Shown here: positions 1-64,000 of the stretch, in pieces
How the letters are laid out: each line of letters opens with the position of its first letter
Position numbering within the stretch: the first letter of the stretch is position 1
Origin: Siphonodentalium dalli
Taxonomy: Eukaryota; Mollusca; Scaphopoda; Gadilida; Siphonodentaliidae
DNA: 64,000 nucleotides
Assembly: GCA_032622095.1 (NCBI GenBank)
Contig: CP136069.1
Span: forward strand, 124,052,126-124,116,125
Reading direction: 5' to 3'
The notes under the pieces: generated by a model
Seen by the model: the letters and a program-made list of their open reading frames with translations, nothing else
What the model was told of the DNA's origin: nothing
The model's database searches: none
Program-made: the position numbers and the translations under genes

Positions 1-1054
1 GCTCTGAGCACCCTTTATCCACTCCCAAATCAACACAAAGGCACGGCGGGGGTTAATCAAGTGATTATTTAATGAGCGTTTGTTTTTGACGAATCGCTAT
101 AAAGAGCGTCTGTTTACCATTCAACGTTATTAGCATCTGCAGAGAGATATACTGGAACATTGAGTGGTTTCCTATGCGGGGAGATTTATTGGATGCCATA
201 GTACTCTTACAACATCATTGTTATAGTATGTATGACACTTAGGTCAGGGCTTAGGGGGTAGTTATAGGCATAATGCTTCTCAGAAATCCCGGTTACAAAC
301 CAACACTCACAATTTCGTATTTACGCAAACGTATATGGGAACAAGTGCTTTCCTATTTTTAGAACGCAACACATGATACCAAACAAAATTACGTCGCGTT
401 GGTGATGGCGTTCACGACGGGATTAATTGACTGTCCGCGAGGATGGGGTTCGCGACGGGATTAACTTTGCGGGGACTATTGGCCATCTCGTAAGGGTGGA
501 CAACCTCTGTCAGGCGCTGCTCAATGGCCACGTGCAGGTTAAATAAAATCATACCTCTTCTGGGTCTGGGCGTGTATAGACATGAGCCTGTTGTGTTCCT
601 AAGAACGCGGAGCGTGTTGCGTTCACAAGAACGCGGATCGGGTAAGTTTTTCCGCCCTAGGTGTGCTCAAACTTCGTATATAAGTTTAAAAACACACGGG
701 GATCGTCGACGTCGCATTGTGTGAAACATTCTTATGTCTGTCGTTCCTAGGAACGGGGGAATTTTGAATCGGGTCAGTCTTAACCTTCAAACGGGTACCC
801 ACAAATTATGTATCGTGACAAATGATCAATTCAAGGTCAAATCGGGTAAAATATTGAAAACCCAATATCGTTCATAGGAAGGGGGGATTTCATCGGGTAA
901 ATTTTTCCGCCAGAAACAAAAAATAAAAAAATAAACATGTCATAAAATGTCATGTTTCGGAAAAAAATCAGCATTAAATTAATATTAAAAAATAAACATG
1001 TCATAAAATGTCATGTTTCGGACAAACGCCGCCGGTGGCGGGCTAACCTGCTAG
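1..1054 (+). mobile_element. Helitron-like element, family A copy 1 (5' end outside window)
   Basis: This is the 3' part of a non-autonomous rolling-circle element. It ends with a GC hairpin (CCGCC, loop GGT, GGCGG) followed by GGCTAACCTG and CTAG at 1051-1054, the Helitron 3' signature. Internal landmarks shared with the next four copies are the ATAAAGAGCG-type boxes, the GTTCCTAGGAAC palindrome near 745, and an A/T-rich stretch with TGTCATGTTTC just before the hairpin. No Rep or helicase ORF is present. Confidence 0.75.
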
Positions 1055-1078
1055 TCTACTATATAATTTGAGACTTCC

Positions 1079-1124
<46 letters not shown>

Positions 1125-1785
1125 ATATGTGTGGGTACTTCATGGAATCCAAAACGCGTGTACAGATTGAGCTCAAATTTCGTATGTAAGTGTAAAATCC
1201 CACCGACACGGCCGTGGTCGCGTTTTGGAGAAGCTCAGAGCACCGTTTCTCCAATCCCAAATCACCGCAATCGGCACTTCGGGGTTAATAGCGTTGGTAT
1301 ATAAAGATCGTTCGTTTTCCGCAGTGTCTATATAAAGAGCGTCGTTTTCGCTATCTACTTATCTGTATGACGGGAGTCTGTAGCTTGTCGCTCGAAATAT
1401 TATGCAGAGGCATTTCACGACGGGAAGCGTTTGTTTTCAATTCAATGCAATGTTATCGCTCGAGCGTTGTCTGTCGTTCCTAGGAAGGGGGGATTTCTAC
1501 GGGTAACTTTTTCCGCCAGAAACAACAAATTTAATTAAAACAGTTTAAAATTAACCAAATTTAAAAATAAAAAAACAATTCAGAAAAACAATATATTAAA
1601 TTTAAAAACATTAAATTCATATTAAAAAATAAAAAATAAAAATAAATAAAAACAAAATAATTTAAAAAATGTCATGTTTCTGACGAAATTTGGTACAAAT
1701 GCAGCACAAGTGTCTCGGAACCTGTTGCAATTGCTTTTTCGAATGGGATGGGACGAATGCCGCCAGTGGCGGGCTAACCTGCTAG
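1055..1785 (+). mobile_element. Helitron-like element, family A copy 2
   Basis: It begins directly after the preceding CTAG with TCTACTATATAATTTGAGAC, matching the Helitron 5' TC rule, and ends with the CCGCC-AGT-GGCGG hairpin and CTAG at 1782-1785. The 5' head carries a TA/TG microsatellite (1080-1130) and a block reading CAAATTTCGTATGTAAGTG, a variant of the box seen near the 5' end of every Helitron family in this window. It is a 731-bp non-autonomous element. Confidence 0.8.
1080..1130. repeat. (TA)n/(TG)n microsatellite
   Basis: A run of TA dinucleotides is followed by TG dinucleotides, inside the 5' head of the family A Helitron. The other A copies carry short versions (TATATATATGTGTG) at the same place, so this is an expansion of an element-encoded seed. 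Confidence 0.9.
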
Positions 1786-2867
1786 TACTATATTTTGAGA
1801 CTTCCGTATATATATATGTGTGTACTTTATAGAATCGAAAACGGATGCACCCATCAAGCTCAAATTTCGTATATAAGTGTAAAAACCCACGTGGATCGTC
1901 CACGTCGCATTTTGGAGAAGCTCAGAGCACCCGTTCTCCAATCACAGTCACAAAACGGCACTGCGGTGGTTAATCAAGTGACGTTGTATATGACGCGTCG
2001 CTATAAAAGAGCGTTTGTTTACAATTCAACGCAACGATATCGCTCGAAATTTAGCATCGAACAAATTTAATTTCTTTTATCAAAAATATAATTACGTGCT
2101 GGACTCTGTCATTTTAAGAATATGTAAGTATTACACACATACACACCAAGTCTGAGCGTAAAATTTTGAAAAATAAGAGTTTTATCGACATAAATCGATT
2201 TTAATGGGAAATCCAATGTTAAAATTTAGCATCGAAAAAATTTAATTTCTTCCATCTAAAACATAATTACGTGTTGGACTGAGTCATTTTAAGAATATAT
2301 AAGTATTACACGCAGTCACACGAAGTCTCAGCTTGAAATTTTGAAAAATAAGAGTTTTATCGACATAAATCGATTTGAATGCGAAATCATGTGTTAATAA
2401 ATTTTGGGGGCTCAGCTGTTCTGTGCAAAATGGTCAACTCGGGACGGGTCAACCGATTGAGCCCAAACTTGCTACCTATGGGTACATTTGTCCTGCAAAT
2501 GTCACGGACGGGTCAAATCGTGTCCCCGATGTGACATTGACCTTCAAACTGGTCAATTCAAGGTCAATTTGGGTAAAACTGGAGGATTTCTGTACTTTTT
2601 TCCTGGGAGTGTTTTGGACGGGTCAAAATTGGGTAAAACTGGCGGATTTCTGTACTTTTGTCCGGGGAGTGCTTTGGACGGGTAAAATCATGACCACGAC
2701 CTGACCTTGACCTACAAAATTGTCAATTCAATGTCAAATCGGGTAAAACTTGCTGATTTCGACGAAATTTGGTACAAATGCAGCACAAGTGTCTCGGAAC
2801 CTGTTGCAATTGCTTTTTCGAACAAAGCCATGAGACGAATGCCGCCAGTGGCGGGCTAACCTGCTAG
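1786..2867 (+). mobile_element. Helitron-like element, family A copy 3
   Basis: The 5' end starts straight after CTAG with TACTATATTTTGAGACTTCC (the expected TC is altered to TA), and the 3' end is the GCCGCCAGTGGCGGGC hairpin followed by CTAG at 2864-2867. The middle differs from copy 2: 2440-2760 holds family C-type material (a GGTCAAATCGTG block and TTCAAGGTCAA-like boxes), so this copy is an A/C mosaic. The block 2060-2390 contains a near-duplicate of about 190 bp around TTTAGCATCGAA. Confidence 0.75.
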
Positions 2868-3882
2868 TCTCCTATATAGTTTGAGACTTCCGTATATATG
2901 TGTATATATATATATGTGTGTGTGGGTACTTGATAGAATCGAAAACGACTGGTCGAATCGAGCTCAAACTTCGTACATAAGGGTAAAAACCCACAGGGAT
3001 CGTCCGCGTCGCATTTTGGACAAGCTCAGAGCACCGCTTCTCTCTTCCAAACCATCAAAATCACCGCAAACGACACTTCGGGGGTTAAGGCATCAACGAT
3101 CTTTATATTGACCGTATTTGGAGTCGTTAACCGATAAACGCTCTTTATTTCCATCGACGTTGCTAAACGGTTAACCATGCGTTCGAAACTACGGACGCAA
3201 AACGCGAAATGCATTTATCTCGATTAAAAAGGCAGAATTAACGTGTTGTGTGATTCTTATGTCTGTCGTTCCTAGGAACGGGGGAATTTTTCAATCATAC
3301 CTCTTTTAGGGACGGGTACTGCGTGTTGTGTGAAAACAAAAAATGCGTGTTGTGTGTTGTGTGATTCTTATGTCTGTCGTTCCTAGGCACGGGGGAAATT
3401 TTCATCGGGTCACTTTTTCTGCCCGATGTACCTTAAATCATACCTCTTTTAGGGACGGGTACTGCGTGTTTAGTGATTCTTATGTTTTCTTCACCGTAAT
3501 CGTGTAAAATAAGGTCTAATCAGGTAAAATATTGAAAAACCAAAAATTCAATAAAAAAAATTTAAAAATCTAGTAAATTAAAAATGCACGGATAAAATAT
3601 TGAAAATTAAAAAATGAATTAAAAAATGAATTTAAAAAATTAAAAATTGTCATGTTTCTGAGTGTAATCGGGTAAAATATTGAAAAACTAAAAATTAAAT
3701 TCAAAAATTAATCCAAAAAATTAATTCAAAAATCCAGTAAATTAAAAATGCACAATTAACTCATGTTATAAAAAAAAATTAATATTATCTATTAACTCAT
3801 TGGAGAAAAAAAATGTAAATTAAAAAAATAAAAAATTGTCATGTTTCTGACGAACGCCACCAGTGGCGGGCTAACCTGCTTG
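2868..3882 (+). mobile_element. Helitron-like element, family A copy 4
   Basis: It begins TCTCCTATATAGTTTGAGAC immediately after the preceding CTAG. The 3' hairpin is intact, but the terminal tetranucleotide reads CTTG (3879-3882) instead of CTAG. It contains three diverged copies of a block with GTTCCTAGG followed by CGGGGGAA and GGGACGGGTACTGCG (3260-3480). The last 400 bases are A/T-rich. Confidence 0.75.
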
Positions 3883-4548
3883 TCTATATATATATTTTGA
3901 GACTTCCGTATATATATATGTGTGTGGGTACTTTATAGAATCGAAAACGACTGGTCGGATCGAGCTCAAACTTCGTCTATAAGGGTAAAAATGCCACGGG
4001 GATCGTCCACGTCGCATTTGGACAAGCTCTGGGCACTCATTCTCCACTCCCAATCAATAAAATCACCGCAAACACGGCGGGGGTTAATAGCGTTGATAGT
4101 TAAAGAGCGTTTCTATCCGCAGTGTAGTTGATAAAGAGCGTGTGTGTGTAATGTGATTCTTACGTCTGGGTCTGGGCGTGTGCGTTAGTATACAGGCATG
4201 AGCGTGTTGTGTGATTCTTACGTACTTAGGGCTTCCTAGGAATGCGGATCGGGTCAGTTTTTCCGCCCTAGGTGATCTTCACTGTGAAACGGGTACCATA
4301 TACGTGTGTGTCCTTTATAGACTCGAACTGATTGAGCTCAAACTTGCTCCCTACGGGAAGTGTCGTGGACAGGTTAAATTGTGACCCCGACCTGACATTG
4401 AAAATGATTAATTCAAGGTCAAACCGGGTAAAAAAAAAATGTAATTAAAAAATTAATTAAAAACATTTGAAATTAAAAAAAATATTTAAAAAAATTAAAA
4501 ATTGTCATGTTTCTGACGAACGCCGCCAGTGGCGGGCTAACCTGCTAG
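3883..4548 (+). mobile_element. Helitron-like element, family A copy 5
   Basis: It starts TCTATATATATATTTTGAGAC after the previous copy's terminus and ends with the CCGCCAGTGGCGG hairpin and CTAG at 4545-4548. It is 666 bp, the shortest A copy. Immediately downstream a family B element begins with no intervening base. Confidence 0.78.
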
Positions 4549-5062
4549 TCTCATATATATTTTGAAGACCTCTGTTTGTCTGTATGTTTGTATGTTTGTC
4601 TGTCTGTCTGTCATTGATACAAATCTACGATTCTCGACCGATCGGGACGAAACTTGGTACGTGTGTGTAGTTTGACCAGGCGGTGGACGTTGTCGTATTG
4701 GTGAGCCCGTGCGGCGCCCGCTTCGCGCATGCGCAGACGAGATATCGGAAACGGGTGGAGCTATCGACTTGAAATTTGTTACGTGAATGTAACTTGCCCC
4801 GGATACGAATTTTATCGGGTCGCCGAGCCCGTGCGACGCCAGCTTCGCGCATGCGCAGACGAGATCTCGGAAACGGGTGGAGCTATCGACTTGAAATTTG
4901 CTATGTGAATGTATCTTGCCCCGGATACGAATTTTATCGGGTCGCCGAGCCCGTGCGACGCCAACTTCGCGCATGCGCAGACCAGCTCTCGGAAACGGGT
5001 GGAGCTATCGACTTGAAATTTGCTTTTTGAATAGCCCGGACAACGTCGGGCTCATCGGCTAG
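4549..5062 (+). mobile_element. Helitron-like element, family B copy 1
   Basis: The 5' end is TCTCATATATATTTTGAAGA, then a (TGTC/TATG)n tract, then GATCGGGACGAAACTTGG. The 3' end is a hairpin (GCCCGGAC-AAC-GTCGGGC) followed by TCATCGG and CTAG at 5059-5062. The body is two 122-bp minisatellite units. Small ORFs on both strands here are translations of the minisatellite and not genes. Confidence 0.82.
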
Positions 5063-5123
5063 TCTCATATATATTTTGAAGACCTCTGTTTGTCTGTCTG
5101 TATGTTTGTCTGTATGTCATTTA
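4758..5123 (+). repeat. 122-bp minisatellite inside Helitron B copy 1
   Basis: The landmark GAGCTATCGACTTGAAATTT occurs at 4758, 4880 and 5002, an exact period of 122. Each unit holds the palindromes GCGCATGCGC and GAGATCTC (altered in the last unit). The last landmark runs directly into the Helitron 3' hairpin; the end of the true repeat is at about 5025. Confidence 0.8.
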
Positions 5124-5812
5124 TACAAATCTACGATTCTCGACCGATCGGGACGAAACTTGGTACGTGTGTGTAGTTTGACCAGGCGGTGTACGTTGTC
5201 GTATTGGCGAGCCCGTGTGGCGCCCGCTTCGCACATCCGCAGACGAGATATCGGAAACGGGTGGAGCTATCGACTTGAAATTTGCTATGTGAATGTATCT
5301 TGCCCCGTATACGAATTTTATCGGGTCGCCGAGCCCGTGCGACGCCAGCTTCGTGCATGCGCAGACGAGATCTCGGAAACGGGTAGAGCTATCGACTTGA
5401 AATTTGGTACGTGAATGTATCTTGCCCCGGATACGAATTTTATCGGGTCGCCGAGCCCGTGCGACGCCAGGTTCGCACATGCGCAGACGAGATCTCGGAA
5501 ACGGGTGGAGGTATCGACTTGAAATTTGGTATGTGAATGTATCTTGCCCCGGATACGAATTTTATCGGGTCGCCGAGCCCGTGCGACGCCAGCTTCGCGC
5601 ATGTGCAGACCAGATCTCGGAAACGGGTGGAGCTATCGACTTGAAATTTGGTATGTGAATGTATCTTGCCCCGGATACGAATTTTATCGGGTCGCCGAGC
5701 CCGTGCGACGCCAGCTTCGCGCATGTGCAGACCAGATCTCGGAAACGGGTGGAGCTATCGACTTGAAATTTGATTTTTGAATAGCCCGGACAACGTCGGG
5801 CTCATCGGCTAG
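5063..5812 (+). mobile_element. Helitron-like element, family B copy 2 with 122-bp units
   Basis: It has the same 5' head as copy 1 and the same hairpin, with CTAG at 5809-5812. Landmarks at 5264, 5386, 5508, 5630 and 5752 are spaced exactly 122 apart, so the body is four full units compared with two in copy 1. Copy number has changed while unit length has not, pointing to recent expansion by unequal exchange or replication slippage. Confidence 0.85.
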
Positions 5813-6441
5813 TCTATTATATATTTTGGGAAATCTGTGTGTGTGTCTGTCTGTTCGCAAAGGACTCGAAAACGGCCGAGCCGATTTCGATGAAACTTGG
5901 TATGTGGGGATACTTTCGGCCGGGGAGTGGCATGGGCCTATGAATTTGCCCGTGCGACGTTACCTTGAAATCGGGTCATTTCAAGGTCAAACGCCCGAGT
6001 ATCACGGGATTTCGATGAAAATTAGTGTCTAGGGATACTTTCGTATGGGGAGTGTCGTAAGCCTATTCGTTTTCCCGTGCGACGTGACCTTGACCTTGAA
6101 ATCGGGTCAATTCAAGGTCAAATCGCGAATTTTGATGGGATTTCGACGAAATTTGATACGTGGGGTCACTTTTGTCCACTGAGTGTTTTGGACGGGTCAA
6201 ATCGTGACCCCGACCTGACCCTGACCTTCAAAATGATCAATTCGAGGTCAAATCGGGTAAAACCGGATGGATTTCGACGGGTACTTTTGTCGGGTACTTT
6301 TGTCCGGGCGGTGTTTTGGACGGGTCAAATCGTGACCCCACCTGACCTTGACCTTCAAAATGGACAATTCAAGGTCAAATCGAGCAATTCGCAGAACAGT
6401 AGAGGGGAAACAACCAGGACGAAGTCGGGTCCACCTGCTAG
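5813..6441 (+). mobile_element. Helitron-like element, family C, plus strand
   Basis: The 5' end is TCTATTATATATTTTGGGAA, then a TGTC tract and GATTTCGATGAAACTTGG. The 3' end reads GGACGAAGTCGGGTCC, ACCTG and CTAG at 6438-6441, followed by host T. The body repeats a GACCTTGACCTT / TTCAAGGTCAAAT module several times. The 174-residue ORF across 6077-6601 runs over the terminus into flanking DNA and is a by-product of the repeats. Confidence 0.8.
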
Positions 6442-7208
6442 TATGTATATATTCTCCATGACGGATCGTCAGAACTTATCTGAAGGGTCAAGGTCATTTT
6501 GCAAGGTCAATGTCATTGTCAACAGTTTCAGTTTTCTCACATTACTACCTATTATTTGTCTTTATGATAAAACTATCTCAATTTGTTGCGACTTTTTGTA
6601 AATCACCAGACAAGGCAAATCGAGTACTATCGACCTAAAAAATTGGGACATTCTCCACCCCCCCAAATTCAAAGATGTTCCCATTCAAATGACGGCTCCC
6701 AGAAAAGATCAAACATGTATAATAATTTCTCGTCCATGCATTTTGTAAATTAAGAGTTATCGACATATTCTGAATAACAAGCACATTAATAAACAATTGA
6801 AGATACAAAGGATTATTACAATAAATGTGTTTTATCGTATAGGGACATGTGCACATGTAGATGGAGATGCTATATAATGCCGCGGAGGCTCGTTTAGCAC
6901 AACGTATCTCAAAGGGATCATCGTCAGTCATTCGCTTCCATTGTGCATCAGTACAATAATCTGGTTTCCGAAGACGGTTTATCCCTAGGGATTCGCAAAG
7001 ATTGAAATCCACATTTTAGACTGAATTGCTTCAAATTTCGAATCAATGGAAATATCTTGCGTCAAAAAGTTAATAATTTATTGCGACAATAATTTTCTGG
7101 TTCATTTAATTCTGCTGATGTCATTGCTTCAGGTTACATCAAGATGATAGCTCGATCTTAAACGTTTGGCGGGCTACGTGAAAAATTAACTAGATATAAG
7201 AGAATTCA
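6442..7208. other. Unique-looking spacer with an unassigned minus-strand ORF
   Basis: This is flanking DNA right of the Helitron array. The minus strand is open from 7012 to 6635 (125 residues). Its first 60 residues (DFNLCESLGINRL, then CTDAQWKRMTDDDPFE and CAKRASAAL) have balanced composition, while the rest is low quality. It could be an old exon or a transposase fragment; I do not recognise it. I see no splice sites I would defend. Confidence 0.25.
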
Positions 7209-7511
7209 TTGGCACAGGGTTTTCGCAAAATTTCAGGAAGCTCCAGTCACGGAAGGGTTAAAGATCATACCATCAACCTACTGTCTATAATGACATCCGT
7301 ATATGGTACATGTAATATATATAATCTCCAACTATATAATGTAGGCTTAATAAGTTCAACAAAAGACTATATAATAGGTTGTTTGTTGACCTTATTATGT
7401 GAACATTTACCACCAGTGGACATCAAACATTCTGCTCTTGTTTTATCTGTATTTTACTCTGTCGTCTGGTTTTATTTTATGAACACCTGTAAAATGAATA
7501 GTAAACAGTTA

Positions 7512-7513
<2 letters not shown>

Positions 7514-7547
<34 letters not shown>

Positions 7548-7567
7548 CTATATATATATATATATAT
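7514..7567. repeat. (TA)n microsatellite
   Basis: About 50 bases of TA dinucleotides, broken once by GC. ORFs reading through it give poly(IY) and are not genes. Confidence 0.92.
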
Positions 7568-8296
7568 GTGTGTTTATAACTGGATGGGGGAATTAATTTG
7601 GTATTGAAATGGTTAGAGTATATAGTATGGTATGGCCGCACACGATTTCGAGGGTTGTATATAGGAGGTATGTGATACATGTATAAGGATATGGGGTACT
7701 CATCTACCAGTGTATCATATATTAAAATAGCCCGATTTCTTGCGCATGAATTTTCATTTGCGCTTGCAAGATAATATATGTTTTAATTGTCATGATAACG
7801 TTTTTTTTTCTATTTCAAAAATTATCTGTTCCAACATATATCTTTTTGTGGACATAAATAGCTATATCGGTTAGCAGACGATTACATGTATCTACCTATA
7901 CTCACATTCGCCATTCATATAGAACCATAATTATGATATTTATATATTTGACAACTATAACCTACCACGACTATGTTTATAAGTTCTTTCACATTATTTT
8001 CTGTGATACGAAACGTTGACATGTCTATCAGAAGAGAACTTACCATGAACTCGCATTACTGAGTTTTATGTCGTGGCATACGAATTGGTGTTGTCTATAT
8101 AGCCTCACATACAAAAGGGTGTCCATCTTCGAGTTTCCAACTGCATCACTTACTTGAGTTACATGGTATCTAACAAATTTACACTGGTCAGATAATTCCG
8201 ATATAACAGCCCTGTGTTTCGAAAATGGCTACTTCGACCCACTCTGTTAACTGAAAGTACACACGCATCTGTATCTAATTATACCCCAGTAACGAA
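7568..8296. other. Spacer with no recognisable feature
   Basis: AT-rich sequence with stops in all frames. I see no gene, RNA or repeat here. Confidence 0.5.
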
Positions 8297-8397
8297 GTGA
8301 TGTGGGCAGATAGGAATCAGCTTTTTGTCATCCATCTGTTCCCCGTCCATGGACGCAACTTTGTCCCAGCTTGTATTCCTACATTTTTCAGTAAATT

Positions 8398-8650
8398 GTT
8401 TTTAAACTTGGCACATATATTTAGTAACATGCATTGGAACCTGTACATCTGCGATTATGAGGTCCTTCGACTTTTTTTTATTGGAGTTATCCCCTTTTCT
8501 AATTTAATTTTTTTTTCGCAACTTACCAAATACATAATTTTGTCAAAAGTTTGTATTTAATTTATTTCTTGGTTAATTGTTATGAAACTTGACACAGCTA
8601 TTTATAACATCATTGGGACCTGTGCATGTGTAATTATGAGATTAGTCAGA
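8398..8650 (+). repeat. Relic tandem repeat, period about 178 bp
   Basis: Two diverged blocks align: AACTTGGCACATATATTTAG with CTGCGATTATGAGG near 8400-8465, and AACTTGACACAGCTATTTAT with GTAATTATGAGA near 8580-8645. The spacing is about 178 bases, typical of a satellite monomer. The ORF across 8297-8560 lies over this and is not convincing. Confidence 0.5.
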
Positions 8651-8738
8651 ACCATTTTGAACATAGTTTTGTTTTTTCTTTCGAAAAACAAATATGTTAA
8701 TATGGTGTCCTTAATGAAGCCCCAATTGCGTTGTGACT

Positions 8739-9640
8739 AATTACCGCCCGGACCGCTCGAGACCGCCAGGGACAACCCGGGCGCCCACATGGGCACGTGT
8801 ACGCTATATCTCGATGTTATAAGGTAGCTCGCCCGTCTTCGGCCGGTATTATTAGCCCCGCAAATGCCGATATTGGCTAAGCGAGCCGGGAGAGCCCGGG
8901 TGTCTTCGTGAGGTTTCGGACAGTATAGTTTGATGATGCAATACCACCTGAGTGTGACATTCAAATATTGACTCGCCGATGTTATTAACCCATCAAAACA
9001 CGATAAAATGCCGTAGATCCCAGGAGAGGCCGGGTGTTTCCGTTAACATTTTGACAGTATAGTTTGATGGGTTTTTTTGGTAGTGGAATACTACGTGAGT
9101 GTGAGATTCAGCTACTATCATCCACGGTCGATGTTATTAACCCGCAAATGCCGATATTGGTTAAGAGAGCACGAGAAAGCCTAGTGGTAAACATATTTTT
9201 ATTTCCAAATCCAAACAAATAACATATACAGATGACACATATATATATACAAAATAGAAGAGGTATTGTCTTTGTTTGGTTTCAGACAATATATTTTGAT
9301 GGTGCGCGGTAGTGCAATATCACCTGAATTCCAAATATCGACTCGCTGACGCGTCCACGGCCGATGTTATTAACCCATCAAAATCCTGTAAAATACCGTT
9401 ATAGACTGAAGAACCCGAGAGAGCCCGACTGTCTCATTGAACAATTTGACAGTATAGTTTGATATTTTTTGGTAGTGGAATACTGCACGAGTAAGAATTC
9501 AACTATTGACACATTCGCGCATCCCACGGCCGGTGTTATTAGCCCATCAACACAGGTAAAGTACATGTACAAGTACATTGGACGACAGAGCCCGCGGTGT
9601 TTTCGTTGATATTTTGACAATATCTTGATTATACTAGTAA
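8739..9640 (-). repeat. Left inverted arm of the composite element
   Basis: Sub-repeats with the box CAGTATAGTTTGATG (near 8921, 9053 and 9447) and GTTATTAACCC(A/G)CAAA recur here in the orientation opposite to 15563-16587. A short AT-rich block at about 9185-9285 interrupts one unit and looks like the 3' tail of a truncated retroelement (TTTTATTTCC on the plus strand). Confidence 0.7.
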
Positions 9641-9900
9641 GGTTTTGATAGAAGAATGCCAGTTGCGGAAGGGGTTGAGTCCAACGTACCAGAAAGTGGC
9701 CACCCTCATTATACATACAGTATCAAAATGGGTGTCGTCCTTGTATTACGAAGCATAATTCGCGATTCTCCGGAAGAGAAAGAGACATTGTTGTGCGATA
9801 AAAAAAAAACATGTATTCCACAACTAGTATATGTATACAAACTTAACAATGACAATATAAACAGTTCTCAATGTCGGTGCTGTTCTTAATCAGAATAGGC

Positions 9901-10201
9901 TTATGTCGGTATGCCGTTTATTTTTCGCATCAGTTCCTCTAGCTCAATGGCTTTGGGTTCTGTATATTTTAAATAGACGTTTCTGACGCCTTCTGTCACA
10001 GTATTTTCGGAGTCCGAGACTGTATCCGATGCTTGTTTGTATGGGCGTCTCAGTCTTTCTCAATCTGTGATGCAGGTCACGGAGTTGGTTGTCCAGCAAC
10101 ATAACGTTTGCACAGGCTTTCCGAAAGAGTATGCGAACCTTGTGTACACGGGAACTGTACATCGAAGTAGGTATTTTCAATAGGAATAGAGGAATATTCA
10201 A
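9901..10201 (-). pseudogene. Unrecognised, frameshifted coding remnant
   Basis: On the minus strand one frame reads VRILFRKACANVMLLDNQLR, then DLHHRLRKTE, and a second frame carries on with EGVRNVYLKYTEPKAIELEE, ending at TAA at 9901-9903. Both halves have the charged, helical, aliphatic-rich look of real protein, and joining them needs one frameshift around 10030. I cannot name the family. It sits just inside the left arm of the composite element, so it may be the end of an element-encoded gene. No start codon was assigned. Confidence 0.35.
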
Positions 10202-10254
10202 TCCGATGTCATGTGTTTGTTTTTCATGTGTGGAGGTTTATGAAGATGGTCTTT

Positions 10255-10325
10255 ATTTGGAATTTGGGGAGAACCCGGGAAGATTTGGAAGGGGCTGCAA
10301 CCCTTCCCTACAACCCACTTTTAAA
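10255..10325 (+). repeat. Short repeat shared with 17665-17735
   Basis: The block ACCCGGGAAGATTTGGAAGG, then CCCTACAACCCACTTTTA here matches ACCCGGGAAGATTTGAAAGG and CCTACAACCGACTTTTGG at 17672-17735, same strand. The intervening part can form a small hairpin (AGGGCCGTCGGCCCT) in the second copy. Confidence 0.6.
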
Positions 10326-10479
10326 TTTTGGAGGGATCATGGACATGGTTTTACGTGGCATGCCATGGTGAGAATGATGAACATGATCTAGTGTTTTTCT
10401 GTCACTTCGTTTTCCTTTTTATTTTTCCTATTGGATGATGATGTTGTTGTTGTCTGTTGAGTGCTGGAGGCGGCTGGAA

Positions 10480-10893
10480 TCAGTTGTTGTGCTTAGCATC
10501 TTGCTCTGAGCTCTGCTGAGTCAGATACACACTCCAGCGCATTGTTGATGCTGTCATGGACCTCAGCAGCAGACGCCGGGCTGTGGTGTATTCCGGCGTC
10601 TCTGGCGTGAATGACAATTCACGAAGTCTGCGACAGGGACGTCCGGTGGCATCGGCATCCCTGTCTCCGCTGGCCTCTATGAAGACTGCATGGACATCCG
10701 GGGTGGCAACGGCGTCCCTACATTCGATGGTATTGTTATTATCGACGGAGGCCAAGTGGGTGGGGGCTGGGCGTCTTTCAGTTCTCCCCTGTTTCAGCTC
10801 AAACAATGGGCCGACTGGAAGCCGCGTTGAGAATGCAGAAGCCCGGTGGGGATTCAAACAGAATCCATTGTGTCCACCGAGTTGCTTTGACAA
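10480..10893 (-). other. Low-complexity open frame, possible ORF1-type remnant
   Basis: A 137-residue open frame, rich in Arg, Thr and Ser, with no motif I recognise. It contains KQGRTERRPAPTHLAS, nearly identical to WRQGRTERRPVAP read from the plus strand at 11390-11420. The DNA at 10745-10797 and 11390-11447 is therefore a short inverted duplication. The opposite-strand ORF over 10556-10897 is its shadow. I would not call either a gene without transcript support. Confidence 0.25.
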
Positions 10894-11116
10894 ATAACTC
10901 CGAGTTCACCCGCGCAGCGCGCAGCTCAGCGTTAGTGCGGCCAACCTCACGAGTGAACCGGTCAACATTGAATATGAAGATGGTTTGCGCAAACGCGACT
11001 CGCGTTGCAATGTGGTGTTTGTTTGGTGACAGCCGACCGCAATTTACTCTTCAATGTCAGCGTTCGACAGATGGCGTATACTGTATACACACACTCTCCG
11101 AGTTTTTTGTTAGACT

Positions 11117-11930
11117 TTGCTGACCATGGTTGATTTAATCCCCAGCCAATTCTACAGCGTGTTGAGCGGCTGCCAGTCTGACCATTGTGGTAGCTGTTCT
11201 CTCCATGCTAATACGGACAGACTGAATGTGATTTTGAAGTTCCAGGTCACTCCGGTAGAAGCCTCTACCGGCCGTGGCCTGGATGGACCGAACGGACTCC
11301 ACCGGTCCGGGGCTGCCAAGGTTGCCGAGAAGAGGAAGAAGACCACATTAAGACGCCGCATGAACGCCATCAGGAGGGCCAAGTGGAGACAGGGGAGAAC
11401 TGAAAGACGCCCAGTCGCCCCACTTGGCCTCCGGGCAGAAAAACCAGCCGACCGATGTCGCCATCACCACCACTAGCGGAAGCAGGCAAGCCGAAGTCAG
11501 ACCGGAGGTACCTGTCACAAGTTGGATGGAGACCATACCATCACTTCCATCGTCTCCAGACCCGGATGCAGCGGAGGACTTCAACCCACGGACACCGAGA
11601 CCTCCGGTGTCCTCCGACTGCATCGCGGAGGAACAACGGGAACCACCACCCCCTGCTCCTGCTGAAGAAGGGATGTCAGAGTCAGCATTATCAGAAAATT
11701 TGAGAAAAACTCAGATGTAATTGAATACCGCAACAAGAGTTATGGTATAAAGAAAAAAGAAGAAAGAGAACTCCAAATCGAACAAATGGTACAGCAAATG
11801 AAGAGACAGCAGTCAACAACAAAATCACCCCCTTCTCCAGAGAAACATCCACAGAAAAAAAAGAAAGAAGAGGTAACATCCGAAAAAAAGAAAAAATGCT
11901 TTTCTTTTTTGATTGTTTATAATTAAAGGC
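11117..11930 (+). pseudogene. Basic, proline- and lysine-rich ORF remnant (retroelement ORF1-like?)
   Basis: Three consecutive open frames look like one decayed protein. The first (11117-11476) gives DRLNVILKFQVTP followed by a basic cluster KRKKTTLRRRMNAIRRAKWR. The second (11424-11720) is Pro/Glu/Ser-rich. The third (from about 11702) gives DVIEYRNKSYGIKKKEEREL and ends in a Lys-rich tail with stop at about 11925. Frame changes occur near 11430 and in the A-run near 11706. A fold followed by a basic RRRxNAIRRAKW stretch resembles small ORF1/Gag-like proteins of invertebrate retroelements, but this is a resemblance only. Confidence 0.35.
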
Positions 11931-12562
11931 CAAAATATTAGGGGCTAGCCCCCCAGATCACAATTTCACCGGTGACGGACCATACGATGGAAGCTATCCG
12001 GGCGGCTGAGGTTTGACGGAGCAAACATGTTTCACGCTCATTCAGGGCTGTCTCTCGGGCGGTCCCGGCCTCTCCAAATCAAAATCAAATGCGTTTATTT
12101 CTCATCACCATTTTTCAACGGTATTTCAAGAAAAGTACAAAATGATTTATACACTGGCTGCCTATCCCAATAATTACAAAAAAAAAACAAAAAAAACAAT
12201 AGATATGAAATGGCAACATTATGAATGTGATACAAAAAGAGCGAATATATAGTTCATGCCACCTGTCAGGGGTGAGGTTTGGACTACCAGTGTATATACA
12301 ATAAATTTACGCATACGCCAAACGGGCACGCACCGCTACAAGTTCATCGATTTCAGACGTTTAATAACGTATTGTTAAACAATTATATGGACACATTACT
12401 TTATTAACTGTTTGTTGCTCCTATTCGACCTGGTTTGAATCGGTGGGAGTTGACACATCTGAAAAGGGATATTGTATTGGGGAGGGGGGTATGTTTACGG
12501 GTGGGAGGGGGTGGAGAGGTATTCATTTATGGTTCATTTCATATATATTCATTGTGTTTATA

Positions 12563-13471
12563 TTATTTATTATAGTACAGCTTGTTTATTTGAGTTATCA
12601 GTTTGCAGATTCCACGCATTACCTTCGTGTTTGGGTTGTTAAATAGTTGCGCTAATTTCCAGTTACTCGGGTGTGTGTAGTAATATTTTGCTATATAGTT
12701 TCGCCTTAAATCGTTCAAGGCATCGCATTCAAGAAGTGTATGTAGTTCATTAACTGGCGCGTCTTTGTCGCACAATTTGCAGTTTTTTTCATCATCGGGT
12801 AAGTTCATCCAGTCTCCTGTTTCTATTGGTAAGCGATGATTTCGAGTACGGAATTTAAAAATTAAAATAGAATCGTTTGTATGCAATTTCGAAAAATATA
12901 CCTCTTCTCGGTAGATTGTTTTGATATATTGATACGTAATATACTTGTCAGAAGAATACAATGTTTGCCACCAACTTTGAATATAAAGATCTTGAAGTTG
13001 CTGTTTTGTAGCCTCGCAGAATAGTTTCAGGGGATTGGGAGCGTGTGTAGCCCATGTGCCACTGAGCCCAAGTTCATTTAATAAAGAGTAAATATAATTG
13101 ATCCATTTGGGTTTGTTATTAACATATCTGTCCCTTTGGTTGTATCTACTACACAGTGTCCAGTATAGATTATACGCGATCTTGTTTCTACTTCCGCTCA
13201 CTAAGTGACCCCAATAATTCAACATCTGATGTTTGATTTTCATCGTGACTGGGAATATCCCAAGTTCATCGTATATCATAGCATTTGGCGTGGACCGTTT
13301 TGCTTTGAGTATATATTTAAGGAACCATAATTCCAATCGCTGTATAATATTGTTGTTCCTAAAACCCCAAACTTCCGCTCCATAAGTCAATATCGGGACA
13401 ATCGATATTTGATAGAGTTCGAGAACGCATTTTAAAGGGAGATTCATGGTTTGCATCTTGCTTGTTGACAT
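12563..13471 (-). pseudogene. LINE ORF2 C-terminal region with CCHC knuckle
   Basis: The 302-residue frame begins in the thumb region (NLPLKCVLELYQISIVPILT, YGAEVWGFRN) and continues to NHRLPIETGDWM and the cysteine-histidine knuckle CKLCDKDAPVNELHTLLECD (C-x2-C, H, C). It ends INKLYYNK at 12563. It overlaps the upstream frame by 28 bases, and one frameshift near 13460 joins them. A knuckle at the extreme C terminus, thought to help bind the element RNA, recurs in the fragments at 16.8, 38.1, 50.1 and 52.9 kb. Confidence 0.85.
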
Positions 13472-14895
13472 CGTATTTTGTTTTCTTCGACAAAAGAGCC
13501 GTTACTACTAAATGTCGTTCCAATGTACTTATACGTTTTCGTTACTTCAATCTGCTCACCATTCAGCATAAAATGCACATCTTTTTTCCTTTTGTTTCCA
13601 AATATAACTACATTACTTTTTGCATTATTGATTTCCAATTTCCAGATACGGCAATATTCGGCATAATCATTTAACATGCATTGTAGTCCTTCCGCAGAAT
13701 ACGATAAAAGAACGGTATCGTCAGCATACAGGAGGCAGAACAATTTCAAGTAATGAAGGCTCGAACCACAAGGCACGTCTGCTAGAACTATACCGCAATT
13801 TTCGTTTTTGCGTAAATACATTTCTAAGTCGTTTGTGTATATGGAAAAAAGGAGAGGGGAAAGATTAACACCCTGTCGGACGCCCGTTTCGCATGGAAAT
13901 AATGCTGATATAACACCATTATGTGCAACACAAGACTTTATGTTCTTATACATATTTATTATCACGTTTAGAATCGTACCTTCTATTCCAATATGCAATC
14001 GTTTTCTCCACAGTCCTACCCGCGAGACCCGATCGAAAGCCTTCGATAAATCGATGAAAGCACAATATAAGCTACGCTTGCGGGCTTTAACAAGGTCAAT
14101 AAGACTATTTAATGAGAATATATGATCCAGTGTCGAATAATGTTTTCTAAATCCAGCTTGATTTTCTTCTAATAGTTTGTTGGTTTCTAGGAAGCTTTGG
14201 ATACGTTCGCTCAAGATAGATGTGAACACCTTTGATATACAACTTACTAGAGTGATTGGTCGATAGTTATTTGGCTTTTTCGGGTCATTTGATTTAAATA
14301 TCGGCTGAATAATACCAATTCCCCAGTCGTCTGGTACAATACCGCTTTTTAGAATCAGGTTAAAATATGTCTGAAGATGAGTCGTTAGTTTTCCAGAAGC
14401 CATTTTAATGTATTCATTTTTAATTTCATCTATTCCACTGGCCTTACCGAATTTCAAGCTGCGTAGCGCGTTATCGATCTCTTGGAGTTCAATGTCACGG
14501 TCCAGATGAGACATATACCATGTGAACTGGAGATATTCATCATAACTGTGATCTACGTTTGTCGAATTTGTTTCTGCAAAATGATCATAAAATTGGTTAA
14601 TTGTGGGCGATTCCACAGGTTGAGTATTTGCGCGCTTCTTTCCAACTAATTTCCAGTAGTCGCGAACGTTCGTGCGTTTCAAATTTAAAATATTGTCCTG
14701 CAATGTCATATTATAATTTGCTCTGCACCTTTTTATTTTATTTTTATATGCATTTCGTATGTTGGTCAGATCTATTCTGTTCGCTTCTGTGCGGCTACGC
14801 TGATAACGTTTCAGTGTGGTGCGATATTGTTTTCTGATATTATTACAATCTTTCGAGAACCACGGTTTCGTATTCGATTTGTTTTTCGGTTTGAT
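13444..14895 (-). pseudogene. LINE ORF2 reverse transcriptase domain
   Basis: Directly after the TAA, in the same frame, the linker reads KPWFSKDCNNIRKQYR, so that stop is a single point lesion. The reverse transcriptase then shows the expected order: ASGIDEIKNEYIK, NNYRPITLVSCISKVF, FIDLSKAFDRV (first catalytic Asp), GVRQGVNLSPLLFSIYTNDL, and LLYADDTVLLS with an intact YADD. KLEINNAKSNVVIFGNK and YKYIGTTFSSNG mark the thumb side. The frame breaks near 13460. This enzyme would copy its own RNA into DNA at a nicked site. Apart from the stop and the frameshift the domain is well preserved, so the insertion is not very old. Clade not assigned. Confidence 0.9.
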
Positions 14896-15560
14896 TTATT
14901 TCCTTGGCCGGGTACCCAACGCGGAAATTGCGGCATTTCGATAAAAAAAATTCAGGTTGCAATTGGCATCTGTTATATCGTTCTCAGTTATAGTAGCCTT
15001 GACTTTCAGTGTCTCAAGGTGTTCGGCAAACTGAGTTACGCGCGATTCATCTATGTTTTGTACAAAGTGTATTTCCTTGTCACTGCTCCAGCTATTGATG
15101 GGAAATACACGATTTGTAGACATGCTATGAGATACGTTGGGAACATATATATTGTTCTCTAGATTTATATGATGATAGTTTTTTGGCCCATCTCCCATTA
15201 AGAGTTCAAAATACAGAGCACACTGGTTAGCGTATTTTGGTCTCTCACTTGAAAATTTACAATATGTGTCATCATCGTGTAATTAAATAGCAGATAATCA
15301 ACTATGCTAGCATTCTTGCATGTCAGACGACCAATCCCTTTGTCGAAGCCTAATCTGCCATTAGCAATCAAAATCTCGGCTTGTCTACATAAATCAATTA
15401 ATTTATAGCCAAAATTGTTCGTTCGTCTATCTAGAGATGCACGCGGTGGTATATCTGAAACATCCAAAACAGAGTCATCATTTATGTCTCCCGGAGAGAA
15501 GTCACGAAGCTTGGCAGTTCGTGCGTTGAAATCCCCGAGAAGTAAGATGTTACAACCATG
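14896..15560 (-). pseudogene. LINE ORF2 N-terminal part: AP endonuclease C-terminal half
   Basis: Starting near 15555 the minus strand encodes CNILLLGDFNARTAKLRD, the GDFNA motif of the exonuclease-endonuclease-phosphatase fold, then NGRLGFDKGIGRL and SIVDYLLFN, the SxxDY motif. A frameshift near 15210 separates this from the next frame (ALYFELLMGDGPKN), and an in-frame TAA at 14896-14898 follows GTRPRK. The missing N-terminal half with the catalytic Glu means the enzyme, which would nick target DNA to prime reverse transcription, cannot be functional. The same family is seen, more complete, at 38028-41885. Confidence 0.8.
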
Positions 15561-15562
15561 TC

Positions 15563-16587
15563 CCTCTCGGACTCTTTTTGTCTATATGGTATTTTATCGG
15601 ATTTTGAGGGGTTGATAACATAGGCCGTGGACGCGTCAGCGGGTCGATATTTGGATTTCACACTCAGGTGGTATTACACTAACACGCATTATCAAACTAT
15701 ACTGTCCGAAACCACATGAAGACACCGGGCTTCCGGTCTCTCTTAGCCAATATCGGCATTTGAGGGGTTAATAACACCGACAGGAGAAGTCAGAGCGAGT
15801 AAAATTTTCTAGTATGTCCTCAGGTGGTATGTCGCTACCTTCTAACTTCGAGATATACGGTTCCATGGCCACGCCCGGGCCTCCCGTGTGTCCCGGCCTC
15901 TCCCGGGCACTTTGTTTCTATATGGTATTTCACCGGATTTTGAGTGGTTAGTAACATTGGCTGTGGACGGGTCAGCGAGTTTATATCTGGATGTCACACT
16001 CAGATTGTATTGCAATACCGCGCATCATCAAAATATACTGTCCGAAACCACACGAAGATACACGGGCTCCCCCGGGCTCCCCGGGCCCCCGGGCTCTCTT
16101 AGCCAACAGCGGTATTTGCGGAATTAATAATACCGTCCGGAGATGAACGATCGAGTAAATTTTTTATGTTGTCATCAGGTAGTATGTCTCTCCCTTATGA
16201 CGTCGATATATAGTGTCCTCGGACCCATGGGGGAGCCCGGGCTCTCCCAAGCGGTCCCGGTCTCTCCTGGACTCTTTTTGTCTATACGGTATTTAATCTG
16301 ATATTGAGGGGTTAATAACATCGTCACACTCAGGTGGTATTGCACTACCGCGCATCATCAAAATATACTGTCCAAAACCACACGAAGACACCCGGGCTCC
16401 CCGGGCTCGCTTAGCCAATATCGAAATTTGCGGGGTTAATAACACCGGTCGGCGACGAGCGAGCGAGTAAACTTGTCTAGGTGGGCACCATAGGTAGTAT
16501 GTCGCTACCTTATAGTGTCGAGATATAGCTACCCATGGGGGCGCCCGGGTGTTCTCTGACGGTCTCGGGCGGTCCCGGGCGGTAATT
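15563..16587 (+). repeat. Right inverted arm of the composite element, ~345-bp sub-repeats
   Basis: Three tandem sub-repeats start near TTTTTGTCTATATGGTATTT at about 15580, 15910 and 16275. Each contains GGGGTTAATAACA, CACACTCAGGTGGTATTGC, AAACTATACTGTCC and a GC-rich CCCGGGCTCTCC block. The arm's distal part (about 12040-12075, CTCTCGGGCGGTCCCGGCCT) lies on the other side of the inserted LINE. It ends at GGGCGGTAATT. Confidence 0.7.
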
Positions 16588-16689
16588 GCACTGCTGTGTA
16601 TCCGTAGTCCTACTGGGACAACCATACCTCTAGTTTTAAATATTGGCCAAATTGTAGATCACACCATGACACTGAGCAACACAATTAGA

Positions 16690-17102
16690 GGTGAATTCAA
16701 TTCATTTATTTCCCATTCCCTTAATAAAAGTATGGAGATAATGATATGTACATATATTTACATATATACATGTGGTCAACATGGCTCATCTAGAACCGTT
16801 ATAATATGTCGTATTAGTATACATAGCCGGCGATACAACTGTTTGTCGTTTGTATTTAGCAATTTGCTCATGACTATAACATTTGGCCTTTCTGTGAATT
16901 CTTTCGGCAGTGGGGGGTTTCCAAGTAGATTGATTTTTTCACACTTAATGAAGTAGTGGAATTCATCGCCAACGCTTGGTGAAGAGCATAAGGTGCAAAT
17001 GCGATCTTTGATATCAATGTCTTGACATCTACCCACCTCAGGTCGTAGGCACTCACACGTCTTACAAAACCTGTCCAATACGCGAGACTTATTGGTTAAC
17101 AC
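16690..17102 (-). pseudogene. LINE 3' fragment with CCHC knuckle
   Basis: The minus strand from 17102 to 16776 encodes CETCECLRPEVGR-like sequence (read as CKTCECLRPEVGRCQD), then CTLCSSPSVGDEFHYFIKCE, the C-x2-C...H...C knuckle found at the end of LINE ORF2 proteins, and YRRLCILIRHIITVLDE. The 3' UTR runs to about 16690 and ends AATAAATGAATTGAATTC on the coding strand. It is severely 5' truncated. The motif GDEFHYF matches GDEYHF at 38.2 and 50.1 kb, so it belongs to the same broad lineage. The same kind of AATTCAATTC tail occurs near 36000. Confidence 0.8.
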
Positions 17103-17411
17103 GCCAAGATATTAGTCTGGCGAATTAGGGATTTTAGAGACAGAGCTTAAGAGTATAGTTCACGCTAATGCCAAACTCAATCACCGGATCGCTACGTCTT
17201 GCTTACACAATATTGACAAGACAAACTCCCACCAACCAGACACAAATTGGCAATCAGTAAGATTAGCGGCTTTAGGCTGCGACATCAGATCTCCGTCGGT
17301 TCCACTACAGCTAGCAAATGTGACTGTACTAATGGCCTCCACTAACAAAGAGTGTCGACTCAGTATACACAAACGTGTAAAGATCAACACCATTAAGGTG
17401 CTTTCACAGAC

Positions 17412-17647
17412 ATGCGGCTGACACATGCCGCCAACGCACGCGGCCAATGCTCGGGATTATCGGGTTAGGCGCAACGTTTCAAACAATATACATATGTCAC
17501 TGGGGTTGCGGCTGACGCAGTTAAACGCATCCTATTTAAATAAGTTTTGAAATCGGTCAGCCGCAACCACAGTGATATATGTATGTTTTGAAACGTTACG
17601 CATATGACCCGATAGCCGCTTGCGTTGGCTCCATGCGTCAGCCGCAC
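17412..17647. mobile_element. Palindromic miniature element (about 236 bp)
   Basis: The outer arms GCGGCTGACACATG... and ...CATGCGTCAGCCGC pair. The inner arms (about 17472-17516 and 17556-17596), AACGTTTCAAAC, ATATACATATGTCACTG and GTTGCGGCTGAC, pair almost perfectly with their complement. The centre is about 40 nt. The sequence just outside (AAGGTGCTTTCACAGACATG) resembles the Harbinger-type end at 62714, but a second matching end was not found. Confidence 0.6.
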
Positions 17648-17671
17648 ACCGCAAGTTTGGAGTGTGGGATG

Positions 17672-17735
17672 ATACCCGGGAAGATTTGAAAGGGCCGTCG
17701 GCCCTCTCCTACAACCGACTTTTGGATGCTGTAAT
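17672..17735 (+). repeat. Second copy of the short repeat at 10255
   Basis: ACCCGGGAAGATTTGAAAGG, hairpin AGGGCCGTCGGCCCT, then CCTACAACCGACTTTTGG. The first copy lies inside the composite element and this one lies outside it. Confidence 0.6.
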
Positions 17736-17900
17736 TCCGCTGAAGAGCGTTTGTAGGATTTCTGAGTTTGTAAGTAGATTACTATCTGCCCGTGCACAGT
17801 AGGTATTTGCCTACTGTGCATGGGGTGGATGCCACCGCATCAAGAAGCAAAGCCCCCCCCATTCCGAACCAGGACCGGCGATGAAGACTTATATATATTA

Positions 17901-18593
17901 CTAGAAGGTGACCCGACTTCGTCCGGGCTTTGACCTTGAATTGACCATTTTGAAGGTCAAGGTCAGGTGGGGTCAAACACCAACACCCCAAAAATGGTGG
18001 AAATCGGCCCAGCGGATACCGGGAAATCGTATATAAACGCGCCTCATATACACACGCTCATTAATTATCAAGTTTCAACGTAAAGATAAATTACCATCGG
18101 TGCCCGAGATATCGCCAAGACGTCTGAAACAGTCAAATGCATCGGCCGGTTAAGCGTTAACGTGATCTAACGTTATGACCTCTAACGACGTCATAGAAGT
18201 TACGCATTGTTTTTATCCTGATGGAAGATAGTACCACTTCTTCTTGATAATTGAGGCAGATAACTAAAACGGATACATGCGCATTATATATCGTTGGAAA
18301 GAGGAAACACGAAAGATTCTCACAGTGTCATTATTATGACTGGCATTTTATTATTCGCGCTGTTTCGAATCGATTTGTAAGCACCGAACTCAAATGAAAG
18401 TCCCGTAACACAGCGCAAAATCATATTTGACCTCGGCACGTGAAAAGTTGACCTCGGATCTGAATATCAATAGGCCTATGTCACCCCCGGCCGAAAATAC
18501 CCCCACATACCAAGTTTCATCGAAATCGGGTCGGCCGTTTTCGAGTTCATCGCGAACACACAGACACACAGATCTGCCAAAATATATAATAGA
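17901..18593 (-). mobile_element. Helitron-like element, family C, minus strand
   Basis: Read on the minus strand it starts TCTATTATATATTTTGGCAG at 18593 and ends with hairpin GCCCGGACGAAGTCGGGT, CACCTT and CTAG at 17901-17904, followed by host T. CACACAGACACACAGATC at 18570 is the family's TGTC tract. The central 400 bp (18040-18450) is not shared with the plus-strand C copy. It directly abuts the family A terminus at 18594. Confidence 0.8.
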
Positions 18594-18717
18594 CTAGCAG
18601 GTTAGCCCGCCACTGGCGTGGTTGGTCAGAAACATGACATTTTAAAAATTATTTTGTTTGTATTTAATTTTGTTTTTATTTTTTAATATTAATTTAATGT
18701 TTTTTAAATTTAATATA

Positions 18718-19583
18718 TTTTGTAATACGACCCTGCCTGACTATGGTTAAAAGCCATGTCCTGATTGGCCAGTGGCCCGAGTTACCATGGCTATCTCGTT
18801 CCAGTTTTGTGGTACAATTCTACTTTTTCCAATTGTACCACGAAAAAAATCGGTTTATTCAGATCGCCGCACGCGACTTTTCCCGTCTTTTCTAACTCCG
18901 CGCAAACGGGGCATCAACGGAGTACACCCGCACCCGTAACTCTTTGAATTTTGCTACATCTTGACAATCTTGCGAATTTTCTAGCGATTTGTCGCTTGAA
19001 ACCAGTTTGGTTGCCAATGAATATGGTCCAAATGATGTTATGTTATATTGATATATGTTACGACCAAAGAAAGTTACTTAATAAGTATATTAAATGACAA
19101 AATAAATCCATGGGGCCGGGCTGTGCATTCGTCGATTCGAATCTCGATCATATTCGATATTTCGGAATCAAGTTGAAAATGAAAGCGTGTGTTCACCAGT
19201 ACAGAAGGGGAATAAGATTAGTTTAGTAAACTAGAACACTTAGATCGCTTAGATGATCATATTCATGTCCCAACAACGTTCAAAACAGAAATGACGGCAA
19301 TCGTATTTCATGTACAATTTAAATGAAACGCACGGGCGCCGCTGAAAACACATCGTTTTTTAGCCAATCACAACGATTATTTCTAGAAGAGGTGCCTCGA
19401 AAAGTCAACGGAGGAATTTCATAACAAGACAAGACATTACCAGAGTACTCCATGCAATGAAATCGAGTACGCCCAATACGAATTACACCACGAAATGTTT
19501 TCTCACCTGAGACCGAAAAAGCGCAGTATTTCGTTGACTATTCAGTCGAATTGTGACCATAAACTTTCAGTCGTATTACAAAA
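18718..19583. mobile_element. TIR element inserted in Helitron A
   Basis: TTTTGTAATACGAC at 18718-18731 is matched by its exact complement at 19570-19583, a 14-bp TIR around an 866-bp body without a coding region I would accept. A short internal inverted repeat lies at 18805-18846 (TTTTGTGGTACAATT / AATTGTACCACGAAAA). No target duplication is evident, because a palindrome follows directly on the right. Confidence 0.55.
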
Positions 19584-19728
19584 GAAATAAATACACGGTG
19601 TATCGGTGTGTATGGTCAAGTTGTACCACAAAAAACTGATTGTAGGACTCCGCTACGCGTCGTCCTACAATCAGTTTTTTGTGGTACAACTTGACCATAC
19701 ACACCTCTACACCGTGTATTTATTTCTT
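19582..19728. repeat. Large near-perfect palindrome, 66-bp arms
   Basis: The arms 19582-19648 and 19662-19728 pair almost completely: AAGAAATAAATACACGGTGT, GTGTGTATGGTCAAGTTGTA and CCACAAAAAACTGATTGTAG recur as complements. The loop is 13 nt. Only a 3-nt asymmetry (TCG against CTC) breaks each arm. The sequence GTACCACAAAAAACTGATT is also related to 18831-18850. Confidence 0.9.
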
Positions 19729-20433
19729 AATTGTTTCTGAATTTTTTAATATTTATTAAATTTTAATTGTTTTAATTAAATTTGTTGTTTCTGGCGGAAA
19801 AATTTACCCGATGAAATCCCCCCTTCCTAGGAACGACAGACAACGCATTCTTTTTTTTCTTTTTTTTTAACCTGCCCGTACCCGTCCTAATGTCGTGAAA
19901 TATCTCTGCATAATATTTCGAGTGATAACATTGCATTGAATTGAAAACAAACACTTCCCGTCGTGAAATCTCTCTACGATAACATTGTATTGAATTGAAA
20001 ACAAACGCTTCCCGTCGGGAAATCTCTCTGCATAATATTTCGAGTCTGCCGTACGTACCCGTCGTAATGTCGTGAAATCTCTCTGCATAATATTTCGAGC
20101 GATAACATTGCATTGAATTGAAAACAAACGCTTCCCGTCGTGAAATCTCCGTCATACAGATAAGTAGATAGCGAAAACGACGCTCTTTATACAGACACTG
20201 CGGAAAACGAACGCTCTTTATATATCAACGCTATTAACCCCGAAGTGCCGATTGCGGTGATTTTGATGATTGGGAAGGGAGAAACGGTGCTCTGAGCTTC
20301 TCCAAAACGCGATCACGGCGGTGTCCATGGGATTTTACACTTATATACGAAATTTGAGCTCGATCCGACCAGGCTTTTTCGATTCTATAAAGTACACACA
20401 TATATATATACGGAAGTCTCAAAATATATAGTA

Positions 20434-20889
20434 CTAGCAGGTTAGCCCGCCACCGGCGGCTTGTCCGAAACATGACATTTTTTTATATATTTTTTTTTTA
20501 TTTTTAGCTCCACGCGTTTCAATAAGACAAATTTGTACCCGGTAGCTCCACCCGTTTCCGAGATCAGGTCTTCGCATGCGCGAAGCTGGCGTCGCACGGG
20601 CTCGGCGACCCGATAAAATTTGTACCCGGCGCAAGATACATTCACATAGCAAATTTCAAGTCGATAGCTCCACCCGTTTCCGAGATCTCGTCTGCGCATG
20701 CGCTGCACGGGCGTCGCACGGGCTCGCCAATACGACAACGACCACCGCCTGGTCAAACTACACACACGTACCAAGTTCCGTCCCGATCGGTCGAGAATCG
20801 TAGATTTGTATGAAGTACAACACACACACAAACATAAATATATAAGAGAGATATGTAAATTAGATAGATTGTATCAAAATATATAGGAG
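20434..20889 (-). mobile_element. Chimeric Helitron: family B head and body, family A tail
   Basis: On the minus strand the 5' end (CTCCTATATATTTTGATACA, near 20889) and the GATCGGGACGGAACTTGG head with two partial 122-bp units are family B. From about 20510 on, the tail switches to the A type: TGTCATGTTTC, hairpin CCGCCGGTGGCGGGC, CTAG (20434-20437). The junction lies in a T-rich run on the plus strand. Confidence 0.75.
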
Positions 20890-21036
20890 ATATATGTAAA
20901 TGATCTACACACCATTACTGGTGTTTGTCAAAGTTTAGGGGGGTATATCAATACTCATTCACGATCATATCATTGATGTCCGGAGGGTGTGGGCTATCTC
21001 TCGAATACACGGAGTTCTCAAAATATATAGGATAGA
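20890..21036 (-). mobile_element. Short Helitron 5'-end fragment
   Basis: The minus strand begins TCTATCCTATATATTTTGAG at 21036 and keeps AACTCCGTGTATTCGAG, i.e. an A-like head. A CACCAGTAATGGTG hairpin lies near 20910, but the expected CTAG is not found, so the 3' end is lost or altered. Confidence 0.5.
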
Positions 21037-21430
21037 CTAGCAGGTTAGCCCGCCACTGGCGGCATTCGTCCCATGGCTTTGGTCGATCCATTAATTTTAG
21101 TTTTTCAATGTAACCCCGTACAGGACCGGGCTACTCAAAAACCAAATTTCAAGTCGATAGCTCCACCCGTTTCCGAGATCTGGTCTGCGCATGCGCGAAT
21201 CTGGCGTCGCACGGGCTCGGCGATCCGATAAAATTCGTATCCGGGGCAAGATACATGCACATACCAAATTTCAAGTCGATAGCTCCACCCGTTTCCGATA
21301 TCTCGTCTGCGCATGCGCTGCACGGGTGTCGCACGGGCTCGCCAATACGACAGCGACGACCACCTGGTCAAACTACACTCACGTACCAAGTTTCGCCCCG
21401 ATCGGTCGAGGTGTTGGTTATTGATGCAAA
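21037..21430 (-). mobile_element. Second chimeric Helitron (B body, A tail)
   Basis: The tail is family A (CCGCCAGTGGCGGGC hairpin, CTAG 21037-21040). The body from 21130 to 21410 is family B with the landmark pair GAGCTATCGACTTG 122 bp apart. A relic of a B-type 3' hairpin (GTAGCCCGGTCCTG) remains at about 21120-21145, between body and tail, as if an A tail had been added downstream of a dead B terminus. Confidence 0.7.
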
Positions 21431-22426
21431 AGACGAAATTGTGAGTGTTGGTCAATAGTCCCCGCCGTGAACCTCATCGTCGCAAAGAGCGGACAGTCAA
21501 TTAACCCCGTTGTGAACCTCAATCACCAACGCGACGTAAACATGTGTTGCGTTCTAAAAATAGGAAAGCACTTTCTCTCTGCATAATTCTGCAGATGCTA
21601 ATAACGTTGCTCCCCGTAGGTAGCAATATCGTTGTTGTTGATATTTACGGCTTGGGGGCTATTTTCTTATTTAGCAAGTTTGAGCTCAATCGGTTAGAGT
21701 CTATAAAGGACACACTCATATATATGACACTTCCCGTAGGTAGCAAGTTTGAGCTCAATCGGCATTCCCTGGAATTTCCCGTAGATTGGCAGATTCCAGT
21801 AGCTTTATAACGGTATATCTGGGGAGAAATCTGATGCTATATTCGTGATTATCTGGGATGATTTCGGTATATACCGTCAGGTCGGGGTCACGATTTGACC
21901 CGTCCAAAACACTCACTTGACAAAAGTACCCACATGTATCAAATTTCGTCGAAATCCCATCAAAATTGGCGATTTGACCTTGAATTGACCCGATTTCAAG
22001 GTCACGTCGCACGGGCAAATGAATATGCTTATGAGACTCCCCATACGAATGTACCCCGCATACCAAGTTTCATTAAATCCCGTAATATTTGGGCATTTAA
22101 CCTTGAAATGACCCGATTTCAAGGTCAATGTCACGTCGCACGGACAAATTAATAGGTTTATGCCACTCCCCGGCCGAAGATACCCACACATACCAAGTTT
22201 CATTGAAATCCCGTGATATTCGGGCGTTTGACCTTGAAATTACCCGATTTCAAGGTCAAGGTCACGTCGCACAGGTAAATTAATAGGCCCATGCCACCCC
22301 CCCCCCCCCGGCCGAAAATACCCCCACATACCAAGTTTCATCGAAATCGGCTGGGCCGTTTTCGAGTTCATCGCGAACACACAGACACACAGACACACAA
22401 ACAGATCTTCCAAAATATATAATAGA
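21431..22426 (-). mobile_element. Helitron family C head with family A-derived remainder
   Basis: The 5' end on the minus strand is A followed by TCTATTATATATTTTGGAAG (22426), giving the expected A/TC junction. 21880-22320 holds four GTCACGTCGCAC modules with extended AAGGTCA half-sites. From 21780 down to 21431 it changes to family A sequence matching 300-490 of the window in reverse. No hairpin plus CTAG was found at the left end. Confidence 0.65.
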
Positions 22427-23808
22427 TAGATTTTGAGATGTGAATGGTCGTAATTTATTGTCATATTTTGTGCTTGCAATGACTCCAGTTGCCTTAGTCA
22501 ACCGCAGATATGTGAAAGCAGCTTTATATTGTTCAGTGTGAGATCCATTCCGTAAATTCAATTCAATTTAATTATGCAATGCATCATATGGCGATATTAC
22601 AGATCCGCGATGTGTTTTGACATTGCCGCTCCCAACACTGTGTACACAGCGGGAGTGGCATCTGTGGGGTCTGTGCAAAATGGTGTAATAGTCAGCACGA
22701 AATCATTTGCGTTATCAAGAATTATGTTAAGGCGCTAAGTGAACACTATGTTATACCATGCTCCATGCAAAATTGATCAATGCAATGATTCTTCATTCTC
22801 ACAGAAAAATAAACTTCTTTTATAATTTATCGGTCATTCCAAAGTTTCTGTGTATGCATGGCTGGAAAATTCCGCATTCTCCTCGAAAACCAGGCATTCA
22901 CCCCGGGAATAAACAAAATGATCCAACGAGACAGTGTTGACCAATCAGAGGTTGAATTGAGTGCACGGCGTCATCTTGCGAAATCAAAACATAAACAATT
23001 CGATTACTATTGATCTCACAACAACGCCCAACGTGCCTGTGTTGATATCTATCAAACGTACATGCTATAATTAAAGTACTTAGACACTGATTGTGGGATA
23101 TCTATTTATATGGATGTATATTTAAACACATTGTGTTGCTGTCAACTGAGGATTCGGAAATAGGTTTGTGCAATTGTAAACAATTATAGCTGGGGGCGAC
23201 TCAACCACATTGAACGTATGTGGGAGTGTATGGGGTTGCAACATAACCACGTGATATATGTGAACCATGCAGTTATGTTCAGCAAGTGAGAGTATTTTAT
23301 AAACCAGGTGTATACTGAGGATTCATACCCTGCTGTTAGTCGGGATTCGGGATTCACACCTCGTTATTCCAGAATACCTGGTATTCGGGATTAAAAAAAA
23401 TACTGGTAAGCTACATTAATAGCGGCAATTTATGATATCTGATGGCTAGAACGGTTGTTTGCATGCAGACATTTTTACCCCATTTCGGATATCGTTCTAT
23501 AGGTTACCCCCGTGACAGGCATTCGCAGAAATTAATAGGTGGTATTGAAGTGTGAAATCTCTGTCCTCTATATCACATATTTTCTGAGCTGGTATTCGAT
23601 ATTCACCCCGTGTTACCTGATATTCAGGGGAGACACACTCACATGTTAATGCCCCTCTATTGTTTCACGAGAGATCGATTCTGTAATATGTTATCCCTGC
23701 AGTTTAAGAATTATATATTCACATACGGCGCGATGTACGAAGTTTGTTTATTATACTCACGCATGCATCCACGGCATATACTCAAGTAATACACAAAAGA
23801 AGCATTGT
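22427..23808. other. Spacer with weak short repeats
   Basis: No gene seen. The phrase (G)GTATTC(G)GGATTCA(C)ACC recurs loosely at about 22895, 23315-23390, 23590-23630 and again near 50740, suggesting a worn dispersed repeat. ORFs here are short and unremarkable. Confidence 0.4.
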
Positions 23809-24253
23809 TTGTGTATTGCGCCATTGTGCATGTATTGTACACTTTGGGAATTGAATGTGAACATTGCTAAAAGAAACGTTGTCGTTTTTGGACATAAGCT
23901 GACAAGCAAGCACCAGCTACAGACGTTCACGATTAAAGACCACATCATTGAACATGTTGATAATTTTAAGTACCTCGGAATAACATTCCACAAACGAGGA
24001 TCTTTCACAATGGAAAGAAATCTAAAATACCAATCCGAGAAAACGGCTATAATAAGCTCACTATAAAATGTATCCTGGAGATCTAAGAAAAATCGATGCA
24101 CCAATCATGACTTATGGAGCGGAAGTGTGGAGCTTTGAAAACCTAACATGCTTTGAAAAACTGGAATTATGGTTCTTAAAACTCGCCCTTAATAAGCTAA
24201 TTGAAGTCGGTTATCTCGGTATTTCACATCACCATAAGAATCATTCGACATAA
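23809..24253 (+). pseudogene. LINE reverse-transcriptase thumb fragment
   Basis: LWELNVNIAKRNVVVFGHK, then NFKYLGITFHKRGSF, matches the post-YADD region of the 12-15 kb LINE (KLEINNAKSNVVIFGNK, YKYIGTTFSSNGSF). After a frameshift near 24066 comes IMTYGAEVWSFENLT and LELWFLKLAL. Both ends are cut: the catalytic palm is missing upstream, and a different LINE starts about 60 bp downstream. The element cannot make a working enzyme. Confidence 0.8.
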
Positions 24254-24319
24254 ACTATCTCGAATAAACGACATTGGCAGCGTAAATATTATGTATATAT
24301 GTTTTGCATTGTTCTACCT

Positions 24320-26760
24320 TAAATGGTAGCTTACGCAATAAAGCATTCATTCACAGCGAAAATGTTGACGTTATTTGTTTTTCTGAAACTCACTTATGTG
24401 GAACCTTCAAGCTAGCTACGAATCCCTGCATACTCAGAACCTATTCAGAAAGATAGGGACCAATACGGAGGGGGTATGTATGTACATTTCTCCCAGACTC
24501 TCCTGCAGGCGTCGCGTGCATGGACTTGGAAGCCGACGATAGTATATGGATCGAATTTTGTATAAAACATGCTATTTAATTGGATTGTCAGATAGATCTG
24601 AACAATTCGTCAGTCTTAATTACTGGGATGATCTTAAAATCTCAATTGAAAATGCTCTGGAAACCAAGAAACCAGTGGTACTAGTAGGTGGTTTTAATTC
24701 TAATATGCTACAAATAAACTCCAAGTTATCAGATATTAAGTCACGGAAACATCCCCACAATTTGATTGTTAACCCGACCCGAGTAACCGCTAGAACCCAG
24801 ACTCTACTGGAACCAGTTCTAGTCAGAGACAATGTTGTTTGTCACGATACTGGTACCATTGACCACTTTGGGGTTTATGCAGTTTTATCATTTAATTCTG
24901 AATTAAATACTTTCTTCAAGCGAACAGATTGGAATTTTAAAATGGTAATTTTAATGACGCGCGTAGTTTGATCCAGGCCTTTGAGTGGCACAACTTTTTG
25001 CAACCACTCTCCATTAATGATGCTGTTAAAAATTTCACTGAAATGTTCTTGGATATAATTTTTTTAAAACTACTCCGAGCACTGAGGTGTCAATCAGACC
25101 TAATCAATTATGATATAAGGAGATCACTCCAGGAGAACTTTTATTAAAAGTCAGAAACATTCATATCTTGATACTTTTAAGAGAATCAGAAACAAAGTTA
25201 ACAACATGATGAAATACGCAAAGAGTTCCCTTGAATCAAACCTATAAAACAATATTGAAAGGTCCAACTCTCCGAATTTTTTCTGGAAAGTAGCCCGTAA
25301 CTTGATGGGGGGGGGGACGTTCTTTTATTCCTCCCCTTTATTTTAAAGACAATATAGCTCCAAAACTAATTAAACACCCATTATAATTAATGACACAGAA
25401 AAAGCCATCCAAATCAATGATACCTTCATAATTAATGGGAAAATCGACAACGTACCTTAGAGTTTTCCTGATTTTGATACACGATTTGACAGTATCATCG
25501 GTGTCTATTGAGACAAAAAAACATTCCCGGAGAAATCAGGTCTCTCAAGATTTATAAAGCCCATGGTCATGATGGAATAAGCGCCAGCATGCCGAAGGAA
25601 ACTGCTGGAGTCATTGTGGAATTTCTTTATATAATTTACAAAAAATCTATTGATACTTGCACATTCCCCATGACAAGGAAACAAGCAATTATCATTCATA
25701 TCTTCAAAAAAGGTGATCTTGTTGATGCAGGTAATTACCGCCCAATATTCCCTTTGTGTTGTGTTGGGAAAAATTAGTCTTGAAAACTTTAACTCGACAT
25801 TTTAAACCAATCACCTGATGTATAAGCACCAACCTGACGTCCTTCCTGGACACACTGTAGCACTGCATTCTCGCTATTGGAGTTACACCATGACATATGC
25901 CGCTCTCTCGAAGGTAATTTGCATACATATGCTGTATTTTGTGATGTTTTAAGCCTTCGAGAGAGTTTGGCACCGAGGTCTTCTTCTCAAACATAAGACG
26001 CATTGGGTTACCGATGACCTCTTAACTTGGCTCCAGTGCTATCTAATGGGCAGAGAGCAAATGATAATTTGAATAAGACTGCATCCCCTTTCAGACCACT
26101 TTCACCTGGATTCCCCAGGGCCCAGTAACTGGCCATATCTTATTCCTCATATACGTTAATGATATTCACCAATATTTAGAACCCCTGACTAGACTCTATG
26201 CTGACGATAATTGCATCACTACAACTGAAACTGACGCGACCCTCCTTGTTACAAAAGTCAACAATGACATGGACAAACTCACCGATTGGTAACAAAAATG
26301 GCTAGTCAATTTCAACCCCACCAGAACTACTCTCATACGATTTCAAGTATCTCCCCAAAAAGTCTCACCAACATTGCCCAATCCTTTTTGGTGACACCCA
26401 ATTTAAGGAAAAACACATCGGTTGAACTTTAGGGTGGGATATACAAACAATTGATATGGTAAATCGTGTTTCTTGTCGATTATCTATGCAAAGGAAAATG
26501 AAATATAAACTTAGTCGCAAATCCCTAAATCTAATGTACACATCTTACATTCTTCCGTTTATGGAATATGGAGATATTATCTGGGACTGAGCTCCCGATT
26601 CCCTTCAAATTACGCTAGACAAATTACACATATAGATGCGACTCGAATTGTATCAGGAATAACTCGCTTGTGTGTCATACATAAATTATTTACAGAACTG
26701 GGTTGGCAATCAGTGCAATATCGAAGAAAATTTCATAAATTAAAAATGTCTACCTCGTTG
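24320..26760 (+). pseudogene. Heavily decayed LINE ORF2 (endonuclease plus reverse transcriptase)
   Basis: Reading across frames gives VDVICFSETHL (catalytic Glu of the endonuclease) near 24370, DDSIWIEFCIKHA near 24540, VVLVGGFNSN near 24680 where the catalytic GDFN has become GGFN, and GTIDHFGVYAVLSF near 24860. Then FFWKVARNLMGGG near 25290, a palm with GNYRPIFPL near 25735, LYADD near 26205, and YGDIIWD near 26570. It ends LFTELGWQSVQYRRKFHKLK near 26750. Order and motifs are those of a Jockey/CR1-type element, different from the lineage at 12-15 and 38-41 kb. Stops and frameshifts are numerous, so it is old. Confidence 0.8.
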
Positions 26761-27978
26761 GAAGCCGGGACAGGAACATACTACACATTAAACTGTGAAG
26801 CAGTTGTAGTAATCTTAATTTCGATAAACACATTAATCACATTGCCGATATTGTTGTGGTGCACCCGAGGAAACAGCATATCACGATTTCTTCGAATGTT
26901 CTACTTTATTTATGAAATATTAAAACTCCTAGATAGTATATCTAAACTGGGTATACTAAATTTTCCGGCTCCACTCATGAGACTGTGCAAATAAATTACA
27001 AGTTATTCATTATTGCTCAACAGTAGATTATAGAAACACACCGATTTATATATACTGATTAATAGTATACCAAAACCAGCGAATAATAATACATAAATTG
27101 GGGAAAAAATATCACATCATCGATCGACAGTTGATGACAGTTCACCCCGCCCATTTTCACGCAAATAATATACTTTCCATTTGACATCTTAACTTGTGTC
27201 CCCACTTTATATTCATATTTTATTCACACAAGTGCTCTTTGTATACCTTTTTATTTCACACCCATCGACGTGAAGCACGTGTATTCAACGTAATCCCAGC
27301 CATTGAATAAATATTAGTGTATACCTCTAGTGGAATACAAGCCGGAACTATTCTTGTTGACGTTGTCGCCAAGAAAGATGACGTACATTATGTCGATCAT
27401 CCGCTTCCGGTGATCCCCCCATAATTACTGGTTATTTGTCAGACTTAAATCACAATAAAGGTAGCTATAGTAACAAGAAGGTGCATTCATGGATTGAACT
27501 TATCTGACTGAACGGTGTAGAATAATACAGAACACAACTTGCATCATAATCTCGAATCTTTTATCGAACCCGTTGCGGACGGCGCATAGTTACATTTCGC
27601 TCGAGCTACGCTCTCGCAAAATATATCATTGCGCCATCAGCAACTCATTAGATAAAAGAGTCTCGATTAAAATGCGCGTTGTGTTCTGTCTATGTATTAT
27701 ATGTATTGCAGGCAGGAAGCCTAACTGTTTTTGTTAATTGTCAATTGTTTGTTGGAAAGGGGCGTAATATGTTAGCAATAATTTGGGTACCAATCCAATG
27801 AGCTATTTTTGTTAATAAAATATGTTTAAACTAACTAATTGAATTGAATTGTAGCCACGGCTGACCATTATTATTATTGTCTTGCTATGATGTATTTGCT
27901 TGATAGAACAATAATTTGCTAACATCGGGTGGTAGATGGCATTGAGATTAACATTTGTATTATCATGTTGGTGCATAC
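26761..27978. other. Spacer with no supported gene
   Basis: AT-rich; no long frame. GAATTGAATTG near 27838 resembles the tail of the truncated LINEs, without adjoining coding sequence. Confidence 0.4.
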
Positions 27979-28750
27979 TTAACCCTTTGAACCCTGATGT
28001 TCTGAACGTTAAATGACCCAACCCGATTCGCCTGACATTTTATAGTGTTCCGACGACGTAACTCATAAAGCTCTTAATTGGGACGTATATATTGATACAT
28101 GTATACACGCTCAAATATATGGCAATCTACTATGCTAACTGAACAAGTGTGCGGTGAAATATGTCACAATGTATTTCAACGAGACAGTCTATTCCACGTT
28201 CAATATGTACATGTACATGTATATAGATATATTGCGGCTTCCTTTGGTCGCGCTATATATTTATAACGAAATTCTTACACTTTTCCTACAATAGAAGGCA
28301 TTTCTCAAATTGCACCTGTGTGCTTGCGCGAAGAAACAGACCATCTGTTTCCAATTTGGCTGCTAAAATCAGAGGTATGAACATGTGACTCATTCGCACA
28401 AAGTATAGAAGCACTATTCTAGTTAATTTGGGCTTTGATCGCGAAATTTCTAACGAAATACTTCCCCTTTTCCGACGATAAAAAGCGGGGTTTTTTTCCC
28501 TCGAAATAGGCCTCTGCGCATGCGCAAAGAAACAAGCCCTCTGTCATCAGTTTGTTGTTCAAAGTCACGTGGGTAAACATGTGACACGTGTGTGCAAAGT
28601 AGAAGTACAACTCTAGTTGATATGTGCATTTATTGAGCTGTAATTTAGTGTCAAATATCGTCTGATTTCCGGACCGGTATTCCGGTCTCCCGGGATATAG
28701 GAATATAAGGATTGGACCGGTATTCCGGTCTCTCGGGTTCAAAGGTTTAA
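27979..28750. mobile_element. piggyBac-like miniature element with TTAA ends
   Basis: The left end is TTAA (27979-27982) followed by CCCTTTGAACCC. The right end is GGGTTCAAAGGT followed by TTAA (28747-28750), a 12-bp TIR with one mismatch at its outermost base. TTAA duplication with a CCC-starting TIR is the piggyBac hallmark. No transposase is encoded. Inside, 28235-28435 and 28435-28640 are a diverged tandem duplication (GCGCGAAGAAACAGACCATC, then GCGCAAAGAAACAAGCCCTC, each followed by ACATGTGAC). Confidence 0.75.
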
Positions 28751-30897
28751 GCTCGTTCACAGTTCATGAAATTGGTCAATTGCGAAAAGAGATTAAGAGA
28801 AGCTCTTTTCATTGGATATTGCACATTATTTTTCAATTTCGGCGTTTTGATTTCTGGAATTGTAATATAGATACCCCGTTCCTTATGGTAATGTTACGAT
28901 TGATAACCAGCTCTCACTGACGACAAGAAGGGCAGACTTCCCCGATGGTAGATAGACACCTTACACTATATTATGTACTATGATTGCATTGATATACAAA
29001 AGATGCATGCCATGAATTATTTTATGATCACACATGAATTAATTTACAAAGAATTAATCATGTATATTTGGGATATATTATTGTCAAACCAATGGTAATT
29101 CGACATGTATTTGGGATAATGTTTACTCATATTGGGTAACAGAAGCACATACATCTTTGGCTGGGACTCTAATATATACTTTCCCTATACACGATATATC
29201 ACCTTTGGCTGAAATAATGAGTGACATCAGTTTCAACCAGAATCGACAAGTATATATATCAATGTAATTATTTGTCAACAGAGGGCACTGGTTGTCGACA
29301 GTCTCGTCAAACTTTATATGCACTATTCGATAACACAGCGCGATTTCACTGCGTTGGTTAATTGGGTGTATAAATATTTATGGGTTGACCGCGACACGAG
29401 CAGCCGGATTCAGATTTCAGCGACAATAACCGCCGCTCAATTGCATCCTCACGAAATTGCCAGAGGAATCAACGAGATGGAATGAGTGATAGTCTCGGAA
29501 CATAGGCTCAGCTTTCTCGTAAATAGATTTGCCAAAACCGATTCCTCCGAGATGGTTCTTTACATTTCATTTTGCAATTGAACGAATCCGATTTAAAGTC
29601 AATCAGTCCCGTATCCACAGAAGTAGATGATAACAGGGTTTGGCAGGAATTCCACCAATCTGATTTGGTAATTCGTGGGTCAGTAGCCTTCGGTTAGAAT
29701 GAATATAATTTTTCACCAGTTTATTTGATTTGGAATATATCTAACTCGATCGTGGATCTTCTGATTTCATAACAAACAAGGGGAAGCGACATCACGTGAC
29801 CACTAATTTACTGAAACGAATCCTCGCCGGATCAGACCTCACATGATGTAATTTTGACAATGGTCCCACAATAGACCTTGTTTAAAACGAGTCATATGTT
29901 CAATGTGAACCCATTTCAACACAAAATGTAAGTTCAGTACGGTGTTATCAAAAGAGATTTGTCTTATTTCTGTTATTATGATATTTCTCGTGGGATGGAG
30001 CAGTATAAAGTCAGTTCAAATGAACTGAATAAAAATATCTGCAGGTCCACGTCAGATAGATGTACCAAGACATTCTGTTATTAGATTGCACACGCAAGCG
30101 CGCGTTCTGATTAGCAGTTCTTGCGAATTAATTGGTTTGTTCAGAACTGCACTAGCATTGCAGGGTTCACGCATTTTAAATTGCGTAGTGAGTTGCAGTG
30201 GAACGTGGCAAAGAAAATGATCACATTTAAAGACCATGACCGTCGGCATCGCCAGAAGTACAATAATGTTTGACACGACTGCTTTATTAGATATCGAATC
30301 AAAGCCTTCGATAGAATCAATATTAGTCGCACAGCGCTCGACTCGGCATATCATTCATTCCAAACTATACAAGGCATGTTCAGTACGCTGCTACGCTGGT
30401 CTGGCCACCATCATCACGAAATATCTCATTTTTTTTATCTAAGTAATGTAAGTAATGCTTTATAATTTTCAGCCATTATACATGGTACATGCGAAAACGT
30501 ATATACACTATATGCAAATTAGAACTTTCCGGGTTTGTTCCGAATATTGGAACTTATAATACTGTAATTACAAGTATACATAATAAAATACAATGGACAC
30601 AAATAATCAGATACGATCCAATATTGCATTATCATGTCCGGAACAGAAAAATAAGACTTCGTCAGAACTATCTAAAGATTCTAAGCGAACCAAAAAAGAA
30701 ATAGTTACATTGTGTATACATCATGATCAACATTTAGTCTCTATACAGTGGTGTTTTGTCATTGTTTTTGAGGCCAAGATGTTGTAAATAACCATAGGCT
30801 GTACATCAATTACGTAAACTATTAATTAATATATGGCGATGTACTAATATTACGTACATGATTATTATTATGATTGAAAATGAGTTGTATAATATAT
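28751..30897. other. Spacer with no supported gene
   Basis: Several frames of about 60-100 residues exist on both strands, but none shows a motif, signal peptide or splice context that I can support. Confidence 0.45.
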
Positions 30898-31050
30898 AGA
30901 GGATCTACAACGAGTCCCCAGTTTATAGCGGAATTATCAAAACGAGTTCAGTAAATTAGGTCTGGACCAAGCCTTTGACGATGTTCACACCTAATTTACT
31001 GGACGAGTTTTGTAAATTCCGCTATAAATTGGGAACGAGTTGTAGATTCT
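30898..31050. mobile_element. Foldback miniature element, copy 1
   Basis: The arms pair over about 65 bp: GAGGATCTACAAC, TTTATAGCGGAATT and CAGTAAATTAGGT on the left meet ACCTAATTTACTG, AATTCCGCTATAAA and GTTGTAGATTC on the right. ACGAG-type boxes occur in the same orientation in both arms and so stay unpaired. Related copies are at 56033 and 60794. Confidence 0.75.
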
Positions 31051-32519
31051 ATTTCTTACATGATCCAAAACCTCGACAAAACATACTTAAATAAACAAAT
31101 GGGACGAGAAACTAAAATCGGCTTCTATAAGGCATGCGATGACGTTTTACATAACTATGCGTTGTTTGTCCGCGTAAGAAATAGTCCCAAATAAACAAGG
31201 ACTCTGGCGTATTTAATGGCGTATATTTAATGTGACATTACTTTTCAAACTCTTCATTCATTATAGTTTGTTGGAATAAATATTGGAAGCCATAGTATTT
31301 TTGAAACGTAGCATACGGAATGAAAACAGGCAACAAATCGGAAGTCAAAGGTCACCTGGCACTATTTCCTGTTATTAAACGAATGTTTAATATAACAATT
31401 TATAGAATGGGTTTATTGAATGGAATAAGGGCAGGAATTATGGAATAAATATATATATCCTTTTATTCCTCCTCCATGGGGGAGTATATTGAGATAATAT
31501 ATATTAACATGACAAAAAAGGTGGATATTACACATAGAAGTACAAAGTGTAAAAATCAATATATATGTACGTAACATATAATGGGTATTTTTATGTACAT
31601 TGCATTCGTGTGCACTATACTATAGTTTAATTTTATATGACTCGAATCATAGGGAGAGTGATTAATAATTTACCTAGAATCGGAAGCTTTTGGATCACCT
31701 ATGTATTATATTAATGGCAGACATGAATTGATAATCAGAACTGATTCTGGTTCATGTGGAATCTAGTATAAGCACACGTATGTATGTCTGTATGTATGTT
31801 CACACATCTCGTTTACATTCCATTCTGCATTATTATTAGTGAAATCGAACTGTCCAATATTCATTTGGAAATTGCCTAGATAAAATCAGAATGAATTGTA
31901 TAACCGACACACGGCGACTTGTGCTCCAAATTACACGTAATAATCTTCGCTTTTGAATTTTTCCAGGTATCGAAATAGGTCGATACATACTTGAAATACC
32001 TTTTTGCGGGCATCATGTGTCACAGAAAGACGCATTGAAGTCTCTCAAAATACTACTTTGAACGCAGCGGTTGAATCCCAAAACAAACAACAGACATGTG
32101 CACGGCATGGCACAGAAAAGAGCGTTCCGTGTTAGTATATTCTTGATATTGTAAAAATAAGGAGCGTTTGTTTCAATGTTGTACGACCACTTTAAAACAG
32201 TTGGAAAATGGCTGTGATCATGGCAAGTATTATTTTTAGAGCACATGAATCCGGTATATCAATATTTCGTGTATTTGTCAACCTATCTTATACCTCCTTC
32301 CAAATAACGTAGACACAACTTGGAAGCTGGAATGAGCCATGTTCGTTTAATTATAGATATATACGAGTGTAGTGTATATATATAGTATTCAGACCAGCGT
32401 AGCGAGGGGACTGAACTCTGCCTTGCAGTTTGTATTCATTCAAACCACGACTGGGAAACTCAATACTCCATTGGCTTTGTCTGTTCCTTGCGGTGGCTGG
32501 TTTAGGACATGGTAAAAAA
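31051..32519. other. Spacer with no supported gene
   Basis: No recognisable coding region, RNA or structured repeat apart from short AT microsatellites. Confidence 0.45.
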
Positions 32520-32830
32520 ATGCTCGAACGTGCGAGCCCTTACGTTCGAACGTGCGAGCCATTACGTTCGAACTGCGAGCTCTTGCGTTCGAACGTGCGA
32601 GCCATTACGTTCGAACGTGCTAGCTCTTACGTTCGAACGTGTGAGCCCTTGCGTTCGAACAGCGAGCCCTTACATTCGAACGTGCGAGCTCTTGCGTTCG
32701 AACGTGCGAGCCCTTACGGTCGAACGTGCGAGCCTTTGCGTTCTAACGTGCGAACCGTTGCGTTCGAACGTGCGAACTCTTACGTTCCCACGTGCGAGTA
32801 TTTACGTTCCCACGTGGGAACTTTTACACA
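32520..32830 (+). repeat. 22-bp minisatellite, left array (13 units)
   Basis: The unit is GTTCGAACGTGCGAGCCCTT plus AC. Two of the 13 units are 21 bp. Because 22 is one more than a multiple of three, each frame cycles through all three readings and gives a 22-residue super-repeat (FERASPYVRTCEPLRSNVRA and variants). Frames on both strands stay open, so the 184-residue ORF at 32430-32984, which begins with a hydrophobic LHWLCLFLAVAGLG stretch, need not be a gene. Confidence 0.88.
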
Positions 32831-32877
32831 CTCTTTCAACATGGACGCGAGGCATGCTGCTAATAGGGACCTAAGAT

Positions 32878-33104
32878 CTCGCACGTTCGAACGCAAGGGC
32901 TCGCACGTTCGAACGCAAGGGCTCGCACGTTCGAACGCAAGGGCTCGCACGTTTGAACGCAAGAGCTCGCACGTTCGAACGTAAGAGCTCGCACGTTCGA
33001 ACACAAGGGCTCGCACGTTCGAACCCAAGGGCTCGCACGTTCGAACGCAAGGGCTCGCACGTTCGAACGCATGGGCTCGCATGTTCGAACGTAAGAACTC
33101 TTGG
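32878..33104 (-). repeat. 22-bp minisatellite, right array in inverted orientation (10 units)
   Basis: Ten 22-bp units of CGCACGTTCGAACGCAAGGG plus CT, the reverse complement of the left array. The spacer between the arrays is about 48 bp. Together they could fold into a stem of more than 200 bp. The minus-strand frames here repeat the same 22-residue peptide. Confidence 0.88.
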
Positions 33105-33107
33105 GAG

Positions 33108-35165
33108 CCTAACATCGAGGTAATTATACTCTTGTAATAAACAAATGTACATTTCACTTTCGTGTTGCATGTAATATTCAATTTTATGGAAATGAAATTG
33201 AAGATAAGAATGCGATTAGAGAATATTTCTGAGTATTCCTTAATCTTTTCATTGGAGTTAGATAGTTTTCCTACGTGCTATATATTGTGTCACCCACCTC
33301 TGCCAAATGTCAGCGTAATCGGAACGTGACATTCTGAATGTCTCAGTTATCAAAGCTAGAATGGATTGTCGCACTGTGTTTCTATCCTGTCTGATAGTCC
33401 TTGATCACGCGAGATCCGATTTAATCTCAATTGTATTCATTGGTGTCTTGTGTATATTGTACAGTGTTACCGTGCTATATAGACAGAATATCCGCAAAAC
33501 CCACCGCACGCATGCAGGGACTCAATTAGTGACTGCATGTATCACATGATGGTTACAATGGCGTAAATATGGGTAGTAGGCCTCTAACGCAGATGGTGAT
33601 GATGATGATGGTGACGAAGATATCGACGACGACGAATTACACTTAGGGACCACGACCGCCAAATGCAACGGCCATGCATACTAACATTGTGGACATAGCT
33701 CTGTATATACGTTTTCACTCTGTATACATGCAAATTATGATTGAGTGAAATAAAGCAATTCAACACAAGGGCGCTATTTATGCCCTGTTGCGCAGGCTCC
33801 ACAGGCCCCATTCGACGCCAAATAAAGACTCCCATAGTCCCTGTTTCAACTAGTTATATATATTACAAGAAATGATAGCACTTGGGTCTCTGCGAAATAC
33901 TCACCATTGCTGAGACATACACGCATCAAAAACATATTTATCAAATTATCCGTTCATCTCGACAGCGTTTATACTTCTTTTGAGATCGTTCCTGAGATTA
34001 CGTATCAAAGAGTATTCCCAAATATTAACAAACCAGATCTGAATAATTGTATATCAAACTTCAAAACTTGTATAATTTTAGCTAAATATCTCTATGTATA
34101 ATACATTGCCATCAATTATACATGCCATCTATTGAAATTTAGCCGACAGTCATTGCTACAAGCTATTATATAACCGAGGAAAAATATTAGGGTTCATATG
34201 AGAGCCTTTATTCAGCGTCGGGGTGGGGGGGGGGGGGGGCATGCGGCCCCTGCACAAAAGGGCATTTGAAGTGCACATCCTTTATTCAGCCCGTGCACAT
34301 TTTATATTTTGGTCGTTTATACATTTTGATTTTTTTTTTAATTTAATTACTTTCCTCACATTGAGCTCCTTGCTCAATTAAAACAAATATGTTATTTTTG
34401 TTTATTTTTTAATTCAAAATTTTGGGAAACAAACTAACTCCGTTATAACATCCGCCACGGTAGGTACCCCTTGTCAACACACCAAATTTGGCTGAAATCG
34501 TTTCAGGGGTCTGGGGGGATCCGAACAGCGGACACACATCATACGCTTATATTATGAGAATCACACACAACCGGTTTACGGATCAGTGTGTTGTAATACT
34601 GAATTCAGCATTCTATCCTTGATATGGGGTAAATCGTGCACCAACACACTGCATGGGAATGAGTACCCATACGTTCTGAATGTGCAGGTAAAGAGTATAT
34701 GGTTTCCGAATAAATTGGGGAATTAATGGTTAGATTATATATAGTACACATGCAATTGCAAAAATAGTGTCCTACTAATTTGATGTTCTCTATTCTAACT
34801 GTTTATTACATTTAGCAGTTGGCAGTTCAGACTTGTTTAATATAGAGGTTCGGCATTTGGCTTGTGAGTTGTAGCTTGTGAACAAATGACAGCACTCCAG
34901 GGCGACAGTAAGAATATGAGACAACGGAAACAACTATTTTCAATTATTGAACATCCCGTTTCACCGATTTCGAACAACACTTTATTTGGCAGTGGTATTT
35001 ATGTTTTAACTCGTTTCACTAGAACAAACATAAACAATTTATAGAATAACAACTACGAATTGTAGAAACGGAAGTTTTAATCTAGGTATAAACGTATATT
35101 GCTTCAGTTTGAATATCGTGCAGCATATTACAATAGTCAGTAATGTATAATTTTCGAAGCAGAGG
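33108..35165. other. Spacer with microsatellites and a worn Helitron-like scrap
   Basis: (GAT)n lies at 33592-33636 and a G-run at about 34222-34239. At 34460-34570 CACCAAATTTGGCTGAAATC, then GATCCGAACAGCGGACACAC, has the look of a Helitron or SINE 5' head but without recognisable ends. No gene is supported. Confidence 0.45.
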
Positions 35166-35226
35166 GTAATCGGTAACAGAATCGACGAGGCGCTTGCGCC
35201 GAGTTGATTCTTAACCGATTACCCGA
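35166..35226. repeat. Strong hairpin, about 28-nt arms, 2-nt loop
   Basis: GGGTAATCGGT, AGAATC and GGCGC on the left pair with GCGCC, GATTCT and ACCGATTACCC on the right around a TT loop, with small internal mismatches. No TIR element is visible around it. Confidence 0.8.
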
Positions 35227-37922
35227 TGCTGAGAATATTATCTAACTTAAACCCCATCCACCGAACAGTCTTTTGAGCCAACTATCCAATTGGTCTGGCA
35301 TACAGCTCTGTCTGATATTACATGTGTATACGCCCACAGTTCAGCACGGACAGTTATTGTTGTCCAAGGCGAAGAGTAACACGTTTCAATTTTTATTTAA
35401 TTCGAATCCTGACTCGCCAGTTGAGGGATGTTTCCTCTGAAGTTTGCCGTTGCGCTGTGGATTCAGCTAGTGTGAGCTATATATTTCTATCCAATTTTAT
35501 CTGTTGATTTTTTTCTTTGTTGATTTAAAGATACCCCATCCAATTCAACATCAAATAAGTTAACATTCCATAAGATATTTATCAGGCAAATAAAACATGA
35601 GTAACTATGGCAATCGACGATGGTCGTTATACATAAATATGCATCACAAATACAGCAACACATCCAAAATAATGTGATCAGAATGAGCATAAATAGCTTA
35701 TTTTCGAAATTGTTCGTAAATTTTCATCTTTGGTTGGCAATGAAGTAAGACCGCTCTTTATAAAATGTGATTTTTCGAATATTCTGGCGTCGAACAACAC
35801 GAAACCTAGTAAAACTTCCTCATTCAGAAGTCAAAAGCACACACGAAGCTTGCATAAATTGGTTTACTGATTCTTTCTCATTGTCGCTTGGTGTAGAATA
35901 CGTAAGAATATAAGTGTCTAATCGTATGAGGTTTTTTGAATTTCCAATTATTATCTGAAAGACACTTACTAGATTGAATCATCCTTTGACTTATGAATTG
36001 AATTGTTTATTAGCAAAGTCAACATCTAAGTTGCAACATGCCATACAACTTATTTACACAACATTATACAAAAAATACACAACATACATATATATCAATA
36101 AATGAGTTCATCATATTATATGATATTGATAATAAATACAAATAATTCTAATACATTTGGGAATATGTTTTCTGAAATGGTTTCATATAATATTTACATT
36201 ATATATAATATAATGTAATACTTGCTTCATGCATAGTTTATGGACAGGGGCGTGGCTGGACGTGGCTTAGAGCAGTATGACCATTTAATTTCTCACACCC
36301 ATCCCATAAGGTTACTGTATGGTATCCTAACAAATTTCATTTGCTTCCCACACTGTGGCATGGAATCACCTAACTGTACCGATTGTGGGGAAGAATCATG
36401 AAACAGTTTGAAATATGAGCCCGAACACTGCAAAATCCTAACATGTATAAAAGTCTAACTCCATGAAAATCCAGGCCTCCATTGGTTATTTGTTTTGAAT
36501 TTTTTTTTAATCCGAACCTTACTGAAATATGTAGTTCTATAATATAAATACATGTATAGGTCTAACTACAGACAAATTCAGACCGCGTTTTTTTTCTGTT
36601 TGTTTTATTTGTAACTTGTAATTGATTAGCAGATTTTGACTGGCCAATGATCAGTGAGGTGGGAGCACATTTAATTTTTTTAATTTGACTGCCTTTCAGA
36701 TTTCCAAGTGTTGAAAATTTCCAAACTGACACTGAGATTGGAAATTCTCGTCGAAAGTTATGACCGAATATATGAAAGTTGTCTAAAACCCAACAAATTC
36801 CCCGCTAATTACTAATTACCCCCACCCCTATATCAACACCCGAGTCCCTGTTATAACAATCGTTTTATGTATACACTCTTAGAAAATACTGTCAGTTTGA
36901 CGGTGTCAGACCGTCGTAATCGGACGGGCCCATACCTTTCATCAGTTGTACGGCGAATCACCGCTGTTTTATGCGCCCCCTCACTGTTAAAAAGGTGCGT
37001 CAAAATTCAACAATATATTTATCGGCGACCAAATTATATACGGCAGTGACTCCATACAGCATGACTGAATCTGACTGTTGATATTTATTATTTATTATTA
37101 ATTGTTTGTATTCAGTGCAATGATCCGGTATATTCATTCTGTGCAATACACAGATCCGTCTTGTCTTGCGCCCGTATAATTACGTTATTTTCATGAGTCG
37201 CTACTTTTATCACTCACCAATTTCTTTCTCCGTGTCATCGCCACGCTGAAAACACAATTGTTTTGGGGGGGGGGGGGGGAATGTTATCTATAAAGTTGCG
37301 GACTAATGTTAAAACTGTCTGACTTCGGTTCCAAAATGAACGGACAAGTTCCAAATCTGCGAAAACCGGCTTAATCATTGATATTTTCCTCTAAATTGTG
37401 ACAACTGGGTTGTCTTCGAGGTGTCATTTCGAGCTGTCGGCTATGACTTGTCTTCTTTCGTCTCAGTGTTCACGTTGAAATTGACTGTGCTGTGACTATC
37501 AAAACACAGATACATTTACTGGTGTTGTAATGTTTTATTATGTCTTTGCTGTTTATCACAGAACAAAAGTACATTAGTAGACATTAGTAAACATAATATA
37601 TATTAATAACTTAATGAATTAGTTGGTTTTATATACATACATATTTACACGCTAAGTCCACCTATGCGTGTATAGACATGATATAAACAATGCATGATGT
37701 CATGCTATGCTATTGATATATATGCCGTATACTCTGTCCAATGTCTTAAGTTGCGACGGGCAGAAAGCATTAAATGATTTCCATTTTCAATTTGGACTTA
37801 TAATATAATTTCGTTGATAATCTAATTATATTCTCATCGTGTATAGACGCACATGATAAATACCAAGTTAAAACTATGTAACTGTGTGCATACGGTGTAA
37901 TACAATGTGTCGAATGTAATCT
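35227..37922. other. Spacer with a LINE tail remnant
   Basis: Near 35993-36030 the plus strand reads TGAATTGAATTGTTTATTAG, i.e. AATAAACAATTCAATTCA on the minus strand, the same kind of 3' tail as the fragment at 16690. A G-run occurs at 37264-37280. 37540-37920 is probably 3' UTR of the downstream minus-strand LINE. No gene seen. Confidence 0.45.
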
Positions 37923-37997
37923 ATGAATGCAAGCTTATCGATTCTGATATCAGCTTTCCGGGAAGAACTGATATCAGAAGCACATAAGCTCATTCAT
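37923..37997. repeat. Long hairpin in the LINE 3' flank
   Basis: Three nested arm pairs are aligned on one centre: ATGAATG with CATTCAT, AGCTTAT with ATAAGCT, and the 12-bp TTCTGATATCAG (37942-37953) with CTGATATCAGAA (37968-37979), around a 14-nt loop. It lies 30-105 bp downstream of the LINE ORF2 stop on the minus strand. Confidence 0.85.
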
Positions 37998-38027
37998 GAT
38001 ATATGTCTCCGATAGTTCACGACAGTC

Positions 38028-39722
38028 TCACGTGTCACACAGTGCCTGTTTAATAAATATACATACCCTCTTCATAATTTCTAGATTATCAATAGACAGA
38101 AGACCAATAAATTTATCAAGGTTGGGAAGCTCCCAATAATACGATGGTATGAATTTCTCTCTGATAACCTGGAATTTTTTGCATACGATAATAAAATGAT
38201 ATTCATCACCGAGACCCTCCCCACATGCGGAGCAGAGTCTTTGTTCTCGTGACACGGCTTTCCATCTACCACTCTCAATGGCCAAACGATGGTTTGTTGT
38301 TCTAATCTTTGTCATGTATTCTGCCAGATATGTAGGCAATTTTAGCAAATAGCCACTCATTTTAAGGTCGGACTTTATTTCTTTGTAAAGGATACCCTTT
38401 GACGAAGAAAGAATATTTTGGCGCCATTCTAATTCAAATTGACTTGTCATGTCCATTTTAAATTGTCTGATGGTCCCCTTAGACAAGGGTGAGTTAGCTG
38501 AGCATGAACTTTTGGCATTTACCTCTTCGAAAATCACCTGTATAAATTCAAACCATTTCAAATAAGTACTGGGAGACTCAGATAACACTCGCGACAATTT
38601 ATATAGTTTCTTCACTAGATTTGAACCATATTCAGAAACGGTTCTTGACCAAAATGCCAGTGCACGGCATTTGATCTCAATTCCAAGTGGGTGTCGTCCT
38701 GTTTCTCCGTACACCATGTAATTCGGTGTACTGGACTTCATACCAAGTAGAATTTTGCTAAATTTTAAGTGGACGAATTCGATGTCCTTGGTGGGCTCAT
38801 AACACCAAACCTCACTACCATATAGCAATATGGGGGCTATTTTGTAATCAAAGAGAGTTAACATCATATCTAAAGGGAGATTTAGTGATCTCACCTTATT
38901 AAATAAAGCATACATTGCTTTCAGGGCAAGGTTCTTGTTTTCTTTAATAGATCTACAGAAACGACCATTGTAGAAAAATTTAACGCCTAAATAGGTGAAT
39001 TCCTTCGTGATTTCTAGTGTATGTTCTTTAAATATAAATATCGGAAGATTTTTTTGCATTTTTTTGCAAAAAATTACAACTTTTGTTTTCTTTGTATTAA
39101 CTTCGAGTTTCCATGCATCTGAATAGTCAGCAAATGCTTGGAGTGCACGATGCATACTGCTTTCGTTATCAGCCATCAATACAGTGTCATCAGCATATAA
39201 CATACATAATAATTTAACATATATTCCAATATTCTCTTGAAAAAGATCACTCAAGTATGTCAAACCGTCTATAGCACAGTCAGATAAAAAGTCGCTAATA
39301 TCATCAATATAGAGGGAAAATAGGAGAGGGGACATAAGTTCACCTTGAAATAAACCTACGTTGCTCGAAAAGAAATCTGACAAACCCTCGTTGCTTTTTA
39401 CACATGACTTTATCTTGCCATACATACTTCTGACGACATTAAACAGTTTACCATTGATATTTCGTTCCAATAATTTAACCCAGAGTCCATCTCTCCAGAC
39501 GCTATCAAAAGCCTTTCGGAAATCAATGAAAGTACAGTAAAGTTTTTTCCCACTAGATAAATACATATCGATGATAGTCTGTAGGACATATATGTTATCA
39601 ATAGTAGAGTGTTTACGCCGGAAACCCGTTTGATACTCGTTGATTAAATGCTCTTCATCGGAAAAGTTAGTTAATCTTTTGTTCATGATAGAAGTGAACA
39701 TCTTAGCTATACAGCTTAACAA
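38028..39722 (-). pseudogene. LINE ORF2, reverse transcriptase and CCHC half
   Basis: The frame is open for 564 residues. The palm carries TFIDFRKAFDSVWRDGLW (catalytic Asp), VGLFQGELMSPLLFSLYI (FQG where RQG is usual), and MLYADDTVLMA with an intact YADD. The thumb shows WKLEVNTKKTKVVIFCKK, YLGVKFFYNGRF and YGSEVWCYE. The C-terminal knuckle is CSACGEGLGDEYHFIIVCKK. Upstream on the coding strand the reading continues in this frame as PIYKKSGDRDNPDSYRGITL before the first listed residue, so the real domain start is not at 39722. Length and order are those of a complete ORF2 C-terminal part. The frame is closed off from the endonuclease half by a small deletion. Confidence 0.92.
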
Positions 39723-39724
39723 TG

Positions 39725-41885
39725 TTATCCCACGATACGAATCTGGGTTATCACGATCTCCTGATTTTTTGTAAATAGGTCATCTGGGAAGCACCCAGTA
39801 TTTAGGATAAAGTTAAATAGTTTGCAATATAAGGGTGTCATGATGTCAATTGATGCTTTCAAATATTCATTGGGTATGAGATCAATTCCTGGAGATTTAT
39901 TTGCTTTCAAATTCGCAGTAGCCACTCTAATTTCTTCTTCAGTTATCGGATCGTTTAAGGGGCCCGAAAATCGTTCGTCATAGATTTCATCGATTTTGTT
40001 CCCAAGTTTGTCGATTAGGTCGTCAGGCAAGCTGAGGCCCTTAAAATGACCATATAATGTGTCTAACGGAATTTTACATTCTTGTTTCCTAATTCGGCTA
40101 GATTTAGAATGTTTGTCTAGAGTTTTCCAAAATTCTTTGCTAGATGTTCGGCTTAATGATTTCAATTCTTCCACAATATTTTTTCGCTCACATTTAATTT
40201 TTGAATCCATCGTTTGTCTGAAACGTTTCGCGGATTCTCTCATTTTTATTTTATTGTCGGCGCTTCTACACTTCTTGTATGCGCGCTTCGCCAAGTGAAA
40301 TTGTTTTCGCATATGTTTGCAATCTTTGTCAAACCATGACTTATTTGTTTCGCGTTTTTCTTTCCAATTCTTATTGACATTAACTTTTCCAAATGTTTCA
40401 ATACCAGCGCCCATTAATATATTTACTATGCGTGTGCATACCGATTTGGATGCGTTTTCAAATTCCTTCGAAGACAGTTTTTCCAAATCTCGGTTAAGCT
40501 CGATCAATAAGGTGCGGTCAATATTATCAACGAATGCATTCCCTTTCTCTGGGGCCCATCTCCTGGGGTATCCCACAGATTTGTCAACATTTGAGTGTGG
40601 TGCATCGTCGTTAGGTTCGTTTGGAAGTAAACTAACATCAGGTATGCAGAGTTCCAAAAACAACGAACTGTGAATATCAGAATTTAGGGGGGAAAAGTCG
40701 TTCACTCTGAAATTAGATATCATGTGAAGGACATTCTTTGACCCGAGAAAATAATCAACTACACTACAATCATTACAAGTTAATTGACCAATTCCATCGT
40801 CTTCACCATACCTACCATTTAGAATGTATATATTAGTGCTCATGCATAACGCGATCAATTTGTAACCGTAGCTAGTGGGCTTTCCCAAGTCTTGCGAACA
40901 CCTCATAGTTAAGTCACCGTTAGGATCACCGCTCGCCGTAGAACAATCGAGAATGTAATCTAACAGTGACTCCGAATTCATGGATTCAAACAAGTGCCCT
41001 AGTGCATCCACGTCATATGGTCGGAAAACGTCGTCCAATGTCTTTGTCCGTGCGTTAAAATCGCCCGCTAGTATAACGGCATCTGAATCTGTTCTCACCC
41101 GACGAACTTCGTTTTCCAACTGAGTACCCCAATCATCGTTTGCGTACCTAGTACCGGACGGTGGTACATACACCGACCCAATGAGCAAACTAGTGTGTGA
41201 ATTGATAATTAATCTCGCCCACACAACATTAGAGCATTCAGAGTCGACAATAGATATATCGCAATTTAGTGACGATCTAGAAGCCAAGAGAATACCACCG
41301 CACCGTTTCCCTGAACCAATCTTCTTGCCTCTCGAGACACGGATGTCAAAATTTGGAATGTCTAATTCATCTTCCTTAAAGGCTTTAGTTTCTGACAAGC
41401 ATAATATGTCGTATTCATCTAACATTTGGACAAAATCTGGATATCGAACTCGCTTTTCTAACCCACACACGTTCAGTGCTAAAATTCGTAATTTCGCGGT
41501 TGAATGACCTGACCCTGACGAGTGGTGTTCATCTGATTTCGGATTCTGGGGTTCATATAAATTGTTTTCGGCATTGCCGCTTTCCCCCGAGTTATTTCCC
41601 ATAGGATGACACTCGGGGGAAGCGGTGATACAGAAAAGTTCGTTCATCTCAGAATGTAGATCACTGCACTCGTTTGAATCCGTATCATAATCGATATTCA
41701 AATATTCAGAAATTTGTATATCACAATCGGCAATAAAGCAATCAACAATGTCAATATCATCAATTATAAAACAATCATCAATATCTGTAACTGAACTATG
41801 CTTATTGTGTGGGGCACAAGCCGAATGTGTACTTCTATTGTTCCGACTGACACAACAGGATACGGGTACATCTTCTAGAATAATT
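39725..41885 (-). pseudogene. LINE ORF2, endonuclease and palm N-terminal half
   Basis: The frame is open from a TGA at 41885-41887; the first in-frame ATG is near 41648. After an acidic N terminus comes the endonuclease: LRILALNVCGL, DILCLSETKAF (catalytic Glu), GSVYVPPSGT, ILAGDFNARTK, SVVDYFLGS and SDIHSSLFLE (an S-D-x-H variant of SDH). The linker holds WFDKDCKHMRKQF and FWKTLDKHSK; the palm begins KSPGIDLIPNEYLK and stops at GCFPDD. The next expected segment (roughly seven residues before PIYKKSG) is missing and the frame shifts, so a deletion of about 20 bp inactivated an otherwise near-complete element. The protein would have nicked DNA and copied its own RNA there. It is the same lineage as the 12-15 kb copy. 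Confidence 0.92.
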
Positions 41886-42145
41886 CACAGAAGCTGCGAT
41901 GTCAACCACTAGTGACGATAATAATAACAACAACAACAACAACAACAACAACATCGTAGCAGCTAATAGAATGTTGACAGTGTTGCCATTCTTTTTTGAC
42001 TTGACCATTCAATCCAGTTGACAGTGTTCTGATAGTTTTGAAGCACATACTTGTACATCTACACGAGAGGATATACTGTATGCACCAGAGTAATTCACAA
42101 GAACTTTGATGTAAACAACAACAACAACAACAACAACAACCACAC
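41879..42145. repeat. Duplicated block ending in (AAC)n
   Basis: GAATAATTCACAGAAGCTGC with (AAC)n at 41918-41953 and GAGTAATTCACAAGAACTTT with (CAA)n at 42112-42141 are diverged direct repeats 209 bp apart, just upstream of the LINE ORF. They may be 5' UTR tandem monomers of that LINE. Confidence 0.65.
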
Positions 42146-42571
42146 GGTAAACAATGAACTGACGCCGCGCAGTGACGGATGATCACATATCATACAATTC
42201 CAACTTACGAGTACAACAATTACAATTACACGGACCGATCCATCCCATGTTCGTCAATTTTCATTGAAATGTGGATATGAGACATTTAGCTGAGTCATCT
42301 GACCGTTATTAGTTACGATCTTGATATTAATTAAACATAGTAAGCAATTAACGCGGTCATAAAAGTTACATACTGCAACAATGAGACAAAACAAATATCC
42401 GCGAAAACCTGAAATGCGTTATCCTGCTGTAGCTCCATTGACACGACCAGATCATCCTTACTACAATTTCCTAAAATAACTCGCATCGCGTGAAACGCGA
42501 AATTTTATGTCCTGCCAGATATCCCCATCGCCCCATAGGCACGGCCAGATCAGCGTAGAAGTAAACAACCA

Positions 42572-43008
42572 TCTCATATATATTTTGAAGACCTCTGTTT
42601 TGTCTGTATGTTTGTTTGTCTGTATGTCTGTCATTTATACAAATTTACGATTCTCGACCGATCGGGACGAAACTTGGTACGTGTGTGTAGTTTGACCAGG
42701 CGGTCGACGTTGTCGTATTGGCGAGCCCGTGTGGCGCCCGCTTCGCGCATGCACAGACGAAATCTCGGAAACGGGTGGAGCTATCGACTTGAAATTTGGT
42801 ATGTGAATGTATCTTGCCCCGGATACGAATTTTATCGGGTCGCCGAGCCCGTTCGACGCCAGCTTCGCACATGCGCAGACCAGAGCCCGTGCGAGCCCGT
42901 GCGACGCCAGCTTCGCGCATGCGCAGACCAGATCTCGGAAACGGGTAGAGCTATCGACTTGAAATTTGGTTTTTGAATAGCCCGGACAACGTCGGGCTCA
43001 TCGGCTAG
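42572..43008 (+). mobile_element. Complete Helitron-like element, family B
   Basis: Host A at 42571, then TCTCATATATATTTTGAAGA; the end is the hairpin GCCCGGACAACGTCGGGC, TCATCGG and CTAG at 43005-43008, then host T at 43009. It is 437 bp, with one full and one rearranged 122-bp unit (the GAGCCCGTGCGA segment is locally triplicated at 42845-42905). It is the best stand-alone example of the family here and shows insertion between A and T. Confidence 0.88.
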
Positions 43009-43583
43009 TATATATAGGGAATAAATGTAATTATAACCTAGGCTGACCTTTTAAAAGACCTTTGTTCATTGATGATGGGAATGACTTCTTCAGTCACGAG
43101 TTCTTGTTTGTTTGTTGACTGGTCATGCAGGGCCACACGGTTACGACATATTCGAATTCGTACAATCATACAAACCACTTGGTAACCACATCCAGTATGC
43201 CACCTCAACATGATATATACATGGACGTCCGAGTCGTGGTCTGAAACGGACAATCACAGGAAGTAGTTGCCTATTTAGACCGAATCTATCTGTGCACGCG
43301 AGGATTTCATCGGCATATCATGACTGTCTATTATTATAACACGAGATCTCCGTCAATGCCGAACTATATCAGTGTTCGACTAACGCTATCAAGACATCGC
43401 GTAAACGAAGACTCGACATGCGATATGCCCATATAAGAACCACAAATCGTGTTGTTATTCTATGTGTGAGCAGTATCAATCGGTATCTAAAGCTTTCCAT
43501 CTCTAGGGCGAGCAGTCAACCTATGCCTGGATTTTGACTTTGTAGAATCAGAATGGATTTATATTGACAGCAGTACATTGTTA
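43009..43583. other. Spacer with no supported gene
   Basis: The minus-strand frame 43038-43253 is open, but I see no motif in it. Confidence 0.45.
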
Positions 43584-43744
43584 CAGTAATGCCCCAATTA
43601 ATCGACTGCTTAACCACAGCAGAATTATGGGTAACTTTCGAGAGCTTTCAGATGAATGGCAACAAGCCATATTTCCGACTAAATCCTGAAAAGTTACCCA
43701 TAATTCTGATGTGGTTAAGCAGTCGATTAATTAGGGCATTACTG
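43584..43744. mobile_element. Mariner-like miniature hairpin element
   Basis: It starts CAGTAATGCCCCAATTAATC after TA (43582-43583) and ends with the complement, GGGCATTACTG, followed by TG where TA is expected. The arms of 55 bp (43584-43638 and 43690-43744) are nearly perfect around a 51-nt loop. CAGT termini next to TA fit the Tc1/mariner group. The 63-residue ORF over it is a palindrome artefact. Confidence 0.75.
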
Positions 43745-45178
43745 TGTGTATGTTTATATGAATTAGACACTATAGATTAGGTCGTGGCTCCGTTTACGGT
43801 GTCATAAATAAGTGCTCATGAGAGGTTATAAATTAAGTTTTTGTAGACATGAGTAGCTTTACTCACCGGTCGTGTTTGACAAATGTTAAGCGACATCTCC
43901 CCTTTAAGTAGGCACCATTGTATTGTACGAAATAATTATCATGTCTAATTACGCGTTCCAATACAGACCCCCATACGCCACCAATGTGGCGTACACTGGA
44001 CAACCGTACCATAGGAGATGGCAACGTCACTACCCGATTCGGTATATCTTGGACGGTTTGTTAGTTATTTTCCGGTATAGTCGCTGGTTTCTGCACGCAG
44101 CAGTGATATACCGGTAAATTAACCCTTTGAGAGTCTCTAATCATAAAACTGACATGTTGTGTATGGCCTAGCAACATAAAACAACGATAAACCTAAAATA
44201 GACCATATCAAACCACACACAGAAACCAGATTTAATTTTATTGTAGGACAGGCGGCACCGATGCACAACAGTGGTTAACCGGGTTGTTATGTTCTCTGAT
44301 ATCAGGATCGACCAAATGGACCACATAAATGGACTAGTTCTATTGAGGGCGAGTCTTCATCAAAGGCCCGCACTATGTGTGTATTTATTCATTTGCGTAT
44401 TTCCTTTCATTTCATCTCAGAGGATATGAGAGCTTTTTACCTTTTCCATTATAGAAATTAATTTTTATTTCAACGCCGATAAGCCCTGTCTATATATTGG
44501 GTAAGCTTTATAGATGAGTATTTATTATTTATCGATAGCGTTTCACTGCCTGATTCAGTTGACTAGTATATGTCCACGGTTTAATGTAACGGTTGATATA
44601 CTTACACAAGATAAATAGATTGTAATAGAACAGATAATATTTGCGTGATAATAACGATTGATGGTGCCTGGATACATACTTGCATGTATTCGTATTAAAT
44701 ATCGTGTATTTGGCGATTTACAAGGGAATTACAGGTCGTCTAATATTTGTCCGATGGCAACCCAATCATTACGTATATGTACAAATATTTCTCCGTCAAG
44801 GAGGCAATAAAGAATCTCTCGCTTGAAGTAGTTGTTCGCACGACAACCCATACAATGTACCTATCGTGGACGTTCCGTTTAAATCATTAGCAACCTTCTC
44901 TTGATATTTATATCAGAGGTGGCGTCAGGCTTTCACCAACGCAAGGGCTATACATGATGTCATGATCCCCGACATGGGGGCTGTATGATCCCGGAAGTTA
45001 CCGGGTGGGTGGGGTGGGGATACCCCCATGTAGCCACCTGACTCCTCTGATTCCACTCCTGTACTTCATTCGGGAAAGAGTGTCCAGCTTTGGGTTCCCA
45101 ACTACGGCACCTTTCATTTCGTGTGTTATAGGCAAAATTTACAACTATATATGGACTTTTTAATTAAAACATATTATA
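43745..45178. other. Spacer with a possible lone piggyBac-type end
   Basis: TTAACCCTTTGAGAG at about 44118 looks like the left end of a piggyBac-like element, but no partner end was found. No gene is supported in this interval. Confidence 0.35.
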
Positions 45179-45350
45179 CTAGCCGATGAGCCCGACGTTG
45201 TCCGGGCTATTCAAAAACCAAATGTCAAGTCGATAGCTCCACCCGTTTCCGAGATATGGTCTGCGCATGCGCGAAGTTGGCGTCGCACGGGCTCGGCGAC
45301 CCGATAAAATTCGTATCCGGGGCAAGATACATTCACATAGCAAATTTCAT
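45179..45350 (-). mobile_element. Helitron family B, 3' part only, minus strand
   Basis: CTAG at 45179-45182, hairpin and one 122-bp unit are present, then the sequence stops where the TIR element begins at 45351. The 5' head is not found on the far side, where family A-like sequence appears instead. Confidence 0.8.
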
Positions 45351-46231
45351 GGTACACCCTAAATCTAGTTGGATAAGAAGTTATCCAACAGTCAATCAAC
45401 CGTTGTATGCCCACAGCACCTATCTAAGTTGTGTGAAAAGTTGCATGACAATTTTGTTGGATACACTTTTACACAACGTTGCATATATATTTACTACCAA
45501 CGGTTGTATGTTAATTATACAACGTGTTGGATAAAATTTCACACAACACTCAATCAACGTTAATTGCCCACAGCACCTATCTACGTTTATTGAACTGTTG
45601 GGTAGAGTTGGATGACATTTGTTGATTGGAAAGTTTACCCAACGTTGATTGGAAAGTAAAATGGGGCAAGATGTCGTGGATAGCTTTGCCGGTATAGTAT
45701 ACCATTGTTATAATTATTCTTTGTACGATACACTGATTATGTAGGCTTTATGTGTTGAGTGTATGAGTGTACTATACTTTAGTCAAATTAGTGCCGTCAG
45801 CAGTTGTGTAAATTTGTAAACTTCAAAATTTGGCAAATATAAATGAATATACACTCAATACATAAAGCCTACATAATCAGTGTATCATACAAAGAATAAT
45901 TATAACAAAGGTATACTATACCGGCAAAGCTATCCACGACGTCTTGTCCCATTTTCCAGTCGCTCAGGAGTTTTCTCACACAGTCGTCCATCTTGTTTTG
46001 AAATATTTGGAGCCAAAAACTCGCAAGCTCGCCCGCACCGGAAACGCGCTGCTATTGGATGACCCGGTCACGTGGCGGTTTTATAGAATGTGGTATGAAA
46101 GTAATAACACAGAAGACAGTTCACGCAATCAGTTGTGTACATCGTACTAAACTGTTGGATAATAAGTACACAACAAATTCGCACCCAACGAGTTGTATAC
46201 AACGTTCATCCAACTAGATTTAGGGTGTACC
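45351..46231. mobile_element. 881-bp TIR element with an internal inverted repeat
   Basis: GGTACACCCTAAATCTAGTT plus GGAT on the left is matched exactly by its complement ending at 46231, a 24-bp perfect TIR. Subterminal CAAC/GTTG boxes (GTTGGAT, ACAACGTTG, CCAACGTTG) are scattered through both flanks. An internal inverted repeat occupies 45658-45955. The frames at 45880-46150 lie in it and show no recognisable domain. No target duplication is clear. Confidence 0.8.
45658..45955. repeat. Internal inverted repeat, ~105-bp arms
   Basis: The left arm 45658-45763 and right arm 45850-45955 share, as complements, CGTGGATAGCTTTGCCGG, TATAGTATACC, TTATAATTATTCTTTGTA and CACTGATTATGTAGGCTTTA. The loop is about 86 nt. 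A few substitutions distinguish the arms. Confidence 0.88.
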
Positions 46232-46440
46232 CGTCCCTCAAAGACTGACCCGATGAAAAATTCCCCTGTTCCTATGACATATATGACACAACAACCCATT
46301 CTGCCTTTTTAATCGAGATAATTGCATTCCGCGTTTCGTTTTGCATCCGTATTTTACGCATGGGTAGCCGTTTAGCAGCTTCAATTGCTCAATTACAAAT
46401 CATGTGCGTGGGCACAAAGGCGGACTTCAGTTGGAAGATA
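46232..46440 (-). mobile_element. Helitron family A fragment, minus strand
   Basis: GTCCCTCAAAGACTGACCCG, then CTGCCTTTTTAATCGAGATA and TAGCCGTTTAGCA, matches copy 4 (3160-3330) in reverse. Both element ends are missing. Confidence 0.65.
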
Positions 46441-46504
46441 GTAGCACATGTTTCCAATTTATGTTACTGGTTATAAACATGGAAAAAATACATCCCTAAA
46501 ACGT

Positions 46505-46930
46505 TTATAGACCAGTTCACCCAGCAGTGGTGGTTAGATATAGAATCATCATCACGAGGAATTGTTCACAAAGAACTGAAGTCAACCTTCCGCTTAGAAA
46601 ACTATATACCGATTTCACCTATAAACATTCGTACATGCAATCATAGATTGGAAGTCGAAACAAGTAAATGGGATAAGCGAGGGGCAAAGAGAGATTTATG
46701 AACAGCTTGTTAAAAATGAACTGGGTGATGAATACCATTTTGTTATGAAATATAATGGTAAAATACATATCCTAACACTATTGGAATCCATCATCTAAGA
46801 AAAAGATTTACGAGCTACTGACTGTCTGGTCGCGTTGACTTGAGAAACTTAACCATTTATCTGAAATTAGCGTACACACAGAAATAGAAATTTGTAGAAA
46901 GAATATATTTTATTAATGCTATTGAAATTT
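46505..46930 (+). pseudogene. LINE ORF2 C-terminal fragment
   Basis: The frame beginning near 46510 gives QFTQQWWLDIESSSRGIVHK, then ELKSTFRLENYI, NIRTCNHRLEVET and, after a stop near 46700, ELGDEYHFVMKY, the remains of the CCHC knuckle (its Cys pair and last Cys are lost). It is 5' truncated and decayed, related to the 38 kb lineage. Confidence 0.75.
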
Positions 46931-46946
46931 CACGCTATATTGCCAC

Positions 46947-46979
<33 letters not shown>
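46947..46979. repeat. (GTT)n microsatellite
   Basis: About eleven GTT units directly downstream of the LINE fragment; possibly its tail. The complementary (AAC)n occurs upstream of the 38-41 kb LINE. Confidence 0.9.
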
Positions 46980-47117
46980 ATTATTATTGCTTTAATAAGA
47001 CATCCTCGAAAAACCTAGACTGATATAATATATTATATGAATATAAAAATTACGATAACGAGGACTGATGATGGATAACAGAGAGACTACCACCATATAC
47101 ATGTATATATCTATCGA

Positions 47118-47178
47118 TCTTCTTCTCCTTCCTCTTCTGTCTCTTCTTCTTCTTCTTCTTCTTCTTCTTCTTCTTCTG
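47118..47178. repeat. (CTT)n microsatellite
   Basis: Imperfect CTT/CTC run, then about twelve TTC units. On the minus strand it reads as poly-Arg and is not coding. Confidence 0.9.
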
Positions 47179-47821
47179 TTGTCTGTTGTGTATATTGTAC
47201 ATGTATATATATAACACTTAGCACTTAGTAAATAATACACATCTCACCAGTAGTATGCGAATTCATGTCTTAGAGATTAAAGCATAGCATAGTGAAATTC
47301 TCAAAATAACTACAAGCTGGAAATCTATATATTAAAGAGGGCTGTATCCTAAATCCAGCCATTTATGGGACAATCTCCTATTATACTCAAAAGAATATAT
47401 GTAGTTGTTAAGGATTCATGGTCAGGATTCAACAACGGTGCTTGTACTCAGCATTTATATAGCATCAAGTTGTATTTTGTTAGTATTTCTTATACAAAAT
47501 ACTGATGTACTGTAGTTCAGTCTTCATGTATCTTGATGTGTTGACGTTTATGTAAATTACTTCTGCAAATGTGTGAACATTATCGTATTGTTATGAACTA
47601 ACCTTGACTTGTAATATATATTTTCTTAATCTGGGGTCAGTACTATGAAGCGTTTTCTTTGTAAGAATCTACAATTGTTTGTAAGAAATAATAATTTATC
47701 ATTCCTCTAATACTATGAACCTACGATTACAAACATAAATCACAAATAGTACGTGTTCTTTGTATTTACAAACATCTCCCAATCACAAAGAATGTTCGAG
47801 TACTATGAAAGTTAATTGAAA

Positions 47822-48600
47822 GTTATAACGTTGAGGAACGTGATTAGACGGTCTTCATATTGTGTGTCCAACATAATTTTTCAGTTTTCGCACCCTTAAC
47901 CCGGATAATATACCAATATATGATACGCAGGGACGTGGCGACAGGGGTCGATTCACCCCCTTGTGAAAATGTTTTGTCAGCTGGAAATCACATGTACAAC
48001 CCACAGGGACGTCGGACAAAGGGGTTAGGTTATGTTTCTCGTCCCCAAACATTTTGTCAACATGTTTAACAATTGGAAATTTGATACCTGAATTGGAAAT
48101 TTTACAACAACAATAGGTTGAACTTGTTCTCTTATTTTGTTTTTTCCAACAATGTATTAGAGGATATGTGTTTGTTTTAGACCAACATTTGCATATTTAC
48201 CTCCTTTGGTCAAAAGTTTGGATTGAAATGGCCTATATTTAGAAATTGTCAAACCTTAGGGGGTGTCAGCTTGGATGTGAGGTAGCAGTATGTGTTCCTT
48301 GTAACTACTAAAATTACCCAATTTATTGAAAGTTACAACGTTAAGGAACTTGTCTAGAAGGTCTGTATATGGTGCCAAACATAAATTGTTGATGTTCACA
48401 CCCTTAAACCGGACCATATAACCATCTCTGATTCGCAGGGACGTAGCGCCCCCTTATGAAATGTTTTATCAATGGAAATCTCATAAACAGGGACATGGCG
48501 ATAATGGTCTTGGGAACACGATGCCTGTCATAGTACAGCTGTTCAAAATAGGAAGGGGCGAGTCGCCGCCAAATCGTATGAGTCACAACGTCTCTGACAA
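47822..48600 (+). repeat. Diverged tandem duplication, about 500-bp spacing
   Basis: AACGTTGAGGAACGTGATTA, CGCACCCTTAACCCGGA and ACGCAGGGACGTGGCGA at 47828-47945 recur as AACGTTAAGGAACTTGTCTA, ACACCCTTAAACCGGA and TCGCAGGGACGTAGCG at 48330-48450. A shorter, more worn repeat with TCGATATATTATAA and GGACACCCC boxes follows at 48810-49060. Confidence 0.6.
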
Positions 48601-49939
48601 ACGTTGGTGATTGATATAAATAGTGAGTGATACTTACGGATTATAGCCAACATTAGCATGTTACATGTACTTACCACAATCAACGATATCTCCAATAATG
48701 TTAACGGTGAGTGAAGTTTGTCCGATGTATACTCGCCTCTTGATAAACGATTCCATCGCTATGTGGAATTTATAGGCAATTTTTTATTCAAAGGTTGCAT
48801 ATTGAAATTATAGGATGGACACCCCATCACCAAACGGAACCCATATAGCCACGCCCTATCTCGATATATTATAAGATATCGGAGCAGTTGGAAATTATAA
48901 AATGACCACCCCTCCTATAACTGAGAGCCTTAGCACGTCCCTGCTTCGATACTGTGATGGACACCCCCTGATAAAATGGAGCCACGTTCCTGCCTCGATG
49001 TGTTATAATAAGAGCAGCCGATCAGTTTGAAATCATAGGATGGGCACAATATATATAATGTTATACCATCAAAATAATATATAGTTGTAATTTGTGAAAA
49101 CAATGATACCAAATTGGTTGTAGTACTCGATAATACACTGACTTGTACTTACATACACACTCCACACACGAACAGTTTATTAGTTAACTTTGCGCAGACA
49201 AGTGGGCATCAACTTAGCAATCCGTGTACCGATTGTATAGCTCTGATAAGCGATCAACCTCTCAACTTATGATTGGTTAATTCTTTTGTAACTTTGGCTT
49301 GCCGTGATTCAATATATTGTGAATCACTCACAGGTGACGGTTTACCCGTAAGCAATCTACAATAATCAACAGTTTATCTTTGTAAAATTGGCGAGATTTT
49401 GTTAGTTCATCGTTTCTTAGTACCGGCGATATCACTAACACAAAATAATAGCACGCATTGTGACTTTCCCATATAAATTGTTGTCAGTTATTTTAGCTCT
49501 GCATGTCCGTCTAATTTGAACTAGGTATTCAGATAACACTGATAACGGGTGAATGGGAGCAGAGTGGTGAGTTATGTTTTTTACAAGTTTTAGGGGTTTC
49601 ACCCCTCGCCCAGTCTAAGGTGTTACAATAATTTATATCCATAACACTCGCAGCATATCGGGTGCATATGGAATTTAGATGTGGACACTCCTCCTCTCAA
49701 CTGAAAAAGTAACAACATATTCGGACAAATTTGAGTGACGATTGAGTGTCCACCTTTAATTTTCCAACTGCATCCCGGTATTGAACAAGTTATATCTGAT
49801 GGCCATTTATACCATAATTTTCAACAAAAGTCAAAAATATGCTAGTGAATCAGACTGAATGGTCTCCAAACACAGTTCCCACTTATTATTGGTTGTGAAA
49901 TTAAACAATAATGACAACGTGAGCTTATATGTGGTGTAA

Positions 49940-50420
49940 ACTGTTTGTGTCAACCTATCGGTATGAAATATCCAACTGTTGAGAAATATTTTGACCAAAG
50001 TTGGGGGGCACCCAATCATGTTTTACCAATCATGTTTTACCAATCGAAATTGGGCGCTGGAATAAAACACCGTTATTGGAGAGAACGTGCACTTTATGTG
50101 AAACAAATATTGTCGGTGACGAGTATCACTTTATACTTGAGTGTCCCTCTCTATCACAAGAACGGAAACTATACATAAAACATGCATATTGGAAGTATCC
50201 CAATCGTCGCAAACTGTCCATTCTTCTCTCAAATAGAAAGCCAAGTATTATACGCAACCTTTGTAGATTCATACACATTATACATAAAAGAGCGAGTTGC
50301 TCTCCTGGTTCATCTGACCCTTAAAGTTATCACAACCATCGTCATTGCGACCTTGTTTGTTTGTTTATGTATTTATATATGTAATACCATGTATATTCTT
50401 AATACCATTGTACTATGGTG
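49940..50420 (+). pseudogene. LINE ORF2 C-terminal fragment with intact CCHC
   Basis: The frame 50001-50324 reads HVLPIEIGRWNKTPLLE, then CTLCETNIVGDEYHFILECP (C-x2-C, H, C) and RKLSILLSNRKPSIIRNLCR, and ends at 50324. NHxLPIExGRW before the knuckle is the standard order in this lineage. Everything upstream of about 49940 is missing, so it is a strongly 5'-truncated insertion. The bases after 50324 are its 3' UTR. Confidence 0.8.
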
Positions 50421-51202
50421 AAAGAATTAAATGATACTACATACTACCCACCAAGCCGTCCAACACCCCACATGTCACACCCCCGCGTCGTCCTGTCACT
50501 ATTAGGACGAAATGTATGGTCGGGAGACGATAACAATTAAATATTAAACTATTAATAATATGTTTGTATATTCATAATTTAGTGTACAAATAATACGGCT
50601 AAGTTTTCCGTGTACTATGAAACCACTGTGATAGTTAACACAAATTTGTAATTACAAATTAATAAATACTATTGTATTTACAGGTATAAAATTGTTCATA
50701 GTATTGACCCCTGTACGCAGGATTGACCAATCTCTGGTAACTGGTATTCAGGATTCATGGGAGTATAGGGGGTGACACTCTCTTTGAGATCAAAACCGCG
50801 TGGCTTTAAAATTCGACCTTCCTATTTTGACACCATACGACTACCACTGGTACGCTTTCTATACGAGAAATTAATTAGAACATGACAATGATTCCATTAA
50901 CCATCTCTCTATACTAAATACTCATTGACGATAATATTTCCCATAGGAAAGATTATAAGTTGAACAAACGTAGGTGACGGTGAGTCGTTTGTTGAACTTA
51001 TTATCCGAACACTTCCCACCAATTAATAGTAATTCCTTGGGCACTTTCGATTACCTGGCGTCTGCTTATGTTTCATGAACACCCATCCAGATGAATATAA
51101 TAATACCATTCCAATGTATACTGATACAGCTGGGTTTGATAATCCATTTAGTAAAGACATGGCTAATATGAAGTTATGGTGGTTAAAGATCATTTGATTT
51201 TC
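50421..51202. other. Spacer with no supported gene
   Basis: AT-rich; GGTATTCAGGATTCATGG at about 50740 echoes the loose repeat at 23.3 kb. Confidence 0.4.
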
Positions 51203-51535
51203 AGAAGGGGAAGTTTTAACACGTTTTGAATTTGTGTCAGCCTAGCAAAAATTCCAATGATCGCATATGATAAAGAGCGTTCGTGCTTTCTTTTTTCAAA
51301 ATATACAATAAAGAGCGTTCTAAATTATGACAGATTGTTTTCGTTTTAAAACGCAAAACAACTGGTGGATGCTTTTGTTGATATTAGCTATGCCTGTTCC
51401 ATACCATGGCGGTGAAGGTGATATAAAGTATATATCTCTCTCTCTCTCTTTTGCCTGGTAAGCTGAAAATTACTTAACGGAAGTTTTGTCTAATTTGGTG
51501 CCATGTAAGTCGTCCGGGATCTTTAACAAGATATA
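51203..51535 (+). repeat. Dispersed repeat shared with 57035-57325
   Basis: GAAGTTTTAACACGTTTTGA, CAATGATCGCATATGATA, CCTGTTCCATACCATGGCGG and CCTGGTAAG here match the same series of blocks at 57045-57260 on the same strand. Its right end runs into the LINE at 51.5 kb. Confidence 0.65.
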
Positions 51536-51539
51536 CCGG

Positions 51540-53152
51540 TTTCGTGATTTCGCTGACAGCGTCGGAATGAACTCCCGAGATTTTATACCATTTTCCCGTC
51601 TCACGTTGCTGCCTTTCATTTGTTTTAGTGATTACGAACGGTTACTTAATGGTTACTTAATGATATACATTGTCGCACTCGCTACCAAAACTGCAATTCA
51701 CGCTGGATACCAATGTTGCAAGGAGCAAGGCAGGGAAGTACCCTTGCACCACTTTTTTATACCTTATACATTGACAGCTTATTGTGAGAGCTTAATAACT
51801 CAGTTTATGGTTTCGCCATGAAGGATGCGAAATGCTGCTGTCCGACACACGCCGATGATATGGTTCTCCTGTCGCTCACCGCAACAGGGTTGCAGTCCTT
51901 AATTGACGTTTGCATGCAATATAGTACAAAGTGGAGGTATAAATATAACCCGTCTAAATCACATGTCATAGTATTCAATGAATCAAAAACCGCGGCACTA
52001 AAGCGCACAACAAACTGGTTTATTGGTACACATCGAGTGGATGAAGCTGAATGCGTTACTCACTTAGGTATCCCTCTCAGAAAACATAACTTTAGAGCAT
52101 GTTTTGTTGAAGATATCTGCTCCAAAATGAGGAAAACATACTTTGCACTATCAAATATTGGTATTTATGCCGGCGGAATAACACCAATGAGTTCCCTTAA
52201 AATTTACAATTCAGTTATAATTCCCAAAGGCTTATATGGAAGCGAAATACTATGTGGGCTAACACATACAGAATGTGACCGCCTCGAACGTGCTCACCGC
52301 CTGTGTCTTAAGCACATTCAAGGTATCCACATGAGAACACGAACGGATATGGTACTGGGCTTACTGGGTTCTCCTCCTTTAATGCATTATATCCATCGAC
52401 GTAAACTATCACTACTCTGTTCTTTATGCAACCTCACTTCCGAGAATGTGGTTAAAAAGGTATTCCTTATCAGACTATTACAATGTGTTCATGATTGTAA
52501 CAATGCTAACAGAAATATCTTTTTCAGGGACTTACGAGATATCCTTCATCAATTTGGTTTGACTCAGTACTTGTCTGAGTACACGGTAACTGCCACCTTC
52601 CCTAATAAAGGTAGTTGGAAGCTTCTTGTGAAACAAGGATCTTTGTTTTGGAAAGATGATTGGTTGGTTCGAATTCACAGTGACCCTTCTTTTGAACGAT
52701 TTCGTTTAGTGCATAGTAGTCCAGATATCGCATTCATGTGGCGTGTTTGTAAGTATTATCCCAAAGAGAAAGAAGGCTTCCACGTTGCATTGCAGTTACT
52801 GTGTGTTCCGACATCTGCAGACGAAACCAAATGTACTGCATGCCAGATGACATATACTGACATGGTTCAACATTTCTTAATATTCTGCCCAGCACTGGCA
52901 GTCACCCGTAATAAATTCTGGTATTTGTTCATCGACCGCTTGCCAGTTACAGCATATCAGTTTGTTGACAATCTCCCGATAGAACAACAAACTGCACTTT
53001 TCTTAGGTAATTTACCACCGGGTCTTGTCCATGTTAGTCAAATACCTGTAACACATTTACTGCGATTTTTCATCCAAGCAACAAAAATCTTCTGGTATGA
53101 ATGGAGTTCGTTTCTGGAAACTCCTTCAAAAATGATATTCTATCGAAGTTAA
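51540..53152 (+). pseudogene. LINE ORF2, reverse transcriptase and CCHC part (third lineage)
   Basis: In frame with the 444-residue open frame 51818-53152, the sequence upstream encodes PMLQGARQGSTLAPLFYTLY, the RQG motif, then IDSLL, a TGA at 51785-51787, and ELNNSVYGFAMKD. The active-site box reads PTHADDMVLLS, i.e. HADD where YADD or FADD is usual. KWRYKYNPSKSHVIVFNE and LYGSEILCGLT mark the thumb, and CTACQMTYTDMVQHFLIFCP the C-terminal knuckle. The lineage differs from the other LINEs here. It lacks the endonuclease and first catalytic Asp. Only one stop breaks more than 450 codons, so decay is modest. Confidence 0.9.
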
Positions 53153-53770
53153 TTATCCCCCTTGTAATTGTTAACGCACTCTTACTTCAAATTTTGTACA
53201 GAATACTGCGCTATGTGCTCGATGGCGCTGTACTCTGCTCTCTTGGATTACATCCTTTAGTGTAAATATGTTCTTTAGTTAATACAAGAATTGAATGGTG
53301 TTGTCTTAGCTCTCTTGGAGCTTTCTAACAAGATAAACAACTATGAGTCTATACAGCTGACCCAGTCCGTGTGGGTAGGGGGTTGTGGCCGCCACTAAAT
53401 GAGTGGGTTTCAGTTTTGTTCGTAATTGCGAGTCATGTGGATATATGTGTGTATGTGAGAGTTTGTACATGCGTGCGTGTGTGTATGTGTATGTGCTGAC
53501 AGTGTGTGGTTTCCCGTAGTCTTGTACATAATGTTCATTAATCTGTGAGCGAATTGGTGTGACTGTGCTCGAATGTGGTTTTGTGTTTGTATGGCGCGAA
53601 TGTATACATGTGCGGTGATGAATAACTGCTTTAGTATATATTTCTATATCTTGTTCTCCAACATTTTTTTTGGGGTTATGGTATGTTCATGTTTTGCTTA
53701 TGTTTCTTTAATTTGTTTCAATGTATTCTTGTAATAATCTTCTACAAAGGAGGAATTAAAGATATATATA
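53153..53770 (+). mobile_element. Probable 3' UTR of the preceding LINE
   Basis: About 600 bp of stop-rich, TG-rich sequence follows the ORF and ends GGAGGAATTAAAGATATATA, a simple-repeat-like tail. The 3' boundary is inferred. Confidence 0.5.
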
Positions 53771-54214
53771 ATATTTTCACCCCAGCTTACAGCCGCGTGG
53801 CTGTGTTTAGCCCCAAATAGTGCTCGCCTGTCTCACGGGCAAGCCAATACGCACACGATTGGGTAGCTAAATATAATTAATCGGGGTTCACGATTAGAGA
53901 GCGATTGATATTAAATTGCAATAACACGTCGTGGCACGCGAGGTTAGGATTGAAGCTAGGCTTATTGTCGAAATAACGGAGATGTTTGAATAAGTGTTTG
54001 TAAAGAGTGTCACGGATTATTCAGTATGCGGCAATAAAGAGCGTCCATTTGTATAGTATAATCATAATATGGTATTGGTAAAGAGCGATTATCTCGCTGC
54101 TGTGCCACTCGCTGAAAACCTGCTAGAAATTCGTTACCGACTTCGGTCAGTTGTTTCAAATTAGTATAAACATATTGACTACTTTGGCATGGAATGGCTA
54201 GAACAATTTTCCGG
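53771..54214. other. Spacer with no supported gene
   Basis: CAATAAAGAGCGTCC near 54032 resembles the ATAAAGAGCG box of family A Helitrons and of the 51.2 kb repeat. Nothing else recognised. Confidence 0.4.
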
Positions 54215-54870
54215 AGGTGGTGACTTTTGAACAGCATGTAGGACCATTGGCCGAGGTCAGTGTAGTCCTGCTTGGAGTTCAGAAGACAACAAAGAGGGGG
54301 AGTATAGCACTCACTGTTCCACCACAAGGAAAACGATATGTGTTTTTTTTTTATTATTTATGATAAATCCTCGTATCACAGGCTGGTAATAGCGCGACTA
54401 CTAAAGCCCGGGCGGTAGTTCGCTTGACAAAATTCTCGCCCACACTAACCGTGACATCGGCGGGTAATAGTTCGAAGACTATAACCCAGACGATAGTTCG
54501 CTTGTCCGACAACGGTCAATACTACTCTCTGACACGTGATAGCGCAATGTCAAATCAAAAGACAGTAAGTCTATATGACCGTCTGTTAACTCTAAATATC
54601 GCAATGTACAGTATGACAATATCGATACGAAATGAAAAAATTCTTAACGCTCTCTGAAGCAAGCGCATTTGAAGCAATGAACACTCATACTGACCTATGC
54701 CTCCATAATTCTGATATATTATACCATATTGCCTGCCTTGTGCGGTCAAATAGCGATTAATCTTTTCCCGAGATCCATGTCTTTTGAACAGCAAGCAGGA
54801 CTATTGACCGAGGCCACGACAAGCGAACGATCGCCCGGGGGATATTCTTCGAACTATTACCTACCCACCA
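54215..54870. repeat. Cluster of direct and inverted short repeats
   Basis: GGGTAATAGTTCGAAGA at about 54462 is the complement of TCTTCGAACTATTACC at about 54846. GATAGTTCGCTTGTC (54493) pairs with GACAAGCGAACGATC (54817). GACTTTTGAACAGCATGTAG at 54221 is a direct relative of GTCTTTTGAACAGCAAGCAG at 54779. This suggests a worn inverted-repeat element of about 650 bp. Confidence 0.6.
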
Positions 54871-55457
54871 CATATATTCCGAAATTTCGTGTAGTTATCG
54901 ACCTACAATATATTTTACCTGTTACCAAATTACGTATGCATATTTATGAGTTTTGTATCAGCGTTGTCCGTTGTCCCTAGTTACATGGCTTCGTGTGCAA
55001 AAACATGATTTAGTCTGAGCACCGATGGCAACACTATACATTACTAAATCAAGTTTACGTGTATGTTTCCTAGTTTTGTGGATGGAAATAGCAAACTGTA
55101 AATATTCCTGTTTTTACCTGTCGTACATGTGTACAGATACATCAGGTGTTATACACGACTCACCATATTCACATCATATTCAGACTAAAATATATGAACT
55201 TACCGCACAATTAGCGCTGTTTGTTGACAACATTTTAATCGCTATAACAGTTTTGATTACATTACACTGGTTTCAGCACGCGGAGTCCCGTTATTGGGGA
55301 CTATTAATAATAAATATAAGATAAAGTTTATCTTTTTTTCCATGTTTTTCTTAGTTGTGATGTTTTCACAGACACCTATACATTTTTTGACCATTTACTT
55401 ACTGTGTGCATTGGGTCCCTTTAAACAAAGCCAGCCCACTATTGCAAACGACCTATG

Positions 55458-55512
55458 GCAGTATGCAATCAGATGGTATACAATCAGATGGCATACAACC
55501 AGATGGCACACT
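55458..55512 (+). repeat. 15-bp minisatellite (about 3.5 units)
   Basis: GCAATCAGATGGTATACAAT, then CAGATGGCATACAACCAGAT: unit (A/C)CAGATGG(C/T)ATACAA. Confidence 0.8.
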
Positions 55513-56032
55513 ACAGGAAACTGACAGACACGTCTGGTGAAATTACTCAACGAGAACGATGGATCTAGGCCTGATGGAATCATTTTGTATTAATGGAATT
55601 AACTTAGTAACGGGGATATTGTCCGGCTTGGGATTAACTTGCCAAATTAATCTTTGTATGATATGAAAGACTATACGCTTCAATTCCTTGTAACAGCGCA
55701 GGCCAGGAATGCGTTACTATCATATAGATATACACAAAGCTTACATTTAACATAATTCGTAGACATAAGATAACTCCCAGCCGGCCGCAATTGTGGGCAT
55801 TAGAAGAGTAGCGGGATGAGACTCGGTCAAAAACAGCATCCACCAAACCGATAGCCAAAGACTGGGTCTAGCTCTGAAGAACTTTTGGTCGACTAAAGAA
55901 ATGCACATGTATAATTTAAACACATACAAATCATATCAATATACAGTTAATATTAATAACATACATGTTAGCAATGTTGTTCAAATGATCATTTAGATTA
56001 AAGACCCGAACCATCAGAATAATGTCAATAGA
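55513..56032. other. Spacer with no supported gene
   Basis: No motif, structured repeat or element end recognised. Confidence 0.45.
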
Positions 56033-56134
56033 GAGGATCTCTAATGAGTCGTAATTCTATACGAAATTTATTTATCGCATTTAGTGAACGAGGTTAATAA
56101 AGTTCTTATATAATTGCGACGAATTTGTTATCTC
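56033..56134. mobile_element. Foldback miniature element, copy 2 (short, worn)
   Basis: GAGGATCTCTAATGAGT, ATACGAAATTTAT and AACGAGGTTAATAA follow the same order as in the copy at 60794, but the central part is deleted and the arms pair poorly. Confidence 0.55.
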
Positions 56135-56370
56135 ATTATCTCACTTTAGCAAGAAAAAAGATTATGGAAACGGATGGGGTTAAACCAGTTAATATTGATG
56201 TCTTTATCACAACCAAAGAGGAAGTAAAGACACATTCAAGAACAAATATAGTTCCATTTTAAATGTGTCTTTTCATGTTGACAAAATTGTTCAACACCCG
56301 TATCACCCATGTTTACATCACAGTCATCACTGAATAACCCAACACAAATCGAATAATAATTATATTCGAA

Positions 56371-56812
56371 CTAGCTGATGTGCCCGACTTAGTCGGGGCT
56401 ATTTAGGGATTTCTTTGCCAGAAACATGCCTATATGAGCGTATATGAACGAGGTCAAGGTCAATGTCAAGGACACGGTCGCACGGGGACCCGTTCATATT
56501 GTGCTCGGGATCAAGTAGGCCTACATACCAAATTTGAGTCGGATTTGTCGAGGTCCAGAAACATGCCTATATGAGCGTATTTGAGCTAGGTCAAGGTCAA
56601 GATCAAGGACACGATCGCACGTGAAATTGGACCCGCGCATATTGTTGCCGGGTTCAAAGTAGGCCTACATACTAAATTTGAATCGGATCGGTCCAGCAGT
56701 TTTCGATTCTATAACACACATACATACACACATACATACATACACACATACATATATAGATAAAATACATACATACATACAGACAGACAGAAGTTCCAAA
56801 ATATAAAATAGA
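56371..56812 (-). mobile_element. Complete Helitron-like element, family D, minus strand
   Basis: On the minus strand it starts TCTATTTTATATTTTGGAAC after A (complement of 56813), then a (TGTC/TATG)n tract, and ends GCCCCGACTAAGTCGGGC, ACATCAG, CTAG (56371-56374) and T. It is 442 bp. The body has two copies of a module with AGGTCAAGGTCAA and CGCACGTG/CGCACGGG, about 120 bp apart, each with CAAATTTGAGTCGGAT-like sequence. Confidence 0.88.
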
Positions 56813-57034
56813 TTAACATATAATAATAAAGTTCCGGAATTGTCATCGACATCATGCGCTAAACTTTTACGTCACTGTACGTTCCGATAATACACGTGTG
56901 TCTTACTAAAATATGAGGCCGGATTTAGGGACTAATTATATGATATATACATGTATCAGTATGAAGAGATAAAGTGACACAATAAAACTATCATGTGTAC
57001 GTGTTATAATGGTATTGATTGTCAAATATTGACT

Positions 57035-57325
57035 TTCAAGAGAGGAAGTTTTAACACGTTTTGATTGTTTGTCAGGTGAGCACTAATTGCAATGATCGTC
57101 TTTGATAACAAGCATCCATGCTTTAATTTGCTAAAATCGGTTAACAATAAAGAGATTTATAAACTACGAATGTAATATGATTTTGTAGACTTTCGCGAAG
57201 CCTGTGCCATACGAATGGTGGCGATTGCAACTATTTTTTATTTTATTTTCCTGGTAAGTGGAATATTGGATTAGATAATTTTGAATAATTTGGTGTCAGA
57301 TCGGACCATGCATCTTTAATTAATT
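57035..57325 (+). repeat. Second copy of the dispersed repeat at 51203
   Basis: GAAGTTTTAACACGTTTTGA through CCTGTGCCATACGAATGGTG and TTCCTGGTAAGTGG, then TTTGGTGTCAGATCGG. No coding potential. Ends not defined. Confidence 0.6.
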
Positions 57326-57671
57326 CCTTTTTATCGAAAATCTAACTTCACCCATTATATTACTACACATGACAATGATAATATTGCTTGCTTTGTCGCA
57401 CCATTTTATATTATGTCCACCGATGATAAGGTCACTTGTGGAGACGGCATATATAAGCCATATAGGCTTACAGCCGAATCCACCCCCATACACAAGGAAC
57501 ATGGTAACATGAATTACCAATATATTATATTGTATCAAATTATTATTGGGAATAAATATTATTAAACCAAGACAATGATACCCTTTCAACCACGCTTATA
57601 TTAGACATCTAATCCATGGGCCAGTCTTTATCCCATTATTATTTACATCCAATATCACAACGCGACTTATG
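57326..57671. other. Spacer with no supported gene
   Basis: A minus-strand frame of 89 residues has no recognisable feature. Confidence 0.45.
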
Positions 57672-58065
57672 TTCCAGACTATACATCGTGTGTGTTCCAT
57701 GGACTAAATTGTGGTACCGATGTCATGTTCTCCCATCGGGAACATAGGAATGGTCTCAGTTAAGGGAACAACCACATGTTACACAGGAAGCTTAGACTCA
57801 GGGACATATGGATGGGCTTCAATTCCAATTTTGGTTAATTCAAGTCTCTTTGGTTAATGTCATATATGGCGGTTTTGGAGCCACAAATGTACCTAACTAT
57901 CCCATGTGCTAGACTGCCTGTTGTGTGTTCCGTGGATTAAATTGTGGTACCAATGTCATGTTCTCCCACCGCAAGCATAGGAATGGTCTCAATTGAGGGA
58001 ACAACCACATATTACACATGCAGGAATCTTAGGGTCGGGAGGCGGATTCTCAATCCAACTTTGGC
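57672..58065 (+). repeat. Tandem duplication, period about 233 bp
   Basis: TGTGTTCCATGGACTAAATT, GTACCGATGTCATGTTCTCC and AGGAATGGTCTCAGTTAAGG at 57691-57775 recur as TGTGTTCCGTGGATTAAATT, GTACCAATGTCATGTTCTCC and AGGAATGGTCTCAATTGAGG at 57924-58005. Confidence 0.8.
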
Positions 58066-59875
58066 TAACGTCGTATTTTAACTGAAAAGGTCATTTGCTG
58101 GAAAACACCCAAACTGAATGTAAATAGGGGTGATATAAATAAATGCAGCTTGGACATTTCCAATAATAGGTAAGCTTGATGAACCAGATGGAAAATTTCA
58201 ACCCAAATGGGACAATGCGGCATTTGTCTTGATCAAGGGGAGCGCGGCTGAAGTTGGAAATTCAAAGTTTCAGTCCCCACTAAAAATTCCATCTAACCAC
58301 ATACGTATAGCATGTCGGTACTCTAAGCCAATTGTTCAAGAAATTTGTCAACCATAGTCTTATATTAGAATTGACCGTATAACACCCATACACATTCATT
58401 TGGGAGCTCCCCAAGTCCTCATAATTACATATATCTCTGTATAATGGTTCTGGAATTTACAAGGGTGTTTGTATACCCATAACTATCGTTGGTATTGATG
58501 CTAACTATATAGAGTATATTATGTTTAGGAAAATTGAAGAAACCAAAATTAATGGTCATCAAAATATTGAAGGTTTGTTTTAACCACGCATGTAGTCTTA
58601 CTGAGTGTGGCGATTTTCGCGCAGGGAGTCATTGATGAAATTGTGGGTACCCCTTTTTCCATGTTGAACAGAGATAGTTTCGTCACTCTGTATATGGAAA
58701 AGTAAATGTGCGTTTTCGATTTATCTTAATTACATTATTACAATATCACGGTATACCTGTGTACGTTATAACTCAGGAGAATACAGATTCAGACATGTGG
58801 GGATTAAAAAACATTTTTTTTAAAAGTTATTGAAAATCAGGTGCGCATAAGGCATTGGAGGCAAAATTTCTATGGAAAATATTAAAGCTACACAAATGGA
58901 TACTGCCCCATCTCGAGATAACTTATCGCCATTCCGGGACAATGAACTTCCACATGCTGTGGAATGCAGAATAGTGTCGGGGGGCAAGCAATTCCGCCCT
59001 GCACCATTAATTTGAACTGGATATAATCGTAAATTCTGCCACTGGAAACCGCATGGCTGTGCCATGTGACAAATGCTGATGCAAAATGAGATTTCTCGAA
59101 CAGCTTTTCGATATTGACTCAACTGTTTTTCATGCAAATTTACTGCAAGGTTCGTATAAATGCTGCGCGCGTATAACCTTTTGGTGACATGGACGTAATT
59201 GCGAAAGACGTTGTGTGGGATGAGGTTTCTCATCTCCCTAGTTAAAACAAATGGAAATACATGTACGTAGCTCTTAACTGCGTCAGTCGAATGTGAGGAT
59301 ACTATATATAGCTATTTATTGGAATAATAAAATTATTATTAATGAACTTCGATGCTAATATCATTCTCAAATGAAATATTGATTTTGATCGCTACGCTGT
59401 CACTAAAACTGTGCGTGGGCGCTTATAATTCCTCATAGTAAAACATGATGCTAATTCCGACTAGTCTGTGGCCATAGGGTATCGCGACCGGTTTGGGGGT
59501 GTCTATAAAAACAATATTGAACAATGCACGTAATAGCACCGGTTGGCCAGTTCTGACTGGATACATGGTCTGATAGTTTAAATTTCCAACATAACTTTAA
59601 GTATGTGGGATTTAAGCCATTCTTCGATTTTTCAATTTTCTCATTCCAGTCCAATTCCGAATTTTAAAATGAAATGGATTGCATTTGGAAAATGTCCCAC
59701 CACGCACAGCGGGCTGTTATCTCAGGTGCAATTTTCCAACATTTAGAAAGCTTGTGACACATATAAGAGTATCCCGCAAAAGTATTTTTCGCTGAGGTTT
59801 CTTCATTGTCTGAGGTGGCTCAATTCGAAAGCTGCCTTAATCCGGCATGTGATGACTGGGGTGGCAAATACTACC
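58066..59875. other. Spacer with no supported gene
   Basis: A 137-residue minus-strand frame (58820-59233) is open, but its composition and lack of motif do not support a gene. Confidence 0.45.
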
Positions 59876-59962
59876 GCACGAGGATATACCGCATGTGCAA
59901 ATATTATCGCATGATGATACTATCGCATGTGAAAATACTATCGCATGAGGATACTATCGGGT
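59876..59962 (+). repeat. Short minisatellite, ATACTATCGCATG units
   Basis: The phrase (A)ATACTATCGCATG(T/A) recurs about five times with 17-20-bp spacing. A relative, CCTATCGCATGTGCACATAC, occurs at about 62232. Confidence 0.75.
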
Positions 59963-60340
59963 GATTCTACCGTACATGAGCAAACCCATGTCCTGGGTTA
60001 TTAGTTCATCCTATGAAAAACAATGGCCACCATACATAAAAGTGATGGTAATGATCTTGTAGCTCACGATACAGGCATTTATTAGAGACATTTCGGGTTT
60101 AGTATGGACGTGTGACAAGATATATGCCATGTGTATATTACAGGCTACGTACCCTGGAACAGCATGTCCCAAATCAAAGGCATTCAACTTCCCTGATTGT
60201 TCCCATTCGACACCGAACGATTTATCTTTAAACCAATTAATATTCTTGTGCGGAATTTTGCACTGAACGCCATGCAATTCGTATAATTTTTATGAAATTA
60301 AATATTTAGTTAGTGGCAAGCATGTCCCGTTATATAGAAT

Positions 60341-60741
60341 CATTACCCAAACGCACGATAAAAGACGGCTGATATTTTCACCAGATACATAGCTTGTTCA
60401 TATCTTTGGTTGTATCGTGGAGTAAATATCCTTTAATGTCTAGAAAAAATAAACCCAGGTTATGTTTCCTTGAATAATTTTTCAAAATCAACCTTTGAAA
60501 CTAGAAATCGCTAGCGTAGGTTTATTCAGCGTCATTACACAAACGCAGACCATTTGAATGTTACATGCTGTAGGCGAACGATTAAGAGTTTTTTTCGAAA
60601 GCTCACAGCGGTTGTTTGTTCATAAACTAGTTCATTTTCATAGGTGATGGATATTCAAAATATAAGAGCGCGCTGAAACGAAAATCGTCATTACCCAAAC
60701 GCGTCATTACCCAAACACTCCTTCTGTTTGGGTAATGACGC
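60341..60741. repeat. Repeated CATTACCCAAAC boxes and a 16-bp hairpin
   Basis: The box occurs at 60341, 60533 (one change), 60689 and 60705, and inverted at 60726. The last two form a perfect hairpin, GCGTCATTACCCAAAC / GTTTGGGTAATGACGC (60701-60716 and 60726-60741) with a 9-nt loop. It may be the terminal region of an unrecognised element. Confidence 0.7.
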
Positions 60742-60793
60742 AATTTTAATTTTGAAATATCCAGAGACGCAAAAACGATCTAACAAATAAATA

Positions 60794-60942
60794 GAGGATC
60801 TCACATGAGTTTCTATTTTATACGGAATTTATCAACCGAGTTCACTAAATTCGATTTGAGCCGAGGTTTACCGAGGCTCAAATAGAATTTAGAGGACGAG
60901 GTTGATAAATTACGTATAAAATAGGACGAGTGTGAGATACCT
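60794..60942. mobile_element. Foldback miniature element, copy 3
   Basis: GAGGATCTCACATGAGT, TATTTTATACGGAATTTATC and AATTCGATTTGAGCC pair with GGCTCAAATAGAATTTAG, GATAAATTACGTATAAAATA and GTGTGAGATACC around a 12-nt loop. As in copy 1, ACGAG/CCGAG boxes lie in the same orientation in both arms and are left unpaired. Confidence 0.78.
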
Positions 60943-62302
60943 TTTATCACATGATCAAATAAACCCGAAGCAACGCGAAATATTCATAGAAAATAACAAT
61001 CATAAACTACAGCGATCGCAAGTTATTTGAAGAACGCCGTGACGTCATCGCACGCGCTGATATTAAACGTGTCTATTACCGATAATTATGAAACTGCTTT
61101 TATGGCCAAATTATGTGATAAAACATGTTAAGGGATGATCTGGGTGTAGATAAAAAGAACAAATATGACATATGGATTAGTTTTAGTGCGTTTATATACA
61201 ATCGGGGGGGGGGGTGAGTGAATGAGTGGTGGTGGTTGGGGGGGGAATCTAATCTAATCTAATCTGACGTTTACATCAAACAATCTCAGTGAGAAGCAGA
61301 TGACAGTTTGAAAGTCAATTATTTCCGTACTGTTCAACAATCGTTTCGCCTGCGGGGCGATTTCGGCTCGTGTGTTATAGCAACGGCGTCAAAATACACA
61401 TTTTGGACCATCAGAATATCTCACTGACAATTATATCTGATTGAGCGCACCGAGAAACCCCTAAATACCAAATTTCGGTTCAATATCTTGAAACATGTAA
61501 GAGAAATCCATCGACAATGTTTTCTACTCTAAATTATCATTTCAATTTGGCGAACCCCTTGGGGCACAGACTTTGATTGACGTATGTTCACGTTGTCTAC
61601 ATCAGAGTTCCTCGATCGTTTGGCGTCAAACCAAGTGTACGGGGGACCAGGGCATGCCCGACTTGATAGGAATCGCCTTTTATGCGATCAAAATCTGTTT
61701 CCAATTATCATATCTGAACGTTGTATTCGTTGACCTCTTAGAGAGTTTGAACTCTAACTCACGCACACAAAGCACATCAATTTCCACGACGTATATATAT
61801 TCAAATGGCTGTATCTCATAGACGTCTCAACGTGCGGAGCTACGCAATACGTCGTTTGGACGGATACATCATCGGCTACTCAAACAATATACACTCATAA
61901 CGACAATTCAACTATTAAAGGTCACATGTCAACAAAGTGGTTCAATTTTGTTTGGTTTCCATTAATCATGATATTCGAATTAAACACAAGTTTTGGAGAA
62001 AGAGCGAATTTGACAATGACGTTGCCCTGATTCAACCCCAAAACAAAAGTCATTGGCACATGCTGTAATGAATGACCTTGATTGACCTTGACCTGGCCCT
62101 ATAATTTTGCCAAATGTCCTTTTCGTGGTCACCAATATCTGTGCTACATACTCACATAAAATTCATCGGCATGTGACAAACTTTTTCCCCCCAGAATTTT
62201 CTGGACGAAATTGTTCATTTAATGGAGAATCACCCTATCGCATGTGCACATACTATCACATGCGGATATCTTTCATGTCACTGTGGACTTGTAGTTATAA
62301 AA
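60943..62302. other. Spacer with simple repeats
   Basis: A G-rich tract and (AATCT)n at 61203-61264. The 82-residue frame at 61573-61821 has no recognisable domain. No gene supported. Confidence 0.45.
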
Positions 62303-62390
62303 ACAAGTCGTTATAACGACTTGTAGAAAAATTGACTTTTTATTTCTACAAGTCGTTATAACGACTTCCGACAACTCGTTATAACGACTT
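62303..62390. repeat. Triple palindrome cluster
   Basis: ACAAGTCGTTATAACGACTT plus GT at 62303-62324 is a perfect 22-bp palindrome. AAGTCGTTATAACGACTT recurs at 62350-62367, and AACTCGTTATAACGACTT at 62373-62390. The first two also form the ends of a larger inverted repeat (GTAGAAA / TTTCTAC). Confidence 0.92.
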
Positions 62391-62713
62391 GATTTGACTT
62401 GAAACATATTTTATTTGCATAATATACAGATGGGATCGGGGCACACGTTTTTTGCAACTTATAAAGCCCCTCCCCCGATACAACATTACAACACACATGC
62501 AATCAAGATGACGATACAAACGCATTTACATGGTGATACGTTTTGAGATTTGATAATGCCTTCCAGAGATTATCGGGCCAGATCGAGGTTGGCTCTTGCT
62601 AATTAAATTTGTTTTTAAAGAATGTCGCTACATAATGGATGTTTGGTACGATTAGCGCGAGTGCTAATACTGTTAGCTATTATTAGTATTTGTACCTTGG
62701 AGGTAAAAAGTAA

Positions 62714-63758
62714 AGCTGCTTTCACATACATGCGCTTAACGCATGCGTTTTACGCATCCGTACGCGCATCGTTTCGGTCTCCAATGTTATCACTGGGGCT
62801 TTCACATACCATCCGCAAAACGCGCGTGCGTGCGCGCATAACTTTTCGCTCCGAGACAAAAAACCTATCCTCTAAGCGCACAAGCGGACAGGGGTATTCG
62901 GTGCGATGTCGTAATCATGGGAGATACCGCAGATATTTTGTGGTGTTTACGAATGAGAATGCTATTATATGTGGGGGCGTATATGATAGCTGGCACCATG
63001 TTATCTATTCTTGGGTCAAATTAAACAAGAATTAAATAATTGTGATGGCAGGTATAGGTCAAAATATACATTAAATGACATATAATGCCATGGTTTTGTG
63101 GGAAGTTAGCATTTTTGCTGGCAGTATCGCATATATATATAGGAGCATAGGTATACCAGGTATACCATGCCTAAAAAGAATAGGTACGACGCTTGTTTTG
63201 ACGAGAAACTTATAGATTCAGTACGGAAATATGAACACCTCTTCAATCCTAAAAATATTGGATGCCACGATGCACAGATGTCCCAAAATTCATGGGAAAC
63301 TATTATAAACAACATGAAGAACTCGGGACATGGAGAATATGAAGGCAATTCAGATCTCAGTTCATGCATATGGCAGGGTGACACAGTGTGTATAGTATTT
63401 GTTTATTTTGGGGAGGGTATAGTTCATCAGTTGTTGTAACTGACGCTAAATTCAAGTCAACATCAATATAGATTAAATATTCACTATATTATACCATAAT
63501 TCAGCATTTGGTATGTCGGTATTTCTGATAAACATATCAATATCATGGGATGTATTACCAAATTATATTGCTAAACGTCCTCGTCGCCGGGGGAATCCAT
63601 GACGAAAGGACAATATGTAAACACAAATAATTCTTCACGCATCCGCTAACAGACGCGTACGCGCAGAGGTAAACGGAGGTATGTGGAAGCTTAACGCGGA
63701 CGTCCGCCTAAGGCATCCGAAAAACGCATGCGTTAAGCGCATGTATGTGAAAGCAGCT
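62714..63758. mobile_element. Harbinger-like TIR element carrying a MADF gene
   Basis: The left end AGCTGCTTTCACATACATGC and 18 further bases are matched perfectly by the complement at 63721-63758, a 38-bp TIR. TAA flanks both ends (62711-62713 and 63759-63761), a 3-bp duplication of the type made by PIF/Harbinger elements. A second GGGGCTTTCACATACC box lies inside at 62796. At 1,045 bp it is too small for a transposase and would need one in trans. Confidence 0.8.
63167..63439 (+). CDS. Short MADF-domain protein of the TIR element
   Basis: The 90-residue frame opens with ATG in a fair context (A at -3) and MPKKNRYDACFDEKL. Residues 11-55 follow the MADF pattern: FDEKLIDSVRKYEHLFNP, then an insert with GCHDAQMSQN, then SWETIINNMK, the conserved Trp-containing second helix. 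MADF is a Myb/SANT-related DNA-binding fold, and PIF/Harbinger elements commonly encode such a protein beside the transposase to bind the element ends. That role is inferred here from location within a Harbinger-like element. The third helix (usually C-x-RWK-x-LR) is missing, so the domain is short or continues in an unseen exon. The last 25 residues look non-domain. The minus-strand frame opposite is a shadow. Confidence 0.55.
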   Translation: MPKKNRYDACFDEKLIDSVRKYEHLFNPKNIGCHDAQMSQNSWETIINNMKNSGHGEYEGNSDLSSCIWQGDTVCIVFVYFGEGIVHQLL

Positions 63759-63761
63759 TAA

Positions 63762-64000
63762 TGGTACAATTGTATTCGCTTTTGGTTAATGTTGTGCACT
63801 GGAAGACAATGCAGATAATTAATCATAACGAAATGTTTGAATGTGAGGTTTGTCCATAGATAGATAGGTAGATTTATCGACATATACGCCCACTCGAGGC
63901 CGATGTCAAAACAATTACACAAATAACGGGACATGACAATCTGCGGGATGGGATGGGATATGGGACAAAACGACAATCTGCGGGACAGAATTTCAAATTG
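63762..64000. other. Right flank with no supported feature
   Basis: A short GGGAT(G/A)TGGGA cluster near 63945 and a repeated ACAATCTGCGGGA at 63937 and 63972 are seen. No gene. Confidence 0.4.

Follow-up and report, generated by a model that had tools for sequence, protein, structure and literature searches.

Helitrons of the Helibat/Helraiser type, described in Myotis, have TC...CTAG ends and an A^T target, with AT-rich surroundings that are strongest on the 3′ side (PMC4778049, PMC5876387). Rolling-circle transposition has been argued from head-to-tail Helitron junctions and tandem arrays (PMC5876387). In plant centromeres, many tandem arrays of Helitrons, having several 5′ ends but only one 3′ end, were read as rolling-circle products (Xiong et al. 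2016, as told in PMC12628747 and PMC5148889). For FoHeli-type Helitrons of Fusarium and Metarhizium, found as three tandem copies, the authors offer either repeated insertion at the 5′ end or a rolling circle and leave the choice undecided (PMC5148889). Close heterologous Helitrons have been described in bat and maize (PMC4067079), and Drosophila transposable element dimers are attributed to repeated insertion at a preferred site (McGurk and Barbash, as told in PMC12628747).

The array described here lies in a 64,000-nucleotide stretch of the genome of the scaphopod Siphonodentalium dalli (the window). Its units share TC...CTAG ends and an A^T target with Helibat/Helraiser, and tandem arrangement with the plant centromere Helitrons. 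In contrast to the former, the array has nine units, junctions number in the thousands, families are mixed and TCTA scars are paired with truncated junctions; unlike in the latter, units in the window retain their 5′ as well as their 3′ end and differ from their neighbours. FoHeli-type elements differ in their non-canonical ends, and the preference in the Drosophila dimers is, as told in PMC12628747, not specific to Helitron ends. Scar and junction counts are features of the present data which are absent from the passage on bat and maize in PMC4067079. Abutting Helitrons have already been published; no report of a scar-truncation pairing of this kind was found in the literature searched.

The window array probably piled up from separate insertion events, each placing a related non-autonomous Helitron in the left (5′) end of a resident copy. 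If many junctions are such stepwise insertions, arrays lend less support to rolling-circle transposition; they would instead preserve, legibly in assembled genomes, the order of transposition and the choice of targets.

The array and its units

At positions 1-6441 of the window, eight non-autonomous Helitron units (five A, two B, one C; Table 1) follow one another head to tail, as the preliminary description had it, and all seven junctions abut (coordinates checked). The same description had every CTAG followed directly by the next 5′ end: host bases are indeed lacking between units, but A4 ends in CTTG and A3 starts without TC. The canonical 5′ TC is thus present at six of the seven unit starts inside the window, truncated A3 being the exception, and the canonical 3′ CTRR takes the form CTAG in 7/8 units. 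The 5′ end of A1, TACTATATATTTTGAG, lies 128 bp before the window without its first TCTA and abuts the C-type unit C0; the order at the left edge of the array is host A, one TCTA, C0 and the TAC-start of A1 (locus L006; L-numbered loci form the fetched sample).

Table 1. Positions of the units and other features (window coordinates unless a contig is given)
Feature	Position	Strand	Remarks
Unit A1, 3′ part	1..1054	+	L006:4873-6054; 5′ end outside window
Unit A2, 731 bp	1055..1785	+	TCTACTATATAA...CCTGCTAG
Unit A3, 1082 bp	1786..2867	+	5′ end TACTATATTTTG without TC (truncated class); 3′ CTAG
Unit A4, 1015 bp	2868..3882	+	TCTCCTATATAG...CCTGCTTG, CTTG end
Unit A5, 666 bp	3883..4548	+	TCTATATATATATTTTG...CTAG
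A5 3′ end	4515..4548	+	5-bp hairpin CCGCC/GGCGG + CTAG; z -0.88; 41/200 shuffles fold equally well
Unit B1, 514 bp	4549..5062	+	TCTCATATATATTTTGAAGACC...CGGCTAG
B1 3′ end	5030..5062	+	6-bp hairpin AGCCCG/CGGGCT + CTAG; z -2.56
Unit B2, 750 bp	5063..5812	+	Ends as in B1; 122-bp internal repeats more numerous
Unit C1, 629 bp	5813..6441	+	TCTATTATATATTTTGG...CCTGCTAG, then host T
Unit C0, C-type	C9:124051275-124051997		Ninth unit of the array, left of A1, upstream of window
C-type unit, 693 bp	17901..18593	-	Abuts A unit at 18594
A unit, 1840 bp	18594..20433	-	Truncated 5′ end TACTATATATTTTG
D-type unit, 603 bp	20434..21036	-	Starts TCTATCCTATATATTTTG
Unit of 1390 bp, 5′ end C-type, 3′ end A-type	21037..22426	-	
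Extra TCTA (scar)	22427..22430	-	Between host A (22431) and unit at 22426

Hairpins precede CTAG by 6-9 nt in A and B units. In folding energy the B hairpins stand out (z -1.86 and -2.56) whereas the A hairpin does not (z -0.88), and no convincing hairpin was found at the 3′ end of unit C1 (z 0.73). An Rfam search of the window gave no match at the gathering threshold. Flanks of the form A/TC...CTAG/T (the slash marks a boundary), seen at the B unit at 42572-43008 of the window and at L013, L015 and L018, would correspond to A^T insertion without target duplication. Helentrons and DINE-1 elements insert at TT and carry subterminal inverted repeats; the A^T flanks would argue against such an identity.

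A candidate autonomous partner on contig C1 (C1:13739545-13748219, minus strand) has B-like 5′ (88% over 236 bp) and 3′ (97% over 33 bp) ends, a PIF1 match (1.1e-68) and Helitron_like_N within a 1614-aa open frame. Judged by its sequence, it appears to combine Rep and a PIF1-type helicase with ends like those of the B units. The genome holds at least 151 Helitron_like_N matches as candidate partners, from scoring 150 of 457 candidates. All the families are presumably mobilised by a RepHel transposase resembling that of the B-type candidate.

Truncated left ends pair with TCTA scars

Many A left ends that follow CTAG miss exactly TCTA, and the missing TCTA often sits to the left of the inserted block. 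In the fetched sample, 22 of the 25 A-type cores preceded by neither TCTA nor TC lie directly after CTAG, five being from L032-L036, which were fetched specifically for evidence on truncated-A junctions. Pairing was scored on contig C1 as a same-strand TCTA/B boundary lying 0.15-1.6 kb upstream, with the other B/A junctions from the exact B-A search as control. A scar was found upstream of 19/29 B/truncated-A junctions, as against 3/43 of the others; on the mirror (downstream) side the counts were 3/29 and 3/43. The rule was made on a first count of 8/12 truncated junctions; among those unseen at that time it held for 11 of 17 (Fisher test against 3/43, 9e-6), and for 10 of 12 when five clustered sites at 190 Mb were left out. 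With a 2-kb limit, 22/29 truncated and 6/43 other B/A junctions had a scar. The remaining 10 of 29 truncated junctions had no TCTA/B in the scored range; this scoring would miss scars that precede units of other families.

Junctions, truncations and scars, and their statistical pairing, are features of this genome, and the pairing on contig C1 indicates that truncated junctions arise when a copy inserts into a resident's left end. Read by eye, one scar per truncation is balanced in L023, L022:33-894 and L026, but the window array, against this reading, has one TCTA scar for two truncated junctions (A1 and A3). Slippage was rejected as the origin of the extra TCTA, since it would not pair with truncations, but it could explain missing scars. 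On the minus strand of the window, the A-to-C abutment previously claimed at 17901-18594 is present at 18594/18593, and further abutments lie at 20434/20433 and 21037/21036.

A resident left end offers A^T sites in two registers. One is A^TC, made of the host A and the TC of the element; the other, TCTA^TAC, lies four bases in and is found in those A elements whose 5′ end is TCTATACTATATATTTTG. Integration at A^TC would give exact abutment, CTAG/TC, with no base left, while integration at TCTA^TAC would place TCTA to the left of the newcomer and a truncated resident, CTAG/TAC, to its right. Over repeated rounds, arrays of mixed composition would form, with TCTA scars expected to the left of truncated junctions. 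Because the host A and the resident TC again form an A^T site, exact abutment needs no concatemer; the earlier argument, by which any independent insertion requires an A and leaves a T behind, overlooked that the T of the element's own TC recreates A^T after a host A. Likewise, chains need not be replication concatemers, since scars show newcomers landing in the front ends of older copies. Insertion at existing ends, which had also been suggested, is supported for all truncated junctions as a class, with the resident's left (5′) end as the place of entry.

We infer that the exact junctions of the window arose by the same left-end process, and that the target is set by the left-end register and not by AT richness alone. 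AT-rich targeting as the only cause was rejected, since among the matches listed none of about 100 A-A and about 100 B-B junctions (by eye) fell at A^T sites deeper inside the left end. More tentatively, a transposase that has bound the left end of a resident may integrate at its own donor nick (A/TC or G/TC); left ends of relatives would then be hot targets and arrays would grow by family-to-family stacking, with scar/truncation brackets recording insertion order.

Junction counts and other routes to abutment

The termini recur elsewhere in the genome, as the reading as an array requires. A genome-wide count of abutting pairs including A-B, which the preliminary description had called for, gave 1900 exact A-A, 7405 B-B, 765 A-B and 470 B-A junctions. 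The reversed control patterns for A-A, A-B and B-A gave 0, so that the A-A pattern is not due to chance. From these four counts, same-family junctions are greatly over-represented (odds ratio about 39), and they may include concatemers or duplications. The exact mixed junctions fit insertion into left ends; insertion at right ends could also give them.

Among the alternatives, composite transposition, in which a nested pair (D within the left end of A, for instance) is mobilised together, the inner CTAG being bypassed, so that ready-made junctions spread, is rather unlikely but fares best. Truncated A follows 7/13 D units (by eye), four of these seven (L032, L034, L035, L036) having been fetched for that junction. 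However, a first nested insertion is required anyway, and left neighbours vary between loci.

Integration precisely at a resident's right end (CTAG^T), formerly proposed for A-B and B-C, seems somewhat less probable. It draws on L015 and L016, two copies of a duplicated locus, of which L016 carries an 807-bp D unit that L015 lacks: this unit sits exactly between the CTAG of A1 and T, with flanks 97-98% identical to L015. An extra C′ at a CTAG/TC junction similarly distinguishes L024 and L025. Both differences are either insertions at G^T rather than A^T sites or precise losses, that between L015 and L016 possibly through about 20 bp common to both 3′ ends. In a search for a third copy to polarise this pair, the query was covered by the two known copies only among 40 scored matches. 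Moreover, G^T differs from the A^T target, and right-end insertion predicts neither truncated left ends nor scars. The right flank of L015/L016 is itself a repeat, starting near the junction.

More doubtful still are rolling-circle concatemers, in which the transposase would miss the stop at CTAG and a one-element multimer would integrate in a single event. These would yield exact CTAG/TC junctions, B-B and A-A junctions do exceed mixed ones, and identical or near-identical neighbours exist: three adjacent units in L012 are 100% identical over 1125 bp and two 1068-bp units in L027 are 99.8% identical. Unequal crossing-over, however, also fits identical neighbours (in L030 several units are contained in a repeat of about 3.9 kb, 99.5% identical), and concatemers are unable to make A-B, B-A or B-C junctions and do not predict truncated junctions paired with scars. 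Neighbouring A units in the window are only 55.1, 49.4, 50.6 and 71.6% identical where they align. Every one of them is more similar to a unit at another locus (best matches among 74 fetched units: A1 92.7, A2 83.6, A3 59.2, A4 73.8 and A5 92.8%), and on these similarities the concatemer origin earlier suggested for the A-A junctions of A1-A5 was rejected as not supported. B1 and B2 are 90.9% identical over 506 aligned bases, with few other B copies for comparison.

That the window represents a segmental tandem duplication or an assembly artefact is very improbable: the repeat in L030 and truncated junctions spaced at 11.4-12.5-kb steps at C1:190.19-190.23 Mb would be in keeping with it, but the units of the window differ in sequence and length, the junction types recur at hundreds to thousands of places and the genome is assembled in nine long contigs.

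Exact abutment in the window and genome-wide

Eight plus-strand units of non-autonomous Helitron-like families, five A (A1-A5), two B (B1, B2) and one C (C1), abut at 7/7 junctions, bearing out the head-to-tail array without host bases announced in the preliminary description. At its left border (L006) host sequence ending in GTTTA is followed by TCTA, a C-type unit (C0) and TAC-A1, an order that makes the array one of nine units. A4 ends in CTTG, and A3 begins with TACTATATTTTG rather than TC. In a minus-strand cluster D, truncated A (a left end lacking TCTA) and C abut in that order, so that the A-to-C abutment claimed there is present; to its left stands host A/TCTA/unit.

The units carry Helitron ends (a TC start, TATATATTTTGRRR close to the 5′ terminus, a 3′ hairpin and CTAG) and single copies are flanked by A on the left and T on the right, in agreement with the nature proposed for them. 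By energy, the hairpin is clear in B and weak in A and C.

The proposed genome-wide count of abutting pairs (2.227 Gb in nine contigs, the window being C9:124052126-124116125) gave 1900 A-A, 7405 B-B, 765 A-B and 470 B-A junctions, with 0 in all four reversed controls; only exact motif matches were counted, and of the two A subtypes the A 5′ motif used recognises one. Exact matches to the A 3′ motif number 11,842 in the genome. In 19 loci picked in contig C1 order from the A-end list (L007-L025), a loose motif finds 38 A-type 3′ ends, directly after which lies a recognised unit (24/38), host (11/38) or unclear sequence (3/38). AT makes up 0.099 of dinucleotides in the fetched sample, hence about 2.2e8 sites genome-wide; given tens of thousands of resident ends, we estimate that random A^T insertion would strike one about once in 10,000.

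Probable insertion into the left end of resident elements

An element inserted in A^T reads A/TC...CTAG/T. The flanking A and the first T of the resident TC form a new A^T site, and a second copy entering A^TC would give A/TC...CTAG/TC...CTAG/T. Exact abutment without a concatemer is possible because the host A and the element's first T form A^T again, and the earlier argument that independent insertions need a leftover T and an extra A therefore fails. Left-end insertion at A^TC would explain the exact mixed-family junctions.

Many A elements start with TCTATACTATATATTTTG, and a copy entering TCTA^TAC would strand TCTA on its own left side. Among 94 A-type cores in the sample (loose motif), TCTA stands before 31, TC before 38 and something else before 3; the other 22 come straight after CTAG and comprise 19 TAC and 3 TAT, five of them (L032-L036) having been fetched for that junction. 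By eye, L023 reads A/TCTA/C/TAC-A/T and L022 CTAG/TCTA/C/TAC, while in L026 the order of three surplus TCTA and of its truncated junctions, two TAC and one TAT, is a nested one.

The pairing was tested on coordinates of contig C1: its B/TAC-A junctions (29, of 210 genome-wide) were checked for TCTA+B sites (94 on C1, 649 genome-wide) lying 0.15-1.6 kb upstream in the same orientation. TCTA+B was found at 8/12 truncated and 3/43 other B/A junctions in a first count, and at 11/17 truncated junctions not seen in that count (mirror side 2/17; Fisher test against 3/43, 9e-6). Five of the 17, at 11.4-12.5-kb steps near 190.2 Mb, look from their spacing, without alignment, like a single tandem duplication; minus these, the figure is 10/12. 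From this pairing, therefore, the truncated class is insertion into the left end of a resident. We found no published description of such a scar-truncation pairing in the openly available full texts consulted, a weak negative given that scope.

The balance is imperfect: the window array holds one scar and two truncations, and 10/29 truncated junctions on C1 have no TCTA+B inside the 1.6-kb range, a shortfall that would follow if the inserted block opened with A, C or D. TCTA+B also precedes three of the other B/A junctions within 1.6 kb, or six within 2 kb. In L026, L027 and L029 the TAT junctions open into units 96-98% alike over matching parts, probably one duplicated lineage; no scar belonging to the L029 junction was found. 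TCT or TCTATCT extras at CTAG/TCTATCTTCTA (L029), CTAG/TCTTCTATCC (L028) and CTAG/TCTTCTCTTC (L008, L035) lie beyond the TCTA rule.

About 100 of the 1900 A-A junctions, listed and read by eye, include 21 CTAG/TAC, 3 CTAG/TAT and five others, the remainder beginning with TC. None among them uses A^T sites deeper in the left end, and TCTCA^TAT is used in 0 of 100 listed B-B junctions, so insertion seems to keep to the left-end register. For Helraiser a preference for AT-rich sequence, strongest 3′ of the target, is described (PMC4778049), and a resident left end supplies such sequence. Transposase may also be recruited to resident left ends beyond this preference.

Possible right-end insertion, concatemers and duplication

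Same-family junctions, above all B-B, leave room for concatemers or duplication: their excess over mixed junctions (odds ratio about 39, from the four counts) gives scope for both, and identical or near-identical copies, as in L012 (see table), L027 (two units 99.8% alike) and L030 (a 3.9-kb repeat holding several units, 99.5%), speak for recent concatemers or unequal exchange. B1 and B2 are 90.9% identical. The A-A concatemer first proposed for the window, however, is not supported: successive A neighbours are 55.1, 49.4, 50.6 and 71.6% identical end to end, whereas best matches among 74 fetched units are higher (A1 92.7%, A2 83.6%, A3 59.2%, A4 73.8%, A5 92.8%).

Right-end insertion at CTAG^T would yield exact mixed-family junctions as well as left-end insertion does. 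The duplicate pair L015/L016 differs by an 807-bp D unit between the CTAG of the A1 unit there and T, and L024/L025 by a 798-bp C′ that separates B from C, the C of L024 being 97.8% identical to the right C of L025 and 66.5% to C′. Both differences fit gain at G^T, but equally precise loss through short shared ends; among 40 scored matches there was no third copy of the L015/L016 locus, and L026/L027 may be a third such pair. To the right of the A/D units there (L016:5401 and L015:5014 onward) another dispersed repeat starts, many matches beginning at query base 1-5; a further family may abut here.

Concatemers of one element cannot produce junctions between families. Tandem Helitrons have been described before in plants, bats, Drosophila and silkworm, with empty-site evidence for abutting insertions in bats (PMC4778049), and the ambiguity between insertion and rolling circle was already stated for Metarhizium (PMC5148889).

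Coding capacity and other features

The sole frame of at least 150 aa in the array units has no Pfam match. The genome holds RepHel genes, with at least 151 Helitron_like_N matches (150/457 candidates scored); among those listed, over a dozen lie in open frames of at least 1600 aa. One is a probable autonomous B-type Helitron with B-like left (88% over 236 bp) and right ends (97% over 33 bp), the right one adjoining a D unit, and a PIF1 helicase match (1.1e-68). Its 1614-aa frame is taken as continuous from the genome-wide Helitron_like_N scan, our sequence covering both ends outside the middle 5 kb.

Coordinates of the features discussed (window positions unless a locus or contig is named)
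Feature	Position	Strand	Remark
Eight-unit array	1-6441	plus	
Sole frame of at least 150 aa	6077-6601		
D, truncated A, C cluster	21036 to 17901	minus	
Host A/TCTA/unit	22431-22426	minus	
Three adjacent A units	L012:3788-7163	minus	identical over 1125 bp (unit comparison)
Probable autonomous B-type Helitron, ~8.7 kb	C1:13739545-13748219 (L028:6546 to L029:220)	minus	unit of an abutting array, adjoins D unit
Single Helitron-like element, other family	56371-56812	minus	A/TCTATTTTATATTTTGG...CAGCTAG/T
Frame resembling retrotransposon ones, by reading	12563-14709	minus	frames 12563-13471 (no Pfam match) and 13444-14709
Frame resembling retrotransposon ones, by reading	51818-53152	plus	no Pfam match on 51818-53149
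Retrotransposon reading frame	38028-41701	minus	reverse transcriptase and endonuclease (Pfam)
22-bp repeat, two arrays	32524-33095		second resembles reverse complement of first
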